DNA of 64,000 bases from Notolepis coatsorum (Eukaryota; Chordata; Actinopteri; Aulopiformes; Paralepididae): the NCBI GenBank assembly GCA_963971535.1, contig OZ020594.1, forward strand, positions 111,460,751 through 111,524,750. Reading direction: 5' to 3'. The translations under genes were made by a program, and so were the position numbers. Position 1 is the first letter of the stretch, and each line of letters starts with the position of its first letter. The notes under the pieces were generated by a model. That model worked only from the letters and a program-made list of their open reading frames with translations. It was not told the DNA's origin and searched no databases. This document shows, in pieces, positions 1 through 64,000 of the stretch.

Positions 1-376
1 AGGGAACGTATTCCCAGTGTCAGAAATATTGTGTCTGTTACTAGGCTTGAGTAAATTGTAATGAACCAAAGGAGAATATACATTTTCTTTTTGTTTATTT
101 CCATCTTTGACGGTGAATAACACCATGCTAACATTGGGCAGCAAATACCGTGAATGAAATCTGCTGTAAGTACAGTTACTTTTTTGTAATGTAAATCGCT
201 CCATCTTTAATGAGATTGAGACACGTTTTTTTCTAGAAACTAACTACGTTCTGGCAATAACATTCAGGTTTGTTCGACCCGTGAGACATAATGACGGAAA
301 AAAATTATTTCACGTCGGAAGGCTCAAAGTTTGACAGGGGCAGGCGTGAGCTGGGTAGTGTAGTTTCATGAAATTC
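1..376 (+). repeat. Unclassified dispersed repeat X, copy 1
   Basis: This stretch matches, in reverse complement, about 53655-54100: the shared blocks include the bases around 20-70 and the block just before the Kolobok-like insertion at 377. It starts before the window and is cut on its right by the TTAA-flanked element at 381. No coding potential was seen and the family is unknown. Confidence 0.6.
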
Positions 377-394
377 TTAAAGGTCCCCTATTGT

Positions 395-937
395 GGGCAC
401 CAGGGTGGCGCACCACGTAACTGCGCTGCAGTGCAATGCAGTGGGGCGGCGTGGCTCAGGGGTAGAGCGGGTCGTCCAATGATCGAAGGGTTGGTGGTTC
501 GAATCCCGCTCAAGCCCATGTCCATCCCACTGCCGTTGTGTCCTTGGGCAAGACACTTAACCTACTTGCCTCGTATGAATGTGTATGCATCTGAATGAAT
601 GTTGGTGGTGGTCGGAGGGGCCGTAGGCGATGATTATTCACCATGCTTCCGTGAGTCTGCCTCAGGGCAGCTCTGGCTGCAATTGTAGCTTACCACCACC
701 GGTATGACTGTGTATGAACGAATAATGGACTCTGTAAGCGCTCTGGGATCACTGGGGTGTCATGAAGAGCGCTATATAAATCCAATCCATTATTATTATT
801 ATTAATGCGGCCGTCCCGGGTTCGACTCCCGGACCCGGCGACCTTTACAGCATGTCCTCCCCCTATATCTTCTCCCATCCTTCCTCTCTGCAAGCAATAA
901 AATGCTAAAGAAATTATATATATATATAAAAAAATAA
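395..937 (+). mobile_element. tRNA-derived SINE (outer), interrupted by a V-type SINE
   Basis: The insertion is flanked by a 12-bp duplication, GTCCCCTATTGT, at 383-394 and 938-949. Its 5' part (395-439) carries an A-box-like segment and its 3' part (804-937) a B-box GGTTCGACTCC and a pyrimidine-rich body ending in an AT-rich tail. The two parts are separated by a second SINE at 440-803. Confidence 0.75.
440..803 (+). mobile_element. V-SINE-like tRNA-derived SINE nested in another SINE
   Basis: A tRNA-like head (A box around 452-465, B box GGTTCGAATCC near 497) is followed by the conserved V-SINE-type core (TCCTTGGGCAAGACACTTAA near 541) and the 3' tail GCGCTATATAAATCCAATCC followed by (ATT)n. 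A short AATGC flank is present on both sides (435-439 and 804-808). Confidence 0.75.
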
Positions 938-1117
938 GTCCCCTATTGTAAAAATGGCCTTTTTCGTTTTCAAGCAATGTGGGATTGTACCAACAGTGAG
1001 AAAATGTTAAATCTGTACCAAGTGCAGTTTCTGCTGTTCAGCTCTCCCTACTGAAATAAGCCATTCAGATTTGACTGGATCTGTGACGTGTAAGAGGTGC
1101 TGACCAATCACTGTTAA

Positions 1118-2907
1118 CACTTTCAATGCCAGCAGGGGGCACACGATTTAGTGCTTCCGTGCCACCACCCACTTCAATGATAGCGCTCTCATATTTGCGA
1201 ACGCATAAACTACATCTTAAATTATGTGTCTAATCTAGCCGTCGCTTATCAATGACTTGTTTGCAGTCAACATTGTCGAAACGGATTGTTTTTTAATCGG
1301 TTCATTTCCGTTTTATACCATTTTGAAAAACGCTAGTTTTTTGAAAGTTTCAGGAAAATATAAAGATTCTGTGATAAAGGCCCTTTACTGGAATATTCTG
1401 GAATACACAAAAAACGTAATTTTTCTGCCTATTTATGAATCGTTTTTAAATAAACGCTAGATTATCGATAGTATATGTGTACTTATGCACGCTACAGAAG
1501 CGGGCTGAAAAATCGATTCTCTCATTTCCTGATCAGCACACACACACACACATAGGGCACACGTTGATATCTCTGTGAAAAAAGCTCTTATTATCATAAG
1601 ACTGGTAAAATAGATTCCTTACCTCAGATCAGATGTTCTCCAAAAAGATTATTCCAATTCCTGATCGCCATTCCAAATATCGATCACGTTTATTGATCCA
1701 ACGCTGGGTACTGGAAATATGTATTCCACGCTGTTCTGGGGCTCTGCAATGAATCCAATTGTCTCTGGTGACTTGTCTGAGAAGTAAAATGAGGAAGCAG
1801 GATTTCTTTCCCCCCATGTGTTTCATTCAATCCATTCCAAATCAATCAATCAATCAAATTTATTTATAAAGCACATTTCACATGACGCGTGTCAACCAAA
1901 GTGCTGTACAGAGGGTAAATACACAAGATACATATAGACAACAATCACACTCCGTTTTATGGGAGGGCACACAGGCAAACACATAGAAAAACAGGGCATG
2001 AGTCAGTGAACGGGAAAGGCTAGTAGGTAGAAGTGGGTTTTGAGCCTCGATTTGAAGGCATCTATCGAGGGGGCGAGCCTAATGGAGGTGGGGATGCTGT
2101 TCCACAGTTCAGGGGCTGCGATAGCAAAGGCACGGCCCCCCCTGAGCTTGAGGTTAGACCTCCGGACTGTCAGGAGCCTCTGATCGGCTGACCTGAGGGA
2201 CCTGGTGTTGGAATAGGGGGATAGGAGGTCTGAGATGTAGGAGGGTGTGTGACCATTAAGGGCTTTAAAAACAAATAGGAGAACCTTAAAATCTATCCTG
2301 TAGCGTACTGGGAGCCAATGAAGGGAGGCAAGGACAGGGGTGATGTGGTCTCTCTTGCGGGTTCCGGTCAACAGTCTGGCAGCAGCGTTTTGTACCAGTT
2401 GTAAGCGGGACAGGGAAGACTGGTTAATGCCTATATAGAGGGAGTTGCAGTAGTCTAATCTAGATGAAATGAAGGCGTGGATGACTCTCTGAAGGTCTGC
2501 AGGGGAGAGAAGGGCTTTGAGTTTGGCAATGGTGCGTAGTTGGAAAAAACATGCCTTTACCACTGAGTTTACTTGTCTGTCAAATTTAAATTGTGGATCA
2601 AAAATGACCCCTAGGTTCTTGACATACGGCTTGACCAGGGAGGACAGGTTGCCAAGGCTGTTGGTAAGGGTGGTGACAGCGTCTGGGGGACCGAAGAGGA
2701 TTATTTCGGACCAAAGGGGTGCAGTACCACAGGGAGAGACAATAGGGGGCGGTATTTTCCCAATGGAGAGAGTTTGCAGCACTAACGTGAGGCTAGATTG
2801 ATGAAATATAAATTCAAATCGCTAATACAAAAAAATAGATCTCTCGTCGTTGGCAATGAACGGTCGGCATGAACAAACGAGTTATCTCGTCGTTGGCATT
2901 GAAAGTG
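1118..2907. mobile_element. piggyBac-like non-autonomous DNA transposon with TTAA duplication
   Basis: Perfect 14-bp terminal inverted repeats CACTTTCAATGCCA (1118-1131) and TGGCATTGAAAGTG (2894-2907) are each flanked by TTAA (1114-1117 and 2908-2911). TTAA targets fit piggyBac; Kolobok also uses TTAA and is the alternative. About half of the interior is a later L2 insertion (1839-2800). The remainder contains a (CA)n run near 1535 and no recognisable transposase. Confidence 0.65.
1839..2800 (-). mobile_element. L2-clade LINE, 3' part of reverse transcriptase ORF and tail
   Basis: An open frame on the minus strand (2782 to 2003, 259 codons) encodes the C-terminal region of an L2/CR1-group LINE polyprotein. 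It shows the post-palm part, with ISSRLDYCNSLY, the LQLVQNAAARLL block, the HITPVLASLHWLPVRYRIDF block and the FAIAAPELWNSIP block near the end. The YADD catalytic region and endonuclease are absent, so the copy is 5' truncated, as is usual for LINEs. The 3' end (toward 1839) has the typical AAGTGCTTTATAAATAAA-type tail with (ATTG)n repeats. It lies inside the piggyBac-like element. The L2 name rests on recalled family similarity. Confidence 0.85.
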
Positions 2908-3003
2908 TTAAGCTAATATCTGCATACTGAGCCGCTACTGTGGTTGTAGCCACCGCCCACAATCAACTGAACAGTGATTCGAGTAAGTTAGCATAACGTT
3001 AAA

Positions 3004-3233
3004 ATGATGAGCAGGACATGTGCTGTTCCTGGCTGCCAACCAGCGAATACGTCCGTGCACTCGTTTCCTAATCGTGCTCCGGAAGCAATGGGCCAAGTTC
3101 GTTTTTTGGATTTTTGCAAAGACTGCATTGAGAATCAAGGACTTTATAATGCTGGGGTGATTTCCTGGCTGTTGCTAAAGAAGGGAGCTAGCCTGTACCA
3201 AGTCTTCGGGACCCCAAAGAAGGTATCGAATCA
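3004..3233 (+). CDS. THAP-like N-terminal exon, probably of a Kolobok-type transposase
   Basis: An ORF opens at ATG 3004 (MMSRTCAVPGCQPAN) and continues to a good splice donor GTAAGT at 3234. CAVPGC followed by SFPN resembles the start of a THAP zinc finger (C2CH, with the first Cys pair and a downstream FP), although the usual central Trp and the C-x2-H end are not clear in this exon. No downstream exon was identified before the element's right end at 3716. It sits between matching inverted ends with TTAA duplications, so I read it as the remains of a transposase exon rather than a host gene. A captured host THAP exon cannot be excluded. Confidence 0.35.
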
Positions 3234-3804
3234 GTAAGTACATAAGTCGTAATTAGTTAATTAGCAGTAGGACCTCGTTCATACATTCATTACCAAACGT
3301 CTACAACTATGATGCACTTCGGACTAGTGTCAGGAAAGGCAAGGAGAACGTGCGCATGAACAGACAGATTATTTGCGATAGTGGTAAAGGTTATTCCCTT
3401 TTCTAATTTGTATAATATTTTCTGTCTGTGTTAATAGTGTATTAACGTTACGATTTTACTGTAGTGTTTGCGGTGTTCCTCCGTGCTAGCGTATCTGCCA
3501 TCTCTTAGCTAGGCTATAGTGCAGGTGGGTGTCATTGCGAGTATGGGCGGAGTCCAGCCAAAAATATCTTGTTCGTTGGAAGGGCAGAAAGTGGTGCACC
3601 AAAGTACTTGATTAAAAATACAAAACAATGAATTTTATTGAAAAACAACTTACAGATGTGTTCCATAGACTCTCAGGAATTGTGTAAAATTGCCCAAAAA
3701 GTTAACAAGTGGACCTTTAATAATAATGCAGGACCTGTCGCAGAGGTCTTTAATTGGCATGCAGACGACTCTCAATGTTAGCGGCACACTGCAGTTAGTT
3801 TAGC

Positions 3805-4208
3805 ACACACACCGGGACACACACATGCATGCATTGTTTTTTGTAGGATCGCTGATGCGCTTAACCCATCCCGTCGTCCTTCCCCCCCAAGGGCAGCCGG
3901 GAGCAGACGAGGGCTGTGGCGTGGGCCACACCCGGGCACCATCCAAGTGCTCCTGCCCGTCTTCGTCACGGACGCGACAGCGTTAGCGATCTGTTGTTGT
4001 GCATGTTTTTCCATTGGGTTTCTCTTATCGAGGGGGGGGGGGACCCTTGCGAGCACGGGGAGAACATGCAAACTCCACACAGAAAGGCCCGGGAGATACC
4101 CCACCTGGGTACCTGGCATCGCGGAAACCTGGTCCCCAAGTGGGAATCGAACCCTGGACCTTCTTGCTGTGAGGCGACAGTGTTAACCACTACACCACCG
4201 TGCCGCCC
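3805..4208 (-). mobile_element. tRNA-derived SINE, copy 1
   Basis: Read on the minus strand from 4208, it begins with a tRNA-like head: A box TGGTGTAGTGGTTAACAC, then B box GGTTCGATTCC. A conserved body follows, including TGTGGAGTTTGCATGTTC. A second copy in the same orientation lies at 13455-13853, similar across essentially its whole length. No target duplication could be fixed by eye. Confidence 0.7.
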
Positions 4209-4622
4209 ACCTTTAAGCCCATCTATTACGTTACCATTGACTGAAAAAGTGCTCGTCGTCTTGTCAATGTAACATAATTGGAAACGGTAGCCAGAGTAAC
4301 AAAAAAGATGTTTAATTATGTATTTACCATGGATTTAGTAACTGAAGGAATAACCTAGGCACAGAGGCACTGAAAGAGGATTTCACCCATCTAATGAACA
4401 CACTACAGTATAGTTTTGTAGCACAGGCCAAAATCTTGTAGCACAAGTATAAAACGTGTTATATTTGTAACAGTCACAAATGTGCCTATTGTATTTGTGT
4501 TATTTAGTTGCAGTGCCATGTTTGGCTGTCATTTTCATGCTGACAAGTTGACGTCACACAGCCAGACACGTTACGTGTAAGGAATTATGGGATTTGGTGT
4601 TGGGTGTATGGACTCACTCTAC
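4209..4622. other. Intergenic, nothing recognised
   Basis: AT-rich sequence without convincing coding potential, RNA gene or repeat structure that I can support. Confidence 0.5.
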
Positions 4623-5724
4623 TAGGGGTGGGAATCACCAGTTTCATCACGATACGATATCGATTCTTTGGACAACGATACGATATTTGCCGATATTTGC
4701 CATGATACGATACGATGCAGGTGCCTGCAATCGATATGAGACGATGATATAAGCCCATTTAACACAATCAGTAACATTTAGATCAACTCAAAAAAGGTAA
4801 TGAAAATATAATTTGAAAAAAAATGTATTGAGCTCTTCCAGACATTTAAATGAAAAACAATCTATTGTTTTTAATACAAATAGACCTCCTGTTCACTATA
4901 AAGTGCCACGTTTTGATATATTGAGCTTTAAACTTTAAGTACCATAAAAAAAAAGTTGGAACTCACAGCAGGCAGCCTAAAACCCCTTCCTCTCCCAAAC
5001 CGTTCCTGCAATTGTTTTATGTTGCATGATGATCATGCATACATTTATTATGTATTGTATTTTTTTCTGTTTAAATATCAACATCATCTGTCCACCCTCA
5101 GTACATTTACTATCAATATAATATACTCGTCTGACTTCATCATATCTTTTCAAACGCACACACACACAGAGGGAGAATGCCCCCCCCCCCTCCTTCCCAG
5201 TCCCCACTCTGCTGTTCTCTGTCGCTCTGAACAGGGCTTTAGCTTGTTGTTAGCTTATGCTAACGGGACGTTAATTCCGGTCTTAAACACGACGTGGTCA
5301 TAAAGGAATGGCGAGGATTGCAAAGCAGGTTATATGCATTTGACCCGTTGCGGAATAAAACAGCAGGGATTTGTTTTGGGTCGCAAAAACACTATCCTTG
5401 CTCTGTTGCAATGTCCGCGTTCCAGACGCTACTGCTACTGAGACGCTACTGCTGTGTGCTGTAGAGCGGATATGAGTCACGACGCACAGGATTTTCAAAA
5501 TAAGAGTATCGAAACGAACTGAGCGTTGTTAGCTGTCGGAGCCTAGTTATTATAGCTGGAGCTGCGCTTGGGCAGAAATGAGACCCGCTACAGGATTTTC
5601 AAAATAAGAGTATCTATATGAACCGAATGCCTATCGCACCAGTGCTACTGAAGTAAATCCATTCATCGCACAGACCGCTGTTGCTGTAGCATGTGCGATA
5701 TATATGTTGCACTGTACAGCCCTG
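4623..5724. mobile_element. Probable hAT-type non-autonomous element
   Basis: The left end TAGGGGTGGGAATCACCAG is followed by a long run of GATACGAT motifs, a familiar terminus of non-autonomous hAT elements in fish. The right end reads CAGCCCTG. The flanking 8-mers CACTCTAC (4615-4622) and CACTAGAC (5725-5732) match at 6 of 8 bases, consistent with an aged 8-bp duplication. No transposase remains; short internal ORFs look spurious. Confidence 0.45.
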
Positions 5725-5779
5725 CACTAGACTAGACAAATATCAAGATGTATCCATCAGTGGACCAATTGCATGCTTT

Positions 5780-5966
5780 TTCAGAGGACAAGAAGCCTTC
5801 AGTCGACTCCTTCAGCCATTAAGCATCCCCACAGCCCAAATGGAATGATAAAAAAAATAAAAATAAAAAATATACACTTTTTTTTTAGTCGACTGATAGT
5901 CGACTAATGGCAAATTTTGGCTAATCATAGTTGACTATCCAAATCCTTAGTCGGGGACAGCCCTAC
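5780..5966 (-). mobile_element. hAT terminus fragment
   Basis: Read on the minus strand it begins TAGGGCTGTCCCCGACTAA and continues with repeated TAGTCGACT-type inverted motifs, a common hAT terminus of fish genomes. The other end is missing. Confidence 0.5.
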
Positions 5967-6165
5967 CTTCTACATTCAGGAGGGATATAGTCAGAAACTG
6001 GCTTAACAGTGAGGACTCTTTCTCCTTGGGGATTAGGATTCCTTCTGCTCTAACCCAAGCTTTTGGTATAACCTGTTTATCCCATACTACTCTCAATAAC
6101 CTCCACAAGAATCTGAGTACATCAGGTGCACTTTTATAAACCCGGTGGGGGACTCCATTCACCCC
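5967..6165 (-). pseudogene. LINE reverse transcriptase fragment
   Basis: The minus-strand translation contains NGVPHRVYKSAPDVLRFLW, then IPKAWVRAEGILIPKE and ISLLNVEG. This is the N-terminal part of a LINE reverse transcriptase (the finger region with the PKE and ISLLN blocks). Only about 65 codons survive, abutting the hAT end at 5966. The clade cannot be assigned from this piece. Confidence 0.6.
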
Positions 6166-6185
6166 TGGGGCTTATATTCTGACTT

Positions 6186-6360
6186 TATACAGTCGGTCCA
6201 TAATTATTTGGACATTGACACAATTTTACTAATTCTGGCTCTGTACAAAACCATAATGGACTTGAAATGAAATACAGGTGTGCTTCAAGTGCAGACTTCC
6301 AGCTTTAATTACATCTAAATCCGGTGAACAGTGTAGGAATTACAACAGTTGCCCCAACTC
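6186..6360 (+). mobile_element. Tc1/mariner-like terminus
   Basis: TA followed by CAGTCGGTCCATAATTATTT, then GACATTGACACAATTTT, is a widespread fish Tc1/mariner-type end. Only the left end is present; no transposase or right end is seen. Confidence 0.4.
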
Positions 6361-6742
6361 AAGTAAAAAAGGTAATTGGTCAAGCTAACAATCCATAAGT
6401 ATTTCAGCTATCCATAGTTACCTTGTTTAGTTTGGAGAACCTCAAGTCTCACTCTGTTTGTTTACATTTTCACCTCCTGACAACATCTGATCAACGTCCA
6501 AGTTGTGATTGACAGCGTGATGAGGCATGATTGATATTTTCTGGTTTTGTAGCCAAACAATTGTGATATATGGTACTCGGGTTCGATTAAGAGCAGCGTG
6601 TTGAAGAGTGTTGTGATCGACTAATGATGTCTGTGGTGCATTCCTGACCTGACGCTCACTAAACCTGTTGCTGTGGCTACCAACTGAGCTTGTGTGTGTT
6701 GTCAAGTTATTGCTATACGGAACCCAGCCAAAACTACAACAT

Positions 6743-9150
6743 TGGTGTCAGAAGTGGCTGAATCTTCACTCTACACACGCCGATCTCACGGATTATAAAA
6801 CCCAGCGGATTTGCGGAGTGAGTGATGAACTTTTGTTGTGCTAGTTGTTGCTAACGCTAGCAATAGCGTCTGGATGTGGCAGCAGAGCACAGAACAGAGG
6901 AGATGTAGCAGCTCAAACCACCGTCCTCGCTGCTACTCACGGGAAACCTGGCCGAGAATTGGCGCAGGTGGGAGCAGCGTTTTCAACTGTATATGACAGC
7001 CTCTGGAGCAATTGCAAAGGATGAAAAAATTAAAGTGGCCATACTGTTACACACAATTGGTGAAGATGCTCTGGATGTATTCAACACGTTCACATTTGTT
7101 GGGGGTGACGATAAGAAAGTGGATGCAATCCTCAAGGCTTTTGAAACATATTGCAGCCCACAGAAGAATATTGTTTTTGAACGGTACCAGTTCTGGTCCC
7201 ATTCTATGGCTGATGAGATGACAGTGGACAAGTTTGTCACGGAACTGCGCCAGAAGAGCAGAAACTGTGAGTTTAAAATAAGTGAGAACGAAATGATCAG
7301 AGATAAATTGGTGTTCAGCCTGAATAATGCTGCTCTGAAAGAAAGGCTACTGAGGGAGAATAATTTAACCCTTGAGAAAGCAGTAGATGTGTGCAGAGCA
7401 TCAGAAGCTGCGAGGAGCCAGTTGCAAGCTATGCAAACAACACAGGCTGTGGGGGAATCATATGTGCAAGCCATAAGTAGAGCTCCAGCTCAACCAGAGA
7501 GGGGAAGATTCTACAAAGACAGGAGGACAGAAAGGAAAAACAGAGAGTGGATTGCACAATGCAACAAGTGTGGGAGAACACATGAACCACGCCAGTGTCC
7601 GGCTTATGGTGCTGTATGCTACAAATGTAACAGGCAAAACCATTTTGCGAGGATGTGTTCCACACCAGCTGACAGGACGGGCACCCAAACATACAGAACA
7701 GTAATAAGACGTGGTGTCCACGACATTGAGACTGAGGTAGATGTAGACTCACTGTTTATAGGTACTGTGTCATGTGTGGAAGTGGATGCAGTCACTAAAA
7801 GTAAAGACACTGCATGGTACACTATGGCCAATGTGAGGAATGTCCCGGTCAAATTCAAGATTGACACGGGGGCGGATGGAAACGTGCTGCCTATGTCCAT
7901 TGTGAAGACATTTCCAGGTCGTATCCAGCTACAGCCCACAAGAACAGTGCTGGTAGCGTATGGAGGGAACCGTCTGAAGCCGGAAGGGACCGTGACACTG
8001 ATGTGTGAAACTGCTGAGGCTAAAGCCAAGCTTGATTTCTATGTGATCAACCAGTCAACCGTGCCGATCATGGGCAGAGAGGCAAGTGAAGTACTGCGGC
8101 TTGTGAAACGAATTGATGCACTTGAGAAGACACCTGCAGCCACAACTGAGAAGCTTAAGAGACCTCCAGCCACTAAAGAGGAGTTGCTGGAGATGTACCC
8201 ATCTCTCTTCTGCGAGGTGGGTGAGTTCCCGGGTGTACATCACATACACATTGACCCGGCAGTTACACCTGTGGTACATGGGTGCAGGAAGATTCCCCTT
8301 GCTGTCCTGGACAGGCTGAAGGTCACACTGCGCCACCTTGTGGAAGCAGATGTAATAACCCCTGTGAATGACCCAACAGCATGGGTGAGCAGTTTGGTGA
8401 TCACAGAAAAAAAAATACTCAACTCAGGATGTGCTTGGACCCCTCTGATCTGAACAAGGCCATACAGAGGCAACATTACTCCATTCCCACTCTAGACGAT
8501 GTCTGCTGCAAACTGGCAGGGAAATCTATCTTCACCATTCTGGATGAGAAGGATGGATATTGGCAAGTGAAACTGGATGAGCCATCATCTGAGCTGTGTA
8601 CATTCAACACACCATGGGGCCGCTACCGCTTTAAGAGATTGCCATTTGGCATCAAGTCAGCCAGTGAAGTGTTTCAGCAGAAGAACAGTGAGACCTTTGG
8701 TGACATAGAAGGTGTACATATCATAGCTAATGACATGATAATCGCTGCATCCTCAGACCAAGAGCACGCTGAGATCCTCCAGCAGGTCATGAAGAGGGCA
8801 CAAGCTGCCAATGTCAAGTTCAACAAAGACAAGATCCAGTTCAAAGTCGACACAGTGAAATACATGGGCCACATCATCACACCAGAGGGTGTTAAACCTG
8901 ATGATGCAAAGGTGATAGCCATCGCCAACATGCCGGCACCGGAAGACAAGAAAGGCCTCCAGAGATTGTTAGGCATGACAAGATACTTGGCCCAATACAT
9001 TCCAGAGGAAGCCACAATAACTGCTCCTCTGAGACAGCTGCTGAGAAAGGAGGCAGCATGGCAGTGGGCCCATGAACATGATGCAGCGCTGGAAAGCCTG
9101 AAGGCTGCTCTCATTCAAGCATTGGGGAGGCTTTTAATCGTCAAGGTAAG
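6743..9150 (+). mobile_element. Ty3/Gypsy retroelement fossil (gag, protease, reverse transcriptase)
   Basis: A primer-binding site TGGTGTCAGAAGTGG (6743-6757) matches the 3' end of tRNA-Leu(CAA), with an LTR-like CA end just before it. The coding part runs 6993-9150. In order it shows a gag region, two CCHC-like knuckles (CNKCGRTHEPRQC and CYKCNRQNHFARMC, about codons 190-225), an aspartic protease (IDTGADGNVLP) and a reverse transcriptase with FTILDEKDGYWQV and RLPFGIKSASEVFQQ. RNase H, integrase and a 3' LTR are not present in the window. It is a broken, old copy. Confidence 0.85.
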
Positions 9151-9469
9151 AGGATTTCAAGTCATGGTATCCATAAACTTCAATCGGTTCGGATCTTTTG
9201 AATGAATGAGAATGTAAACAAACACGCCGTCACGTTGAAATCACTGGCTGCGCTCATACAGTAGTGGTTGGGCAAAAAAATTGTTCCGAGTATATTTGCT
9301 TATAAAACGTAATTGTCTAATTCATTATTTTTTATTTCTCCACGTGGTGAACACACGTCACAACATGTTTACATGAACGTTTTGGAGTTGTATTTGGAGT
9401 GTATTCTGCTTTTCAATCAATCAATCAAACTATACACTCTAAGGCTCCGGATCGGCCTCACTTCCAGTG
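9151..9469. other. Non-coding stretch upstream of the zinc-finger gene
   Basis: No gene is seen. It contains a short (CAAT)n run near 9415-9428 and would hold the promoter and 5' UTR of the zinc-finger gene; no TATA box or other specific site could be supported. Confidence 0.4.
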
Positions 9470-12400
9470 ATGAAGCTAAGCTATGCTAACGGAGCGTCTG
9501 TTCCCAAAGCTAAATGCACGCACAGAGACAAAAAAGGTATGTATCTTCTTGTCTAACTCCAGGGAAGATGTTAAATAAGCTAATTTCCCAAAATGTTGGC
9601 GTTATCCTTTAATAGTGAAAAGTTATCTACTGCATCTTTGTTTGTTATTCATATTATTATTATTCCTCCCTCCAGACCCCCCACAGCTCCCTGTCTGTGA
9701 AGAGGAGGTTCCCCCTGAGCAGCAGGAGAGGAGCCCCAGTCTGGTCCAGGAGGAGCCAGAGCTCCTACAGATGAAAGAGGAACAGGAGGAACTGTGGATC
9801 AGTCAGGAGGGAGAGGAGCTTCCTGTCTCTGTGAAGAGTGAACATGATGAAAAGAAACCTCAGTCCTCACAGCTCAGCCAAACCCAGGACACAGAGCCCC
9901 TCCAGATTAAAGAGGAACAGGAGGAACTCTGGATCAGTCAGGAGGGAGAGGAGCTTCCTGTCTCTGTGAAGAGTGAACATGATGAAGAGAAACCTCAGTC
10001 CTCACAGCTCAGCCAAACCCAGGACACAGAGCCCCTCCAGATTAAAGAGGAACAGGAGGAACTCTGGATCAGTCAGGAGGGAGAGGAGCTTCCTGTCTCT
10101 GTGAAGAGTGAACATGATGAAGAGAAACCTCAGTCTTCACAGCTCAGCCAAACCCAGGACACAGAGCCCCTCCAGATGAAAGAGGAACAGGAGGAACTCT
10201 GGATCAGTCAGGAGGGAGAGGAGCTTCCTGTCTCTGTGAAGAGTGAACATGATGAAGAGAAACCTCAGTCCTCACAGCTCAGCCAAACCCAGGACACAGA
10301 GCCCCTCCAGATGAAAGAGGAACAGGAGGAACTCTGGATCAGTCAGGAGGGAGAGGAGCTTCCTGTCTCTGTGAAGAGTGAACATGATGAAGAGAAACCT
10401 CAGTCCTCACAGCTCAGCCAAACCCAGGACACAGAGCCCCTCCAGATTAAAGAGGAACAGGAGGAACTCTGGATCAGTCAGGAGGGAGAGGAGCTTCCTG
10501 TCTCTGTGAAGAGTGAACATGATGAAGAGAAACCTCAGTCTTCACAGCTCAGCCAAACCCAGGACACAGAGCCCCTCCAGATGAAAGAGGAACAGGAGGA
10601 ACTCTGGATCAGTCAGGAGGGAGAGGAGCTTCCTGTCTCTGTGAAGAGTGAACATGATGAAGAGAAACCTCAGTCCTCACAGCTCAGCCAAACCCAGGAC
10701 ACGGAGCCCCTCCAGATTAAAGAGGAACAGGAGGAACTGTGTCAAGATCTAGAGGAGGCTGATGGCTCCAAGATGACCTTACAACCTATGAAATGTGAAA
10801 ATGAAGGTGAGAACACTCTGTCCTCACAACTCAGCCAAAACCGGGACCCAGAGCAGATTAAAGATGAACTAGATCAAGGGCTGGAAGAAGCTGATCTCTC
10901 CAAGATCACAGTAGACCCAGTGAAATGTGAAGATGGTCAAGAGAACGCTCTGTCCTTCCAGCCTCTTCAAACCCAAAGGGAGAAAAACAGAGAAGCATAC
11001 TCTTTACCCAGCACCTCAACTGAACACATGAAAACAGAACCTGAAGGAGAGGACTGTGGAGTAGCAGAACTAACCAGTAACTTCGATCCAGCTGGTGATT
11101 TAGAACCAACTAGAGATAGCCAGCCTCTCTTTTCAGACTGTTCTCTAACTGAGACTGATGACGGTGATGACAGTTCTGGAACTGAGACTGATGACGGTGA
11201 TGATGACAGTTCTGGAGCTGAGACTGATGACGGTGATGATGACAGTTCTGGAACTGAGACTGATGACGGTGATGAATGGAAGGAGAGTGGAGGTCCAGGT
11301 TTGATGGCACTAAAACAAAAGAAGACACAGAAAATACAAACGTTGTCTAACAGGCCTGTATTCAGCAAGAAGAGAGATCTGAAGATACACGTAAAAAATC
11401 ATACCGGAGTGAAACCATTTAGCTGTTCAGTTTGTGAGAAAGGGTTCAGTATGAAGGGAGATCTGAAGACACACATGAGAACACATACTGGAGAGAAACC
11501 ATTTAGTTGTTCAGTTTGTGGGAAAGGGTTCAGTCAGCAAACAAGTCTGAAGACACACATGCTAACTCACACTGGAGAGAAACCTTTTGTTTGTTCAGTT
11601 TGTGGGAAAGGGTTCAGTATGAAGGGAGATCTGAAGACACACATGAGAACACATACTGGAGAGAAACCATTTAGTTGTTCAGTTTGTGGGAAAGGGTTCA
11701 GTCAGCAAACAAGTCTGAAGACACACATGATAACTCATACTGAAGAGAAACCATTTAGCTGTTCAGTTTGTGGGAAAGGGTTCAGTATGAAGGCAAATCT
11801 GAATTGCCACATGAAAGCTCATACTGGAGAGAAACCTTTTGTTTGTTCAGTTTGTGGGAAAGGGTTCAGTATGAAGGGAGATCTGAAGACACACATGAGA
11901 ACACATACTGGAGAGAAACCATTTAGTTGTTCAGTTTGTGGGAAAGGGTTCAGTCAGCAAACAAGTCTGAAGACACACATGCTAACTCACACTGGAGAGA
12001 AACCTTTTGTTTGTTCAGTTTGTGGGAAAGGGTTCAGTATGAAGGGAGATCTGAAGACACACATGAGAACACATACTGGAGAGAAACCATTTAGTTGTTC
12101 AGTTTGTGGGAAAGGGTTCAGTCAGCAAACAAGTCTGAAGACACACATGATAACTCATACTGAAGAGAAACCATTTAGCTGTTCAGTTTGTGGGAAAGGG
12201 TTCAGTATGAAGGCAAATCTGAATTGCCACATGAAAGCTCATACTGGAGAGAAACCTTTTGTTTGTTCAGTTTGTGGGAAAGGAATCAGTACAAAGGGAC
12301 ATCTGAAGACACACATGAGAACTCATACTGGAGAGAAACCTTTTGTTTGTTCAGTTTGTGGGAAAGGGTTCAGTATGAAGGGAGATCTGAAGATACACAT

Positions 12401-13367
12401 GAGAACTCATACTGGAGAGAAACCATTTAGTTGTTCAGTTTGTGGGAAAGGGTTCAATGATAAAGGACATCTGAAGACACACATGAGAACTCATACTGGA
12501 GAGAAACCATTTAGTTGTTCAGTTTGTGGGAAAGGGTTCAATGATAAAGGACATCTGAAGACACACATGAGAACTCATACTGGAGAGAAACCATTTAGTT
12601 GTTCAGTTTGTGGGAAAGGGTTCAATGATAAAGGACATCTGAAGACACACATGAGAACACATACTGGAGAGAAACCATTTAGCTGTTCAGTTTGTGGGAA
12701 AGGGTTCAGTCAGCAAACATATCTGAAGAGACACATGAGAACTCATACTGGAGAGAAACCTTTTAGCTGTTCAATTTGTGGGAAAGGGTTCAATCAGCAA
12801 ACACATTTGAAGACACACATGATAACCCATACTGGAGAGAAACCTTTTAGCTGTTCAATTTGTGGGAAAGGGTTCAGTAGGAAGGGAGATCTGAGGACAC
12901 ACATGAGAACTCATACTGGAGAGAAACCTTTTAGCTCTTCAGTTTGTGGGAAAGGGTTCAATGATAAAGGACATCTGAAGACACACATGAGAACTCATAC
13001 TGGAGAGAAACCATTTAGTTGTTCAGTTTGTGGGAAAGGGTTCAATGATAAAGGACATCTGAAGACACACATGAGAACACATACTGGAGAGAAACCATTT
13101 AGCTGTTCAGTTTGTGGGAAAGGGTTCAGTCAGCAAACATATCTGAAGAGACACATGAGAACTCATACTGGAGAGAAACCTTTTAGCTGTTCAATTTGTG
13201 GGAAAGGGTTCAGTAGGAAGGGAAATCTGAGGACACACATGAGAACTCATACTGGAGAGAAACCTTTTAGCTCTTCAGTTTGTGGGAAAGGGTTCAATGA
13301 TAAAGGAAATATGAAGAAACACACTAGAACTCATACAGGAAAGAAACCATTTAGTTCTTCTGTTTAA
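9470..13367 (+). CDS. C2H2 zinc-finger protein, about 23 tandem fingers, two exons
   Basis: A probable nuclear DNA-binding transcription regulator. I propose exon 1 at 9470-9536 (MKLSYANGASVPKAK..., donor GTATGT at 9537) and exon 2 at 9676-13367 (acceptor CCTCCCTCCAG). The phases agree: G from exon 1 plus AC gives the Asp of DPPQLPVCEEEV. The protein would have about 1,252 residues. The N-terminal half is acidic, with seven near-identical 45-residue repeats and a partial eighth, followed by TETDDGDD repeats. The C-terminal half has about 23 fingers of the form CSVCGKGF-x(8)-LKTHMRTHTGEKP with standard TGEKPF linkers. Fingers 19 and 23 have Ser in place of the first Cys, and the protein ends inside a further partial finger. 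No KRAB, SCAN or BTB domain is visible. An open extension upstream of exon 2 (from 9615) is intronic and hydrophobic. AATAAA lies at 13389. Confidence 0.85.
9770..10740 (+). repeat. 135-bp coding tandem repeat in the zinc-finger gene
   Basis: Seven full copies start at 9770, 9905, 10040, 10175, 10310, 10445 and 10580, with a partial eighth at 10715. Each encodes 45 residues beginning KEEQEELWISQEGEELP. Copies differ by only a few bases, mostly ATG versus ATT at the start of the unit, pointing to recent unequal exchange. Confidence 0.95.
11420..13350 (+). repeat. 84-bp zinc-finger repeats with higher-order block duplication
   Basis: About 23 units of 84 bp. Fingers 1-5 (contact-region motifs MKGDL, QQTSL, MKGDL, QQTSL, MKANL) are repeated almost exactly as fingers 6-10, a 420-bp block duplication. 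Fingers 13-15 are near-identical triplets (NDKGHL). Fingers 15, 16, 18 and 19 recur as 20-23. Confidence 0.9.
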
Positions 13368-13388
13368 GCTGAGAGTAGACTTGAAAAG

Positions 13389-13394
13389 AATAAA
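13389..13394 (+). promoter_or_regulatory. Candidate polyadenylation signal of the zinc-finger gene
   Basis: AATAAA lies 22 bases after the stop codon. A second candidate, AATAAA, lies near 14140, so the real 3' end may be farther downstream. Confidence 0.4.
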
Positions 13395-13454
13395 GAGAAC
13401 AGGTCCCCAAACACAGTTTGCAGTATATTAAATAGAAACCCCATGTACTTTTTT

Positions 13455-13853
13455 AGAAGAAGAACACACACATGCGAGATGGGCGACACACATGCACTGA
13501 TGAAATATCTCTCTGCACTTTTCCCATCCCGTCGTCCTTCCCCCCCCAAGGGCAGCCGGGAGCAGACATGGGCTGTGGCGTGGGCCGCGCCCGGGGACCA
13601 ATCCAAGTGCTCCTGTCCGTCTTCGTCAGGGACGCGACAGCGTTAGCCATCTTTTTTTTTTGGGTTTATCTTATCTGGAGGGGAAACCCTTGCGCGTACG
13701 GGCAGAACATGCAAACTCCACACAGAAAGGCCCGGGAGATACCCCACCTGGGTACCTGGCAACGCGGCAACCTGGTCCCCAAGTGGGAATCGAACCCAGG
13801 ACCTTCTAGCTGTGAGGCGACAGTGTTAACCACTACACCACCGTGCTGCCCAA
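13455..13853 (-). mobile_element. tRNA-derived SINE, copy 2
   Basis: Same family and orientation as 3805-4208: tRNA-like head at the right end (A box TGGTGTAGTGGTTAACAC, B box GGTTCGATTCC) and the same G/C-rich left part. It lies between copies of the 38-bp minisatellite motif (one partial copy near 13430), so it seems to have inserted into or next to that array. Confidence 0.7.
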
Positions 13854-13863
13854 ACATTCTGTT

Positions 13864-14046
13864 CCCATACTAAGTAGTATACTCAACAGGAACCCCATGT
13901 ACTTTTATTAAGTAGTATACTCAACAGGAACCCCATGTACTTATACTAAGTAGTATACTCAACAGGAACCCCATGTACTTATACTAAGTAGTATACTCAA
14001 CAGGAACCCCATGTACTTATACTAAGTAGAATACTCAACAGGAATC
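13864..14046 (+). repeat. 38-bp minisatellite
   Basis: About 4.5 copies of a 38-bp unit; the AACCCCATGT anchor occurs at 13891, 13929, 13967 and 14005. The last unit is degenerate. Confidence 0.9.
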
Positions 14047-14173
14047 CTTAGGACTTATTTTTGTTTTGTGACTGATTTCCGTTTATCTTCATACATATCA
14101 AACACAAAGATTCTGTACCTCCTTTTTAGATTTAGTCAATAAAATATATCTCATGCTTGTGTTGACTCTTTCA

Positions 14174-14290
14174 TTGATTGATTGATTGATTGAAAACTTT
14201 ATTAACAGATTGCAGAATGGGTACAATACAGTACAGCTCAATACACACAATTGTTAAGGGGATGCAGACCAGAGAAAGACTTTCGTCTTG
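14174..14290 (-). mobile_element. 3' end of a CR1/Jockey-group LINE
   Basis: Reverse complement of the tail of the LINE at 58887-59772: shared TATTGAGCTGTACTGTA, CATTCTGCAATCTGTTAATA and a terminal (CAAT)n tail. Only the 3' end is present. Confidence 0.7.
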
Positions 14291-15540
14291 TTTACATCAG
14301 GGTCCCCCATTTTCAATTCATCAGGTGTTCATGAGTGTTATAATTTAAAATGCTGTGTAGCCATTAGGACATGATATTTTACTTAAGTTAAAAGTAGAAT
14401 ACTCTACAGAAAATAGTTGCTAAATGAAATAGAAAGCTCTATAGACATTAATGTTGAGTTTTTCAAATGTATTATTTTGGCACAAACCCGGTGCCATTTA
14501 GCTCCATTGTATTGGAGTGACAGCGGACATCTCTACTGCAGATATGTCGTGCCCTAGTGGGCTTCGCTCATAAGTAGTTCAAGGTAGCAGTCAGAAGACT
14601 GACGTGTGACAGCAACAGTGTATTCCTTCAATAACTGGTGGCGCCAGAGAGCATCTGACAAAACCTCAGCCTGTTTCACCACAGAACTGGTGGGTCACGT
14701 GCTTGAAGCTCTGATCCCTAGGAAGACTTCAGTGTTCAATGTTGACAGACGGACACATCACATTGGACCTGGACTTCAATTTAAAAACAGAAATGGACTT
14801 CCATAATGTACTGTAGGTACATATTATGTTGTAGATTGTGGCTGCAATATTATCATTCATTGATAATTCTTCCACGGTAACAATTAGGGATTGGAAATGT
14901 AGCAGCCAGAATAGTGATTTTGTGTTCATGACGTTTTTATATTCATTTACATTATTGAATATAAATATTTACACTAATCTAATTTGATTTAATATAAAGA
15001 TTTAGTTTTTGTTCATATTACCGATGGTATGGCTATATTATTAATTTGTGAGAAATATCTTAATGTTGTGGGTTTAACCTATTACCCCCTCCCCATAATA
15101 TAAGGAACAGGAAGTGATTTCTTTATGTCAGTAAGAGTTTAGAGACGTAACCTAGGCAGAAAAATAAAATAATGGTTTAATTTAAAACAAGTGTCTCATT
15201 CTCCGTTGCTACTTTACTGTTTGTTGGATACCATTCCCCCACATAGAGATGAATGTTGGTTTAGTGCCTCTACACTATATATAATATAATAATTATCTCC
15301 ATCAGGTCGGTTCTGTCCACCTGTCTATCTCTGTCCGCAGCTAACCTCACAATAGGGCAGTTTTGGAAAAGTATTTTAAGTTAATTCATTTCTATCATTG
15401 AAATGCATATTCAGTATGAAGTTATAGCTTTTCACCACAAGAGGGTGATATTACACAGGTTCGCTGGTAATCAGCTCTCTGGCACCTGTTAACAATATAT
15501 AGACATGCCATAGTGAACCTATTGTCATTGATATACATGC
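14291..15540. other. Non-coding stretch, mostly unassigned
   Basis: The segment around 14275-14330 (AAGACTTTCGTCTTGTTTAC, then CAGGGTCCCCCATT) recurs in the palindrome arms near 38090-38135 and, inverted, near 50490-50525, so it is a dispersed repeat. No convincing gene was found in the rest. Confidence 0.5.
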
Positions 15541-15562
15541 ATTACAAATATTTATGAATAGA

Positions 15563-15800
15563 TTATTGTCCATTGTAATGAGCACCGCCCCTTTCATATC
15601 TCATGAACCATTCATCGTACAGACTTGTGGGAGGGGTTAATGAGTGGTGGGGGCTTCCCCTGGAAGGTTGGTGGTGCCGTTTAAAACGGGCGTAAAAGCT
15701 GTTCAGCTCATCCGGTAAGGAGGCAGCAATGTTAGCAGTGCTGTTGGGTTTCCTGTTAAGGTCCGATATTGTGTGTAGTCCCGGCCACACGCCACGTGGG
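15563..15800 (-). pseudogene. Rex1-like LINE fragment
   Basis: The minus-strand translation includes ASLPDELNSFYARFKR, the spacer between endonuclease and reverse transcriptase in Rex1-type LINEs. About 75 codons survive and no catalytic part is present. Confidence 0.5.
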
Positions 15801-15829
15801 TCATAGCTGCTTAGCTCCTTTCCAGGTGT

Positions 15830-16019
15830 TGGCCGTTCCAGGGAAGCCCCAAGCAGATGGGGCTATCTTAGTGGCCCAACCACATGTGACTGTGGCACAG
15901 AACCCCAGACCATGGAGCACCTCCTTCCATGTCCTCTGTTAGGTGGACCCTGCACAGCAGAGGACCTAGTGTTGCACCCCCTGCATAGGGGGGAGTGAAG
16001 AATCAAACAAACACACATG
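15830..16019 (+). pseudogene. LINE polyprotein C-terminal fragment
   Basis: The plus-strand translation contains CDCGTEPQTMEHLLPCPLL, a zinc-knuckle-like block near the C-terminus of several LINE polyproteins. It is directly followed by the Pao target duplication at 16020-16024. Confidence 0.45.
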
Positions 16020-16024
16020 CTGTT

Positions 16025-17359
16025 TGTTACAAAGGATCAGATTAAACCGAATATATATATTTATTGATTGATATATATTGCATAGTATTTGTATATCGTT
16101 TGATATCCCTTGTATATTCCTTGTACATATACACGGAATATCCCTTTAGCCTAGTACAGACCATAATATTTCGTTCTCCTATTGGACAGCGGTCCACAGG
16201 CGCCAGGGCCATGCCTCCAGAGTCAGGTTCAAGGCCACCGTCAAGACATGTCTGTACATGCCCGGCCTTGCCCAGGAATACGAGACAGAAATGAGGTTGG
16301 CACTAGATTGTTCGCCGTGCATATAAATATGGCGCAGGTAAATACAGAAGTAGAGTTACCCAATAAGTTGAAGCCTCACCCACGATACTCCGTGCAGTGA
16401 AGTATGGCCTGTTTGGCCCCAAATAAGAGCATTGAGACCGCGTGCGAATTAATAACTGAATTGTCAGAGTTTGGCGCTATACCGTCGAGTGCGACATATT
16501 TCTATTAAGTCAGTAATAGTCTATTTGTGTATAGTGTATCGTGCGGCTAAAGTTCTACAGTGACCAGCATCACCAACGCTTCCTCGTACCAGCTAGAGTG
16601 CTTATCCAGGCTGGGCTGCTTTCATGGCGCTTTCACCCGAGGAGACCTAGACGAGAACCGTGTGGACATGTACACTGGATTAATCTACCCGACGACTACA
16701 TAGCCCTTTGCGGCTGGATTATATTTGTTTTGGTCCTGTGATTTATGGAGCGGAGAATCGCCGACGCCTACATGTGTGGGATTTACCCTGTGAGGAGCCA
16801 CGTCGAGTCTGCGCCTCAGAGAGCCTGAGGCCGGCTAGCTTTCTTCACTGTGGAGCTACAGTCTACGGAGAACAGCTGTATTCGTCTGTGGATCAAGAGA
16901 CTATTGCACCGTCTCCTGTACTTGGAGTCTCCTTAGTCATCGTTGACCAGACTCTCTACTACCGACAGATCCTCTACCCCTGCTGGCTTACAACCGGGGG
17001 GACCCTTCCAGTATCTCCCGCTATATATTACTAGTGTACCATAGATATAATTCCCTAAGATTCAGGTTGTATAATTACCTCCTGCGTAACCAGAGAATGG
17101 ACATTCATTATTGATTTGCCTACGCACATTCCTTTGCCTTATAAGCGCATCCAAAGTAAAATAGAGAAGTATATTATGTACCTTTTGCTGCAATAAATAC
17201 TTAATTACCACTTTGTGTGGAACCGATTCATTGTGGGAAGTGTTCATCATATTTATATATCATGTACTGTATGGCCAGTAATTAAAGTACATAAAGCGGT
17301 AGTGGTTTAATGATACCATACTTATCAATACAGTCAGGGAATTGTACCCCTCAGTTACA
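16025..17359 (+). repeat. 5' LTR of the BEL/Pao element
   Basis: 1,335 bp, TG...CA ends, same length as its partner at 23716-25050. It carries TATA-like AT-rich sequence and AATAAA-like motifs, but I could not assign U3/R/U5. Short ORFs within it are not genes. Confidence 0.95.
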
Positions 17360-17361
17360 AT

Positions 17362-17378
17362 TGGTCCTTCGAGCCGGA
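17362..17378 (+). promoter_or_regulatory. Primer-binding site, tRNA-Tyr type
   Basis: TGGTCCTTCGAGCCGGA is complementary to the 3' end of tRNA-Tyr (CCGGCTCGAAGGACCA). It lies two bases after the LTR. Confidence 0.8.
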
Positions 17379-17403
17379 GCGTAACTAGTGTAATATTAAT
17401 ATA

Positions 17404-19494
17404 GTGGTATTAATATTGACATGGCCAATGATGAACACTCCACAAAACGGTTCTCCTAAAGTAGATCGCCCGCAGCGTAGACGGCAGACACCTCAGTACT
17501 TAGAGGATTACGTTGCCAATATACTACCTAGCTTTCTACAGACGGTAAACGCGGAAAAAGTAGATAGTAAAATTATGTCCGACCCTATCGACCAGGCTAC
17601 CCCGCCAATAGAGGCCCTAGTGGGTTCTAACGTAACTGACCAAGCTCACGGTAGGGACCAGGAGGGACCCGACATGACTTTACCCCCCGCCAAGACCGAA
17701 GAAGTAGTCCCCGGAGAGCTCCAGGATAAAGACAGCCCTCCAGGGATGGAACTCTACCCGCTACAAGAAGAGGAGAGCACCCCGGAGATGGATCTCCAGG
17801 ACTCGCCACAGGAGAACAGATCTCCAACGAGTACTGCCAGGAGCGGATCACCTCAACCAGCGTCTTCCCCCAGCGAGGCGGACAAGATGCTGGCACAGGC
17901 ATTCCTAGCCAGCCTAGCAGCCTCAACAGAGCGCGATCGACTCCAAGCACAGACGCTTAGTGAGCGCGAACATTCTTCCATGGAAAGAGAACGCCTTCAG
18001 GCGCAGCAACGGAGCGACGAAGATCGTATACGTCTAGAGATTAGACGCCTTCAGACGGAAGAGAATATGGTAAGGGACCGGGCCGAAGCCCAGCGCGCCG
18101 CCGCCGAAGCCCAGCGCGCCGCTGCCGGTGCCCAAAGAGAAGCAGAGCGCGACCTCGCTCTCACCAAGCGCGAAGCCGAGCGCGACCGATTACAAGCGCA
18201 GATAATGGAGCAGCTGATCACCAGGGCAACACCCCCTCCCTCCGCACGGGGTTCCAGGGCCTCGTCAAGACAAGGGTCAAGGGCACCCTCCCCTACCCGA
18301 TCAAGCGACCCTGAGCCCGACCACAAGAGAGAGCCTATACCCCCCTCCGAACCCCTTCCCCGACCGGTCCAAGTGAGACCCAGCTACAAGGAAGAAACGG
18401 TCTACACCACGGAGAGGCTAAATAGACGACTACAGGATCTAGAGGACCTGCCAGAGGAAGAAGAAGAGGGAGAGGAGGAGAGTCAAGCCCGACAGCAGCA
18501 CAGTACTCCACAGGACCAGGAGGTCCAGTACAGCCCAGGCTCTACCCCCGCGGCTCTGCGCTACAGACCCCCGACTCAATTCACGGGTGAGCTTGACGCA
18601 CGACCAGCCCCAAGGAACAGCACCTGGATACGCGGGCCATGGTACCCAGCAGGTACCAGCCCACCAAGAGGCGTAAGAGGAGACTCACCTAGGAGGCCTC
18701 TCTTCCAACGCTCACCGATGTGCCAGCCATCCATGGCATCATACATTGGCACACCGACGTTTCCGGACTTCACCCACGAGAACAGAGCACAGTACACGGA
18801 GCTACGAATGTGCTTAGAGACAATGATGTCCGATGTAGCTGATGAACCGTACAAGTATGCTATCCTACTGAAGCACCTCAAGGTACCCCGAGCGCACAAT
18901 ATAGCGCTGGCCCATGCCACCTCTACTACCCCATACACAGCGGCTCTAGCAGCACTCGACCAAAGATATGGACGCATATGGGACTACGTAATACAAGAGA
19001 TAAGGCATATTGACCGCCTACCCCCAGCCACAGACAATCGCTCACTAGATGACCTGTCTATCAAGGTACAATCCCTGGTAGGGATGCTGGGGGCGCAAAG
19101 AGAAAAGGGTATGCACGAACTGTACGCGAACTCTAATGTCGAGAGGATTTTAGAGAAGCTTCCGCCCGCCCGACAAGAGCGCTTCAGGCGGCAAAGAGAC
19201 CACCGTGATCCTAACGGTCCCGAGCCATCCCTCCTAGACCTAGCCGACTTCCTGGCGAGAGAAGTCAACAGCCTACGGTTGGATACGTTCATGCGGAGCA
19301 CCCCAAGCTCCAGAGAGGGACCTAGGAGAGCAAACGATGGCCGAAGATTGGTGACCGTCATGCACCAATCAGAATCAGTACCGAGCAGCAAGAACCACAG
19401 TACCCCCTCGATGAAAGAGAAGTGGAAGATGGTGTGCCCGTACTGCGAAAAGGAACACTGGTTGTCACAATGTGACACATTCAAGAAGAGGTGA
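17404..19494 (+). CDS. BEL/Pao gag
   Basis: An open frame of 696 codons encoding the structural Gag of the Pao element. The first third is acidic and Pro/Ser-rich. A charged coiled-coil-like stretch follows (about residues 165-280, rich in Glu, Arg, Gln and Ala, with AQRAAAEAQRAAA repeats). The globular Gag region lies near residues 450-640 (including PTFPDFTHENRAQYTELR). It ends with a CPYCEKEHWLSQC knuckle. It abuts pol. Confidence 0.9.
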   Translation: MVLILTWPMMNTPQNGSPKVDRPQRRRQTPQYLEDYVANILPSFLQTVNAEKVDSKIMSDPIDQATPPIEALVGSNVTDQAHGRDQEGPDMTLPPAKTEEVVPGELQDKDSPPGMELYPLQEEESTPEMDLQDSPQENRSPTSTARSGSPQPASSPSEADKMLAQAFLASLAASTERDRLQAQTLSEREHSSMERERLQAQQRSDEDRIRLEIRRLQTEENMVRDRAEAQRAAAEAQRAAAGAQREAERDLALTKREAERDRLQAQIMEQLITRATPPPSARGSRASSRQGSRAPSPTRSSDPEPDHKREPIPPSEPLPRPVQVRPSYKEETVYTTERLNRRLQDLEDLPEEEEEGEEESQARQQHSTPQDQEVQYSPGSTPAALRYRPPTQFTGELDARPAPRNSTWIRGPWYPAGTSPPRGVRGDSPRRPLFQRSPMCQPSMASYIGTPTFPDFTHENRAQYTELRMCLETMMSDVADEPYKYAILLKHLKVPRAHNIALAHATSTTPYTAALAALDQRYGRIWDYVIQEIRHIDRLPPATDNRSLDDLSIKVQSLVGMLGAQREKGMHELYANSNVERILEKLPPARQERFRRQRDHRDPNGPEPSLLDLADFLAREVNSLRLDTFMRSTPSSREGPRRANDGRRLVTVMHQSESVPSSKNHSTPSMKEKWKMVCPYCEKEHWLSQCDTFKKR

Positions 19495-22400
19495 GTCAAT
19501 GGATAAAGTCCAACCGACGCTGTTACCGATGTGCGCGCAGTCACATGGCAGCCGATTGCCGCTTAAAGAAGAGGTGTAGTCGGTGTGACGGAGCCCACCT
19601 AGATCTCCTACACGACAGTAACAGAAGAAATCCTGCACCCTCAAGCAGCACAAAGGCAAGTGTTATGTACATTGACCCCGCCAGCAGCGGGGGCGCCCGG
19701 GTGCTCTTAAAGGTGGTCCGCGTAACACTGAGTTACCAAGATAAGGTCATGGACACTTACGCCGTCCTTGACGACGGGTCAGAGAAGACCCTTCTCCTCG
19801 CGTCCGCTGCGGCCCAGCTGGGGCTGCGGGGGAGCGAAAACCAGATGACGATTCGGACAATAAGAAGAGATCTAAAGACGATAAAGGGCGAGAATGTCTC
19901 CTTCACTATCGCAGCAAGCGGGCAGCCAGAGAGACGGTATAGGATTACTAACGCTTTCACCAGCCAAGAAATAGGCCTGTCGCAGTACACCTACCCCATC
20001 GCCAAGCTGATGGATAAATATGTGCACCTGCGTCAACTACCTATACCGCTCATAGACGGTGCCACCCCGACCCTGCTGATAGGCTCCGACCATGCAGACC
20101 TCATCGTCCCGATAGACCGGGTCCACACAGGGCCCAGAGGCTGTCCTGCAGCAGTCGAGACCCGCCTAGGATGGACATTACAAGGCCCCCTCGCTAAGTC
20201 TCTTAACCGAACAGCAGCCACTAACCGCCTCCACTCCAGAGTGACAGAAGAAGACACCACCCTCCTACAGCATGTCGAGAGGCTATGGACACTAGAGACA
20301 ATGCCCTTTAAGAACGAAAAGAAAGACATTCGTTCCAAGGAAGACATTTACGCTATAGCCCTCCTCGAGCAGGGGACAAAGAGAGTCAAAGTCAACGGAG
20401 TGATGAGATACGCAACTCCACTCCTGAGGCGAGAGGGTATGCCTACCTTCCACGCCCCAAAAGAAGCGACGGAGCGGTATCTATTGAACACAGAGCGGCG
20501 CCTAGCCAGAGACCCCGCTCAAGAGACGGTGTACCGCGCTGAGATTAACAAGCTAATCACAGCGGGACACATAAAGAAAATTGACATTAAAGAGGCCGAT
20601 CAGACGACCGAATCATGGTACGTGCCGCACCACAAAGTCCACCACAACGGCAAGGATCGTATTGTGTTCAACTGCAGCTACCAGATCGGATCACAAAATC
20701 TGAATAAAGAGCTCTTGCCCGGCCCAACACTCGGCCCCTCTCTACTAGGCGTGTTACTACGTTTCCGCCAAGACAAGGTGGCCATCAGCGGCGACATCAA
20801 AGGGATGTTCCTGCAGGTGAGACTAGTGGAGGAGGACAAGCCCCTGCTGCGGTTCCTATGGAGAGAGAGGATCGGGGATGAGCAACCAGCCATCTATCAA
20901 TGGGAAGTCCTCCCTTTCGGAACCACATGCAGCCCATGCTGTGCTACGTTTGCACTGCAAAAACACATCGCAGAGGACCCAGCAGCTGATGAAGAGGTCC
21001 GACAAAGTGTAGGAAATAGTTTCTACGTGGACAACTGTCTGCAAAGCGTCTCGACGCCAGAAGAAGCCGAGGCCCTTCTACTCAAGCTCCGTGCCTCCCT
21101 GATCAAAGGCGGCTTTGATCTCAGGCAGTGGGCCAGCAGCGACCCGCAAGTATTGCGCAGCCTCTCCCCCGAGGACAAGGCAGCAAGCAGCGAGACCTGG
21201 ATGGCGACCATCCCAGGAGAAGCCCAAGAAATGACATTAGGACTAGTCTGGCGCTTCAAAACAGACTCGCTCCATTATAAACACACACCCCTGACCAAGG
21301 AGCAGGGAAGGTCGACTGCACTACCGACCACCAGACGGAGTGTATACAGAACACTCGCCAGACAATACGACCCGTTGGGATGTATTCTACCTTACACCAC
21401 CAGGGCAAAGATGATTGTAAGAGCGTTATGGGACAAGGACCAGGGCTGGGACGACCCCATACCCGAACACCTTGCATCCACATGGAGAGAGTGGGAGACG
21501 GAACTCAGCTCACTCCCAGGTGTCAACATACGCCGCAGCTACTTCCCACCCACAGTGAGGCCGGAGACGTGCCAGATGGACCTGCACGTCTTCAGCGACG
21601 CCTCCGAAGTAGCCTACGGTTCGGTGGCCTACTTGCGTGCCCGAGAGGAGGGAGGAGAAATACATACTGCTTTCATCCTGGCTCGCTCAAGAATAGCCCC
21701 ACGAAAGCAACAATCTATCCCGCGTCTAGAGCTCTGCGCAGCCCTAGCAGGAGCGCAACTCGCCACGTTAATCCAACGTGAACTCACCATTCCGGTGCAA
21801 AGAACAATCTTGTGGTCAGACTCCACGACAGTACTCACATGGATCCGGTCTGATTCGTGCAGATACAAGGTCTTCGTGGGAGTCAGAGTCACAGAGATTC
21901 AAGATTTAACAGAAGTAGCAAGCTGGAGGTATGTGGACACAAAACACAACCCAGCTGACGTCATCACCCGGGGAATGTCCCTGGATGACCTCACCCGTCA
22001 CAACCTATACAGTGACGGGCCAGAGTTCCTCAAGCTCCCGGAAGAAGAGTGGCCTACACCCACCCCACGGGAAGCGAGTAAAGAGGAGGCCGAAAACAAG
22101 AAATCTATGTTCTGTGGATTGAACACACTCGTCTCCACAGACCCCGACATAGACGATTGCCTCACCCTAGAGAGTGCGCAGCTAAAGACATTCCTGTGGC
22201 ACCACCCAGAGGTTCAGCTCACTACTGACATTACAGCAGCTGACTACGAAGAAGCAGAACTTCTTCTACTACAACGAGCCCAGAGAGACTCGTTCCCCGA
22301 TGAGCTAGACTGTCTACAGGGAGCAAAGCCCATCCCATCAGACAGCAGACTGCTCCACCTAGCCCCCGAGAGCGACGCCCATGGTCTCATCAGAGTGGGT

Positions 22401-23621
22401 GGTCGTCTGCGGAGAGCTCCAGACTTACCGGATGACGTCAAGTACCCGATAGTCTTAAACAGCCGACACAAGGTCACAGAGCTGATCATAAAGAAATACG
22501 ACGAGGATGTGCATCACGCCGGGGCAGAGAGAGACTTCGCGGAGATCAGACGTCGTTATTGGATACTGCAAGGGAGAGAAGCAGTGCGGCGCTTCCAGCG
22601 AACCTGTCTAGACTGTCGGAAGTGGCGAGCGCAGCCCAGTATACCCCGGATGGCTGACCTACCTCCCTGTCGCCTCCGACTCGGCGACAAGCCTTTTCAC
22701 TCCACCGGTATGGACTGTTTCGGCCCGCTGTATATAAAGAAAGGAAGAGGAACCGAGAAGCGGTGGGGTATTGTATTCAAATGCATGACCACCCGAGCGA
22801 TGCATATAGAACTCCTTCCAACCATGAGCACAGACTCATTCCTTATGGCCTTCCGAAGATTCACATCGCGGAAAGGCAAACCGTCTATATTATTGTCTGA
22901 TCACGGGACAAACTTCAAAGGCGGAGAAAGAGAGCTGAGAGAGAGCTTCCAAGCTATGGGCCCAGAACTTAAGACCCACCTCGCTCCATCCCAGATTGAC
23001 TTCCAGTTTAATCCCCCGAACGCACCTCACTACGGTGGAACTTGGGAACGAGAAGTACGTTCAATAAAGACAGCCCTGTACGCCGTGCTTGGGGCCCAGA
23101 CCGTGGCGGAAGAAGTCCTAATGACAGTCCTCACGGAGATCGAGGGAGTATTGAACTCAAAGCCCCTCGGTTACGTCTCAAGTGATGTAGCAGATGTCGA
23201 CCCAGTCACCCCCAACACACTCTTGATGGGGCGGCTGGACCCCGCGCTACCACAGACAATGTACAGGCCTGAAGAAGCGAACGGCCGAAGAATGTGGAGG
23301 TACAGTCAAGTATTGGCTGACAAGTTTTGGAACAGCTTCCTACTCCACTATCTACCGTCTCTACAGACCCGCCAGAAATGGGTGAAAGAGAGAGACAATT
23401 TGACAGAAGGAACAGTCGTCATGATTATCGACCAGTCACTACCCCGAGCTATGTGGCCGGCTGGCCGCGTAAGCAAAGTGATCACCGGTGCCGACGGAAA
23501 GGTCCGAGCAGCCGAAGTGCTCGTCCAAGGACGGATCTACACCCGACCCGTGGCGAGGCTAATAGAACTGCCAAGGCTCCCCGATACTATCGATGACGAC
23601 CATGACCCCATGACTTTGTGA
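19491..23621 (+). CDS. BEL/Pao pol (protease, reverse transcriptase, RNase H, integrase)
   Basis: An open frame of 1,376 codons. Domains in order: CCHC-type knuckles (CYRCARSHMAADC and CSRCDGAHLDLLH, residues 12-42); a Pao aspartic protease (YAVLDDGSEKTLL, about 86-98); reverse transcriptase with VFNCSYQIG, GDIKGMFLQV and the FYVDN catalytic box (about 395-515); RNase H with HVFSDASEVAYGS (about 700); an integrase zinc region (HHAGAERDF followed by CLDCRKW); and a DDE core with DCFGPL, SDHGTNF and NPPNAPHYGGTWEREV. The frame differs from gag and begins at its end. The domain order is typical for BEL/Pao. Confidence 0.95.
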   Translation: MSQWIKSNRRCYRCARSHMAADCRLKKRCSRCDGAHLDLLHDSNRRNPAPSSSTKASVMYIDPASSGGARVLLKVVRVTLSYQDKVMDTYAVLDDGSEKTLLLASAAAQLGLRGSENQMTIRTIRRDLKTIKGENVSFTIAASGQPERRYRITNAFTSQEIGLSQYTYPIAKLMDKYVHLRQLPIPLIDGATPTLLIGSDHADLIVPIDRVHTGPRGCPAAVETRLGWTLQGPLAKSLNRTAATNRLHSRVTEEDTTLLQHVERLWTLETMPFKNEKKDIRSKEDIYAIALLEQGTKRVKVNGVMRYATPLLRREGMPTFHAPKEATERYLLNTERRLARDPAQETVYRAEINKLITAGHIKKIDIKEADQTTESWYVPHHKVHHNGKDRIVFNCSYQIGSQNLNKELLPGPTLGPSLLGVLLRFRQDKVAISGDIKGMFLQVRLVEEDKPLLRFLWRERIGDEQPAIYQWEVLPFGTTCSPCCATFALQKHIAEDPAADEEVRQSVGNSFYVDNCLQSVSTPEEAEALLLKLRASLIKGGFDLRQWASSDPQVLRSLSPEDKAASSETWMATIPGEAQEMTLGLVWRFKTDSLHYKHTPLTKEQGRSTALPTTRRSVYRTLARQYDPLGCILPYTTRAKMIVRALWDKDQGWDDPIPEHLASTWREWETELSSLPGVNIRRSYFPPTVRPETCQMDLHVFSDASEVAYGSVAYLRAREEGGEIHTAFILARSRIAPRKQQSIPRLELCAALAGAQLATLIQRELTIPVQRTILWSDSTTVLTWIRSDSCRYKVFVGVRVTEIQDLTEVASWRYVDTKHNPADVITRGMSLDDLTRHNLYSDGPEFLKLPEEEWPTPTPREASKEEAENKKSMFCGLNTLVSTDPDIDDCLTLESAQLKTFLWHHPEVQLTTDITAADYEEAELLLLQRAQRDSFPDELDCLQGAKPIPSDSRLLHLAPESDAHGLIRVGGRLRRAPDLPDDVKYPIVLNSRHKVTELIIKKYDEDVHHAGAERDFAEIRRRYWILQGREAVRRFQRTCLDCRKWRAQPSIPRMADLPPCRLRLGDKPFHSTGMDCFGPLYIKKGRGTEKRWGIVFKCMTTRAMHIELLPTMSTDSFLMAFRRFTSRKGKPSILLSDHGTNFKGGERELRESFQAMGPELKTHLAPSQIDFQFNPPNAPHYGGTWEREVRSIKTALYAVLGAQTVAEEVLMTVLTEIEGVLNSKPLGYVSSDVADVDPVTPNTLLMGRLDPALPQTMYRPEEANGRRMWRYSQVLADKFWNSFLLHYLPSLQTRQKWVKERDNLTEGTVVMIIDQSLPRAMWPAGRVSKVITGADGKVRAAEVLVQGRIYTRPVARLIELPRLPDTIDDDHDPMTL

Positions 23622-23715
23622 ACTGACCGACCCCTCACAACAGACATTGAGTAGTGGACAGTGCGGTTAATCTGTCTCTGCTTAGCTAATTAGGTGGGAC
23701 TAATTAGGAGGCGGC

Positions 23716-25050
23716 TGTTACAAAGGATCAGATTAAACCGAATATATATATTTATTGATTGATATATATTGCATAGTATTTGTATATCGTTTGATATCCC
23801 TTGTATATTCCTTGTACATATACACGGAATATCCCTTTAGCCTAGTACAGACCATAATATTTCGTTCTCCTATTGGACAGCGGTCCACAGGCGCCAGGGC
23901 CATGCCTCCAGAGTCAGGTTCAAGGCCACCGTCAAGACATGTCTGTACATGCCCGGCCTTGCCCAGGAATACGAGACAGAAATGAGGTTGGCACTAGATT
24001 GTTCGCCGTGCATATAAATATGGCGCAGGTGAATACAGAAGTAGAGTTACCCAATAAGTTGAAGCCTCACCCACGATACTCCGTGCGGTGAAGTATGGCC
24101 TGTTTGGCCCCAAATAAGAGCATTGAGACCGCGTGCAAATTAATAACTGAATTGTCAGAGTTTGGCGCTATACCGTCGAGTGCGACATATTTCTATTAAG
24201 TCAGTAATAGTCTATTTGTGTATAGTGTATCGTGTGGCTAAAGTTCTACAGTGACCAGCATCACCAACGCTTCCTCGTACCAGCTAGAGTGCTTATCCAG
24301 GCTGGGCTGCTTTCATGGCGCTTTCACCCGAGGAGACCTAGACGAGAACCGTGTGGACATGTACACTGGATTAATCTACCCGACGACTACATAGCCCTTT
24401 GCGGCTGGATTATATTTGTTTTGGTCCTGTGATTTATGGAGCGGAGAATCGCCGACGCCTACATGTGTGGGATTTACCCTGTGAGGAGCCACGTCGAGTC
24501 TGCGCCTCAGAGAGCCTGAGGCCGGCTAGCTTTCTTCACTGTGGAGCTACAGTCTATGGAGAACAGCTGTATTCGTCTGTGGATCAAGAGACTATTGCAC
24601 CGTCTCCTGTACTTGGAGTCTCCTTAGTCATCGTTGACCAGACTCTCTACTACCGACAGATCCTCTACCCCTGCTGGCTTACAACCGGGGGGACCCTTCC
24701 AGTATCTCCCGCTATATATTACTAGTGTACCATAGATATAATTCCCTAAGATTCAGGTTGTATAATTACCTCCTGCGTAACCAGAGAATGGACATTCATT
24801 ATTGATTTGCCTACGCACATTCCTTTGCCTTATAAGCGCATCCAAAGTAAAATAGAGAAGTATATTATGTACCTTTTGCTGCAATAAATACTTAATTACC
24901 ACTTTGTGTGGAACCGATTCATTGTGGGAAGTGTTCATCATATTTATATATCATGTACTGTATGGCCAGTAATTAAAGTACATAAAGCGGTAGTGGTTTA
25001 ATGATACCATACTTATCAATACAGTCAGGGAATTGTACCCCTCAGTTACA
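23716..25050 (+). repeat. 3' LTR of the BEL/Pao element
   Basis: 1,335 bp, nearly identical to 16025-17359, followed directly by the CTGTT target duplication. Confidence 0.95.
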
Positions 25051-25405
25051 CTGTTGCTCTCATTTGTGTAATGAATTCAATGAACAATAATACAAACAAT
25101 CTCAATATCAAACACAATTGTTCACATTTGGGTAATGAATCAATCAATCAATGAAATAATAATACAAACAAATCTGTTCACATTGTCAATATAGCGATAG
25201 CAATAACACACTTGAGACTGTGCTGCTGTATACTGTTGTTGGCCCCACTGTTCTAATTATAAAGCATTACTTAATGCAAATGTTAATCCTTACAACTATT
25301 CATTCTATTTGATACTTTCTCATTAGCATTTTCACTGCAATATCCATTCAATGATTTAAGTGCTTCTCTGTATACAAATATGGAGCTACAAATCTTACAC
25401 AGGAA

Positions 25406-25548
25406 TTGATACATGCACACACATGAAATGATACATGCACACACATGAAATGATACATGCACACACATGAAATGATACATGCACACACATGAATTGATAC
25501 ATGCACACACATGAAATGATACATGCACACACATGAAATGATACATGT
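25406..25548 (+). repeat. 22-bp minisatellite
   Basis: About six copies of a 22-bp unit (TGATACATGCACACACATGA plus AA), almost perfect. Apparent ORFs through it (repeats of CACIISCVCMYHFM) are products of the repeat. Confidence 0.9.
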
Positions 25549-25872
25549 TGTGGTGATGGCCGGATGAAACCAATGCTCCGATACAAGCGTCAAACTCGAA
25601 ACTACATTTCCCCCAAACCCTGCTTTAAAGCCTGTTTTGCTACGGCAAAAGTCACGTGACCTATGACGTCCGAACCAGTAAGTGTATCGTTCGCTCAGGG
25701 AATCATGTGACTGGTTTCGACACGGCGAGACTGTTTCGTAACGCGAGACTTTGTTTGCGCGGCATTCTACTCTACATAAACGCCCAAAACATTTCACTCG
25801 TTCTGTGTGGTTTTGTAGTAGGAGTGGTAGTTGTTTTTGAGAGTTGCTATTGAGAGTTGTTTTTTGATCATC

Positions 25873-27465
<1,593 letters not shown>

Positions 27466-27470
<5 letters not shown>

Positions 27471-27772
27471 GATAGGTTATGTATATAACCTAGTTATATG
27501 AGTACTGGCTAACCGTCCCGCCATACCGAGATATACCTCATCTCATGTACCTAGTGTACTCCATCAACGAATAAAAACAAATACACCCAGCACCTGCCAG
27601 GCCCCGCCCTAGTGACGTACTATATAGTACTAGGCGTGGTCACCACTCACTCTTCCTCGGAAAAATCGTTTCCAAAGAAAAGTTTCCCCAAGGGAACTCA
27701 GGGCACGCTAAGAGCGGGACGCTTAGCCAGTACTCATATAACTAGGTTATATACATAACCTATCGTTATATA
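27466..27772. repeat. DIRS end: inverted repeat with about 215-bp spacer
   Basis: About 45 bp at 27466-27510 (AACGATAGGTTATGTATATA...) recur inverted at 27726-27772. CCATACCGAGATAT also occurs at both 27520 and 27804. Inverted terminal and internal complementary repeats are the DIRS hallmark used in circle formation. Confidence 0.75.
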
Positions 27773-28039
27773 CTCGTACTGGCATCGCATCCTGCTCTTA
27801 AGCCATACCGAGATATGGGGACAGAGCAGACGCGAGGCCCGACAAATGCACCCCCTGAGGACCCGTAAGCCCACAATAGGGGGGAGGGGAGTCCCATCAC
27901 CCCACTCTTCCTAATGAAGAGGGGCGGCAGTCAACTCCACCCGAGTGCGAACAAGAGGGAACTAGAACCTCTTGAACGCACAGCACAGGCGGAACCACGT
28001 GTGACACAACACATTGTGGCCCACACCCACACACTCCTG

Positions 28040-28838
28040 CTACCCCACCAAAGGACGGGAAGCAGGAGAGGCCACAGACCTCAGAACCGCCTGGGAGACA
28101 GAACCCCCGGTCATGTCCATGAGGTAAAACCTTACGAAGGGACCCGGTGAGGACCATGAAGCCGCAGCACAGATGTCCTCCACAGAGGCCCCACCCAGTA
28201 GAGTGGCAGAGGCCGCCACCCCACGAGTGGAGTGCGCCCTGACGCCCCCAGGAGGGGCCAGCCCAGCCAACGTGTAGCAAAGGGCAATGCCCTCGCACAA
28301 CCAATGGGACAGGCGCTGTTTCGACAGTGCCTTACCAGCACGAGAGCCACCGTAACAGATAAAGAGCTGATCGGTAGCCCTGAGGCCCTGAGTACGGCTG
28401 AGGTAAACCCCCAAAGCCCGGACCGGACATGACAGGTGAAGGCCGGCTAGCGTGAGGAGGCGGATGAAACGCCTGAACCACAATATCCCTGGAGCGGAAA
28501 GAACTCCGGATATTTTTAGGCACGAAGGCAGGATTAGGCCGCAGAGTGGCACCGCAATCGGAACGAAAAGACAGGCACTCTGGCCGTACCGAGAGAGCAC
28601 AAAGCTCACCCACGCGTTTAGCGGAGGTGACGGCCAGCAAGAACGCGGTCTTGAACGACAGCTGTTCCAACGGCGCTTGCTCAAGAGGCTCAAACGGGGC
28701 CAAGGACAACCGACCGAGGAATAATTGAAGATCCCAGCTCGGAGCCAAAGAACGTTTTACCGGCTTAACGCGTCGAGCGCCAAGCAGGAAACGCCTCACA
28801 AGAGGGTGGCTGAACAAAACAACACCCTCAAATCCCTC
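28040..28838 (-). pseudogene. DIRS tyrosine recombinase, C-terminal catalytic part
   Basis: Minus-strand translations show TSAKRVGELCALSV (with the first catalytic Arg), RAHSTRGVAASA (the H-x-x-R box) and FVRFYLMDM (candidate catalytic Tyr). These are the signature residues of DIRS-type recombinases, which insert the circular cDNA. It is part of the split DIRS fossil; the preceding part lies at 35468-35754, beyond the LINE. Confidence 0.8.
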
Positions 28839-29209
28839 ATGATAAGAGGATATATTGTTTATATTGTTTACCATCAGTAGCCTACTTAGCCGACAGGCTA
28901 ACCAACCATGCTGGCTAGCTGCGTTAGCTCTAGGGCTGACGCAGTTAGCCTAGCAGGAACAACACTAGAGAGCTGTTATTTTGTCGCTTTCTCACTTTTT
29001 TTTCCTCTCTTACCTTGGTCGGGGAGTAAACTACACAACTGACTGTTGCTGTAACGTGATCATCAACGCAGATAGGTACATGATGTAACATATTCTCTGT
29101 TTTCACCTACAGTAAACATAACATCACTTAGGTCTTTCTACGTTTTATTTTCCAACATTTTATGACATCAAATAATACTCTGGCAGTTAACTAGTTGATC
29201 TCTTTTGTC

Positions 29210-30350
29210 AACAACTGATTGTTAAATAAGTAAAAAAAAAAAAAAAAAAACGGAATCATGTGAAATGTATGTTTTTGTTTTTGTTTTATATATATATATA
29301 TATTTACACTTATTTTGAAGGCTAAACGTCCTAATCTGTCCTTCCGGACCGGAAATCTTATTGTTGTTGCTTGCCTACCCTAAACTGGTAGTAATGAGCC
29401 ACGAGAGAAACTGGAGTTTAAATTGAGGTTGTATTGTCTTTTTGGCTGAATGCTCCAGAAAATCTAATTTGACTTAATTTCAACTACTCACTCCATTCAA
29501 TCAGTGCCATTGCAAACCACATAGCTCTCCAATGTCCTGCATTATTACAGTGACGGTGTATATTCGACCCTGTTGGAGGACTGACAACTTGAAATTAAAT
29601 TTGTTATTTGGAGATAAGACACACCGGGGCACTAAGAGCTCTCTAATGTCCATATCAAGCTATTCTAGTGTTGGTCCAGATTACCATATGGATGTGTATA
29701 GCTGGACATGGACTGTGGGTGCGTGGTTGAGCTTCTGCCCTTGAAGCTTATACACTTGCCTTATAAGTGTTTATCATCAGTAACCTACTATCTCGTACGG
29801 ATATAAACCACCTACAAGGACAATGTTTGGTTGGTAGCAAATTTTTTAGCACAGCCTTCAACAACGGATTGTTAAATAAATAATAAAAAAAAAAACGGAA
29901 TCATGTGAAATGTATGTGTTTTTTATTTTATTTTTTATATACATTTTCACACATTTATTTTGAAGGCTAAACGTCCTAATCTGTTTTTCCGGACCGGAAA
30001 TCTTATTGTTGTTGCTTGGCTACTCTAAACTGGTAGTAATGAGCCACGAGAGAAGCTGGAGTTTAAATTGAGGTTGTATTGTCTTTTTGGCTGAATGCTC
30101 CAGGAAATCTAATTTGACTTAATTTCAACTATTCACTCCATTCAATCAGTACCATTGCAAACCACATAGCTCTCCAATGTCCTGCATTATTACAGTGACA
30201 ATGCATATTCGATCCTGTTGGAAGAGTGATAACTTGAAATTAAATGTGTTATTTGGAGATAAGACACACCGGGCCTACTATCTCGTGCGGATATAAACCA
30301 CCTACAAGGACAATGTTTGGTTGGTTGCACTTTTTTAGCACAGTCTTCTA
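29210..30350 (+). repeat. Tandem 5'-UTR monomers of the LINE
   Basis: Blocks recur in order about 645 bp apart: GGAATCATGTGAAATGTATG at 29253 and 29898, the run GGCTAAACGTCCTAATCTG, and the stretch down to AGATAAGACACACCGGG. The second unit is shorter in its last part. Related pieces occur near 28870-29120 and 30370-30430, and near 30745. Repeated promoter monomers are known from some L1 and Tx1 families. Confidence 0.8.
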
Positions 30351-30452
30351 ATATTGGACTGTATCCTACAACTGATTCCCTACTGTAATGAGACACCCAA
30401 TACAGACCGGTACATGATGCAACCTACCCTCTGTCTTATCCACAGTAAGAAT

Positions 30453-30720
30453 TAGGACTGGGCGATTCTTGCTAAAATGTGAATCATGATTATTTTCTCT
30501 AAGAATTGAGTTCACGATTTTCTCATACGATTCTTATTTTCTCAATAAAATAATTTATTGCACTTCTTCAGACAACACAACATATATGAAAGTGCTTGAC
30601 TTAAACTTAAATATATATGAAAGTGCTTGACTTAAACTGAGATTGCATAGGTCTATGAATCGAGATTGCGGTTATTCTTTTTTTATTTTTATTTTTTTTT
30701 AGATTAATTGCCCAGCCCTA
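30453..30720. mobile_element. hAT-type MITE
   Basis: 268 bp with inverted ends TAGGACTGGGCGATT and AATTGCCCAGCCCTA, flanked by an exact 8-bp duplication GTAAGAAT (30445-30452 and 30721-30728). The interior is AT-rich with a tandem duplication of TATATGAAAGTGCTTGACTT. Confidence 0.9.
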
Positions 30721-31195
30721 GTAAGAATACAGCTCTCTAAAAAGTTTATCATTAGTAGTTTACTATTCTCTGTGGACCTAAACCACTTGCACTGTAGTGC
30801 CAATGTTTAGTTGTCCACACCTGATTTATGTCTGATGTTCATGTTTGATTTATCTTGTACCAATGGTCACACATCTCAGGTAGCATAGAGTAAAGGTTAG
30901 TTACCACGTTTTTCTCTAGGCTATTTTGGTATTTAGGGTTTTGCTTGCATCTCACAGATGCTTCGGCAAGGGAAGGGGTGTTTTCTGTGTTCTTTGTGTG
31001 TTTTGTACTGTATTATATGTTCTTGTTTTGTATGTTTGTGTTTTCTGTACTGTATTATGTGTTTTTGGTTCTAGTTTTTGTGTTTTCTGTACTGTATTAC
31101 TCGTTTTTGTTCTTTGATTTTAAACATTCAAGGTCAACCAAAATCTCTGGTCTACATTGTACCCTGCTCTTTATACATCTTCTCTTTCTCAAGAC

Positions 31196-34100
31196 ATGAC
31201 CCAGCCAGGTGTAGCCAGCTCGATAGGAGGAAATGGTCTTAATCTTATTACTTGGAATTGCAGAGGCATTAATAACCCAGTTAAACGTAGTAAGGTTCTC
31301 CACCACCTTCACCAATTAAAGGCTCATATTATTTTTCTGCAGGAGACTCATCTTAAAACCTCACAACATTCCAGTCTTAGAAGCAGATGGGTGGGTCAAG
31401 TGTTTCACTCCTCATTTCAGAGTAAGGCCAGGGGGGTGGCTATTCTAATTCACAGATCGGTACCTTTTATATGTTCCAATGTGATTGCAGACCGCAATGG
31501 CAGATATGTAATTGTCAGCGGTAGGTTATTTAACACAAATGTACTCCTTGTCAATATCTATGCTCCTAACTGGGACAATGGGGATTTTTTTAAATCTGTT
31601 TTTTCCACTCTCCCTGATATGTCTTCCCACATGTTGATAGTAGGAGGTGACTTTAACTGCTGGCTGGACCCACATTTGGACTGTTCCTCCACTAAACCTA
31701 CCACTTTGACAACCTCAGCTAGGGTAGTCCGGACCTGTATGTCTGATTATGCGGTTTCTGACCCTTGGAGATTATCTAACCCATCTGGTAAAGTATACTC
31801 CTTCTTCTCACCAGTCCACCACACCTTTACACGTATAGACTACTTCCTTGTAGACGACAGACTTCTTCATTCCGTCTCTTCATGCTTGTATAATCCAATA
31901 ATTATCTCTGATCATGCCCCTGTTACCCTAGTAGTAGTCTTTCAGGCTGCCACCAATCTACGACCACCCTGGCGCCTGAACACCCACCTGCTCAGTAAAG
32001 AGGACTTTGTAAACTTTGTGTCAAACCAAATAGATTTTTTCTTAAGTACAAATAGAACCCCAAACATCTCTGCATCGACTCTCTGGGAAACTTTGAAAGC
32101 CTATCTCAGAGGCGAAATAATTTCATATGCTGCATATGAGAGGAAACAGAAAAATACCAGACTATCTGTACTGAAGCGCAGTATCGCTCAATTAGACAAT
32201 ATATATGCTGTATCACCATCTCCAGATGCTTATAAGGAGCGTCTAGCTTTGCAAGCAGAACATGATACACTACTGACAGATCAGGTTACTGAACTGCTTA
32301 TTAAATCTAGAAGCACTTATTACGAACAAGGAGATAAAGCCAATAAATTACTAGCTCACAAGCTGCGCCAGGTCTCGTCTTCACACCAGATTCCTAAAGT
32401 CCGCACATCGTCTGGGATATCCTTAGACCCCAAAGAGATCAATAATGAATTTAAGCGTTTCTACCAATCTTTATATACATCTGAAAACGATCCCGATATC
32501 TCAGAATTAGATGACTTCTTCCACACCCTCGATATTCCTTTAATTAGCCAAGACCTGGTAGGAAAATTAGAACAGCCACTTACTACTGAAGAACTATCTA
32601 TGGCCGTAAAATCTCTTCAATCCGGGAAAAGTCCAGGACCGGACGGCTACTCAGCCGAGTTCTACAAGAAGTTTCTTCCTAAGATAGCCCCTATCCTAAA
32701 CGAAATGTACAAGGAAGCATTTGTAAATGGCACTCTCCCACAGACTCTTACCTTAGCCACGATCTCTCTAATACTTAAAAAAACAAGGACCCTCTGGAAT
32801 GTGCTTCATATCGTCCAATCAGCCTACTAAATGTAGACTATAAAATCTTAGCCAAGCTCCTAGCAATACGTTTAGAATCAGTCCTTCCGTCAATTATTTC
32901 ACCTGATCAAACAGGATTTATAAAAAATAGACACTCATTTTTTAATCTCAGACGTTTAGTTAACATCATACATAACCCCTCTATGACCAATACCTCTGAG
33001 GCTGTCATATCCCTAGACGCAGAGAAGGCATTCGACAGGGTGGAATGGAAATACCTTTTCTACACCCTAAATAAATTCGGCTTTGGCTCTAAATTCACTA
33101 CTTGGATACGACTTTTGTATGCATCCCCTCAAGCCTCAGTCAGGACTAATGACACACAATCCAGTTGGTTTCCCCTACAGCGCTCAACACGTCAAGGTTG
33201 CCCTTTAAGTCCTTTATTATTTGCCCTTGCCATAGAACCTCTTGCAATAGCACTCCGCCTTAACCCTCTCATCAAAGGTATAGTTAGATACGGCCATGAA
33301 CATAAGGTATCGTTGTATGCGGACGATTTATTATTGTATACATCTGATCTTTCTGTTTCTGTCCCCGCTGCCCTTAGCAATATCGAATCCTTTGGTAGCC
33401 TATCAGGCTATAAACTGAACCTTAACAAGAGCGAACTGATGCCACTTAATATAGCCGCAAAAAATTCTCCTCTACACAATCTGCCATTTAGGATTGCCCA
33501 TGATGGCTTCACTTATCTTGGGGTACATGTTACAGACAAATTCAACAAACTCTTTCAGGCCAACTTTGCCCCCCTCCTAACTCGTACTAAGGATGATTTT
33601 GAACGCTGGTCTATACTACACCTCTCTCTAGCCGCAAGAATTAACTCTGTTAAAATGAACACCCTCCAAAGATTTTTGTATCTCTTTCAATGCCTACCTA
33701 TTTTTCTCCCCAATGCATTTTTTAAGAAAATTGATGGCCTGATTTTGTCTTATATATGGGATAAGAAGCCTCCCAGGATAAGAAAGCAGCTCTTACAGAG
33801 GCCCAAATCAGATGGAGGCCTCGGACTACCGGATCTTAGGTTCTACTACTGGGCTGCCAACTTTAGGACCGTTCAGTTTTGGCTACAGTGTAGTGGGATG
33901 TCCTCACCTCCAGTTTGGCTGGAGATGGAGGCAGCCTCGTCTGCACCGGCATCACTGACCTCTCTCGCTCACGCCACTAGTTTAGGCCCTTATATCCCCT
34001 TTACAAAAAATGTATGTGTCAAATCAACAATGAAAATTTGGAACCAATCTAGACGCCACTTTGTCTTACACGCAACATCTTTTGCTGCCCCGGTGGCCTC

Positions 34101-34939
34101 AAACCCGGCCTTCCCCCCATCTATGATTGATGGCGCTTTCTCAACCTGGACTAGTCTCGGTATTAGAACATTTAAAGATCTCTATATCGACAATACCTTT
34201 GCTACGTTTGAACAATTATCGGTTAAGTATGGTCTCCCCAGAAGTAATTGTTTTAGGTTTTTACAGATCCGGAGCTATGTCCGCAGCTTAGATACCCAGT
34301 TCCCCATCCTTCCTGGTGAAACACAACTTGACATTCTTTTTTACCCCTCTTCCCACTCTAAAGGGCTCCCTGTCGAGAATTTATAGGCAGCTATGCTCAT
34401 TACAGTCCACCTCCTTAAATATTATTAAGTCCTAATGGGAGGAGGAATTGGGGGAGGCGATATCTGACGACATGTTGGAAAAAGCACTCAAAAAGGTCCA
34501 CACCTCTTCCATCTGTGCTCGACATGGTCTCATCCAATGCAAAATCATCCACCGAGCTCACTGGACTCCAATGAGACTATCCAGAATCTACAAAAGTGTG
34601 AAACCTAACTGTCCACGATGTAATCGGTCCCCAGCAAACCATGTGCACATGTTTTGGAGCTGTCCATCCCTAGTGGACCTTTGGAAAAACATATTCAATA
34701 CACTCTCTGAAATATGCAGTACTCAGGTGGAACCAGATCCTTTGACTGCGCTATTTGGTGTTACCTCACCCTTACTACAACTGACAAATAACAACAAAGA
34801 GGTCTTGGCCTTTGTTACTCTGTTAGCGAGACGGTTAATCCTACTTCAGTGGAAATCCTCCTCACCCCCTTCCCATGCTCTTTGGATTAAATCTATTCTT
34901 AACTGTATTAAACTAGAAAAAATCCGACACACACTCTGA
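31196..34939 (+). pseudogene. LINE ORF2: AP endonuclease and reverse transcriptase, frame-disrupted
   Basis: The N-terminus is an APE-type endonuclease: LNLITWNCRGINNP, IIFLQETHL, VNIYAPNWD, GGDFNCWLDP and a C-terminal ISDHAP box. The reverse transcriptase follows, with LQSGKSPGPDGYSAEFYK, QTGFIKNRHSFFNLRR, SLDAEKAFDRVEW, GCPLSPLLFALAIEPL and the catalytic YADDLLLY near 33318. The C-terminal region has a CPRCN-x(8)-HMFWSC knuckle near 34620. The frame changes near 32785 (an A-run) and again near 34385, with a stop near 34435, so this copy is inactive. Domain content places it in the L1/Tx1 group. Confidence 0.9.
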
Positions 34940-35467
34940 GGATCTACAGACAAGTTCTTTTCTATGTGGGCTCCCTTCTTTTCCTATGTTGAGAGGACCC
35001 ACCTTCCCATAGTTCCAGACTGATACTCACTCACACAATACCCTTGGTACACTACTCACCCATCCCTCCCCTTCAAACTTTCTCCTTTGATGCACCAAAT
35101 CAACACCAGAGTTGGTTGACCTATGAATTGCTGTACTCACTTTTTCAAAGGTATCGCCTTATTGAAAAAATAAAACTAACTTACTTTTTATTTTTTAATT
35201 ATTATTATTTACTTTATTTTTACTTTATTATGATTATTATTATTATATATATATATTTTTTCTTTTATATATTTCTTATTACCATCACTATAATCTCTCT
35301 CTGAAACTGTTTTTTATTTTTTTCTACATGTCATTTCTACACTCTGTCTTGATGTCTGCTGTTCTTTGTATTTTGTTTTTGTGTTTCAAATAGAACATTT
35401 TCAAGTACATATCATTTGTAAATGTTGGTTGCACTGGAAAAAACCCCAATAAACAGACATAAAAAAA

Positions 35468-35754
35468 ATGATAAGAGGATATAGCTGCTCCATATACCCT
35501 CACCGTCGAGGCCGACAGTCTATCAAGGAGAGACTGAAGGTAAACAAGGACAGCATCCAGGGGGCAGGACACCGGGTCCCTGCCCCCGCCTTACACCACT
35601 CTTGGAACATACACCACCTACCCGCGTAAAGCGCAACAGTGGAGGGAGCATGCGCATTCCGGATGGTGTCAACCACAGAAGGGTCCATCCTCTCCAGACT
35701 TACCCTCTCACCAGCCAAACCATCAGGGGTTGGCATATCACCGGGGGCTGAAAC
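35468..35754 (-). pseudogene. DIRS tyrosine recombinase, N-terminal part
   Basis: Minus-strand translation with PSVVDTIRNAHAPSTVALYAG, then RWCMFQEWCK and a second frame piece with LDAVLVYLQSLLDRLSASTV. This is the helical SAM-like core-binding region of DIRS recombinases. It lies between the L1-type LINE and the giant palindrome, both of which inserted into this gene. Confidence 0.8.
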
Positions 35755-35821
35755 AGCGACAGAGAGAGAAGCAGGATACGGCATGTGTCAGTTTATGCAA
35801 AACACGCCCCTTTTAGTTTGA

Positions 35822-36075
35822 TTGATTGTAGCCACGGCCCTTTTTTGGAGCCTTCTGATTGGTCGAGATGTTTAAGGGGGCGGGACTTAGGTGTATGTCA
35901 TACCTTATAAGGGCATATATCAAAGTTTGATGGATTGTAGCCATGCCCCCTTTTGAGATGATTTATGACCCCTAGGGCTTCTCTGATTGGTCGAGGATGT
36001 AAGGAGGCGGGACATCCGGTTTTGAGGGAGGGACATCCGGTTTCAGAAGGGGAGGGCCATCTGGTTACGGAAGGG
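35822..36075 (+). promoter_or_regulatory. Terminal control region with repeated CCAAT/GC-box modules
   Basis: Two imperfect tandem units of about 90-110 bp. Each contains GATTG(A/G)ATTGTAGCCA followed by GATTGGTCGAG (inverted CCAAT, at 35857 and 35985) and a GGGCGGGAC or GGCGGGAC GC box (35879 and 36007). GGGACATCCGGTTT-type repeats follow. The same region is at the right end (about 52510-52615 and 54338-54480, split by the hAT). Similar arrangements serve as promoters or origins at the ends of linear DNA viruses; the function here is inferred. Confidence 0.4.
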
Positions 36076-36600
36076 GAGGAGTTTTCAGAATTTTTTCAAA
36101 ATAAAAGTTTTTTTTTTTTTCAAAAAACAAAAAAAAATCCTTCAAAATAAATTATTCAATTTTTTTTTTAGATTAAATTTTTATTTTTATTTTTCAGATT
36201 GTATGTATTCCAAGGTTTTCAGAATATGTATTTCTGTATTCCAAAAGTCTTAAGAATATATCCTCACAATATGTTTTATGTGTATCTTCACAATATGTAT
36301 TTCCAAGGTTTTTCAGAAAAATACAATATCTTCACAATATGTTTTATGTGTATCTTCAGAATATAGTTTCACAACAATCTTAAGAATAAATGTGTGTGGT
36401 TTAAATTACACAATTAAGAATATAGTTTTACAAGGTTGAATACGTTTTGTGTATTCCAGAGTCTTAAGAATTTGTGTATTCCAAATGCTAAATGTAAAAT
36501 ACAATGTGTGTTTTCTTCAGAAAGTGCATTTATTTCAAATGTGTGTGTGTTTTCTTAATGCCAAAAGCCAAATGTAAAATACATTTTGTGTATGAATCTA

Positions 36601-36888
36601 TTATTCTTCAGAAAGTGCATTTATTTCAAATGGTGAGTGTGTATTTCTTAAGAAAGTGCATTTTCTTCCAAGTGATGTATGTATCTTAAGAATACCCTCT
36701 CTCTGTCTGTTTGCTGTTGGTGTGTAGAAAGAATTCTCCCCTGCTCTGTGTGTCTCCACACTGTAGGTTGTCTCCTCTCTCAAATGTCTCTCAGTAGACT
36801 GAAATGAAAAGCTGCAGGTTCTCTGAAAATTCTGATAGTGACAGCCCCCCGTAGATGTCATAGGAGGCGGGAGAATGACTAGGGCCAA
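36601..36888 (-). CDS. Small ORF conserved between arms (95 codons), left copy
   Basis: The minus-strand ORF MALVILPPPMTSTGGCHYQ... is kept at the same length in the right arm (51725-52012) with only one residue difference seen by eye. No domain is recognised. Arm identity alone could explain the conservation, so coding status is doubtful. Confidence 0.25.
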   Translation of the reverse strand: MALVILPPPMTSTGGCHYQNFQRTCSFSFQSTERHLREETTYSVETHRAGENSFYTPTANRQREGILKIHTSLGRKCTFLRNTHSPFEINALSEE

Positions 36889-37144
36889 TGAGATGACTCA
36901 AAACCATCTGCCAAAAGCAGATTTATGACTCTGCGACTTCCCGTTTCTGTAGAAAAAACGGCCCCCAAGGTGTGGGTGTGTGTCTGTGTGTGTTTTCTTA
37001 ATGCCAAATGCCAAATGTAAAATACAATTTCTGTATTCCAAATTACAAATGTATGTGTCTAATGTGTTTAAGCAAAAGTCTAAATAAAAGAAAATACTTT
37101 TGAATCTAAAAAAAATAATAGTGATAACTTGTAACCACAATAAG

Positions 37145-37324
37145 TATGTATGTATGTATGTATGTATGTATGTATGTATGTATGTATGTATGTATGTATG
37201 TATGTATGTATGTATGTATGTATGTATGTATGTATGTATGTATGTATGTATGTATGTATGTATGTATGTATGTATGTATGTATGTATGTATGTATGTATG
37301 TATGTATGTATGTATGTATGTATG
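37145..37324 (+). repeat. (TATG)n microsatellite in the left arm
   Basis: About 45 units of TATG; the inverted counterpart (CATA)n is at 51299-51470. Apparent long ORFs of MYVC or HTYI repeats come from it. Confidence 0.98.
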
Positions 37325-38811
37325 TCTATATTTTAGTTTCTTGGATAAAGACATAATCTTTATACACTTGTGTTTAAGCAAAAAGAAAATTACAAATGTA
37401 TCCCTTTAATGCTCTTTGGGTGCCAAAGTGCACCATTTCATTAGCATGAATGGGTCTAGGGTTTGAATATTATCCTTAATACGGTCCTGTGAAGTGTTTT
37501 TATTTAAAATAGATTCTTTAAAAATGTTGCATTACAGTGTTTTGTATTATTCACATTAATTATTACACATATATTACACTATATATGATAGCTTAAAGAG
37601 TTGGGCTGAAAATATAAAGTACAGAAAATATCTGTGTGACAGTGAGGCTATGTCTCTGTTCGGGGGTGCGAACAGGCCCCTTCTTAGGTGCTAAAACACA
37701 GCATGGGGGGTGTGAAGATTAGGGGACATGTAAACTCAACACACATTTACAGTCATCATTCAAATGGTTTATATCTTTGTAACATGTACAAGTAATGTAT
37801 TGTACAACATTATACTCATAGCATATTTTTAGTTCACACAATGTTCACCTGTTTTCACACATATTTTTCCCCATAAACATGCATTTGTCCTAATAAACTA
37901 ACCTACACTTTGATGAATATTGTTACACCGCTGACAGAGATGTATTATAATTATAATTTGGATAAAAACGTCAGCTAATTGACTAAATGTAAATGTTGTA
38001 ATACCAACTATTTGACAGTTTGGGACACGGTGGTGATTCTTATTTTCTTATTTCGTAAGACTAAAACTAAAATTAAGAGGTTACATGCCATAGAAAGACT
38101 CTAGTCTTGTTTACATCAGAGTCCCCCATTCTCTAATTCTAATTCTTAATGTTACATCCAGACATTTAAGACATACCAGATTACAAATACAGCACTGTTT
38201 GTGATAACTTGTAAGGGTCTATCTGTCCAAGCTGTTTTAACTGTTTCAATAGGGTATTTCAACCATCTTTAATTAAGACTTATTTTGGATATAGATCACC
38301 TCAAGGCCTGAATGTCCATACACTGTAGCAATGGTAAGCCTGCATTTTAGGTCAACTTCCCCTTACCAACATGCACATCTAACCCCCATTTAATGTCACA
38401 GTACCCTGAAATAGCAGAGTGTGGGGAAAAGGCCTTTTTCAAAATAAAAAACTTTGAAACTGTACACCATTCACCACCCTAGCTGATTTTAAAGTTCCAA
38501 ATTAAGGACATTTAAAGAATGAGAGGGGCTAATGTCCCTGCATCATTGCATAACGTGGTGTTATATTTTATATTTATGGCCTGACCATCTCCCCCATACC
38601 AACATCCTGCAGTTCATTAACTTCCTTCCTCTTTTTTACCCCCATGTTTTTTGTATTATTCACATTAATTATTACACATATATTACACTATATATGATAG
38701 CTTAGAGTTGGGCCGAAAATATAAAGTGCTGTAAATATCTGTCTTTTTGAGGATCTGGGTGTGAACAGGGGGCCTGTTAGGTGTCAAAACACTGCAAGGG
38801 GGTGTGAAAGT
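37325..38811. other. Left arm, non-coding with internal direct repeats
   Basis: No gene seen. A roughly 180-bp block (about 37540-37725) recurs in direct orientation at about 38650-38815: shared TTATTCACATTAATTATTAC, the phrase ATATATGATAGCTTA, and a GTGCGAACAGG or GTGTGAACAGG end. The equivalents in the right arm are at about 49805-49985 and 50900-51085. Confidence 0.7.
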
Positions 38812-41780
38812 TTAGGGAACAAACAACCTCTGTATATTTGCTTGTAATACTCTGCATTTTACTCTAAACAAAACTAATAAAGTCTGTATTACAGCTAACT
38901 CTTTAAGTTTCAATAGTTTGGATTTAATACATAATTCGTTGGTATGTTCTCTTGAATCTACATTGTGAACTATTCTTACTGCTCTCTTCTGTAATATAAA
39001 TAAGGGCTTTATGTTGCTTTCATACGTGTTACCCCACACTTCCACACAGTAACTCAAATATGGTAGGAGTTCAAGTTCAAGTTCAAGTTTCAAGTTTCTT
39101 TAATAGTTGTCATACAGAAGTACAGAATACTTTTATACAAAATGCTTCTTACTGTTGCGCTCCAGAGACTGTGCAAGACAAGATAAGTATGAAATAAAAT
39201 AACATAGTAAAATTAGAAGTAAAAAAAATGAGGTCACAGTGTTCAGTTTAGACATATGTACAATGTTCGATGCAGAATAGACGTAGTTACCATACAATAT
39301 ACAATACTGTGCAGTGTACTAATATACAATACTATATAGTGCAAGGCAGAAATGGAGAAATGGGACGAGGTGCAATTTAGGTACAATTCACAGTAGGTGT
39401 ACGAGTTGTAGTGCAAATCCTTTATCAATAAATATAAAGTGTAAGTGTGTTTGTGTGATCTAAAGTGTGGAGAGTGGGTGCTGCAGTGTGTTGTTTGTTT
39501 GAGTGAGTGTGTGTGTGTGGGTGTGTGTGCTGTGTGCATTTGATGGTTGTTGCATAGTGATTATTGTTCGTTTAGCAGCCTGATGGCCTGGGGATAGAAG
39601 CTTCTTCTGAGTCTTTCTGTGCTCGCCTTAAGACTCCGGTATCGCTTGCCTGACCGCAGCAGTTCAAAGAGGCAGTTGTTCGGGTGGCTCGAGTCCTTAA
39701 TAATTCTCTTAGCCTTCCCCTTGCACCGCTTGTTGTAAATGTTCTGGAGGGTGGGAAGCCCCCCTCCAATTGTGCGTTCGGCTGAACGTGTCACTCTTTG
39801 TAGTCTGCTACGGTCTTGTGCAGTGCTATTCCCAAACCAGGAGGTGATGTTGCCGGTCAGGATGCTCTCTATTGTACATGAGTAGAAGTTCCTAAGGATC
39901 TTCTGACTGACTTGGAACTTCCTTAGGCGCCTGAGGAAGTAGAGGCGTTGTCGTGCCTTCTTCACAACACTGTCAATGTGTGTGGTACATGTCAAGCCCT
40001 TGGATATGTGGGCTCCGAGGTACTTGAAACTGTTCACTCTCTCAACCGGTGCCCCGTCGATGCTGAGGGGGCTGTAGTCCTTGACCCCCGACATCCTGAA
40101 GTCCACAATCATCTCTTTTGTTTTGCTGACGTTCAGGGAGAGGCAGTTCTCCTGACACCACTGTGACAGGTTCTCTACCTCTTCCAGGTAGGCCCTTTCG
40201 TCGTTGGCAGAGATCAGGCCCACCACTACTGTGTCATCAGCAAATTTGATGATGGTGTTGTTGTTCCGCTGTGCTATGCAGTCATGTGTGTACAGGGAGT
40301 AGAGGAGGGGGCTCAGAACACAGCCCTGGGGGGCCCCTATGTTGAGCGTGATGGATGAGGAGGTGCAGTTGCCGGCTCTTACCACCTGGGGTCTGCCCGT
40401 CAGGAAGTCCAAGACCCACTGGCAGAGGTCATAGTTCAAGCCCAGGTCCCTGAGCTTGGCTATGAGTTTGGAGGGGACTATGGTATTGAATGCTGAGCTG
40501 TAGTCGATGACAGCATTCTCACATAGTTCCCCTGCCTCTTGTCCAGGTGTGATGCTGCTGTGTGCAGCACATGGGCTATGGCGTCCTCCGTGGACCTGTT
40601 GGGGCGATATGCAAATTGCAGAGGGTCCAGGTTGATGGGGAGGGAGGAACAGATGTAGCCCTTCACTAGCTTCTCAAAGCACTTCATGGCTATGGAGGTG
40701 AGGGCTACAGGGCGGTAGTCGTTGAGGCAAGCGGGCATAGATATTTTGGGTACAGGGATGATGGTGGACTTCTTCAGACAGGTGGGGATGACAGCCTGTT
40801 CCAAGGACAGGTTGAAGATGTCAGTGAATACCGGGGCCAGTTGGTCGGCACAGACTTTTAGGACGCGGCCGGGGATGCCGTCCGGTCCTGCTGCCTTCCT
40901 GATATTCACTTGAGTGAACAATATAATATTCGCATAGAATTATAATCAAGCACATTCTTTGCCTTGTTCAAAACAAAACACTCTCGGCTACCTTATTTTT
41001 TATGTACATTATATGAGGTTTCCATGTCATTTTCTCATCCAACATAACACCCAGCATTTTTTAACTCAGATACTCTTTCAATATTAACTTTGTCAATACA
41101 TAATGCAACATTGTCCTTCTTTCGATTAGTAAATATCATACATTTCGTTTTTTCCAAATTTAGGGATAGCTTATTGTTATTAAACCATATCTTAAGTTTA
41201 CACATTTCATTTACAATGTAATCTGCTAATTTTTTAAGGTATTTTCCTGAACTGAAGAAATTTCTATCGACAGCAAATAAAACAAATTGCAATATGTTTG
41301 ACACTACACATATATCATTAATATATAAAATAAAAAGTATGGGCCCCAGGACCGAACCTCGAGGGTCACCACATTCAATATTCATACATTCAGATGTGTA
41401 ACCACTGCCAGAGAGTTGTACATATTGTTGTCTATTTTCAAGATAGCTACTTAACCAGTTCAACGCCACCCCTCTCACACCGTATGTTTGTAATTTAGAA
41501 ATTAAAATGTGATGATCAATCGTATCAAATGCTTTTTTTTAAGTCAATAAACACCCCTATTGTGTAATTCCTTTCAACTACGGTTGTGGTTATTTCTTCA
41601 TATATATTCATTAAGGCTAAGGCTGTTGATCGATATGCCCTGAATCCATACTGACTATCACTCAGTAGGTTATTCTTTTCAATAAAACTATCTAAGAATC
41701 TTGAATCAAGAATCTTGGAAAATTGTGAAAACAAAGACAATGGTCTGTAGTTGATAAAGATGTTTTTGTCCCCTGATTTA
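38812..41780 (-). pseudogene. CR1/Jockey-group LINE fragment in the left arm, split by Rex1
   Basis: Minus-strand pieces encode the reverse transcriptase: QYGFRAYRSTALALMNIYEE, then [40 protein letters not shown] and [16 protein letters not shown]. The C-terminal part (LPYLSYCVEVWGNTYESN, then LQKRAVRIVHNV) lies beyond the Rex1 insertion. The catalytic box reads FAVD instead of FADD, so this copy is inactive. The same fragment is in the right arm (48690-49803), so it was present before the arms were duplicated. Confidence 0.8.
39068..40913 (-). mobile_element. Rex1-type LINE, 5' truncated, in the left arm only
   Basis: The minus-strand reverse transcriptase shows [20 protein letters not shown], then [17 protein letters not shown], a frame break at the YSSAFNT region near 40520, GAPQGCVLSPLLYSLYTHDC, the catalytic FADDTVVVG near 40230 and LSLNVSKTKEMIVDFRMS. 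It ends SFYPQAIRLLNEQ at 39561. The 3' end (39068-39100) has repeated TTCAAG. SSAFNT and the C-terminus are Rex1 features. The right arm at about 49545-49560 is uninterrupted and shows the empty site. Confidence 0.9.
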
Positions 41781-43800
41781 AATAAAGGAATAAGGTAGTG
41801 AATTAATAGAATTTTCCCACAGGGATGAGGTTTATCTTATCTAAGTGTGCTACTGTTTAATAGTGTATAGGGACATAGTGTGTAATAGTGTAATAGTGTA
41901 TAGGGACATAGTGTGTAATACTGCAATAGTTTAATACATTATTTTGTTTCCTCAAACAGACATGTTCATGTAACTTGCATCAATCCGATCATACTTATTA
42001 TAATCTATACCCTTAATTAAATCACCTTTCAGCCAACTGAGTTGAAGATTTGTAGCTTGGTCCAGAGTTTTTTTTTTTTTACCTACCAGATCATCTGTAG
42101 CAGGCTAAATGTGAATAAAACACATTGAAAGCCAGGTCAAGAGGCTAAAAGTGAGGTTAGGTTTCTTTTTCAGAAACAAATCGTGCTTTTTTTCTTTGAA
42201 TGTCAAGGATAAACATAAATTATAGACATCTAAAATCATGAAACAGGTCGATTTTTAGTAGATTTAATCAATAGTCAGAAGGATAATGCTATTTTAGTCA
42301 AGGGTTGAGATATATCACCCCCATGACACATCCCTATTTTGTAAGACAAGCAGTTTGGTGTTGTAATTTCAGTGATTAGGCTCGTTTGCCTGTATACATT
42401 TTTTATCAATCTGCTTTTTGTGTATTTTTTTTAGGTGTTTGGTTATGTTTATCTGTCATTTTGACCAGGTCTAGCTAAAAGAGGGGATTTATGATGACTA
42501 AGGTTTACCAATTGTCATGCATGAATTTCAACTCTAACGTGTTACATAAGTAAAACAGACTATTTGCAAACAACATTGTTCTAAACAGTGTATATACTAT
42601 AGACAGTTTGTATTTATATTTTAGCTAAATGTAAAAAACATGAGAACATAATCCTAGTGAATTCTGAATTTGTTGTTTATTGGTTGAATGTCAAGGATAA
42701 ACATAAATTATAAACATCTAAAACCATGAAACTGACCGATACACTTAAAACAGACATGTCAACATAGTTTTTTTTACCTGTTTGCATAATGATGAGGTAA
42801 AAAAACAAAGTGCTTCAATACAAATGTATTTTTTAGAAGTTTAGTAATATCAAGCCCCAAATGTATTTTCTTTAAACCTGATCTAAGCTACATTATACAA
42901 CTCATTGCTGAATTACTTTGCAGTGTCTAGTTTTTTAGCCACACTAAATATTTATGCTCTCAATATTATGGATCTGCATTAAATCCTACACACAGCATGA
43001 AATATTCAATCAACACAAAGATGATAATTCTAAGGCAAATACATTTTAACTCACTCATCATAGTTAGTGTATAGTATGGCTAACATCTATGAAAGTAACA
43101 TAAAGCCGTTATTAGAGTTGTTGATACAATATTATAATTCATAATTTTGCAGAAAAAAGCTAAATGCACTGTATTACCGGCGAGGTTGTGTGCTCCTTGT
43201 CCCGATGATTGAAGGAAATTCATTTTAAGAACTATTTAGCATGAAATATCTTAATACAAAGATGCATTTTATACATTATAACCATGAAAATAATACAATG
43301 TTTGGTTTTACCGTGATTATAATGTTCACAGATAGGAATGTATCCTGGATACATTCAGTAACATCATTAACCCTGAACAGACTTGTGAAGTTAGAGATAG
43401 GAATGTATCATTCACATTCAATTATCCAAATATACTCTGTTTGAGTCAAATTTACTCTGTGAAATGTACTCTGCGAAATGTAAGGTGTAGCAAAAACAAT
43501 TCATATTGTTTCAGTGTTGGCCTGGTTGATAGCTACATGGTCGACATGTCTTATTTTTATTCTTATTTCATTGTATAGTGAATCCAGGGGTATAGTGGAT
43601 CGATTATATTTTGTTTTTATAATATTTTATAATATCAAAACATGTCTTATGTTCTATAAAATGTTCTTATATATCTACATGTCAGAATGATGTAAAAAGA
43701 GTTCTACTAATATATTTCACTTAAAAAACTTGTACAGAAAGATACATTTCCGACCCCCGGAGCCCTGTCAGAGTGTATACAGGTTCAGTACAGTATACCA
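41781..43800. other. Left arm, AT-rich region without recognised gene
   Basis: Very AT-rich. It includes short tandem repeats of GTGTAATAGTGTATAGGGACATA type near 41860-41940 and long TTTTTTTAC runs. The opposite arm has most of this at about 47345-48690, with length differences. No coding or RNA gene could be supported. Confidence 0.5.
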
Positions 43801-43808
43801 CATGCAAA

Positions 43809-43880
43809 TCCCATATGGTCTAGCGGTAAGGATGCCCTGCTTTCATCAGGGAGGCGCGGGTTCGACTCCTGCTATGGGAA
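43809..43880 (+). tRNA. tRNA-Glu (UUC), left arm
   Basis: A 72-nt cloverleaf: acceptor TCCCATA/TATGGGA (7 of 7 pairs), D arm GGTCTAGCGG, anticodon stem CCCTG/CAGGG around the loop CTTTCAT (anticodon TTC, Glu) and T arm GCGGG-TTCGACT-CCTGC with one G-U pair. The A box (TGGTCTAGCGG) and B box (GGTTCGACTCC) are intact. Compared with the usual animal tRNA-Glu, the anticodon stem bases differ on both sides but still pair. It is carried by the palindromic element in both arms. It could be functional or a decoy. Confidence 0.85.
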
Positions 43881-44096
43881 TAACACCTTTGTTCTATACA
43901 TAGCAAATGTGTTGGTATGCTTTATTGTAACTGTTTGACTGTTTTTAGTGCAACACTACTGTCACCAACATCTAAGAAGGATCTGAGATGCATTTAAGTC
44001 CTATCGATAGGTTTTTCCATACCATTGCAAGGATATGTATGACTGTGCTACATTCATTTATTTTTAAATTTGGTGGACTTTATGGTATTTTATGGT

Positions 44097-44312
44097 TTAT
44101 TTATGATTGTGATACTTCTTATTGAATTGTTTAAAGAATATGTGTTTAACCCAAGGGGTGATTAATGTATTGTTGGACCTTACAAATATGATTCGATCCC
44201 AACAAGTGGTGACATTTTGAAGTCTTAAAGGGATCACATTCACATAGCTGAATATAGTTGCACAACTGGATAATATTTGTATTATTACTAGGATGAACTT
44301 AAAATCATTCAA
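44097..44312 (-). CDS. Small ORF (71 codons), left arm copy
   Basis: MNDFKFILVIIQILSSCATIF... on the minus strand, with an N-terminal hydrophobic stretch that could be a signal or membrane segment (residues 4-25). The right-arm copy (46844-47059) is open at the same length with two residue differences by eye. It follows the 153-codon ORF on the same strand. No family recognised. Confidence 0.3.
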   Translation of the reverse strand: MNDFKFILVIIQILSSCATIFSYVNVIPLRLQNVTTCWDRIIFVRSNNTLITPWVKHIFFKQFNKKYHNHK

Positions 44313-44374
44313 AACAATTATTACATAACAATTATTACAATGAAACGCAGTTGTGTATATTATATATTTTTTTA

Positions 44375-44836
44375 TTAAAGAATATTACAAATCATACTGC
44401 AACCTTTTTTATCAATAATATAAGCGTGCATAACATCAATAATGTGATTAATATCTAAAGTTTCTAAACACTTATGATTTTTCAGTTTAAAAGCCGTAAC
44501 ATCCACTATTACGGTGTATAAACATAACAGGTGTGCTCTGTTAAAATGACCATTCATATGATCTAAAATAGTAACTAAACCGTTTTCAGATAGAAGACTT
44601 TCATCTTCTGAGAGTGTCTCTATCATATATTGCCAATTATTTAACAAGCCTTTCTCTCTCACCAGCTTCAACATATTTTCAAAAAGCCTTAAGCGCAGGC
44701 TATTGACATTCCCGGTTACAGTGTACAAGTGGGCATCGTTGACTTTATTAGCTATAGCATGCTTTAAAAGCAATGCGATATCATAGTTTATAGAGGTCGT
44801 AATACAGCTGGTAGTCCTACTGAAGAAATTCCCCAT
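44375..44836 (-). CDS. Orphan ORF (153 codons) of the palindromic element
   Basis: Reads MGNFFSRTTSCITTS... to ...KKGCSMICNIL. It appears all-helical, Leu-rich and acidic in the middle (ENMLKLVREKGLLNNWQYMI, then ETLSEDESLLSENG). MG at the N-terminus could be a myristoylation signal and the C-terminal Cys residues are notable. The layout (small helical protein with an NNW block) loosely recalls viral Bcl-2/E1B-19K-like proteins, but I see no true BH1 NWGR motif, so this is only a guess. The 3' two thirds recurs with identical residues in the right arm (46482-46781). It diverges from the 194-codon ORF across about 200 bp that may hold a bidirectional promoter. Confidence 0.55.
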   Translation of the reverse strand: MGNFFSRTTSCITTSINYDIALLLKHAIANKVNDAHLYTVTGNVNSLRLRLFENMLKLVREKGLLNNWQYMIETLSEDESLLSENGLVTILDHMNGHFNRAHLLCLYTVIVDVTAFKLKNHKCLETLDINHIIDVMHAYIIDKKGCSMICNIL

Positions 44837-45045
44837 TTCCTATGCTACGATCCTGGTACTTTAAACAACAGCTGATACTTCAAAGTTTCTGTCAAAGACT
44901 GCGACTGTCAAAAAGATTGTGTGGATGTATTTCTGTATGGGGGTGGGGGCGTAGCTGCGGACGGGTCTGTATGACGCTATAGATGTGGAGGATAGAAACC
45001 TATATATTTAGAGAGTTACCTCTTAGAGAGACCCTAAAAAATAAA

Positions 45046-45630
45046 ATGGCGAGCAGTCTAGCTACAACGGTTAGTCATGTTACGGACAGAGCTACCAGGA
45101 TTAAAACCATGTTACTTGCACCTTGCAGATATGGTAGAGAGATCTATAACGAACTATGCCCGGTCGTCGGTGGTATCCTAGGATTTGAATACGATGCTAG
45201 AGCTGAGAGAATCCTGTTCTACAAGATGACCGTGGAGGATTTCCAGGGCGTTGCAAGCAGGCCTGAGATGTATCTAAAGGAGACGGAATTTTGGGAAATG
45301 AAAAAGGCTTCTTTTAAGTCTATGGATGGACTGATGGGTAGAACGCTTAAGGATGGACAGCTAATCACGCTGTTAATAGGCCATAGCCGGCTACGGTACG
45401 GGTATGTGCATTACGAGGGTAGGATATCTATAAAAAGTACTCTGACACTTGATGTAGAGCCTGATCTAGCCATCTCCAGGCGGTATAATTCAACTCTTGA
45501 GCATTTCATCTTCTCACTTCCGGTAACCAAATGGCTGCAATGTCTCCAGACATGCGGGGAGGTCCTTCAAGAGGTGTTCGAGGCGAGAAGGCTCTTACCG
45601 AGCGAATCAGGGGACCTGGAGTACGATTGA
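45046..45630 (+). CDS. Orphan ORF (194 codons) in the palindrome centre
   Basis: Only one copy exists, in the unique centre. I prefer the start at ATG 45046 (context AAAATGG, MASSLATTVSHVTDRATR) over the upstream ATG at 44983, which would give 215 codons. The product seems globular and mixed, with CRYGREIYNELCPVVGGIL, the segment MYLKETEFWEMKKASFKS and VTKWLQCLQTCGEVLQEVFE. No transmembrane segment or known fold is recognised. It is followed by the 239-codon ORF on the same strand. Confidence 0.55.
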   Translation: MASSLATTVSHVTDRATRIKTMLLAPCRYGREIYNELCPVVGGILGFEYDARAERILFYKMTVEDFQGVASRPEMYLKETEFWEMKKASFKSMDGLMGRTLKDGQLITLLIGHSRLRYGYVHYEGRISIKSTLTLDVEPDLAISRRYNSTLEHFIFSLPVTKWLQCLQTCGEVLQEVFEARRLLPSESGDLEYD

Positions 45631-45720
45631 CCCATCGAGGGGGCGCCGGAGGGGGCGTGTCAACCCTAAATCCTCCTTTAAAAAGACTTACAGTGCATTT
45701 TGTACTTTTAGATAGCAATC

Positions 45721-46440
45721 ATGGCTTTGTATGTGGCACATGAGGCTGATCCTGTTAACTCTGCATTGGATACATTAGATAGCCTGTCTCCACTAAACAC
45801 GCCTGACGATGTGGAGACACTACCCGCTGGCGGTTATAGATTCATGGACCCTCCTTCAACGCGATCAACCTTTGCTTGGTATGAGGCTGATCCTTCTAAG
45901 CATGCCTCGGATACACTAGATAGCCTGTCTCCACTATACGCTCCAGAAGAGGAAGTTGAGACATTACCCGTACCCCTGTATGGTTCAACTAAAACTCCTT
46001 CATTGCTAAGCCTCCTAGACAGCTTTAGGACTAGTTACAGCCCTCTTTCAACAATTTGGGAGACTTCATCGCCGGATTCACCACCGTCAAACCCCGTCAG
46101 GTGTACGAATCCTAATAGCCCCTGGTACACGGGTCCTTGGGAGACTTCGTCGCCGGATTCATCACCGCCAAACCCCGTCAGGCATATGGATGTCCCTCCT
46201 AATAGCCCCTGGCACACCCCTCCTACATCAGAATCTGATGTATTCCACCCTGACCCGAAAGAAATACCTCTCGTTGATGTAACCAACATAGCATCAGGAC
46301 TGCCATCCCCAACCGGGGGTACGGTTAAGAGACTGTGTCCTACTAGAAGAAAAACCTTCCACTTCCCAATCAAAGTAGCTACTCTTAAAGCCTTAGTGAC
46401 AGCCGCGGAGCTGTCAGGACAATTGTACATCGAAGGGTAA
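45721..46440 (+). CDS. Orphan Pro/Ser-rich ORF (239 codons) in the palindrome centre
   Basis: Starts with ATG in good context (ATCATGG) 90 bp after the preceding ORF. The product is acidic, rich in Pro, Ser and Thr and probably disordered. It contains internal repeats: SDTLDSLSPL and ALDTLDSLSPL, and two WETSSPDS(P/S)P...NPVR units. A basic segment (TVKRLCPTRRKTFHFP) lies near the C-terminus. Such a composition fits a regulatory protein, but no family is recognised. The right arm begins at its end. Confidence 0.5.
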   Translation: MALYVAHEADPVNSALDTLDSLSPLNTPDDVETLPAGGYRFMDPPSTRSTFAWYEADPSKHASDTLDSLSPLYAPEEEVETLPVPLYGSTKTPSLLSLLDSFRTSYSPLSTIWETSSPDSPPSNPVRCTNPNSPWYTGPWETSSPDSSPPNPVRHMDVPPNSPWHTPPTSESDVFHPDPKEIPLVDVTNIASGLPSPTGGTVKRLCPTRRKTFHFPIKVATLKALVTAAELSGQLYIEG

Positions 46441-46843
46441 CCGGGAATGTCAATAGCCTGCGCTTAAGGCTTTTTGAAAATATGTTGAAGCTGGTGAGAG
46501 AGAAAGGCTTGTTAAATAATTGGCAATATATGATAGAGACACTCTCAGAGGATGAAAGTCTTCTATCTGAAAATGGTTTAGTTACTATTTTAGATCATAT
46601 GAATGGTCATTTTAACAGAGCACACCTGTTATGTTTATACACCGTAATAGTGGATGTTACGGCTTTTAAACTGAAAAATCATAAGTGTTTAGAAACTTTA
46701 GATATTAATCACATTATTGATGTTATGCACGCTTATATTATTGATAAAAAAGGTTGCAGTATGATTTGTAATATTCTTTAATAAAAAAAAATATAATATA
46801 CACAACTGCGTTTCATTGTAATAATTGTTATGTAATAATTGCT

Positions 46844-47059
46844 TTGAATGATTTTAAGTTCATCCTAGTAATAATACAAATATTATCCAGTTGTGCAACT
46901 ATATTCAGCTATGTGAATGTGATCCATTTAAGACTTCGAAATGTCACCACTTGTTGGGATCGAATCATATTTGTAAGGTCCAACAATACATTAATCACCC
47001 CTTGGGTTAAACACATATTCTTTAAACAATTCAATAAGAAGTATCACAATCATAAATAA
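46844..47059 (+). CDS. Small ORF (71 codons), right arm copy
   Basis: Counterpart of 44097-44312 with His for Pro and Arg for Gln in the middle. Otherwise identical; same remarks apply. Confidence 0.3.
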   Translation: MNDFKFILVIIQILSSCATIFSYVNVIHLRLRNVTTCWDRIIFVRSNNTLITPWVKHIFFKQFNKKYHNHK

Positions 47060-47270
47060 ACCATAAAATACCATAAAGTCCACCAAATTTAAAAATAAAT
47101 GAATGTAGCACAGTCATACATATCCTTGCAATGGTATGGAAAAACCTATCGATAGGACTTAAATGCATCTCAGATCCTTCTTAGATGTTGGTGACAGTAG
47201 TGTTGCACTAAAAACAGTCAAACAGTTACAATAAAGCATACCACACGCTATGTATAGAAAAAAAGTGTTA

Positions 47271-47342
47271 TTCCCATAGCAGGAGTCGAACCCGCGCCTC
47301 CCTGATGAAAGCAGGGCATCCTTACCGCTAGACCATATGGGA
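47271..47342 (-). tRNA. tRNA-Glu (UUC), right arm
   Basis: Same 72-nt cloverleaf as 43809-43880 with no difference seen in the tRNA body. Its 3' flank on the minus strand has a run of seven T (about 47259-47265), a stronger Pol III terminator than in the left copy. Confidence 0.85.
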
Positions 47343-47344
47343 TT

Positions 47345-48689
47345 TGCACGTGGTATACTGTACTGAACCTGTAAACACTCTGACAGGGCTCCGGGGGTCG
47401 GAAATGTATCTTTCTGTACGTTTTTTAAGTGAAATATATTAGTAGAACTCTTTTTACATCATTCTGACATGTAGATATATAAGAACATTTTATAGAACAT
47501 AAGACATGTTTTGATATTATAAAATATTATAAAAACAAAATATAATCGATCCACTATACCCCTGGATTCACTATACAATGAAATAAGAATAAAAAATACA
47601 TTTGGGGCTTGATATTACTAAACTTCTAAAAAATACATTTGTATTGAAGCACTTTGTTTTTTTACCTCATCATTATGCAAACAGGTAAAAAAAACTATGT
47701 TGACATGTCTGTTTTAAGTGTATCGGTCAGTTTCATGGTTTTAGATATTTATAATTTATGTTTATCCTTGACATTCAACCAATAAACAACAAATTCAGAA
47801 TTCACTAGGATTATGTTCTCATGTTTTTTACATTTAGCTAAAATATAAATACAAACTGTCTATAGTAGATACACTGTTTAGAACAATGTTGTTTGCAAAT
47901 AGTCTGTTTTACTTATGTAACACGTTAGAGTTGAAATTCATGCATGACAATTGGTAAACCTTAGTCATAATAAATCCCCTCTTTTAGCTAGACCTGGTCA
48001 AAATGACAGATAAACATAACCAAACACCTAAAAAAAAATACACAAAAAGCAGATTGATAAAAAATGTATACAGGCAAACGAGCCTAATCACTGAAATTAC
48101 AACATCAAACTGCTTGTCTTACAAAATAGGGATGTGTCATGGGGGTGATATATCTCAACCCTTGACTAAAATAGCATTATCCTTCTGACTATTGATTAAA
48201 TCTACTAAAAATCGACCTGTTTCATGATTTTAGATGTCTATAATTTATGTTTATCCTTGACATTCAAAGAAAAAAAGCACGATTTGTTTCTGAAAAAGAA
48301 ACCTAACCTCACTTTTAGCCTCTTGACCTGGCTTTCAATGTGTTTTATTCACATTTAGCCTGCTACAGATTATCTGGTAGGTAAAAAAAAAAAACTCTGG
48401 ACCAAGCTACAAATCTTCAACTCAGTTGGCTGAAAGGTGACTGAAATTAAGGGTATAGATTATAATAAGTATGATCGGATTGATGCAAGTTACATGAACA
48501 TGTCTGTTTGAGGAAACAAAATAATGTATTAAACTATTGCAGTATTACACACTATGTCCCTATACACTATTACACTATTACACACTATGTCCCTATACAC
48601 TATTAAACAGTAGCACACTTAGATAAGATAAACCTCATCTCTGTGGGAAAATTCTATTAATTCACTACATTATTCCTCTATTTAAATCA
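47345..48689. other. Right arm, AT-rich region without recognised gene
   Basis: Inverted counterpart of 41781-43800. No gene or RNA supported. Confidence 0.5.
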
Positions 48690-49803
48690 GGGGACAAAAA
48701 CATCTTTATCAACTACAGACCATTGTCTTTGTTTTCACAATTTTCCAAGATTCTTGATTCAAGATTCTTAGATAGTTTTATTGAAAAGAATAACCTACTG
48801 AGTGATAGTCAGTATGGATTCAGGGCATATCGATCAACAGCCTTAGCCTTAATGAATATATATGAAGAAATAACCACAACCGTAGATGAAAGGAATTACA
48901 CAATAGGGGTGTTTATTGACTTAAAAAAAAGCATTTGATACGATTGATCATCACATTTTAATTTCTAAATTACAAACATACGGTGTGAGAGGGGTGGCGT
49001 TGAACTGGTTAAGTAGCTATCTTGAAAATAGACAACAATATGTACAACTCTCTGGTTACACATCTGAATGTATGAATATTGAATGTGGTGACCCTCGAGG
49101 TTCGGTCCTGGGGCCCATACTTTTTATTTTATATATTAATGATATATGTGTAGTGTCAAACATATTGCAATTTGTTTTATTTGCTGTCGATACAAATTTC
49201 TTCAGTTCAGGAAAATACCTTAAAAAATTAGCAGATTACATTGTAAATGAAATGTGTAAACTTAAGATATGGTTTAATAACAATAAGCTATCCCTAAATT
49301 TGGAAAAAACGAAATGTATGATATTTACTAATCGAAAGAAGGACAATGTTGCATTATGTATTGACAAAGTTAATATTGAAAGAGTATCTGAGTTAAAAAA
49401 TGCTGGGTGTTATGTTGGATGAGAAAATGACATGGAAACCTCATATAATGTACATAAAAAATAAGGTAGCCGAGAGTGTTTTGTTTTGAACAAGGCAAAG
49501 AATGTGCTTGATTATAATTCTATGCGAATATTATATTGTTCACTCATCCTACCATATTTGAGTTACTGTGTGGAAGTGTGGGGTAACACGTATGAAAGCA
49601 ACATAAAGCCCTTATTTATATTACAGAAGAGAGCAGTAAGAATAGTTCACAATGTAGATTCAAGAGAACATACCAACGAATTATGTATTAAATCCAAACT
49701 ATTGAAACTTAAAGAGTTAGCTGTAATACAGACTTTATTAGTTTTGTTTAGAGTAAAATGCAGAGTATTACAAGCAAATATACAGAGGTTGTTTGTTCCC
49801 TAA
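48690..49803 (+). pseudogene. CR1/Jockey-group LINE fragment, right arm (uninterrupted by Rex1)
   Basis: Plus-strand pieces match the left-arm fragment: DSQYGFRAYRSTALALMN, then [24 protein letters not shown] at the catalytic box, [16 protein letters not shown], and a C-terminal piece LPYLSYCVEVWGNTYESN ending at 49803. Frame changes occur near 48925 (an A-run) and 49420-49490, so it is inactive. Confidence 0.8.
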
Positions 49804-51295
49804 ACTTTCACACCCCCTTGCAGCGTTTTGACACCTAACAGGCGCCCTGTTCACACCCAGATCCTCAAAAAGACAGATATTTACAGCACTTTATATTTTC
49901 GGCCCAACTCTAAGCTATATATAGTGTAATATATGTGTAATAATTAATGTGAATAATACAAAAAACATTGGGGTAAAAAAGAGGAAGGAAGTTAATGAAC
50001 TGCAGGATGTTGGTATGGGGGAGATGGTCAGGCCATAAATATAAAATATATCACCACGTTATGCAATGATGCAGGGACATTAGCCCCTCTCATTCTTTAA
50101 ATGTCCTTAATTTGGAACTTTAAAATCAGCTAGGGCGGTGAATGGTGTACAGTTTCAAAGTTTTTTATTTTGAAAAAGGCCTTTTCCCCACACTCTGTGC
50201 TATTTCAGGGTACTGTGACATTAAATGGGGGTTAGATGTGCATGTTGGTAAGGGGAAGTTGACCTAAAATGCAGGCTTACCATTGCTACAGTGTATGGAC
50301 ATTCAGGCCTTGAGGTGATCTATATCCAAAATAAGTCTTAATTAAAGATGGTTGAAATACCCTATTGAAACAGTTAAAACAGCTTGGACAGATAGACCCT
50401 TACAAGTTATCACAAACAGTGCTGTATTTGTAATCTGGTATGTCTTAAATGTCTGGATGTAACATTAAGAATTAGAATTAGAGAATGGGGGACTCTGATG
50501 TAAACAAGACTAGAGTCTTTCTATGGCATGTAACCTCTTAATTTTAGTTTTAGTCTTACGAAATAAGAAAATAAGAATCACCACCGTGTCCCAAACTGTC
50601 AAATAGTTGGTATTACAACATTTACATTTAGTCAATTAGCTGACGTTTTTATCCAAATTATAATTATAATACATCTCTGTCAGCGGTGTAACAATATTCA
50701 TCAAAGTGTAGGTTAGTTTATTAGGACAAATGCATGTTTATGGGGAAATCTTTTAAAATATGTGTGAAAACAGGTGAACATTGTGTGAACTAAAAATATG
50801 CTATGAGTATAATGTTGTACAATACATTACTTGTACATGTTACAAAGATATAAACCATTTGAATGATGACTGTAAATGTGTGTTGAGTTTACATGTCCCC
50901 TAATCTTCACGCCCCCCATGCTGTGTTTTAGCACCTAAGAAGGGGCCTGTTCGCACCCCCGAACAGAGACATAGCCTCACTGTCACACAGATCTTTTCTG
51001 TACTTTATATTTTCAGCCCAACTCTTTAAGCTATCATATATCGTGTAATATATGTGTAATAATGAATGTGAATAATACAAAACACTGTAATGCAAAAAAT
51101 TTTAAGAATCTATTTTAAATAAAAACACTTCACAGGACCGTATTAAGGATAATATTCAAACCCTAGACCCATGCATGCTAATGAAATGGTGCACTTTGGC
51201 ACCCAAAGAGCATTAAAGGGATACATTTGTAATTTTCTTTTTGCTTAAACACAAGTGTATAAAGATTATGTCTTTATCCAAGAAACTAAAATATA
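49804..51295. other. Right arm, non-coding with internal direct repeats
   Basis: Inverted counterpart of 37325-38811; no gene seen. Confidence 0.6.
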
Positions 51296-51298
51296 GAC

Positions 51299-51470
51299 AT
51301 ACATACATACATACATACATACATACATACATACATACATACATACATACATACATACATACATACATACATACATACATACATACATACATACATACAT
51401 ACATACATACATACATACATACATACATACATACATACATACATACATACATACATACATACATACATAC
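51299..51470 (+). repeat. (CATA)n microsatellite in the right arm
   Basis: About 43 units; counterpart of the (TATG)n at 37145-37324 with slightly different length. Confidence 0.98.
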
Positions 51471-51724
51471 TTATTGTGGTTACAAGTTATCACTATTTTT
51501 TTTTTAGATTCAAAAGTATTTTCTTTTATTTAGACTTTTGCTTAAACACATTATACACATACATTTGTAATTTGGAATGCAGAAATTGTATTTTACATTT
51601 GGCATTTGGCATTAAGAAAACACACACAGACACACACCCACACCTTGGGGGCCGTTTTTTCTACAGAAACGGGAAGTCGCAGAGTCATAAATCTGCTTTT
51701 GGCAGATGGTTTTGAGTCATCTCA

Positions 51725-52012
51725 TTGGCCCTAGTCATTCTCCCGCCTCCTATGACATCTACGGGGGGCTGTCACTATCAGAATTTTCAGAGATCCTGCA
51801 GCTTTTCATTTCAGTCTACTGAGAGACATTTGAGAGAGGAGACAACCTACAGTGTGGAGACACACAGAGCAGGGGAGAATTCTTTCTACACACCAACAGC
51901 AAACAGACAGAGAGAGGGTATTCTTAAGATACATACATCACTTGGAAGAAAATGCACTTTCTTAAGAAATACACACTCACCATTTGAAATAAATGCACTT
52001 TCTGAAGAATAA
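51725..52012 (+). CDS. Small ORF conserved between arms (95 codons), right copy
   Basis: Counterpart of 36601-36888 with Ser for Thr at residue 24. Unknown; may not be coding. Confidence 0.25.
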   Translation: MALVILPPPMTSTGGCHYQNFQRSCSFSFQSTERHLREETTYSVETHRAGENSFYTPTANRQREGILKIHTSLGRKCTFLRNTHSPFEINALSEE

Positions 52013-52747
52013 TAGATTCATACACAAAATGTATTTTACATTTGGCTTTTGGCATTAAGAAAACACACACACATTTGAAATAAATGCACTTTCTGAAGAA
52101 AACACACATTGTATTTTACATTTAGCATTTGGAATACACAAATTCTTAAGACTCTGGAATACACAAAACGTATTCAACCTTGTAAAACTATATTCTTAAT
52201 TGTGTAACTTAAACCACACACATTTATTCTTAAGATTGTTGTGAAACTATATTTTGAAGATACACATAAAACATATTGTGAAGATATTGTATTTTTCTGA
52301 AAAACCTTGGAAATACATATTGTGAAGATACACATAAAACATATTGTGAGGATATATTCTTAAGACTTTTGGAATACAGAAATACATATTCTGAAAACCT
52401 TGGAATACATACAATCTGAAAATAAAAAAAAACTTTTGAATCTAAAAAAAAAAATTTGAATCTTTTATTTTGAAGGACTTTAAAACTTTTATTTTTAAAA
52501 AATTCTGAAAACTCCTCCCCTTCCGTAACCAGGTGGCCCTCCCCTTCCGAAACCGGATGTCCCTCCCTCAAAACCGGATGTCCCGCCTCCTTACATCCTC
52601 GACCAAGCAGAGAAGCCCTAGGGCAGGGGTGGCCAACCAGTCAGAGACTAAGAGCCACAAAAAAATTACTGTGGTACCACAAAGAGCCACACCATATACC
52701 AGCGTTTCTCAACCTTTTTTTTCAGTCACGGCACCCTTCATGTGTTT

Positions 52748-53460
52748 ATAGGTCTCACCCTCTGGCCTCTGAAGTTGCTAATGTCTTTTTTATTTGGGCC
52801 TCACAGGGTTAAAAGTACCCTGTGAGACCCACGGTTTCAAAATTACAAAATCACTTTTAGCCATTTAAAAAAATAATGTTTATTTAAAAAATGTTAAAGG
52901 GGAACTATTTTACTATTTCTTTCACTATTTGGGCACTTTTACACAATTCCTGTGAGTCTATGGAACACCTAGGTATTTTTCAAAAAAAATGCATTGTTTT
53001 GTATTTCTAATCAAGTACTAAAAACCGCATTTTTCTACCTTAAGATCTTAAGCCGTTTTGAGGCTGGGCTCCAACCACTGTGTGGCCTGGTGCCAACTGC
53101 CACATCAACTGCCACATTATTATGCAGCTGAGAAATCTCTGACATCACAGATATGCACATTTTCAGATGACTCAGTTCAGTGAGGGTGAATATTGTGAGA
53201 GGAGAATTGGAAGAATTCGCCAATATGAGAATTAGAGACATATATCCTATTAATATAAGTCCACATAGCTAAGAAACAATGGTAAACACTGAAAAAAGCC
53301 ATTTATAAGATAGTTCCCCTTTAAGCACATGTATAGTCAATTGGTCCTGTTGTTCAGCCTCACAATGCTATTTGATAGTAAATGTGTTTATATGTCCCAC
53401 CCTCTGGCCTCTGAAGTTGCTAATTTCTTTTTAATTTGGGCCTCACAGGGTTAACCTCTT
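52748..53460 (+). repeat. 65-bp direct repeat around the MITE
   Basis: TCACCCTCTGGCCTCTGAAG... at about 52752-52815 recurs at about 53396-53458, both ending GGGCCTCACAGGGTTAA. It may be a partial duplication of an enclosing unclassified repeat. Confidence 0.7.
52898..53320. mobile_element. Kolobok-like MITE, TTAA duplication
   Basis: 423 bp with inverted ends AGGGGAACTAT and ATAGTTCCCCT between TTAA (52894-52897) and TTAA (53321-53324). Its left 130 bp matches, inverted, the right end of the element at 381-3716 (shared ACACAATTCCTG, TCTATGGAACAC, CATTGTTTTGTAT and AATCAAGTACT). Confidence 0.75.
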
Positions 53461-53654
53461 AAGCCCGAGATATACAGTAAAAGTGTATATTTTCAGCATT
53501 ATGTTTGTTTACCAATTATTTGAACTGTTATTAGTGAAATATAAGATTATAGAAATCTCAGGGCATTGAGTCGGAAACCGGCGCATATTGACAGGAGGAA
53601 GTGGCACAGCCAAAAGTGAGTGTAGTCTTTTGAAGGAAGAGACTCAGGGCTTTC

Positions 53655-54100
53655 AAATTTCGAAAAAACTACCCTACCCAGCTCACACCAGCCCCTGTCA
53701 ATCATCTGACTTCTGGATTTACTTTTTAATTTCTCTTATTTTTTGGGATTATCTCCCACAAACCTGAACGTTATTGCCATAAAACAGAACGCAGTTAGTT
53801 TCTCTACCTTTCTGTGAACGTCTTGCAAAAAACGGTGTTGCAATATGATGAAAAATGGTGGAGAAATTTACATTATAAAAAAGATGGCAGAATTCAGTAC
53901 TGTATCTACAAAACCTTCTGTTTAATCATCTTCCCTTTATTCATTTGCTTAGATTTTTCAGGTCTGGTCAATTTTAGCATGGTGTTATTTACAGTCAAAG
54001 ATATATTTTTTTTTAAATTGAATTGATATTCTCCTTTGGTTCATTACAATTTACTCAAGCCTAGTAACAGACACACTATTTCTGACACTGATCCATATAT
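53655..54100 (-). repeat. Unclassified dispersed repeat X, copy 2
   Basis: Inverted match to 1-376, including ACTAGGCTTGAGTAAATTGT and GACAGGGGCTGGTGTGAGCT in reverse. It lies inside the hAT element. Confidence 0.65.
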
Positions 54101-54539
54101 GTCCCTAGATTCAGATACCAAGAACATGCAAATGGACCATTTAAAAAAAAATTGTAAATGTTTATTCTACGTCCTTATGGAATGAGTGACATAAAAAAAA
54201 TAAAAATAAAAAAAAAAAAAAAAAAAAAAAAAAATTATTTTTTTTTATTTTTTTTTATGGATGGAAGAGCCGCACATTGACGGGCAAAGAGCCGCATGCG
54301 GCTCGCGAGCCGCGGGTTGGCCACCCCTGCCCTAGGGGGTCATAAATCATCTAAAAAGGGGGCGTGGCTACAATCCATCAAACTTTGATATATGCCCTTA
54401 TAAGGTATGACATACACCTAAGTCCCGCCCCCTTAAACCTCTCGACCAATCAGAAGGCGTGGCTACAATCAATCAAACTAAAAGGGGCGTGTTTTGCATA
54501 AACTGACACATGCCGTATCCTGCTTCTCTCTCTAGCGAC

Positions 54540-57082
54540 CGTGTGCTTGAGAGAGGGCCCCCGCCGACCAAGGAATAGGCCACGGCGGGGCTACCAGTAG
54601 CTGGATCAGGACCGGGAACCACACCGCTGTGCCCCGGTCCGGCGCGACCAGGATCACGGTCCTGCGTTCCCTCCGTATCCGCTCCAACAACTGACTCAAC
54701 AGATGTATAGGGGGAAAGGCGTACAGAAGGCCGGGCGGCCATGGAAACATTGAGAAGGCATCCACCCCCAAGGGGGGATGATCTGCCCGACTGACCGAGA
54801 ACCACAAGGGGCACTTGTGAGATTGTCTGCTCGCAAACAGATCCACTGAAGCTTCCCCGAAGCGATCCCAGATCTGCCTTACTATATTGTGGCGCAGTTC
54901 CCACTCGCCGGCACGAGGACCGCCCTGAGACATCATATCCGCGGCCACATTCTCCTTGCCAGGGATGTGGAGCACCCTCAGACTGCGCAGCCTGTTTAGA
55001 GCTGCCCATAGCCAGAGTTCGACCGCTGCCCGGTGCAGGCGGATGGATCGTGTTCCACCCTACCTGTTGATATACGCCGCTGCCGTCATACTGTCCGTTC
55101 TGACCAGAACATGCTCGCCTACCACCAGGTGGGCGAACCGTCTGAGGACCAGGAGGACCGCCCTCAATTCCAACACATTGATGTGCAGGGTAGACCGGGC
55201 AGCATGGATCGTCCAGCTGCCCCCCACTGCGTTGGTCCGACACGTCCCTCCCCAACCCGTGAGGGAAGCGTCGGTGAAGACCGTGACGTGTGAGCCTCTG
55301 CTGCCCATGGGGACCCCATTGGTGAGGATACCAGGCCTCCTCCAATGGGCGAGATCCCCCCATATCGACAAAGGAACCGTCAACCTTTTCCGTTTGTCCC
55401 TCACCGAGTCTATTCTCATACTGGAGAACCACCTCTGTATCCTCCTCATGAAGAGGAGGCCAAGAGGGACCACCGCGTGAGCAGATGCCATCATACCGAG
55501 CAGGCGCATCACTTGCAGCGCCGCGACCGTCTTCCCAGGACGGAAACCCCCGAGCGCGTGGAGGATAGACACCCTTCGTTGCTCCGAGAGGGTTACAATC
55601 ATGGGCCTCGACCTCAATGTCAAGCCCAAGTACTCCACCTGTTGACTGGGAAGAGGCGTACTCTTCTTCCAGTTCACAGCAAAACCCAGCTTGGTAAGGA
55701 ATTCCACCACCAGCCTGGTATGAGACCTGGCGACCTCCTCCGACCGGCTGAGGAGCAGAATGTCGTCGAGATAGAATAGAATTCGTATTCCCTGATGACG
55801 TAGAGGCTCCAGCGCAGTCTCTACGCACTTGGTGAATGTGCGGGGAGCCAGAGAATAGCCGAACGGCAACCTCTGGTATTCGTACGCTACACCCTGAAAC
55901 AGGAACCGTAGGAACTTCCTGTGAGGAGGGAAAATCGGGATGTGAAAATACGCATCCTTCAGGTCTATGGAGGTGAACCAGTCTCCCACTCTGACAGCAA
56001 GTAGCAGATGTTTGACGGTCAACATTCTGAATGGTCTCGCCACAATCAGACGATTGAACGCGGACAGATCCATTATAGGTCTGACCCCCCCCCGTTTTTT
56101 TGGGCACCAGAAAATAACGGGGGTAGATGCCTGACATCGTGTCCTCTCTCGGGACCACGACTACGGCCCGCTTCGCCAACAGAGATTGGATCTCTTCGGC
56201 CAGAGCTGTCACTGCTGCTGACCCTGATAATAGGGTCTGCACCAAACCTGAGAACGGAGGGTGGGGTTGTGTGAACTGCAAAACAAGCCCCAGCCTCAAC
56301 GTTCTCTCCATCCACCCCACCAAACGGCATTCTTGTCGCCATATGTGATAATAATCCCAGAGCGCACCCGCCGTCAACTGACGCTGGGCCGCAAGGAACA
56401 GTAGATAGGTGGCCCGGTCCCTCCCGCTGTGCGTAGCCTCTGAACCAAAGCGGACAGTGCGGTCGCACCCAAGGGGGGACCCCGACAGAAAGGGCCGGTT
56501 TGATACGGGAGAAGCTGCCATCAAACTGGTTGACACACGCTCCCCCCCTGAACACCCCTCTAGCGCATGCTGAGGAGTTGTTCTACAGCCAGACATGCAA
56601 GGCGTGAGGACCCCATGGGTTCCTACACACCGTAGCCCTGCAGTGATATTGCTACCACCCAAATCACGCGCGCCTCTTCTTTGCAGACCACTGCCGATCT
56701 CGCGGGAGTGGGAGGCATCAACGTGATACCCCGCCTGGCGAAGGCGAGGTCGGGGTAACCCGTGCTGAGCATTCAAACGAAGAGGCCTCGAGTCCCCCTG
56801 CTGACCACTGTAAATAGTGGCAGCCGTAACACCAGGCTCACCAATCACACAACGTGTGGCGCGGGAGCCACGTGACAGCACAACATTCTCACGGACAGAC
56901 CCAGGCTCAGCCATCAACTGGGTGTCAGCCCCTGTCCCCATGAGAAGCGAAACGTGGGTCCACATGCGCTTTAAAGAAGGTTCGCGGCCCGCAGCCAAAG
57001 GAAAACGATCAGAGCCCCTCTTCCGTTGGTGATGGGGAGAGGAGTGATCGGGGAGCGGGCTGTTCGCGGCAGAATGACGATG
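54540..57082 (-). pseudogene. DIRS gag-like and reverse transcriptase/RNase H region
   Basis: The minus strand encodes a gag-like part with a zinc-poor, Gly/Arg-rich sequence (57000-56300). The reverse transcriptase follows: the IQSLLAKRAVVVVPRED segment, DLSAFNRLIVARPFRM, SIDLKDAYFHIPIFP, RLPFGYSLAPRTFTKC and the catalytic YLDDILLLS (near 55760). Next is RNase H with VTVFTDASLTGWGG and LELRAVLLVL, and a downstream segment with HIPGKENVAADMMSQG and SVDLFASRQSHKCPLWFS. These are typical of DIRS elements. It is a fossil with more than one break, ended on the left by the palindrome. Confidence 0.9.
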
Positions 57083-57087
57083 GCTTG

Positions 57088-58425
57088 TGTTACAAAGGGT
57101 CAGATTAAACCGAATATATATATTTATTGTTTGATATCCCTTGTATAATAATTGTATATCGTTTGATATCCCTTGTATATTATTTGTATATATACACGGA
57201 ATATCCCTTTACCTGTGTACAAACCAGAGTAATATTCGCTCTCCTATTGGACAGCGACCCCAGGCGCCAACGACCAAGCCCCCAACGGCAAGTTCAAAGG
57301 CAACTCCGGGCATGTCGCTACATGCCCAGAGTCTGCGCAGTAATACGAGACAGAACTGAGGTTGGCACTAGATATTCACCTTACGTATAAATACGGCGCA
57401 GGTGTAAAACAGCAGTGGTTCAAGTTCAGTGTCCAAGCCTTCACCACGCATACAACGTGCAGTGAAGTGAGCAACCTTGCAGCTAAATAGAGCATTGAGA
57501 ACCGCGTGCGAATAGAATGCTAAAGTGTCAGGGTTTAACGCAGTAACGTTGAGTTTGACTTAATCTAATGTGAAGTAATAGTCGATCATTTATAGTGTAT
57601 CGTGCGGCTACAGTTCTTCAGTGACCAGCATTACCACCGGTTCGTCGTGTATTTAGCTAGTGCACTTATCCAGGCTGTGCGGCCTAAATCCGTGCCCACA
57701 CCCGAGGAGTCCTAGGCGAGAACCGTTGGATATGTACACAGGAGAACCTACACCGGCGATTGCAGAACCATTTCTGGTTGGATTATATTGCTTTGGGACC
57801 GTGACCACTGGAGAAGAGTACCGTCGATTCCACTGTCGTTTGGGATTTACCCCCGTGAGGATCATCACTCGGGCCCGCCTCTAGGAAGAGGCTGGCTAGC
57901 TGTCGTCCATGCTGTCGAGCATACTGGATTACAAATGTTGCTTTGTCTGCTGATCAAGGGAGTACATGCACCGGCTCCTGTATCTGGAGCCTCGTTATTC
58001 CTCATTGACCCAGACTTTGTACCCGAACATTCCTCTACCCCTACCGGCCTTACACCCCGGAGGGAACCCCCCAGTGTCTCCAGCTGGTACCGGTGTGGCC
58101 TATATAATTGCTATACCACAGGTGGCGTCAGCTTAGACCCATCATAGTATTCATACTATTCTCATTGACTTATGCTCTTGACTGACTTTACGTGTGTTCT
58201 TCGCCATACAAGCGCAAGCCTAATTCTCAATCTGTAACCTAACGTTGCTTAATAATAATAAATAACCCTCCAATAGAACTTTATGTGTCAATGCCGTATT
58301 CTTGTGTGGGTGTTCACCATATATATTCATGTACTGTATGGCCAGTAATTAAAGTACATAACTAGTAGTGGTTTAATATATCACAATCTTTAATACAGTC
58401 AGGGTATTGTAACCCCTCAGTTACA
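57088..58425 (+). mobile_element. Solo BEL/Pao LTR
   Basis: 1,338 bp, TGTTACA...GTTACA, flanked by GCTTG (57083-57087 and 58426-58430). It is clearly related to the LTRs at 16025 and 23716 but considerably diverged, so it belongs to an older or different subfamily. It sits in the DIRS gag region. A solo LTR forms by recombination between the two LTRs of a former full element. Confidence 0.95.
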
Positions 58426-58430
58426 GCTTG

Positions 58431-58652
58431 TATCTTCCAAGCCGAGTACATCCAACATGGCTGATCCCTCGGCCGCCAAGGCTGTCGGCCTTGTGGACCC
58501 CTGTTGACTCTCCGCCCAGGGTACCACTGGCATCCTAATCCTCCCCGCAGTTATAGCTTGCGACTGAGTCAAGATCTCTATAACACCAAAAACATGCAAA
58601 ATGTTTTCAGCATCGGCTGGTCCTGTAGCCCCACTACCCGACGCTAATGTGG
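58431..58652 (-). pseudogene. DIRS 5' coding fragment
   Basis: The minus-strand translation contains ILTQSQAITAGRIRMPVVPW and TALAAEGSAMLDVLG, which I read as the N-terminal gag-like part of the DIRS element upstream of the solo LTR. It borders the resumed hAT sequence at about 58653. Confidence 0.5.
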
Positions 58653-58654
58653 AC

Positions 58655-58886
58655 AGATGTTAATCCTCTCTCTTCCGATGACTATGACACAATAACAGCA
58701 TGCTTACAAGTGCTCTACCCATTTTACATGGCAACGGTGGAAATGTCCCAGGAGAAGAGTGTCAGGGTTGATGGTGATTCCACTGATAAAAATGCTAACA
58801 TATTCAACACATGAAATTCTGGGGAAAACCACCAACGTGACAGCAATACAGCTGGGACAAAACATGCTTGCAACCCTCATACATAA
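58655..58886 (+). pseudogene. hAT transposase, continued after the DIRS insertion
   Basis: The plus strand reads TDVNPLSSDDYDTITACLQV, the segment LYPFYMATVEMSQEKSVRV and, in another frame, MVIPLIKMLTYSTHEILGKT and NVTAIQLGQNMLATL. This is the region of ZBED/Ac hAT transposases that follows the WNS(T)FLMLQRL block seen at 27400. The sense joins LRT at 27470 with TDVNP here, which marks the DIRS insertion site. One frame change lies near 58765. Confidence 0.8.
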
Positions 58887-59772
58887 CAATAACAATAACA
58901 AACTCAGCAAGACCGATGGTTTCTCAGTTACAGTGGGTGACAATATTGTCACAAGGAAAGATGAAATTACCTACCTGGGCTCCATCCTAGAGGCAAATCT
59001 TTCCTGTGACAAAATGGCATCCAATGTAATAAAAAAAGTCAACCAACGAACAAGATTCTTTTACCGGATCTCCTCTCTGGTAAACAAGAATACCCTGAAG
59101 ACTCTGGCAGAAGCACTCATTCAAGGGTACTACGACTATGCTTGCACCTCATGGTACCAAAGCACCTCAAAGGCGCTAAAAACAAAATTACAAACATCTC
59201 AAAACTAACTGGTAAGACTACTGCTTGACCTTACTCCTAGAACCCACCTCACCCCTGCCCACTTTGACAACCTAGGATGGCTTAGAGTAGACAACAGAGT
59301 ACAGCAACTTGCAATGGGCCTGGTCTACAAGATACACTACACGACCAAGGTACCCATGTACATGTCAAAATACTTCCCAAAGGTCAGTGAATACCACGAT
59401 CACAACACCAGAGGGAGCTCCACAAATCATGTTAAACCCAGATTCGGCTCAAACAATGGACTAAACACGTTTTGCAATTATGCCACATCAATGTGGAACG
59501 CCCTACCCAAAGCTGTAAAGGAATGTGAATCACTACCCACTTTCAAAAACACTCTCAAAGAACACCTACGGGAGACTGCAATTTGAAACTGGCCCCTGTA
59601 AATGTCCTAACCCAACCCCCTCCAATGTACAGTAAATGACCAAGTATGGTTTTGTCAATATTCCAATGTACAGTTTTGCTTGTACAGTTGTACAGTTAAC
59701 ACTTGTATGTATTGAGCTGTACTGTACTTTACCCATTCTGCAATCTGTTAATAAAGTTTTCAATCAATCAAA
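58887..59772 (+). mobile_element. CR1/Jockey-group LINE, 5' truncated
   Basis: An insertion of 886 bp with a 9-bp duplication CATACATAA (58878-58886 and 59773-59781). It encodes the C-terminal part of a reverse transcriptase polyprotein (EITYLGSILEANLSCDKMAS, RTRFFYRISSLVNKNTL and, in another frame, GLVYKIHYTTKVPMYMSKYF, FCNYATSMWNALPKAVKE). It ends with TTAATAAAGTTTTCAATCAATC. The same 3' end is present, inverted, at 14174-14290. Confidence 0.85.
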
Positions 59773-59890
59773 CATACATAAGTTTGATACATTTGAGAGC
59801 TCAAGCCGTTTGTCCCTGGCAACACTTGTAGGCTCAATTTGCCTATCTAAGCCAGGATACGTCTTCAACGCGCTCACACCACATTGACTT
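59773..59890 (+). pseudogene. hAT transposase, continued after the LINE insertion
   Basis: Read directly on from LATLIH before the LINE, the frame continues HKFDTFESSSRLSLATL. The last block resembles the SLATLLDPR block of hAT transposases. The dimerisation region farther downstream was not found. Confidence 0.55.
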
Positions 59891-60083
59891 GGGCTGTTTG
59901 TTACTCACTGTTTGATGTTTGTTGATAGTTGCATCTGATGGGTTCGAACCGGTTGAGTTTTATGGAAGGAGTTGCGTAAAGTTCCAAATAATAACGGGAA
60001 AACAATGAAACAAAACAGGCTCCAGACTTGTACTAAAAGGGTTTCAAAACAAACAGGCGCAGCAAAAGGGTTTCAAATAAACT
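59891..60083. other. Short non-coding stretch
   Basis: No gene. It contains two copies of AAAAGGGTTTCAAA (near 60037 and 60065) just left of the LTR. Confidence 0.5.
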
Positions 60084-60507
60084 TGTGACGACCCCCACTC
60101 TACCTGCTAAATGGAGAGTCTGACTCACCAGGAAGCATGGTGGAGTGGGTGGCTCGTTAACTGTATGAGACTCACCTGTGCAGAGCAGAGCTGCCTGCAC
60201 CTCAATATATGTGTCTCATTCTAATTCCCTCTCTGTCTGCTTTCTCCACTCCCAGGCACAGGTTGTACCAACACCCAAGCTGCATCCTTTTGACATATTG
60301 TAACACTGATACTTACACCAAACACACACCACAGCATATCTACTCACTCATCCACACACTGCACTCACCACTGATTCTAATACAAAACATTCCAGTGTTC
60401 ATGTGCTTATGTTTTTGTGTGGTTAGATAGGTTTAAATAAATCATTCTTTGTTAAATTGTTATCACGTGTGGACTCCCTATTTGTCATAAATTACCTGTT
60501 TGTGACA
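60084..60507 (+). repeat. 5' LTR of the Gmr1-like element
   Basis: 424 bp, TGTGACGA...TTTGTGACA, with a short inverted end (TGTGAC/TGTGACA region). AATAAA-like TTAAATAAATC lies near 60432. The partner LTR is outside the window, so the left edge is inferred from the TG start and the primer site. Confidence 0.7.
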
Positions 60508-60510
60508 AAT

Positions 60511-60524
60511 TGGGGGCTCGTCCG
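60511..60524 (+). promoter_or_regulatory. Primer-binding site, tRNA-Pro type
   Basis: TGGGGGCTCGTCCG is the start of the classic tRNA-Pro primer site; it begins three bases after the LTR. Confidence 0.75.
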
Positions 60525-61401
60525 TTTGTAGGGCCTTTTTGTAGGAGTTGGTGCATTTGTTTGTATTTGGCCTAGTGTGGTTGAATTTTGGTTGGATTCA
60601 TACTAGCATTTGGTATTGTGTATTTGGCTGGCATTTGTATTTAGGTTCCTATGGGGACAATTTGTTTGGGCTCTGTCTTGAGTACAGGAGGGCTATTTTG
60701 AAAGGTAATTAGGCTGCTTAATTTGGCTAGTGTCTGTGACCTGTAGGTTTGCAGCTAGTATTTGTAGCCTGTTGGCTAGTGTTTGTTTGTAGCCTAATTA
60801 TTTGTATGCCAGTGTTGGGGAGTTAGCACGTGATTTGTTCTTGGGGGTGTTGGTTGTGTAGGATTTGGGAGAGAGTAGCAGTTTGTTTGTGCAGATTTCT
60901 TGTAGTAAAGATTTGTTATTTTGTTTTATTGTTTTGTTTTGGTTACAGTTTGTTTGTTTGTTATTGCTTGTGTTGTGGCTTTGGGGTTTGATGCCTTAAA
61001 TAATACAGTCTGTGTGTTTTGGGAACCAAAAATCCCCAGGTAGGCGAAGAGGGCAGGTTTCCAATAGGGGGACTTGTCTTGGTATTTTCTTTTTTAGGCG
61101 GCTGCAAAAACGTAGGCAGAGACAGGCACTGGCATAGGCGCTTTTGTCCTCTCGGGAGCACGTCTCTGGCTCAGAGGAGTGGCTGTATAACAGGTACTTT
61201 TTCTGCCCAGAGAGTTCTAGTGCATAGATACCCCCTACAAGTAGTGGCACGAAGATTGAGGTTTTGAGGTAGTTAGTTAGTTAGTTAGGACCTGTAGTTA
61301 GTCAGGGTGGGGAGGTTCATTGGATCAGACTGTCTTATTATTGGTGTTCACGCTTCATGGTCCCGACATAAGTTTGGTTTGTTTGTAGCCACTGGTACAT
61401 T

Positions 61402-62560
61402 ATGGCCTCTGTTGTGGAGGAATTTGAGCAGTCACCATCAGTGGAACTGATTGATCAGTGTACTAAGGAGCAGTTGTTAGCGATTGCTGAGAAGTATGAG
61501 ATTGAGATTCCTGTTAGACTGTCAAAAGTGGCGGTCAAGGCCAGTTTGAAGGCAGAGTTGGTGGAGAAAGGTGTTCTCAAGCCAGCTGGGATACCGCCTC
61601 TTAGTTTTGAGCAGCAGAAGGAACTTCTGTTACTGCAGCAGCGTCAAGAGTTGGCTTTGGAGGAACTTAAGCAAAGGACTGAGCTTGCCAAGGTAGAGGT
61701 GCAGAATAGAAAGCTAGATTTGGTCGGAGCGGGAAAGTGGCTCAGTTCTGATGTTACTGATGGTACTGGGGATCCGTCTCAGGGGGGTAAATTTGATGTT
61801 TTACGTGAACTGCGTTTGCTTCCTCCGTTTAATGAAAAGGACCCCGATGTTTTTTTTTCATTGTTTGAGCGTTTGGCAGATGCAAGGCACTGGAGTAGTG
61901 AGGATAGTTGTATGATGTTACAGTGTGTTCTCACTGGTAGAGCCCAGGAAGCGTACTCTGCATTGAGTCCCACGGACTGTAAGGTTTATGTGCGGGTGAA
62001 ATCGGCAGTGCTTAAGGTGTACGAACTTGTACCTGAGGCGTACAGACAGCGGTTCCGTACGTGGAAGAAGAGGGACAAAGTCTCATCTTGAATTTTCACG
62101 GGATTTAAGTACCCAGTTTACCCGTTGGTGTGTAGCGTCTGGTGTCGATACCTTTGAACAACTCTCTGATCTGCTGGTATTAGAACAGTTTAAAATCTCT
62201 GTTCCTGTAAATGTGGCAACTTACATTACACAGCAGGGTGCGGTGACGCCGGGGGAGGCTGCGGCATTGGCAGATGAGTATGTGTTGATTCACAAGGGTA
62301 CCTTCGGTGGTTTAGCTATAGAAAAGGCTCATAGCAGAGAGACTTTTTCTCCTCGTCCAAAGTTTGGATCAGAGAGGAGGGGTGATTGTGACACACGGTA
62401 TAGACAGCCACCGGCGTCTGTCAAAACATGTAACTACTGTAAGCGTTCTGGACATTGGAAGGATGAGTGCCCACTTCTTGGCTCGAGGGGTGGGTTTAAG
62501 GCACAAGTAAAACCTGCTCTGCTGGCCAATTCCCTCACCCATGGGATGGTGTCACCATCG
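61402..62560 (+). pseudogene. Gag of the Gmr1-like element, with SCAN-like region and knuckle
   Basis: Starts MASVVEEFEQSPSVELIDQC. A Gln/Glu/Leu-rich coiled-coil segment follows (about residues 75-110), then a capsid region (LPPFNEKDPDVFFSLFERLA) and a SCAN-like segment including VYELVPEAYRQRFRTWKK. A CCHC knuckle CNYCKRSGHWKDEC lies near 62430. It is part of a fossil element. Confidence 0.8.
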
Positions 62561-62599
62561 GTACAGTCTGCTAAGACCATAGGACAGACATGCCTGGAA

Positions 62600-63110
62600 G
62601 ACTATGGTGCGTTTCTTTCTGATGGTTTTGTGTCTTTACAGGGCAGTGACGTTAGGGTGCCGGTCAGGATACTGCGGGACACTGGCTCAATCGATTTGTT
62701 TGTGCGTGAGTCTGTGTTGCCTTTTTCAATTGATTCTGACACAGGGGATGTTATCTTGATTCGAGGGATGGGGATGTCTGTGTTCCCTGTTCCTGTGCAT
62801 AACATTTCTCTTGTTTCAGGTTTGGGGAATGGTGATGTGCAGATAGGTGTGCGTGCTGAGTTGCCTGTTGATGGAGTGGACATCATTTTGGGTAACAATC
62901 TGGCCGGGGTACGAGTGTGGGCCGATGGGCCTCTCCCTAATGTAGTCACCCAAAAGTCACCTAGTCCAACTTTGTTAGACACTTCATCTGATGTCATTGT
63001 GTATCCAGCCTGTGCCGTTACACGTGCCATGACAGCGGCAGGTGACACACGACGACAGGTGACAGGTGTTGAATCGGTTCATGTGGGTTTGATTCTGCCT
63101 GAGCAACTCC
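62600..63110 (+). pseudogene. Protease region of the Gmr1-like element
   Basis: Translation shows VPVRILRDTGSIDLFVRESV, the retropepsin active-site block (DTGS), then VDGVDIILGNNLAG, typical of the end of the protease fold. Confidence 0.75.
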
Positions 63111-63129
63111 AGTCCATGTCGAAGGCTGA

Positions 63130-64000
63130 TTTGGTTGCAGAACAGCTGAATGATCCAGCTTTACGAGAACTGTTTGAGAAAGCCGTGCCGTTTGAAGACA
63201 TAGGTAGCTCGGCGCAGGGATACTGTCTTCATGACGGTTTATTGTTTCGGAAGTGGATACCACATGGGGATGCTTTCGTGGGTGACCCCATTTTTCAGTT
63301 TGTGGTACCATGCAAATTTCGTCCATTGGTGTTGCAGACCTGTCATGACAATGTGGCAGGGCATCAGGGAGTGAGGAAAACGTATGACCGTGCGCTGAGA
63401 CACTGTTTTTGGCCCCGTTTAAAGCGTGATATATCCGCATATATCAAAACGTGTCACACGTGTCAGTTAACTGGGAAACCGAGTCAGACCATCACACCGG
63501 CCCCGCTCTCTCCTATTCCTGCGGTTGATCAGCCATTTGAACATTTGATTATTGACTGTGTTGGACCATTACCGCGTTCCAAACAGGGACATTTGTATTT
63601 GCTTACGGTCATGTGTCAGGTGACCAGATACCCGGCAGCGTTTCCGCTTAGGTCAATAACGACAAAGTCTGTTGTTAAGGCGCTGACACAGTTCATTTCT
63701 GTGTTCGGGGTACCCAGGGTCATTCAGAGTGATCAAGGTTCCAATTTCACCTCACACATGTTTGCGGCAGTTCTCCGGCAACTGCACATCAAGCACAACA
63801 AGGTGTCAGCGTATCATGCCCAGTCTCAGGGAGCGTTAGAGCGTTTTCATCAAACGTTGAAGTCGTTGCTGCTCTCCTATTGTGTGGAGTTAGGGGGTGA
63901 CTGGGAGGAGGGGCTGCCCTGGCTTCTATTGGCCTCCAGGGAGGTAGTCCAGGAGAGCACAGGGTTTAGCCCTAATGACCTGGTTTTTGGTCACAAAGTC
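63130..64000 (+). pseudogene. Integrase of the Gmr1-like element, runs off the window
   Basis: An H2C2 zinc region (HDNVAGHQGVRKTYDRALRH ... CHTCQLTGK) is followed by the DDE core: IIDCVGPLPRS (first Asp), VIQSDQGSNFTS (second Asp) and YHAQSQGALERFHQ (Glu). TGFSPNDLVFGHKV follows at the window edge. It comes straight after protease. Confidence 0.85.

What the first reader, a model, noticed from the sequence alone, without database searches (positions are those of the whole stretch)
35761..54533. 18.8-kb giant palindrome mobilised as one unit, with Polinton-type ends
Seen: about 9-kb inverted arms, unique 1.7-kb centre, ends starting 5'-AG, and an exact 6-bp AGCGAC duplication inside a DIRS coding region. 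Known: 6-bp duplications and AG ends mark Polintons/Maverick, and protein-primed linear genomes such as adenoviruses form snap-back palindromes from one end. Inference: this is a panhandle/snap-back derivative of one end of a virus-like element that inserted as a palindrome. The LINE piece shared by both arms shows that the parent had already picked up host repeats, so either it was re-mobilised from a genomic copy or the arms were later homogenised. I know of no described family with this form.
Basis: partly seen in the sequence, partly recalled or inferred. Interest (0 to 1): 0.92.

Follow-up and report, generated by a model that had tools for sequence, protein, structure and literature searches.

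The report
Palindromic satellite of fish Maverick virus
A long mirror-image piece of DNA in a fish genome is one of many copies of a jumping element that carries the ends of a virus-like transposon (Maverick/Polinton) living in the same genome, and it probably spreads by borrowing that element's enzymes.

Summary
The palindrome is real (35761-54533, exact 6-bp AGCGAC duplication, (AG)n termini) and is one copy of a large mobile family in its own 3.4-Gb assembly. Seven of seven family copies checked have an exact, different 6-bp duplication. In four other copies fetched end to end, ~6.4-7.5-kb arms are 99.4-99.98% identical (one also has a 97.95% outer block), while copies differ from each other by more: arms are equalised copy by copy. 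The centre/arm joint occurs at 198 places. The same termini bound 15.6-kb elements with a protein-primed-type DNA polymerase; the one read in part has ~1-kb inverted repeats, an ATPase frame and an integrase-like piece (by eye). One centre gene, g2, has a homologue near its end, in the same orientation. No helper protein tested was found in six palindromes. Best reading: a gene-bearing non-autonomous Maverick derivative, formed by snap-back of one end and spread in trans, perhaps packaged as a satellite. Shown: ends, duplications, helper polymerase, concerted arms, g2 kinship. Inferred: snap-back, trans-replication, packaging. No direct parent was found. My paper searches listed no such family.

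The parts
35755..35760 (.). target-site duplication AGCGAC, left copy
   Evidence: exact match to 54534-54539
54534..54539 (.). target-site duplication AGCGAC, right copy
35761..44719 (+). left arm (6,433 bp shared with right arm plus private LINE insertion and a 684-bp segment lost on the right)
46437..54533 (-). right arm (inverted)
44720..46436 (.). single-copy centre (loop of the palindrome); 44 matches in 40 scored of 420 candidates
35761..35789 (+). left terminal 29-mer; the degenerate pattern built on such ends has 137 exact matches, control 0
54505..54533 (-). right terminal 29-mer
44378..44836 (-). gene g1 (153 codons, N-terminus MGNFFSR), crosses the left arm/centre boundary, so this boundary is taken as parental
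   Evidence: distant homologue P0121
46437..46778 (+). 5'-truncated copy of g1 in the right arm
45046..45630 (+). gene g2 (194 codons); homologue near one end of the helper Maverick
45721..46440 (+). gene g3 (239 codons); its stop codon is supplied by the inverted arm; in 20 of 20 centre loci (window's own included) the g3 match ends at the arm boundary
46423..46456 (+). palindrome joint (g3 end / inverted arm); 198 matches with up to 3 mismatches, control 0
43809..43880 (+). tRNA-Glu(TTC)-like gene, left arm; also found in 4 of 4 other arms scanned
47271..47342 (-). tRNA-Glu(TTC)-like gene, right arm
41038..41836 (-). broken LINE reverse transcriptase remnant, left arm (mirror 48627-49419 in the right arm)
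39069..40910 (-). later LINE insertion, left arm only
52624..54328 (.). later insertion, right arm only, flanked by GCCCTAGGG repeat (hAT-like by recall)

Best explanation
A non-autonomous, gene-bearing derivative of a fish Maverick/Polinton. One end of a Maverick-type genome that carried g1, g2 and g3 plus captured host-like DNA (a dead LINE piece, a tRNA-Glu-like gene) was copied back on itself by a polymerase template switch (snap-back), giving a linear genome with two identical Maverick ends, ~6.4-kb arms and a ~1.5-1.7-kb loop. Because both ends are Maverick-type origins with (AG)n repeats, the helper's protein-primed polymerase could replicate it and the helper's integrase insert it with 6-bp duplications. 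The displaced single strand could fold into a 6.4-kb stem and be copied round the loop, which would make both arms of each new copy identical. Shown: ends, TSDs, helper polymerase, family, per-copy arm identity, g2 kinship. Inferred: snap-back origin, replication and integration in trans, possible packaging in helper capsids.
For: Exact, different 6-bp TSDs in 7 of 7 family copies checked, and in the one helper checked. Same termini on both classes: 137 exact 29-mers, reversed control 0. Of the 100 places listed I paired 82 into 41 plus/minus couples (18 left unpaired, one because the list ends). Some helpers and palindromes share the 29-mer letter for letter (helper C13:64852716 and palindrome C23:63948776; helper C4:49303462 and palindrome C6:52209630). 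Of 9 couples of 14.27-14.85 kb, 7 were sampled and all 7 are palindromes, with 100% arm identity over the 363-481 bp of the main block compared; an eighth, C21:80537795, was read whole. All 5 couples of 15.59-15.71 kb hold a PolB match (compared by hand). Helper read in part: PolB PF03175 E 1.6e-38, ~1.0-kb TIR; 11 of 36 PolB matches are full-length frames without a stop. g2 homologue at one helper end, E 5e-26 and 3e-13 in two pieces, inward orientation as in the palindrome. None of nine helper/relative frames has a hit in the window element or in 10 pieces of five other copies. Concerted arms: 23 of 24 inner arms have their own partner as nearest sequence (12 of 20 loci used); 38 of 41 couples carry the same terminal variant at both ends, shuffled mean 2.7. 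Joint at 198 places, control 0. Head-to-head centres at C21:94596501 and C35:92489074 with 9- and 10-bp overlaps.
Against: No direct parent carrying g1-g2-g3 without the palindrome was found. The g3-end pattern has 224 matches against 198 joints, but only exact matches are listed, so the excess cannot be read. g1 and g3 have no homologue in the 11.1 kb of helper pieces fetched. Apart from identical stretches of 48-50 bp (97% over 113 bp in one case), the palindrome's end is only 75-78% alike to the helper's over ~600 bp. The helper's integrase is named by eye only (Pfam found none) and its capsid region was not fetched. Selection tests among copies are not significant (g1 p 0.16, g2 p 0.10), and g3 leans the other way (p 0.096; pN/pS 1.64). 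One arm of 24 has another copy's arm as nearest (L050/L054). No data on transcription, particles or extrachromosomal DNA. Chromosomal gene conversion could also keep arms alike.
Confidence: 0.72

Rival explanations
1. Chromosomal homogenisation: a Maverick derivative with ordinary ends became palindromic once by break repair in the genome, spread, and its arms are kept alike by gene conversion between inverted repeats at each locus, not by a replicative hairpin.
For: Inverted repeats convert well (general knowledge). The window copy, with private insertions, still has arms 97.5-98.9% alike in the long blocks.
Against: Some copies have arms nearly identical over their whole length (1 mismatch in 6,456 bp, C24; 100% in the main blocks of 7 of 7 sampled couples), while the window copy has private insertions and a loss in single arms that were not converted away. 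This fits identity at birth followed by drift, but does not exclude conversion.
Confidence: 0.15
2. An autonomous element of a new kind: g1, g2 or g3 encode an unknown replicase or recombinase, and the likeness to Mavericks is only in the ends.
For: Three genes are mostly open across copies (20 loci, one being the window's own: uninterrupted g1 in 15, g2 in 18, g3 in 17). g1 has a distant homologue elsewhere. g2 types A and B give dN/dS 0.53.
Against: Proteins of 153-239 aa with no usable match in Pfam, PHROGs or NCBIfam, nor, for g1 and g2, in PDB (g3 not searched there). g2 also occurs as a gene of the full Maverick, which has its own polymerase. Shared termini, TSD length and genome imply shared machinery.
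Confidence: 0.08
3. Ordinary foldback/MITE-like transposon with long inverted repeats, unrelated to Mavericks.
For: Long inverted arms and a small centre are formally foldback-like.
Against: Some terminal 29-mers are identical to those of PolB-bearing elements, 6-bp TSDs, g2 homology.
Confidence: 0.03
4. Assembly artefact or chance.
For: Palindromes are a classic misassembly (general knowledge).
Against: 198 joints, different TSDs at each locus checked, private insertions in single arms.
Confidence: 0.01

Closest known systems
Intact vertebrate Maverick/Polinton (PMC8097293: passages and section 7 seen)
   Same: (AG)3//(CT)3 end motif, perfect 6-bp TSD, total length in the 12.7-24.6 kb range, found beside PolB-bearing elements with the same ends, g2 in an end region
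   Different: inverted repeats 6.4 kb against a published 46-1,447 bp; no helper protein found; genome is a palindrome with a 1.5-1.7-kb loop
Snapback genomes of AAV defective particles (PMC8235507: passages seen)
   Same: genome made of one end copied back on itself, loop in asymmetric forms, depends on helper functions
   Different: those are subgenomic particles in parvovirus stocks; here a heritable multicopy family with 6-bp duplications and Maverick ends
Adenovirus panhandle / snap-back defective genomes (recalled, nothing read)
   Same: protein-primed linear genome, inverted terminal repeats, strand folding
   Different: not an integrated genomic family
Foldback transposons such as Tetris (PMC4079207: search listing and start of abstract only)
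   Same: long inverted repeats
   Different: no shared ends with a protein-primed viral element (recalled)
Teratorn (PMC6431247: passages seen)
   Same: fish virus-transposon hybrid with long inverted repeats
   Different: piggyBac/herpesvirus, 41-182 kb, other ends

Membership tests
Maverick/Polinton, intact element | 5'-(AG)3//(CT)3-3' (or related) end motif | tested here: met
   motif definition in PMC8097293 section 7
Maverick/Polinton, intact element | perfect 6-bp target-site duplication | tested here: met
   7 of 7 palindrome copies and the helper copy checked:
Maverick/Polinton, intact element | terminal inverted repeats of 46-1,447 bp | tested here: not met
   ~6.4-kb arms; range
Maverick/Polinton, intact element | core genes pPolB, integrase, ATPase, major capsid protein | tested here: not met
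   no tblastn hit at E 1e-3 of nine helper/relative frames (integrase only as a piece, named by eye) in the window element or 10 pieces of five other copies
Maverick/Polinton, intact element | total length 12.7-24.6 kb | tested here: met
   sampled palindromes 14.27-14.85 kb
non-autonomous derivative of a Maverick in the same genome | same termini as an element with replication genes | tested here: met
non-autonomous derivative of a Maverick in the same genome | mobilised in trans by that element | not testable with these tools
   needs cells or particles
snap-back (defective-interfering-like) genome | both ends come from one end of the parent | tested here: inconclusive
   arms are inverted copies and g2 sits at one helper end in the same orientation, but the direct parent with g1-g2-g3 was not found
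packaged satellite virus | encapsidated in helper particles | not testable with these tools
   only the near match in length, 14.3-14.6 kb against 15.6-15.7 kb

The most novel reading that the evidence does not exclude
A heritable satellite virus of a Maverick in a vertebrate: a palindromic genome that keeps its own accessory genes, exchanges the g2 gene cassette, is copied as a giant hairpin by the helper's protein-primed polymerase, is packaged in helper capsids because its length is close to the helper's, and is inserted into the germ line by the helper's integrase. It would be a parasite of a virus-like transposon.
Probability: 0.4. Interest if true: 0.92.

Novelty: new variant of a known kind. 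Interest (0 to 1): 0.82.

Why it matters
Virus particles of Mavericks have not been observed (abstract of PMC8097293 as listed), so how they replicate and spread in vertebrates is open. A multicopy family that carries Maverick ends, lacks the helper proteins tested and has its arms equalised in each copy would be a genomic record of Maverick-type replication (hairpin intermediate) and of mobilisation in trans. Its terminal repeats are over four times the longest reported for intact vertebrate Mavericks in the paper read (6.4 kb against 1,447 bp). It also offers a natural set of copies in which to study snap-back formation and gene-cassette exchange in a protein-primed element.

Tried and rejected
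Homologues: g2 had none at E 1 in the protein database, none confirmed in IMG/VR and nothing usable in PDB (one designed protein at E 0.038). g1 had none confirmed in IMG/VR, none in PDB, and one distant protein, P0121. g3 was not searched in the protein database, IMG/VR or PDB. The terminal 25-mer is not in IMG/VR. Pfam, NCBIfam and PHROGs gave nothing usable for g1-g3; PADLOC was not run. Structure models of g1 and g2 had mean pLDDT 41.6 and 38.2 and were not interpreted; no fold search was run. One weak PolB match in IMG/VR was not followed.

Selection: pooled pN/pS looked purifying for g1 (0.31) and g2 (0.47) (gap-free copies only: 19, 18 and 18 sequences), but a count of single-base codon variants was not significant (2, 7 and 6 multi-base variants set aside), so I do not claim proven selection. 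g3 gives 1.64, unexplained.

Parent search: two end regions of more distant PolB loci (L060, L061) held nothing of the element; L062 gave capsid-module-like ORFs. g3-end against joint counts are inconclusive, because only exact matches were listed; at least two of the 32 apparent joint-less places (L044, L046) have inverted arms on both sides. The 1,842-bp left insertion as part of the family was rejected (absent from the right arm and the C24 copy). An active LINE in the arms was rejected (stops in 4 of 4 other copies scanned, split frames in the window). Notebook entry 5 names Esox among the capsid hits; one search does not list it.
Full report
1. What is there. The element runs from 35761 to 54533 and is flanked by an exact AGCGAC duplication (35755-35760, 54534-54539). 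Both ends read AGAGAGAGAAGCAGGATACGGCATG inward. The flanks look like one DIRS-type coding region on the minus strand; that label is by recall of the peptides, and Pfam found nothing in the two flanking frames tested. Alignment of the arms gives four blocks: 35761-35978, 35970-39068, 40911-42869 and 43554-44719 against their inverted partners, at 91.8, 97.5, 98.9 and 98.5% identity, 6,433 bp in all. Arm-specific changes: a 1,842-bp LINE piece in the left arm, a 1,705-bp insertion with a flanking GCCCTAGGG repeat in the right arm, and loss of 684 bp from the right arm.

2. It is a family. A 300-bp end query in the window's own assembly (3.42 Gb, 4,787 contigs) had 1,218 first-look candidates, of which 40 were scored, several as inverted pairs about 14.5 kb apart. 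Four copies fetched end to end in halves have arms of 6,456 bp (99.985%), 6,431 bp (99.74%), 6,376 bp (99.42%) and 7,503 bp (99.80%, plus an outer 733-bp block at 97.95%, in a copy with extra internal repeats). A fifth, on C23, has arm blocks at 99.87-100% and a ~5-kb insertion in one arm. The TSDs are GATGCC, ATTGCT, CATATC, GCTGAC, CTCATT and, for the 31.6-kb C7 copy of which only the ends were read, GCAACG; with the window's AGCGAC that is 7 exact 6-bp duplications of 7 copies checked. Targets differ: one lies in a copia-like frame by its peptide (recall), one in a LINE 97.5-99% identical to the LINE piece in the window's left arm.

3. Scale. A degenerate 29-mer of the terminus matches 69 + 68 places exactly, reversed control 0 + 0. 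Of the 100 places listed I paired 82 by hand into 41 plus/minus couples, 18 left over. Nine couples were sampled a few kb inside both ends. All seven of 14.27-14.85 kb (9 couples fall in that range) are palindromes with 100% arm identity over a main block of 363-481 bp. One of 8.5 kb matches helper sequence (256 bp at 100%) on one side and nothing on the other. One of 8.6 kb shows different parts of the palindrome arm on its two sides. Three more of 15.8-16.0 kb match the palindrome arm on both sides; one of the three shows direct left-right identity, the other two sampled different arm positions. The joint between g3 and the inverted arm occurs at 98 + 100 places with up to 3 mismatches, control 0.

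4. The helper. The couple C4:83596559-83612149 (15,591 bp) has the same type of termini but different contents: an open 1,404-codon frame with DNA_pol_B_2 (E 1.6e-38), a P-loop ATPase frame (Pfam matches all below their cut-offs, among them Adeno_IVa2 and Pox_A32), a small basic frame, an integrase-like piece (named by eye; Pfam found none), a 239-codon frame and a g2 homologue. Its TIR is ~1.0 kb at 95.9% and its TSD GTGTGT, which is low-complexity. I read 11.1 of its 15.6 kb; its capsid region was not fetched. PolB gave 36 matches (33 scored of 629 candidates); 11 of the 36 cover residues 1-1402 without a stop, 10 of them at 96-100% and one at 80%. PolB lies inside five of the 41 couples; these are all five couples of 15.59-15.71 kb (hand comparison). 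Near a related PolB locus (C43, 88% PolB) a 435-aa frame matches 572 proteins at E 0.01 or better (8,000 candidates scored, 120 listed), at up to 63%; many listed ones are fish proteins named F54H12.2-like, such as one of Thunnus thynnus at 62%. I take it as the Maverick major capsid protein by recall of that name; Pfam and PDB did not identify it, and I did not show that it lies between the same termini.

5. How the two are linked. Some helper and palindrome copies carry the same terminal 29-mer letter for letter (C13:64852716 and C23:63948776; C4:49303462 and C6:52209630). Beyond that, the C4 helper and two palindromes share stretches of 48-50 bp at 100% (113 bp at 97% in one) and 75-78% over up to ~600 bp. 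g2 is 43% identical to the helper frame over its first 102 residues (E 5e-26) and 35% over the next 80 (E 3e-13), in the same inward orientation from the end. Palindromes carry g2 in two types, 51% identical, in arms that are mostly 94-99% alike in 150-bp windows (four copies aligned, two of each type). Type B is slightly closer to the helper in the C-terminal part (41.3 against 37.5%) and nearly equal in the N-terminal part (41.2 against 40.2%). This looks like cassette exchange. None of nine helper/relative frames (PolB, ATPase, integrase piece, capsid frame and others) has a tblastn hit at E 1e-3 in the window element or in ten pieces of five other copies.

6. Arms are equalised per copy. 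In 12 of 20 centre loci with both inner arms of suitable length (8 dropped for truncation or insertions), 23 of 24 arms have their own partner as nearest relative. Divergence within copies is 0-1.7% (median 0.4%), between copies (closest of four comparisons) median 3.6%, range 0.1-5.7%; the exception is one arm of L050, closest to L054. Of 41 couples, helpers included, 38 have the same 29-mer variant at both ends among 22 variants; shuffling gives a mean of 2.7 and a maximum of 10 in 10,000. Hairpin replication explains this most simply; gene conversion is the rival. Centres that are themselves head-to-head (C21:94596501/94597735 with a 9-bp overlap, C35:92489074/92490407 with a 10-bp overlap), and five couples of facing joints 0.9-3.2 kb apart (by eye), suggest that palindrome formation recurs.

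7. Which joint is old. g1 crosses the left boundary intact, while the right arm holds only its 3' part; g3 ends in a stop codon supplied by the arm. So I take the left boundary as parental and the right one as the new joint. A 7-base match (TTGTACA) lies close to the joint on both sides, suggestive only. The arms' LINE remnant carries stops in the four other copies scanned and the tRNA-Glu-like gene is found in all four: host-like DNA was probably captured before the family spread.

8. Mechanism, with marks. Shown: ends, duplications, palindromic form, helper with polymerase, g2 kinship, concerted arms. Published for vertebrate Mavericks: protein-primed polymerase, integrase, 6-bp duplications, end repeats expected to serve jumping back (PMC8097293, passages and section 7). 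Inferred: snap-back formation (snapback genomes are described for AAV defective particles, PMC8235507, passages), replication and integration in trans, packaging. The size match, 14.3-14.6 kb against 15.6-15.7 kb, is compatible with a packaging limit but does not show it.

9. Novelty. Searches on Polinton/Maverick with palindrome, non-autonomous, satellite, long terminal inverted repeats, giant inverted repeat, panhandle, and adintovirus with defective interfering listed no paper whose title or abstract start describes such a family. Most listed papers were not opened; passages of PMC11071296 and PMC9683012 and of PMC6431247 show none. The library lacks most subscription papers. Intact vertebrate Mavericks in PMC8097293 have TIRs of 46-1,447 bp.

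10. Against my reading: the parent was not found, selection on g1-g3 is not proven, g1 and g3 are unidentified, the helper's integrase is named by eye, and nothing here observes replication or particles.

Noticed in passing
window 16025-25050: Element with 1,335-bp direct terminal repeats 99.6% identical (16025-17359 and 23716-25050), TGTTACA...CAGTTACA, with long open frames between (1,381 and 701 codons): probably a recent LTR retrotransposon; a third, ~75% related repeat lies at 57088-58425.
   Followed up: partly
window 11361-13365: Tandem array encoding a long C2H2 zinc-finger-like frame (668 codons open), period 84 bp.
   Followed up: partly
window 9751-10738: 135-bp tandem repeat, copies 96-98% identical, coding-like, upstream of the zinc-finger array.
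   Followed up: no
centre g3, 45721-46440: Among 18 copies g3 shows more non-synonymous than synonymous change (pN/pS 1.64; 57 against 15 variants, p 0.096): relaxed, diversifying or overlapping constraint.
   Followed up: partly
L023, L026, L028 (type B g2): g2 exists as two types 51% identical within otherwise similar palindromes.
   Followed up: partly
window 43809-43880 and 47271-47342: tRNA-Glu(TTC)-like gene kept in both arms and in one arm each of four other copies; role unknown.
   Followed up: partly
G000:C6:61094442-61097640 and four similar couples: Two palindrome joints facing each other 0.9-3.2 kb apart: probably secondary, more symmetric palindromes.
   Followed up: no
G000:C9:11573938, 11575275, 11576612: Three evenly spaced (1,337 bp) identical termini on one strand: tandem copies of an element end.
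   Followed up: no
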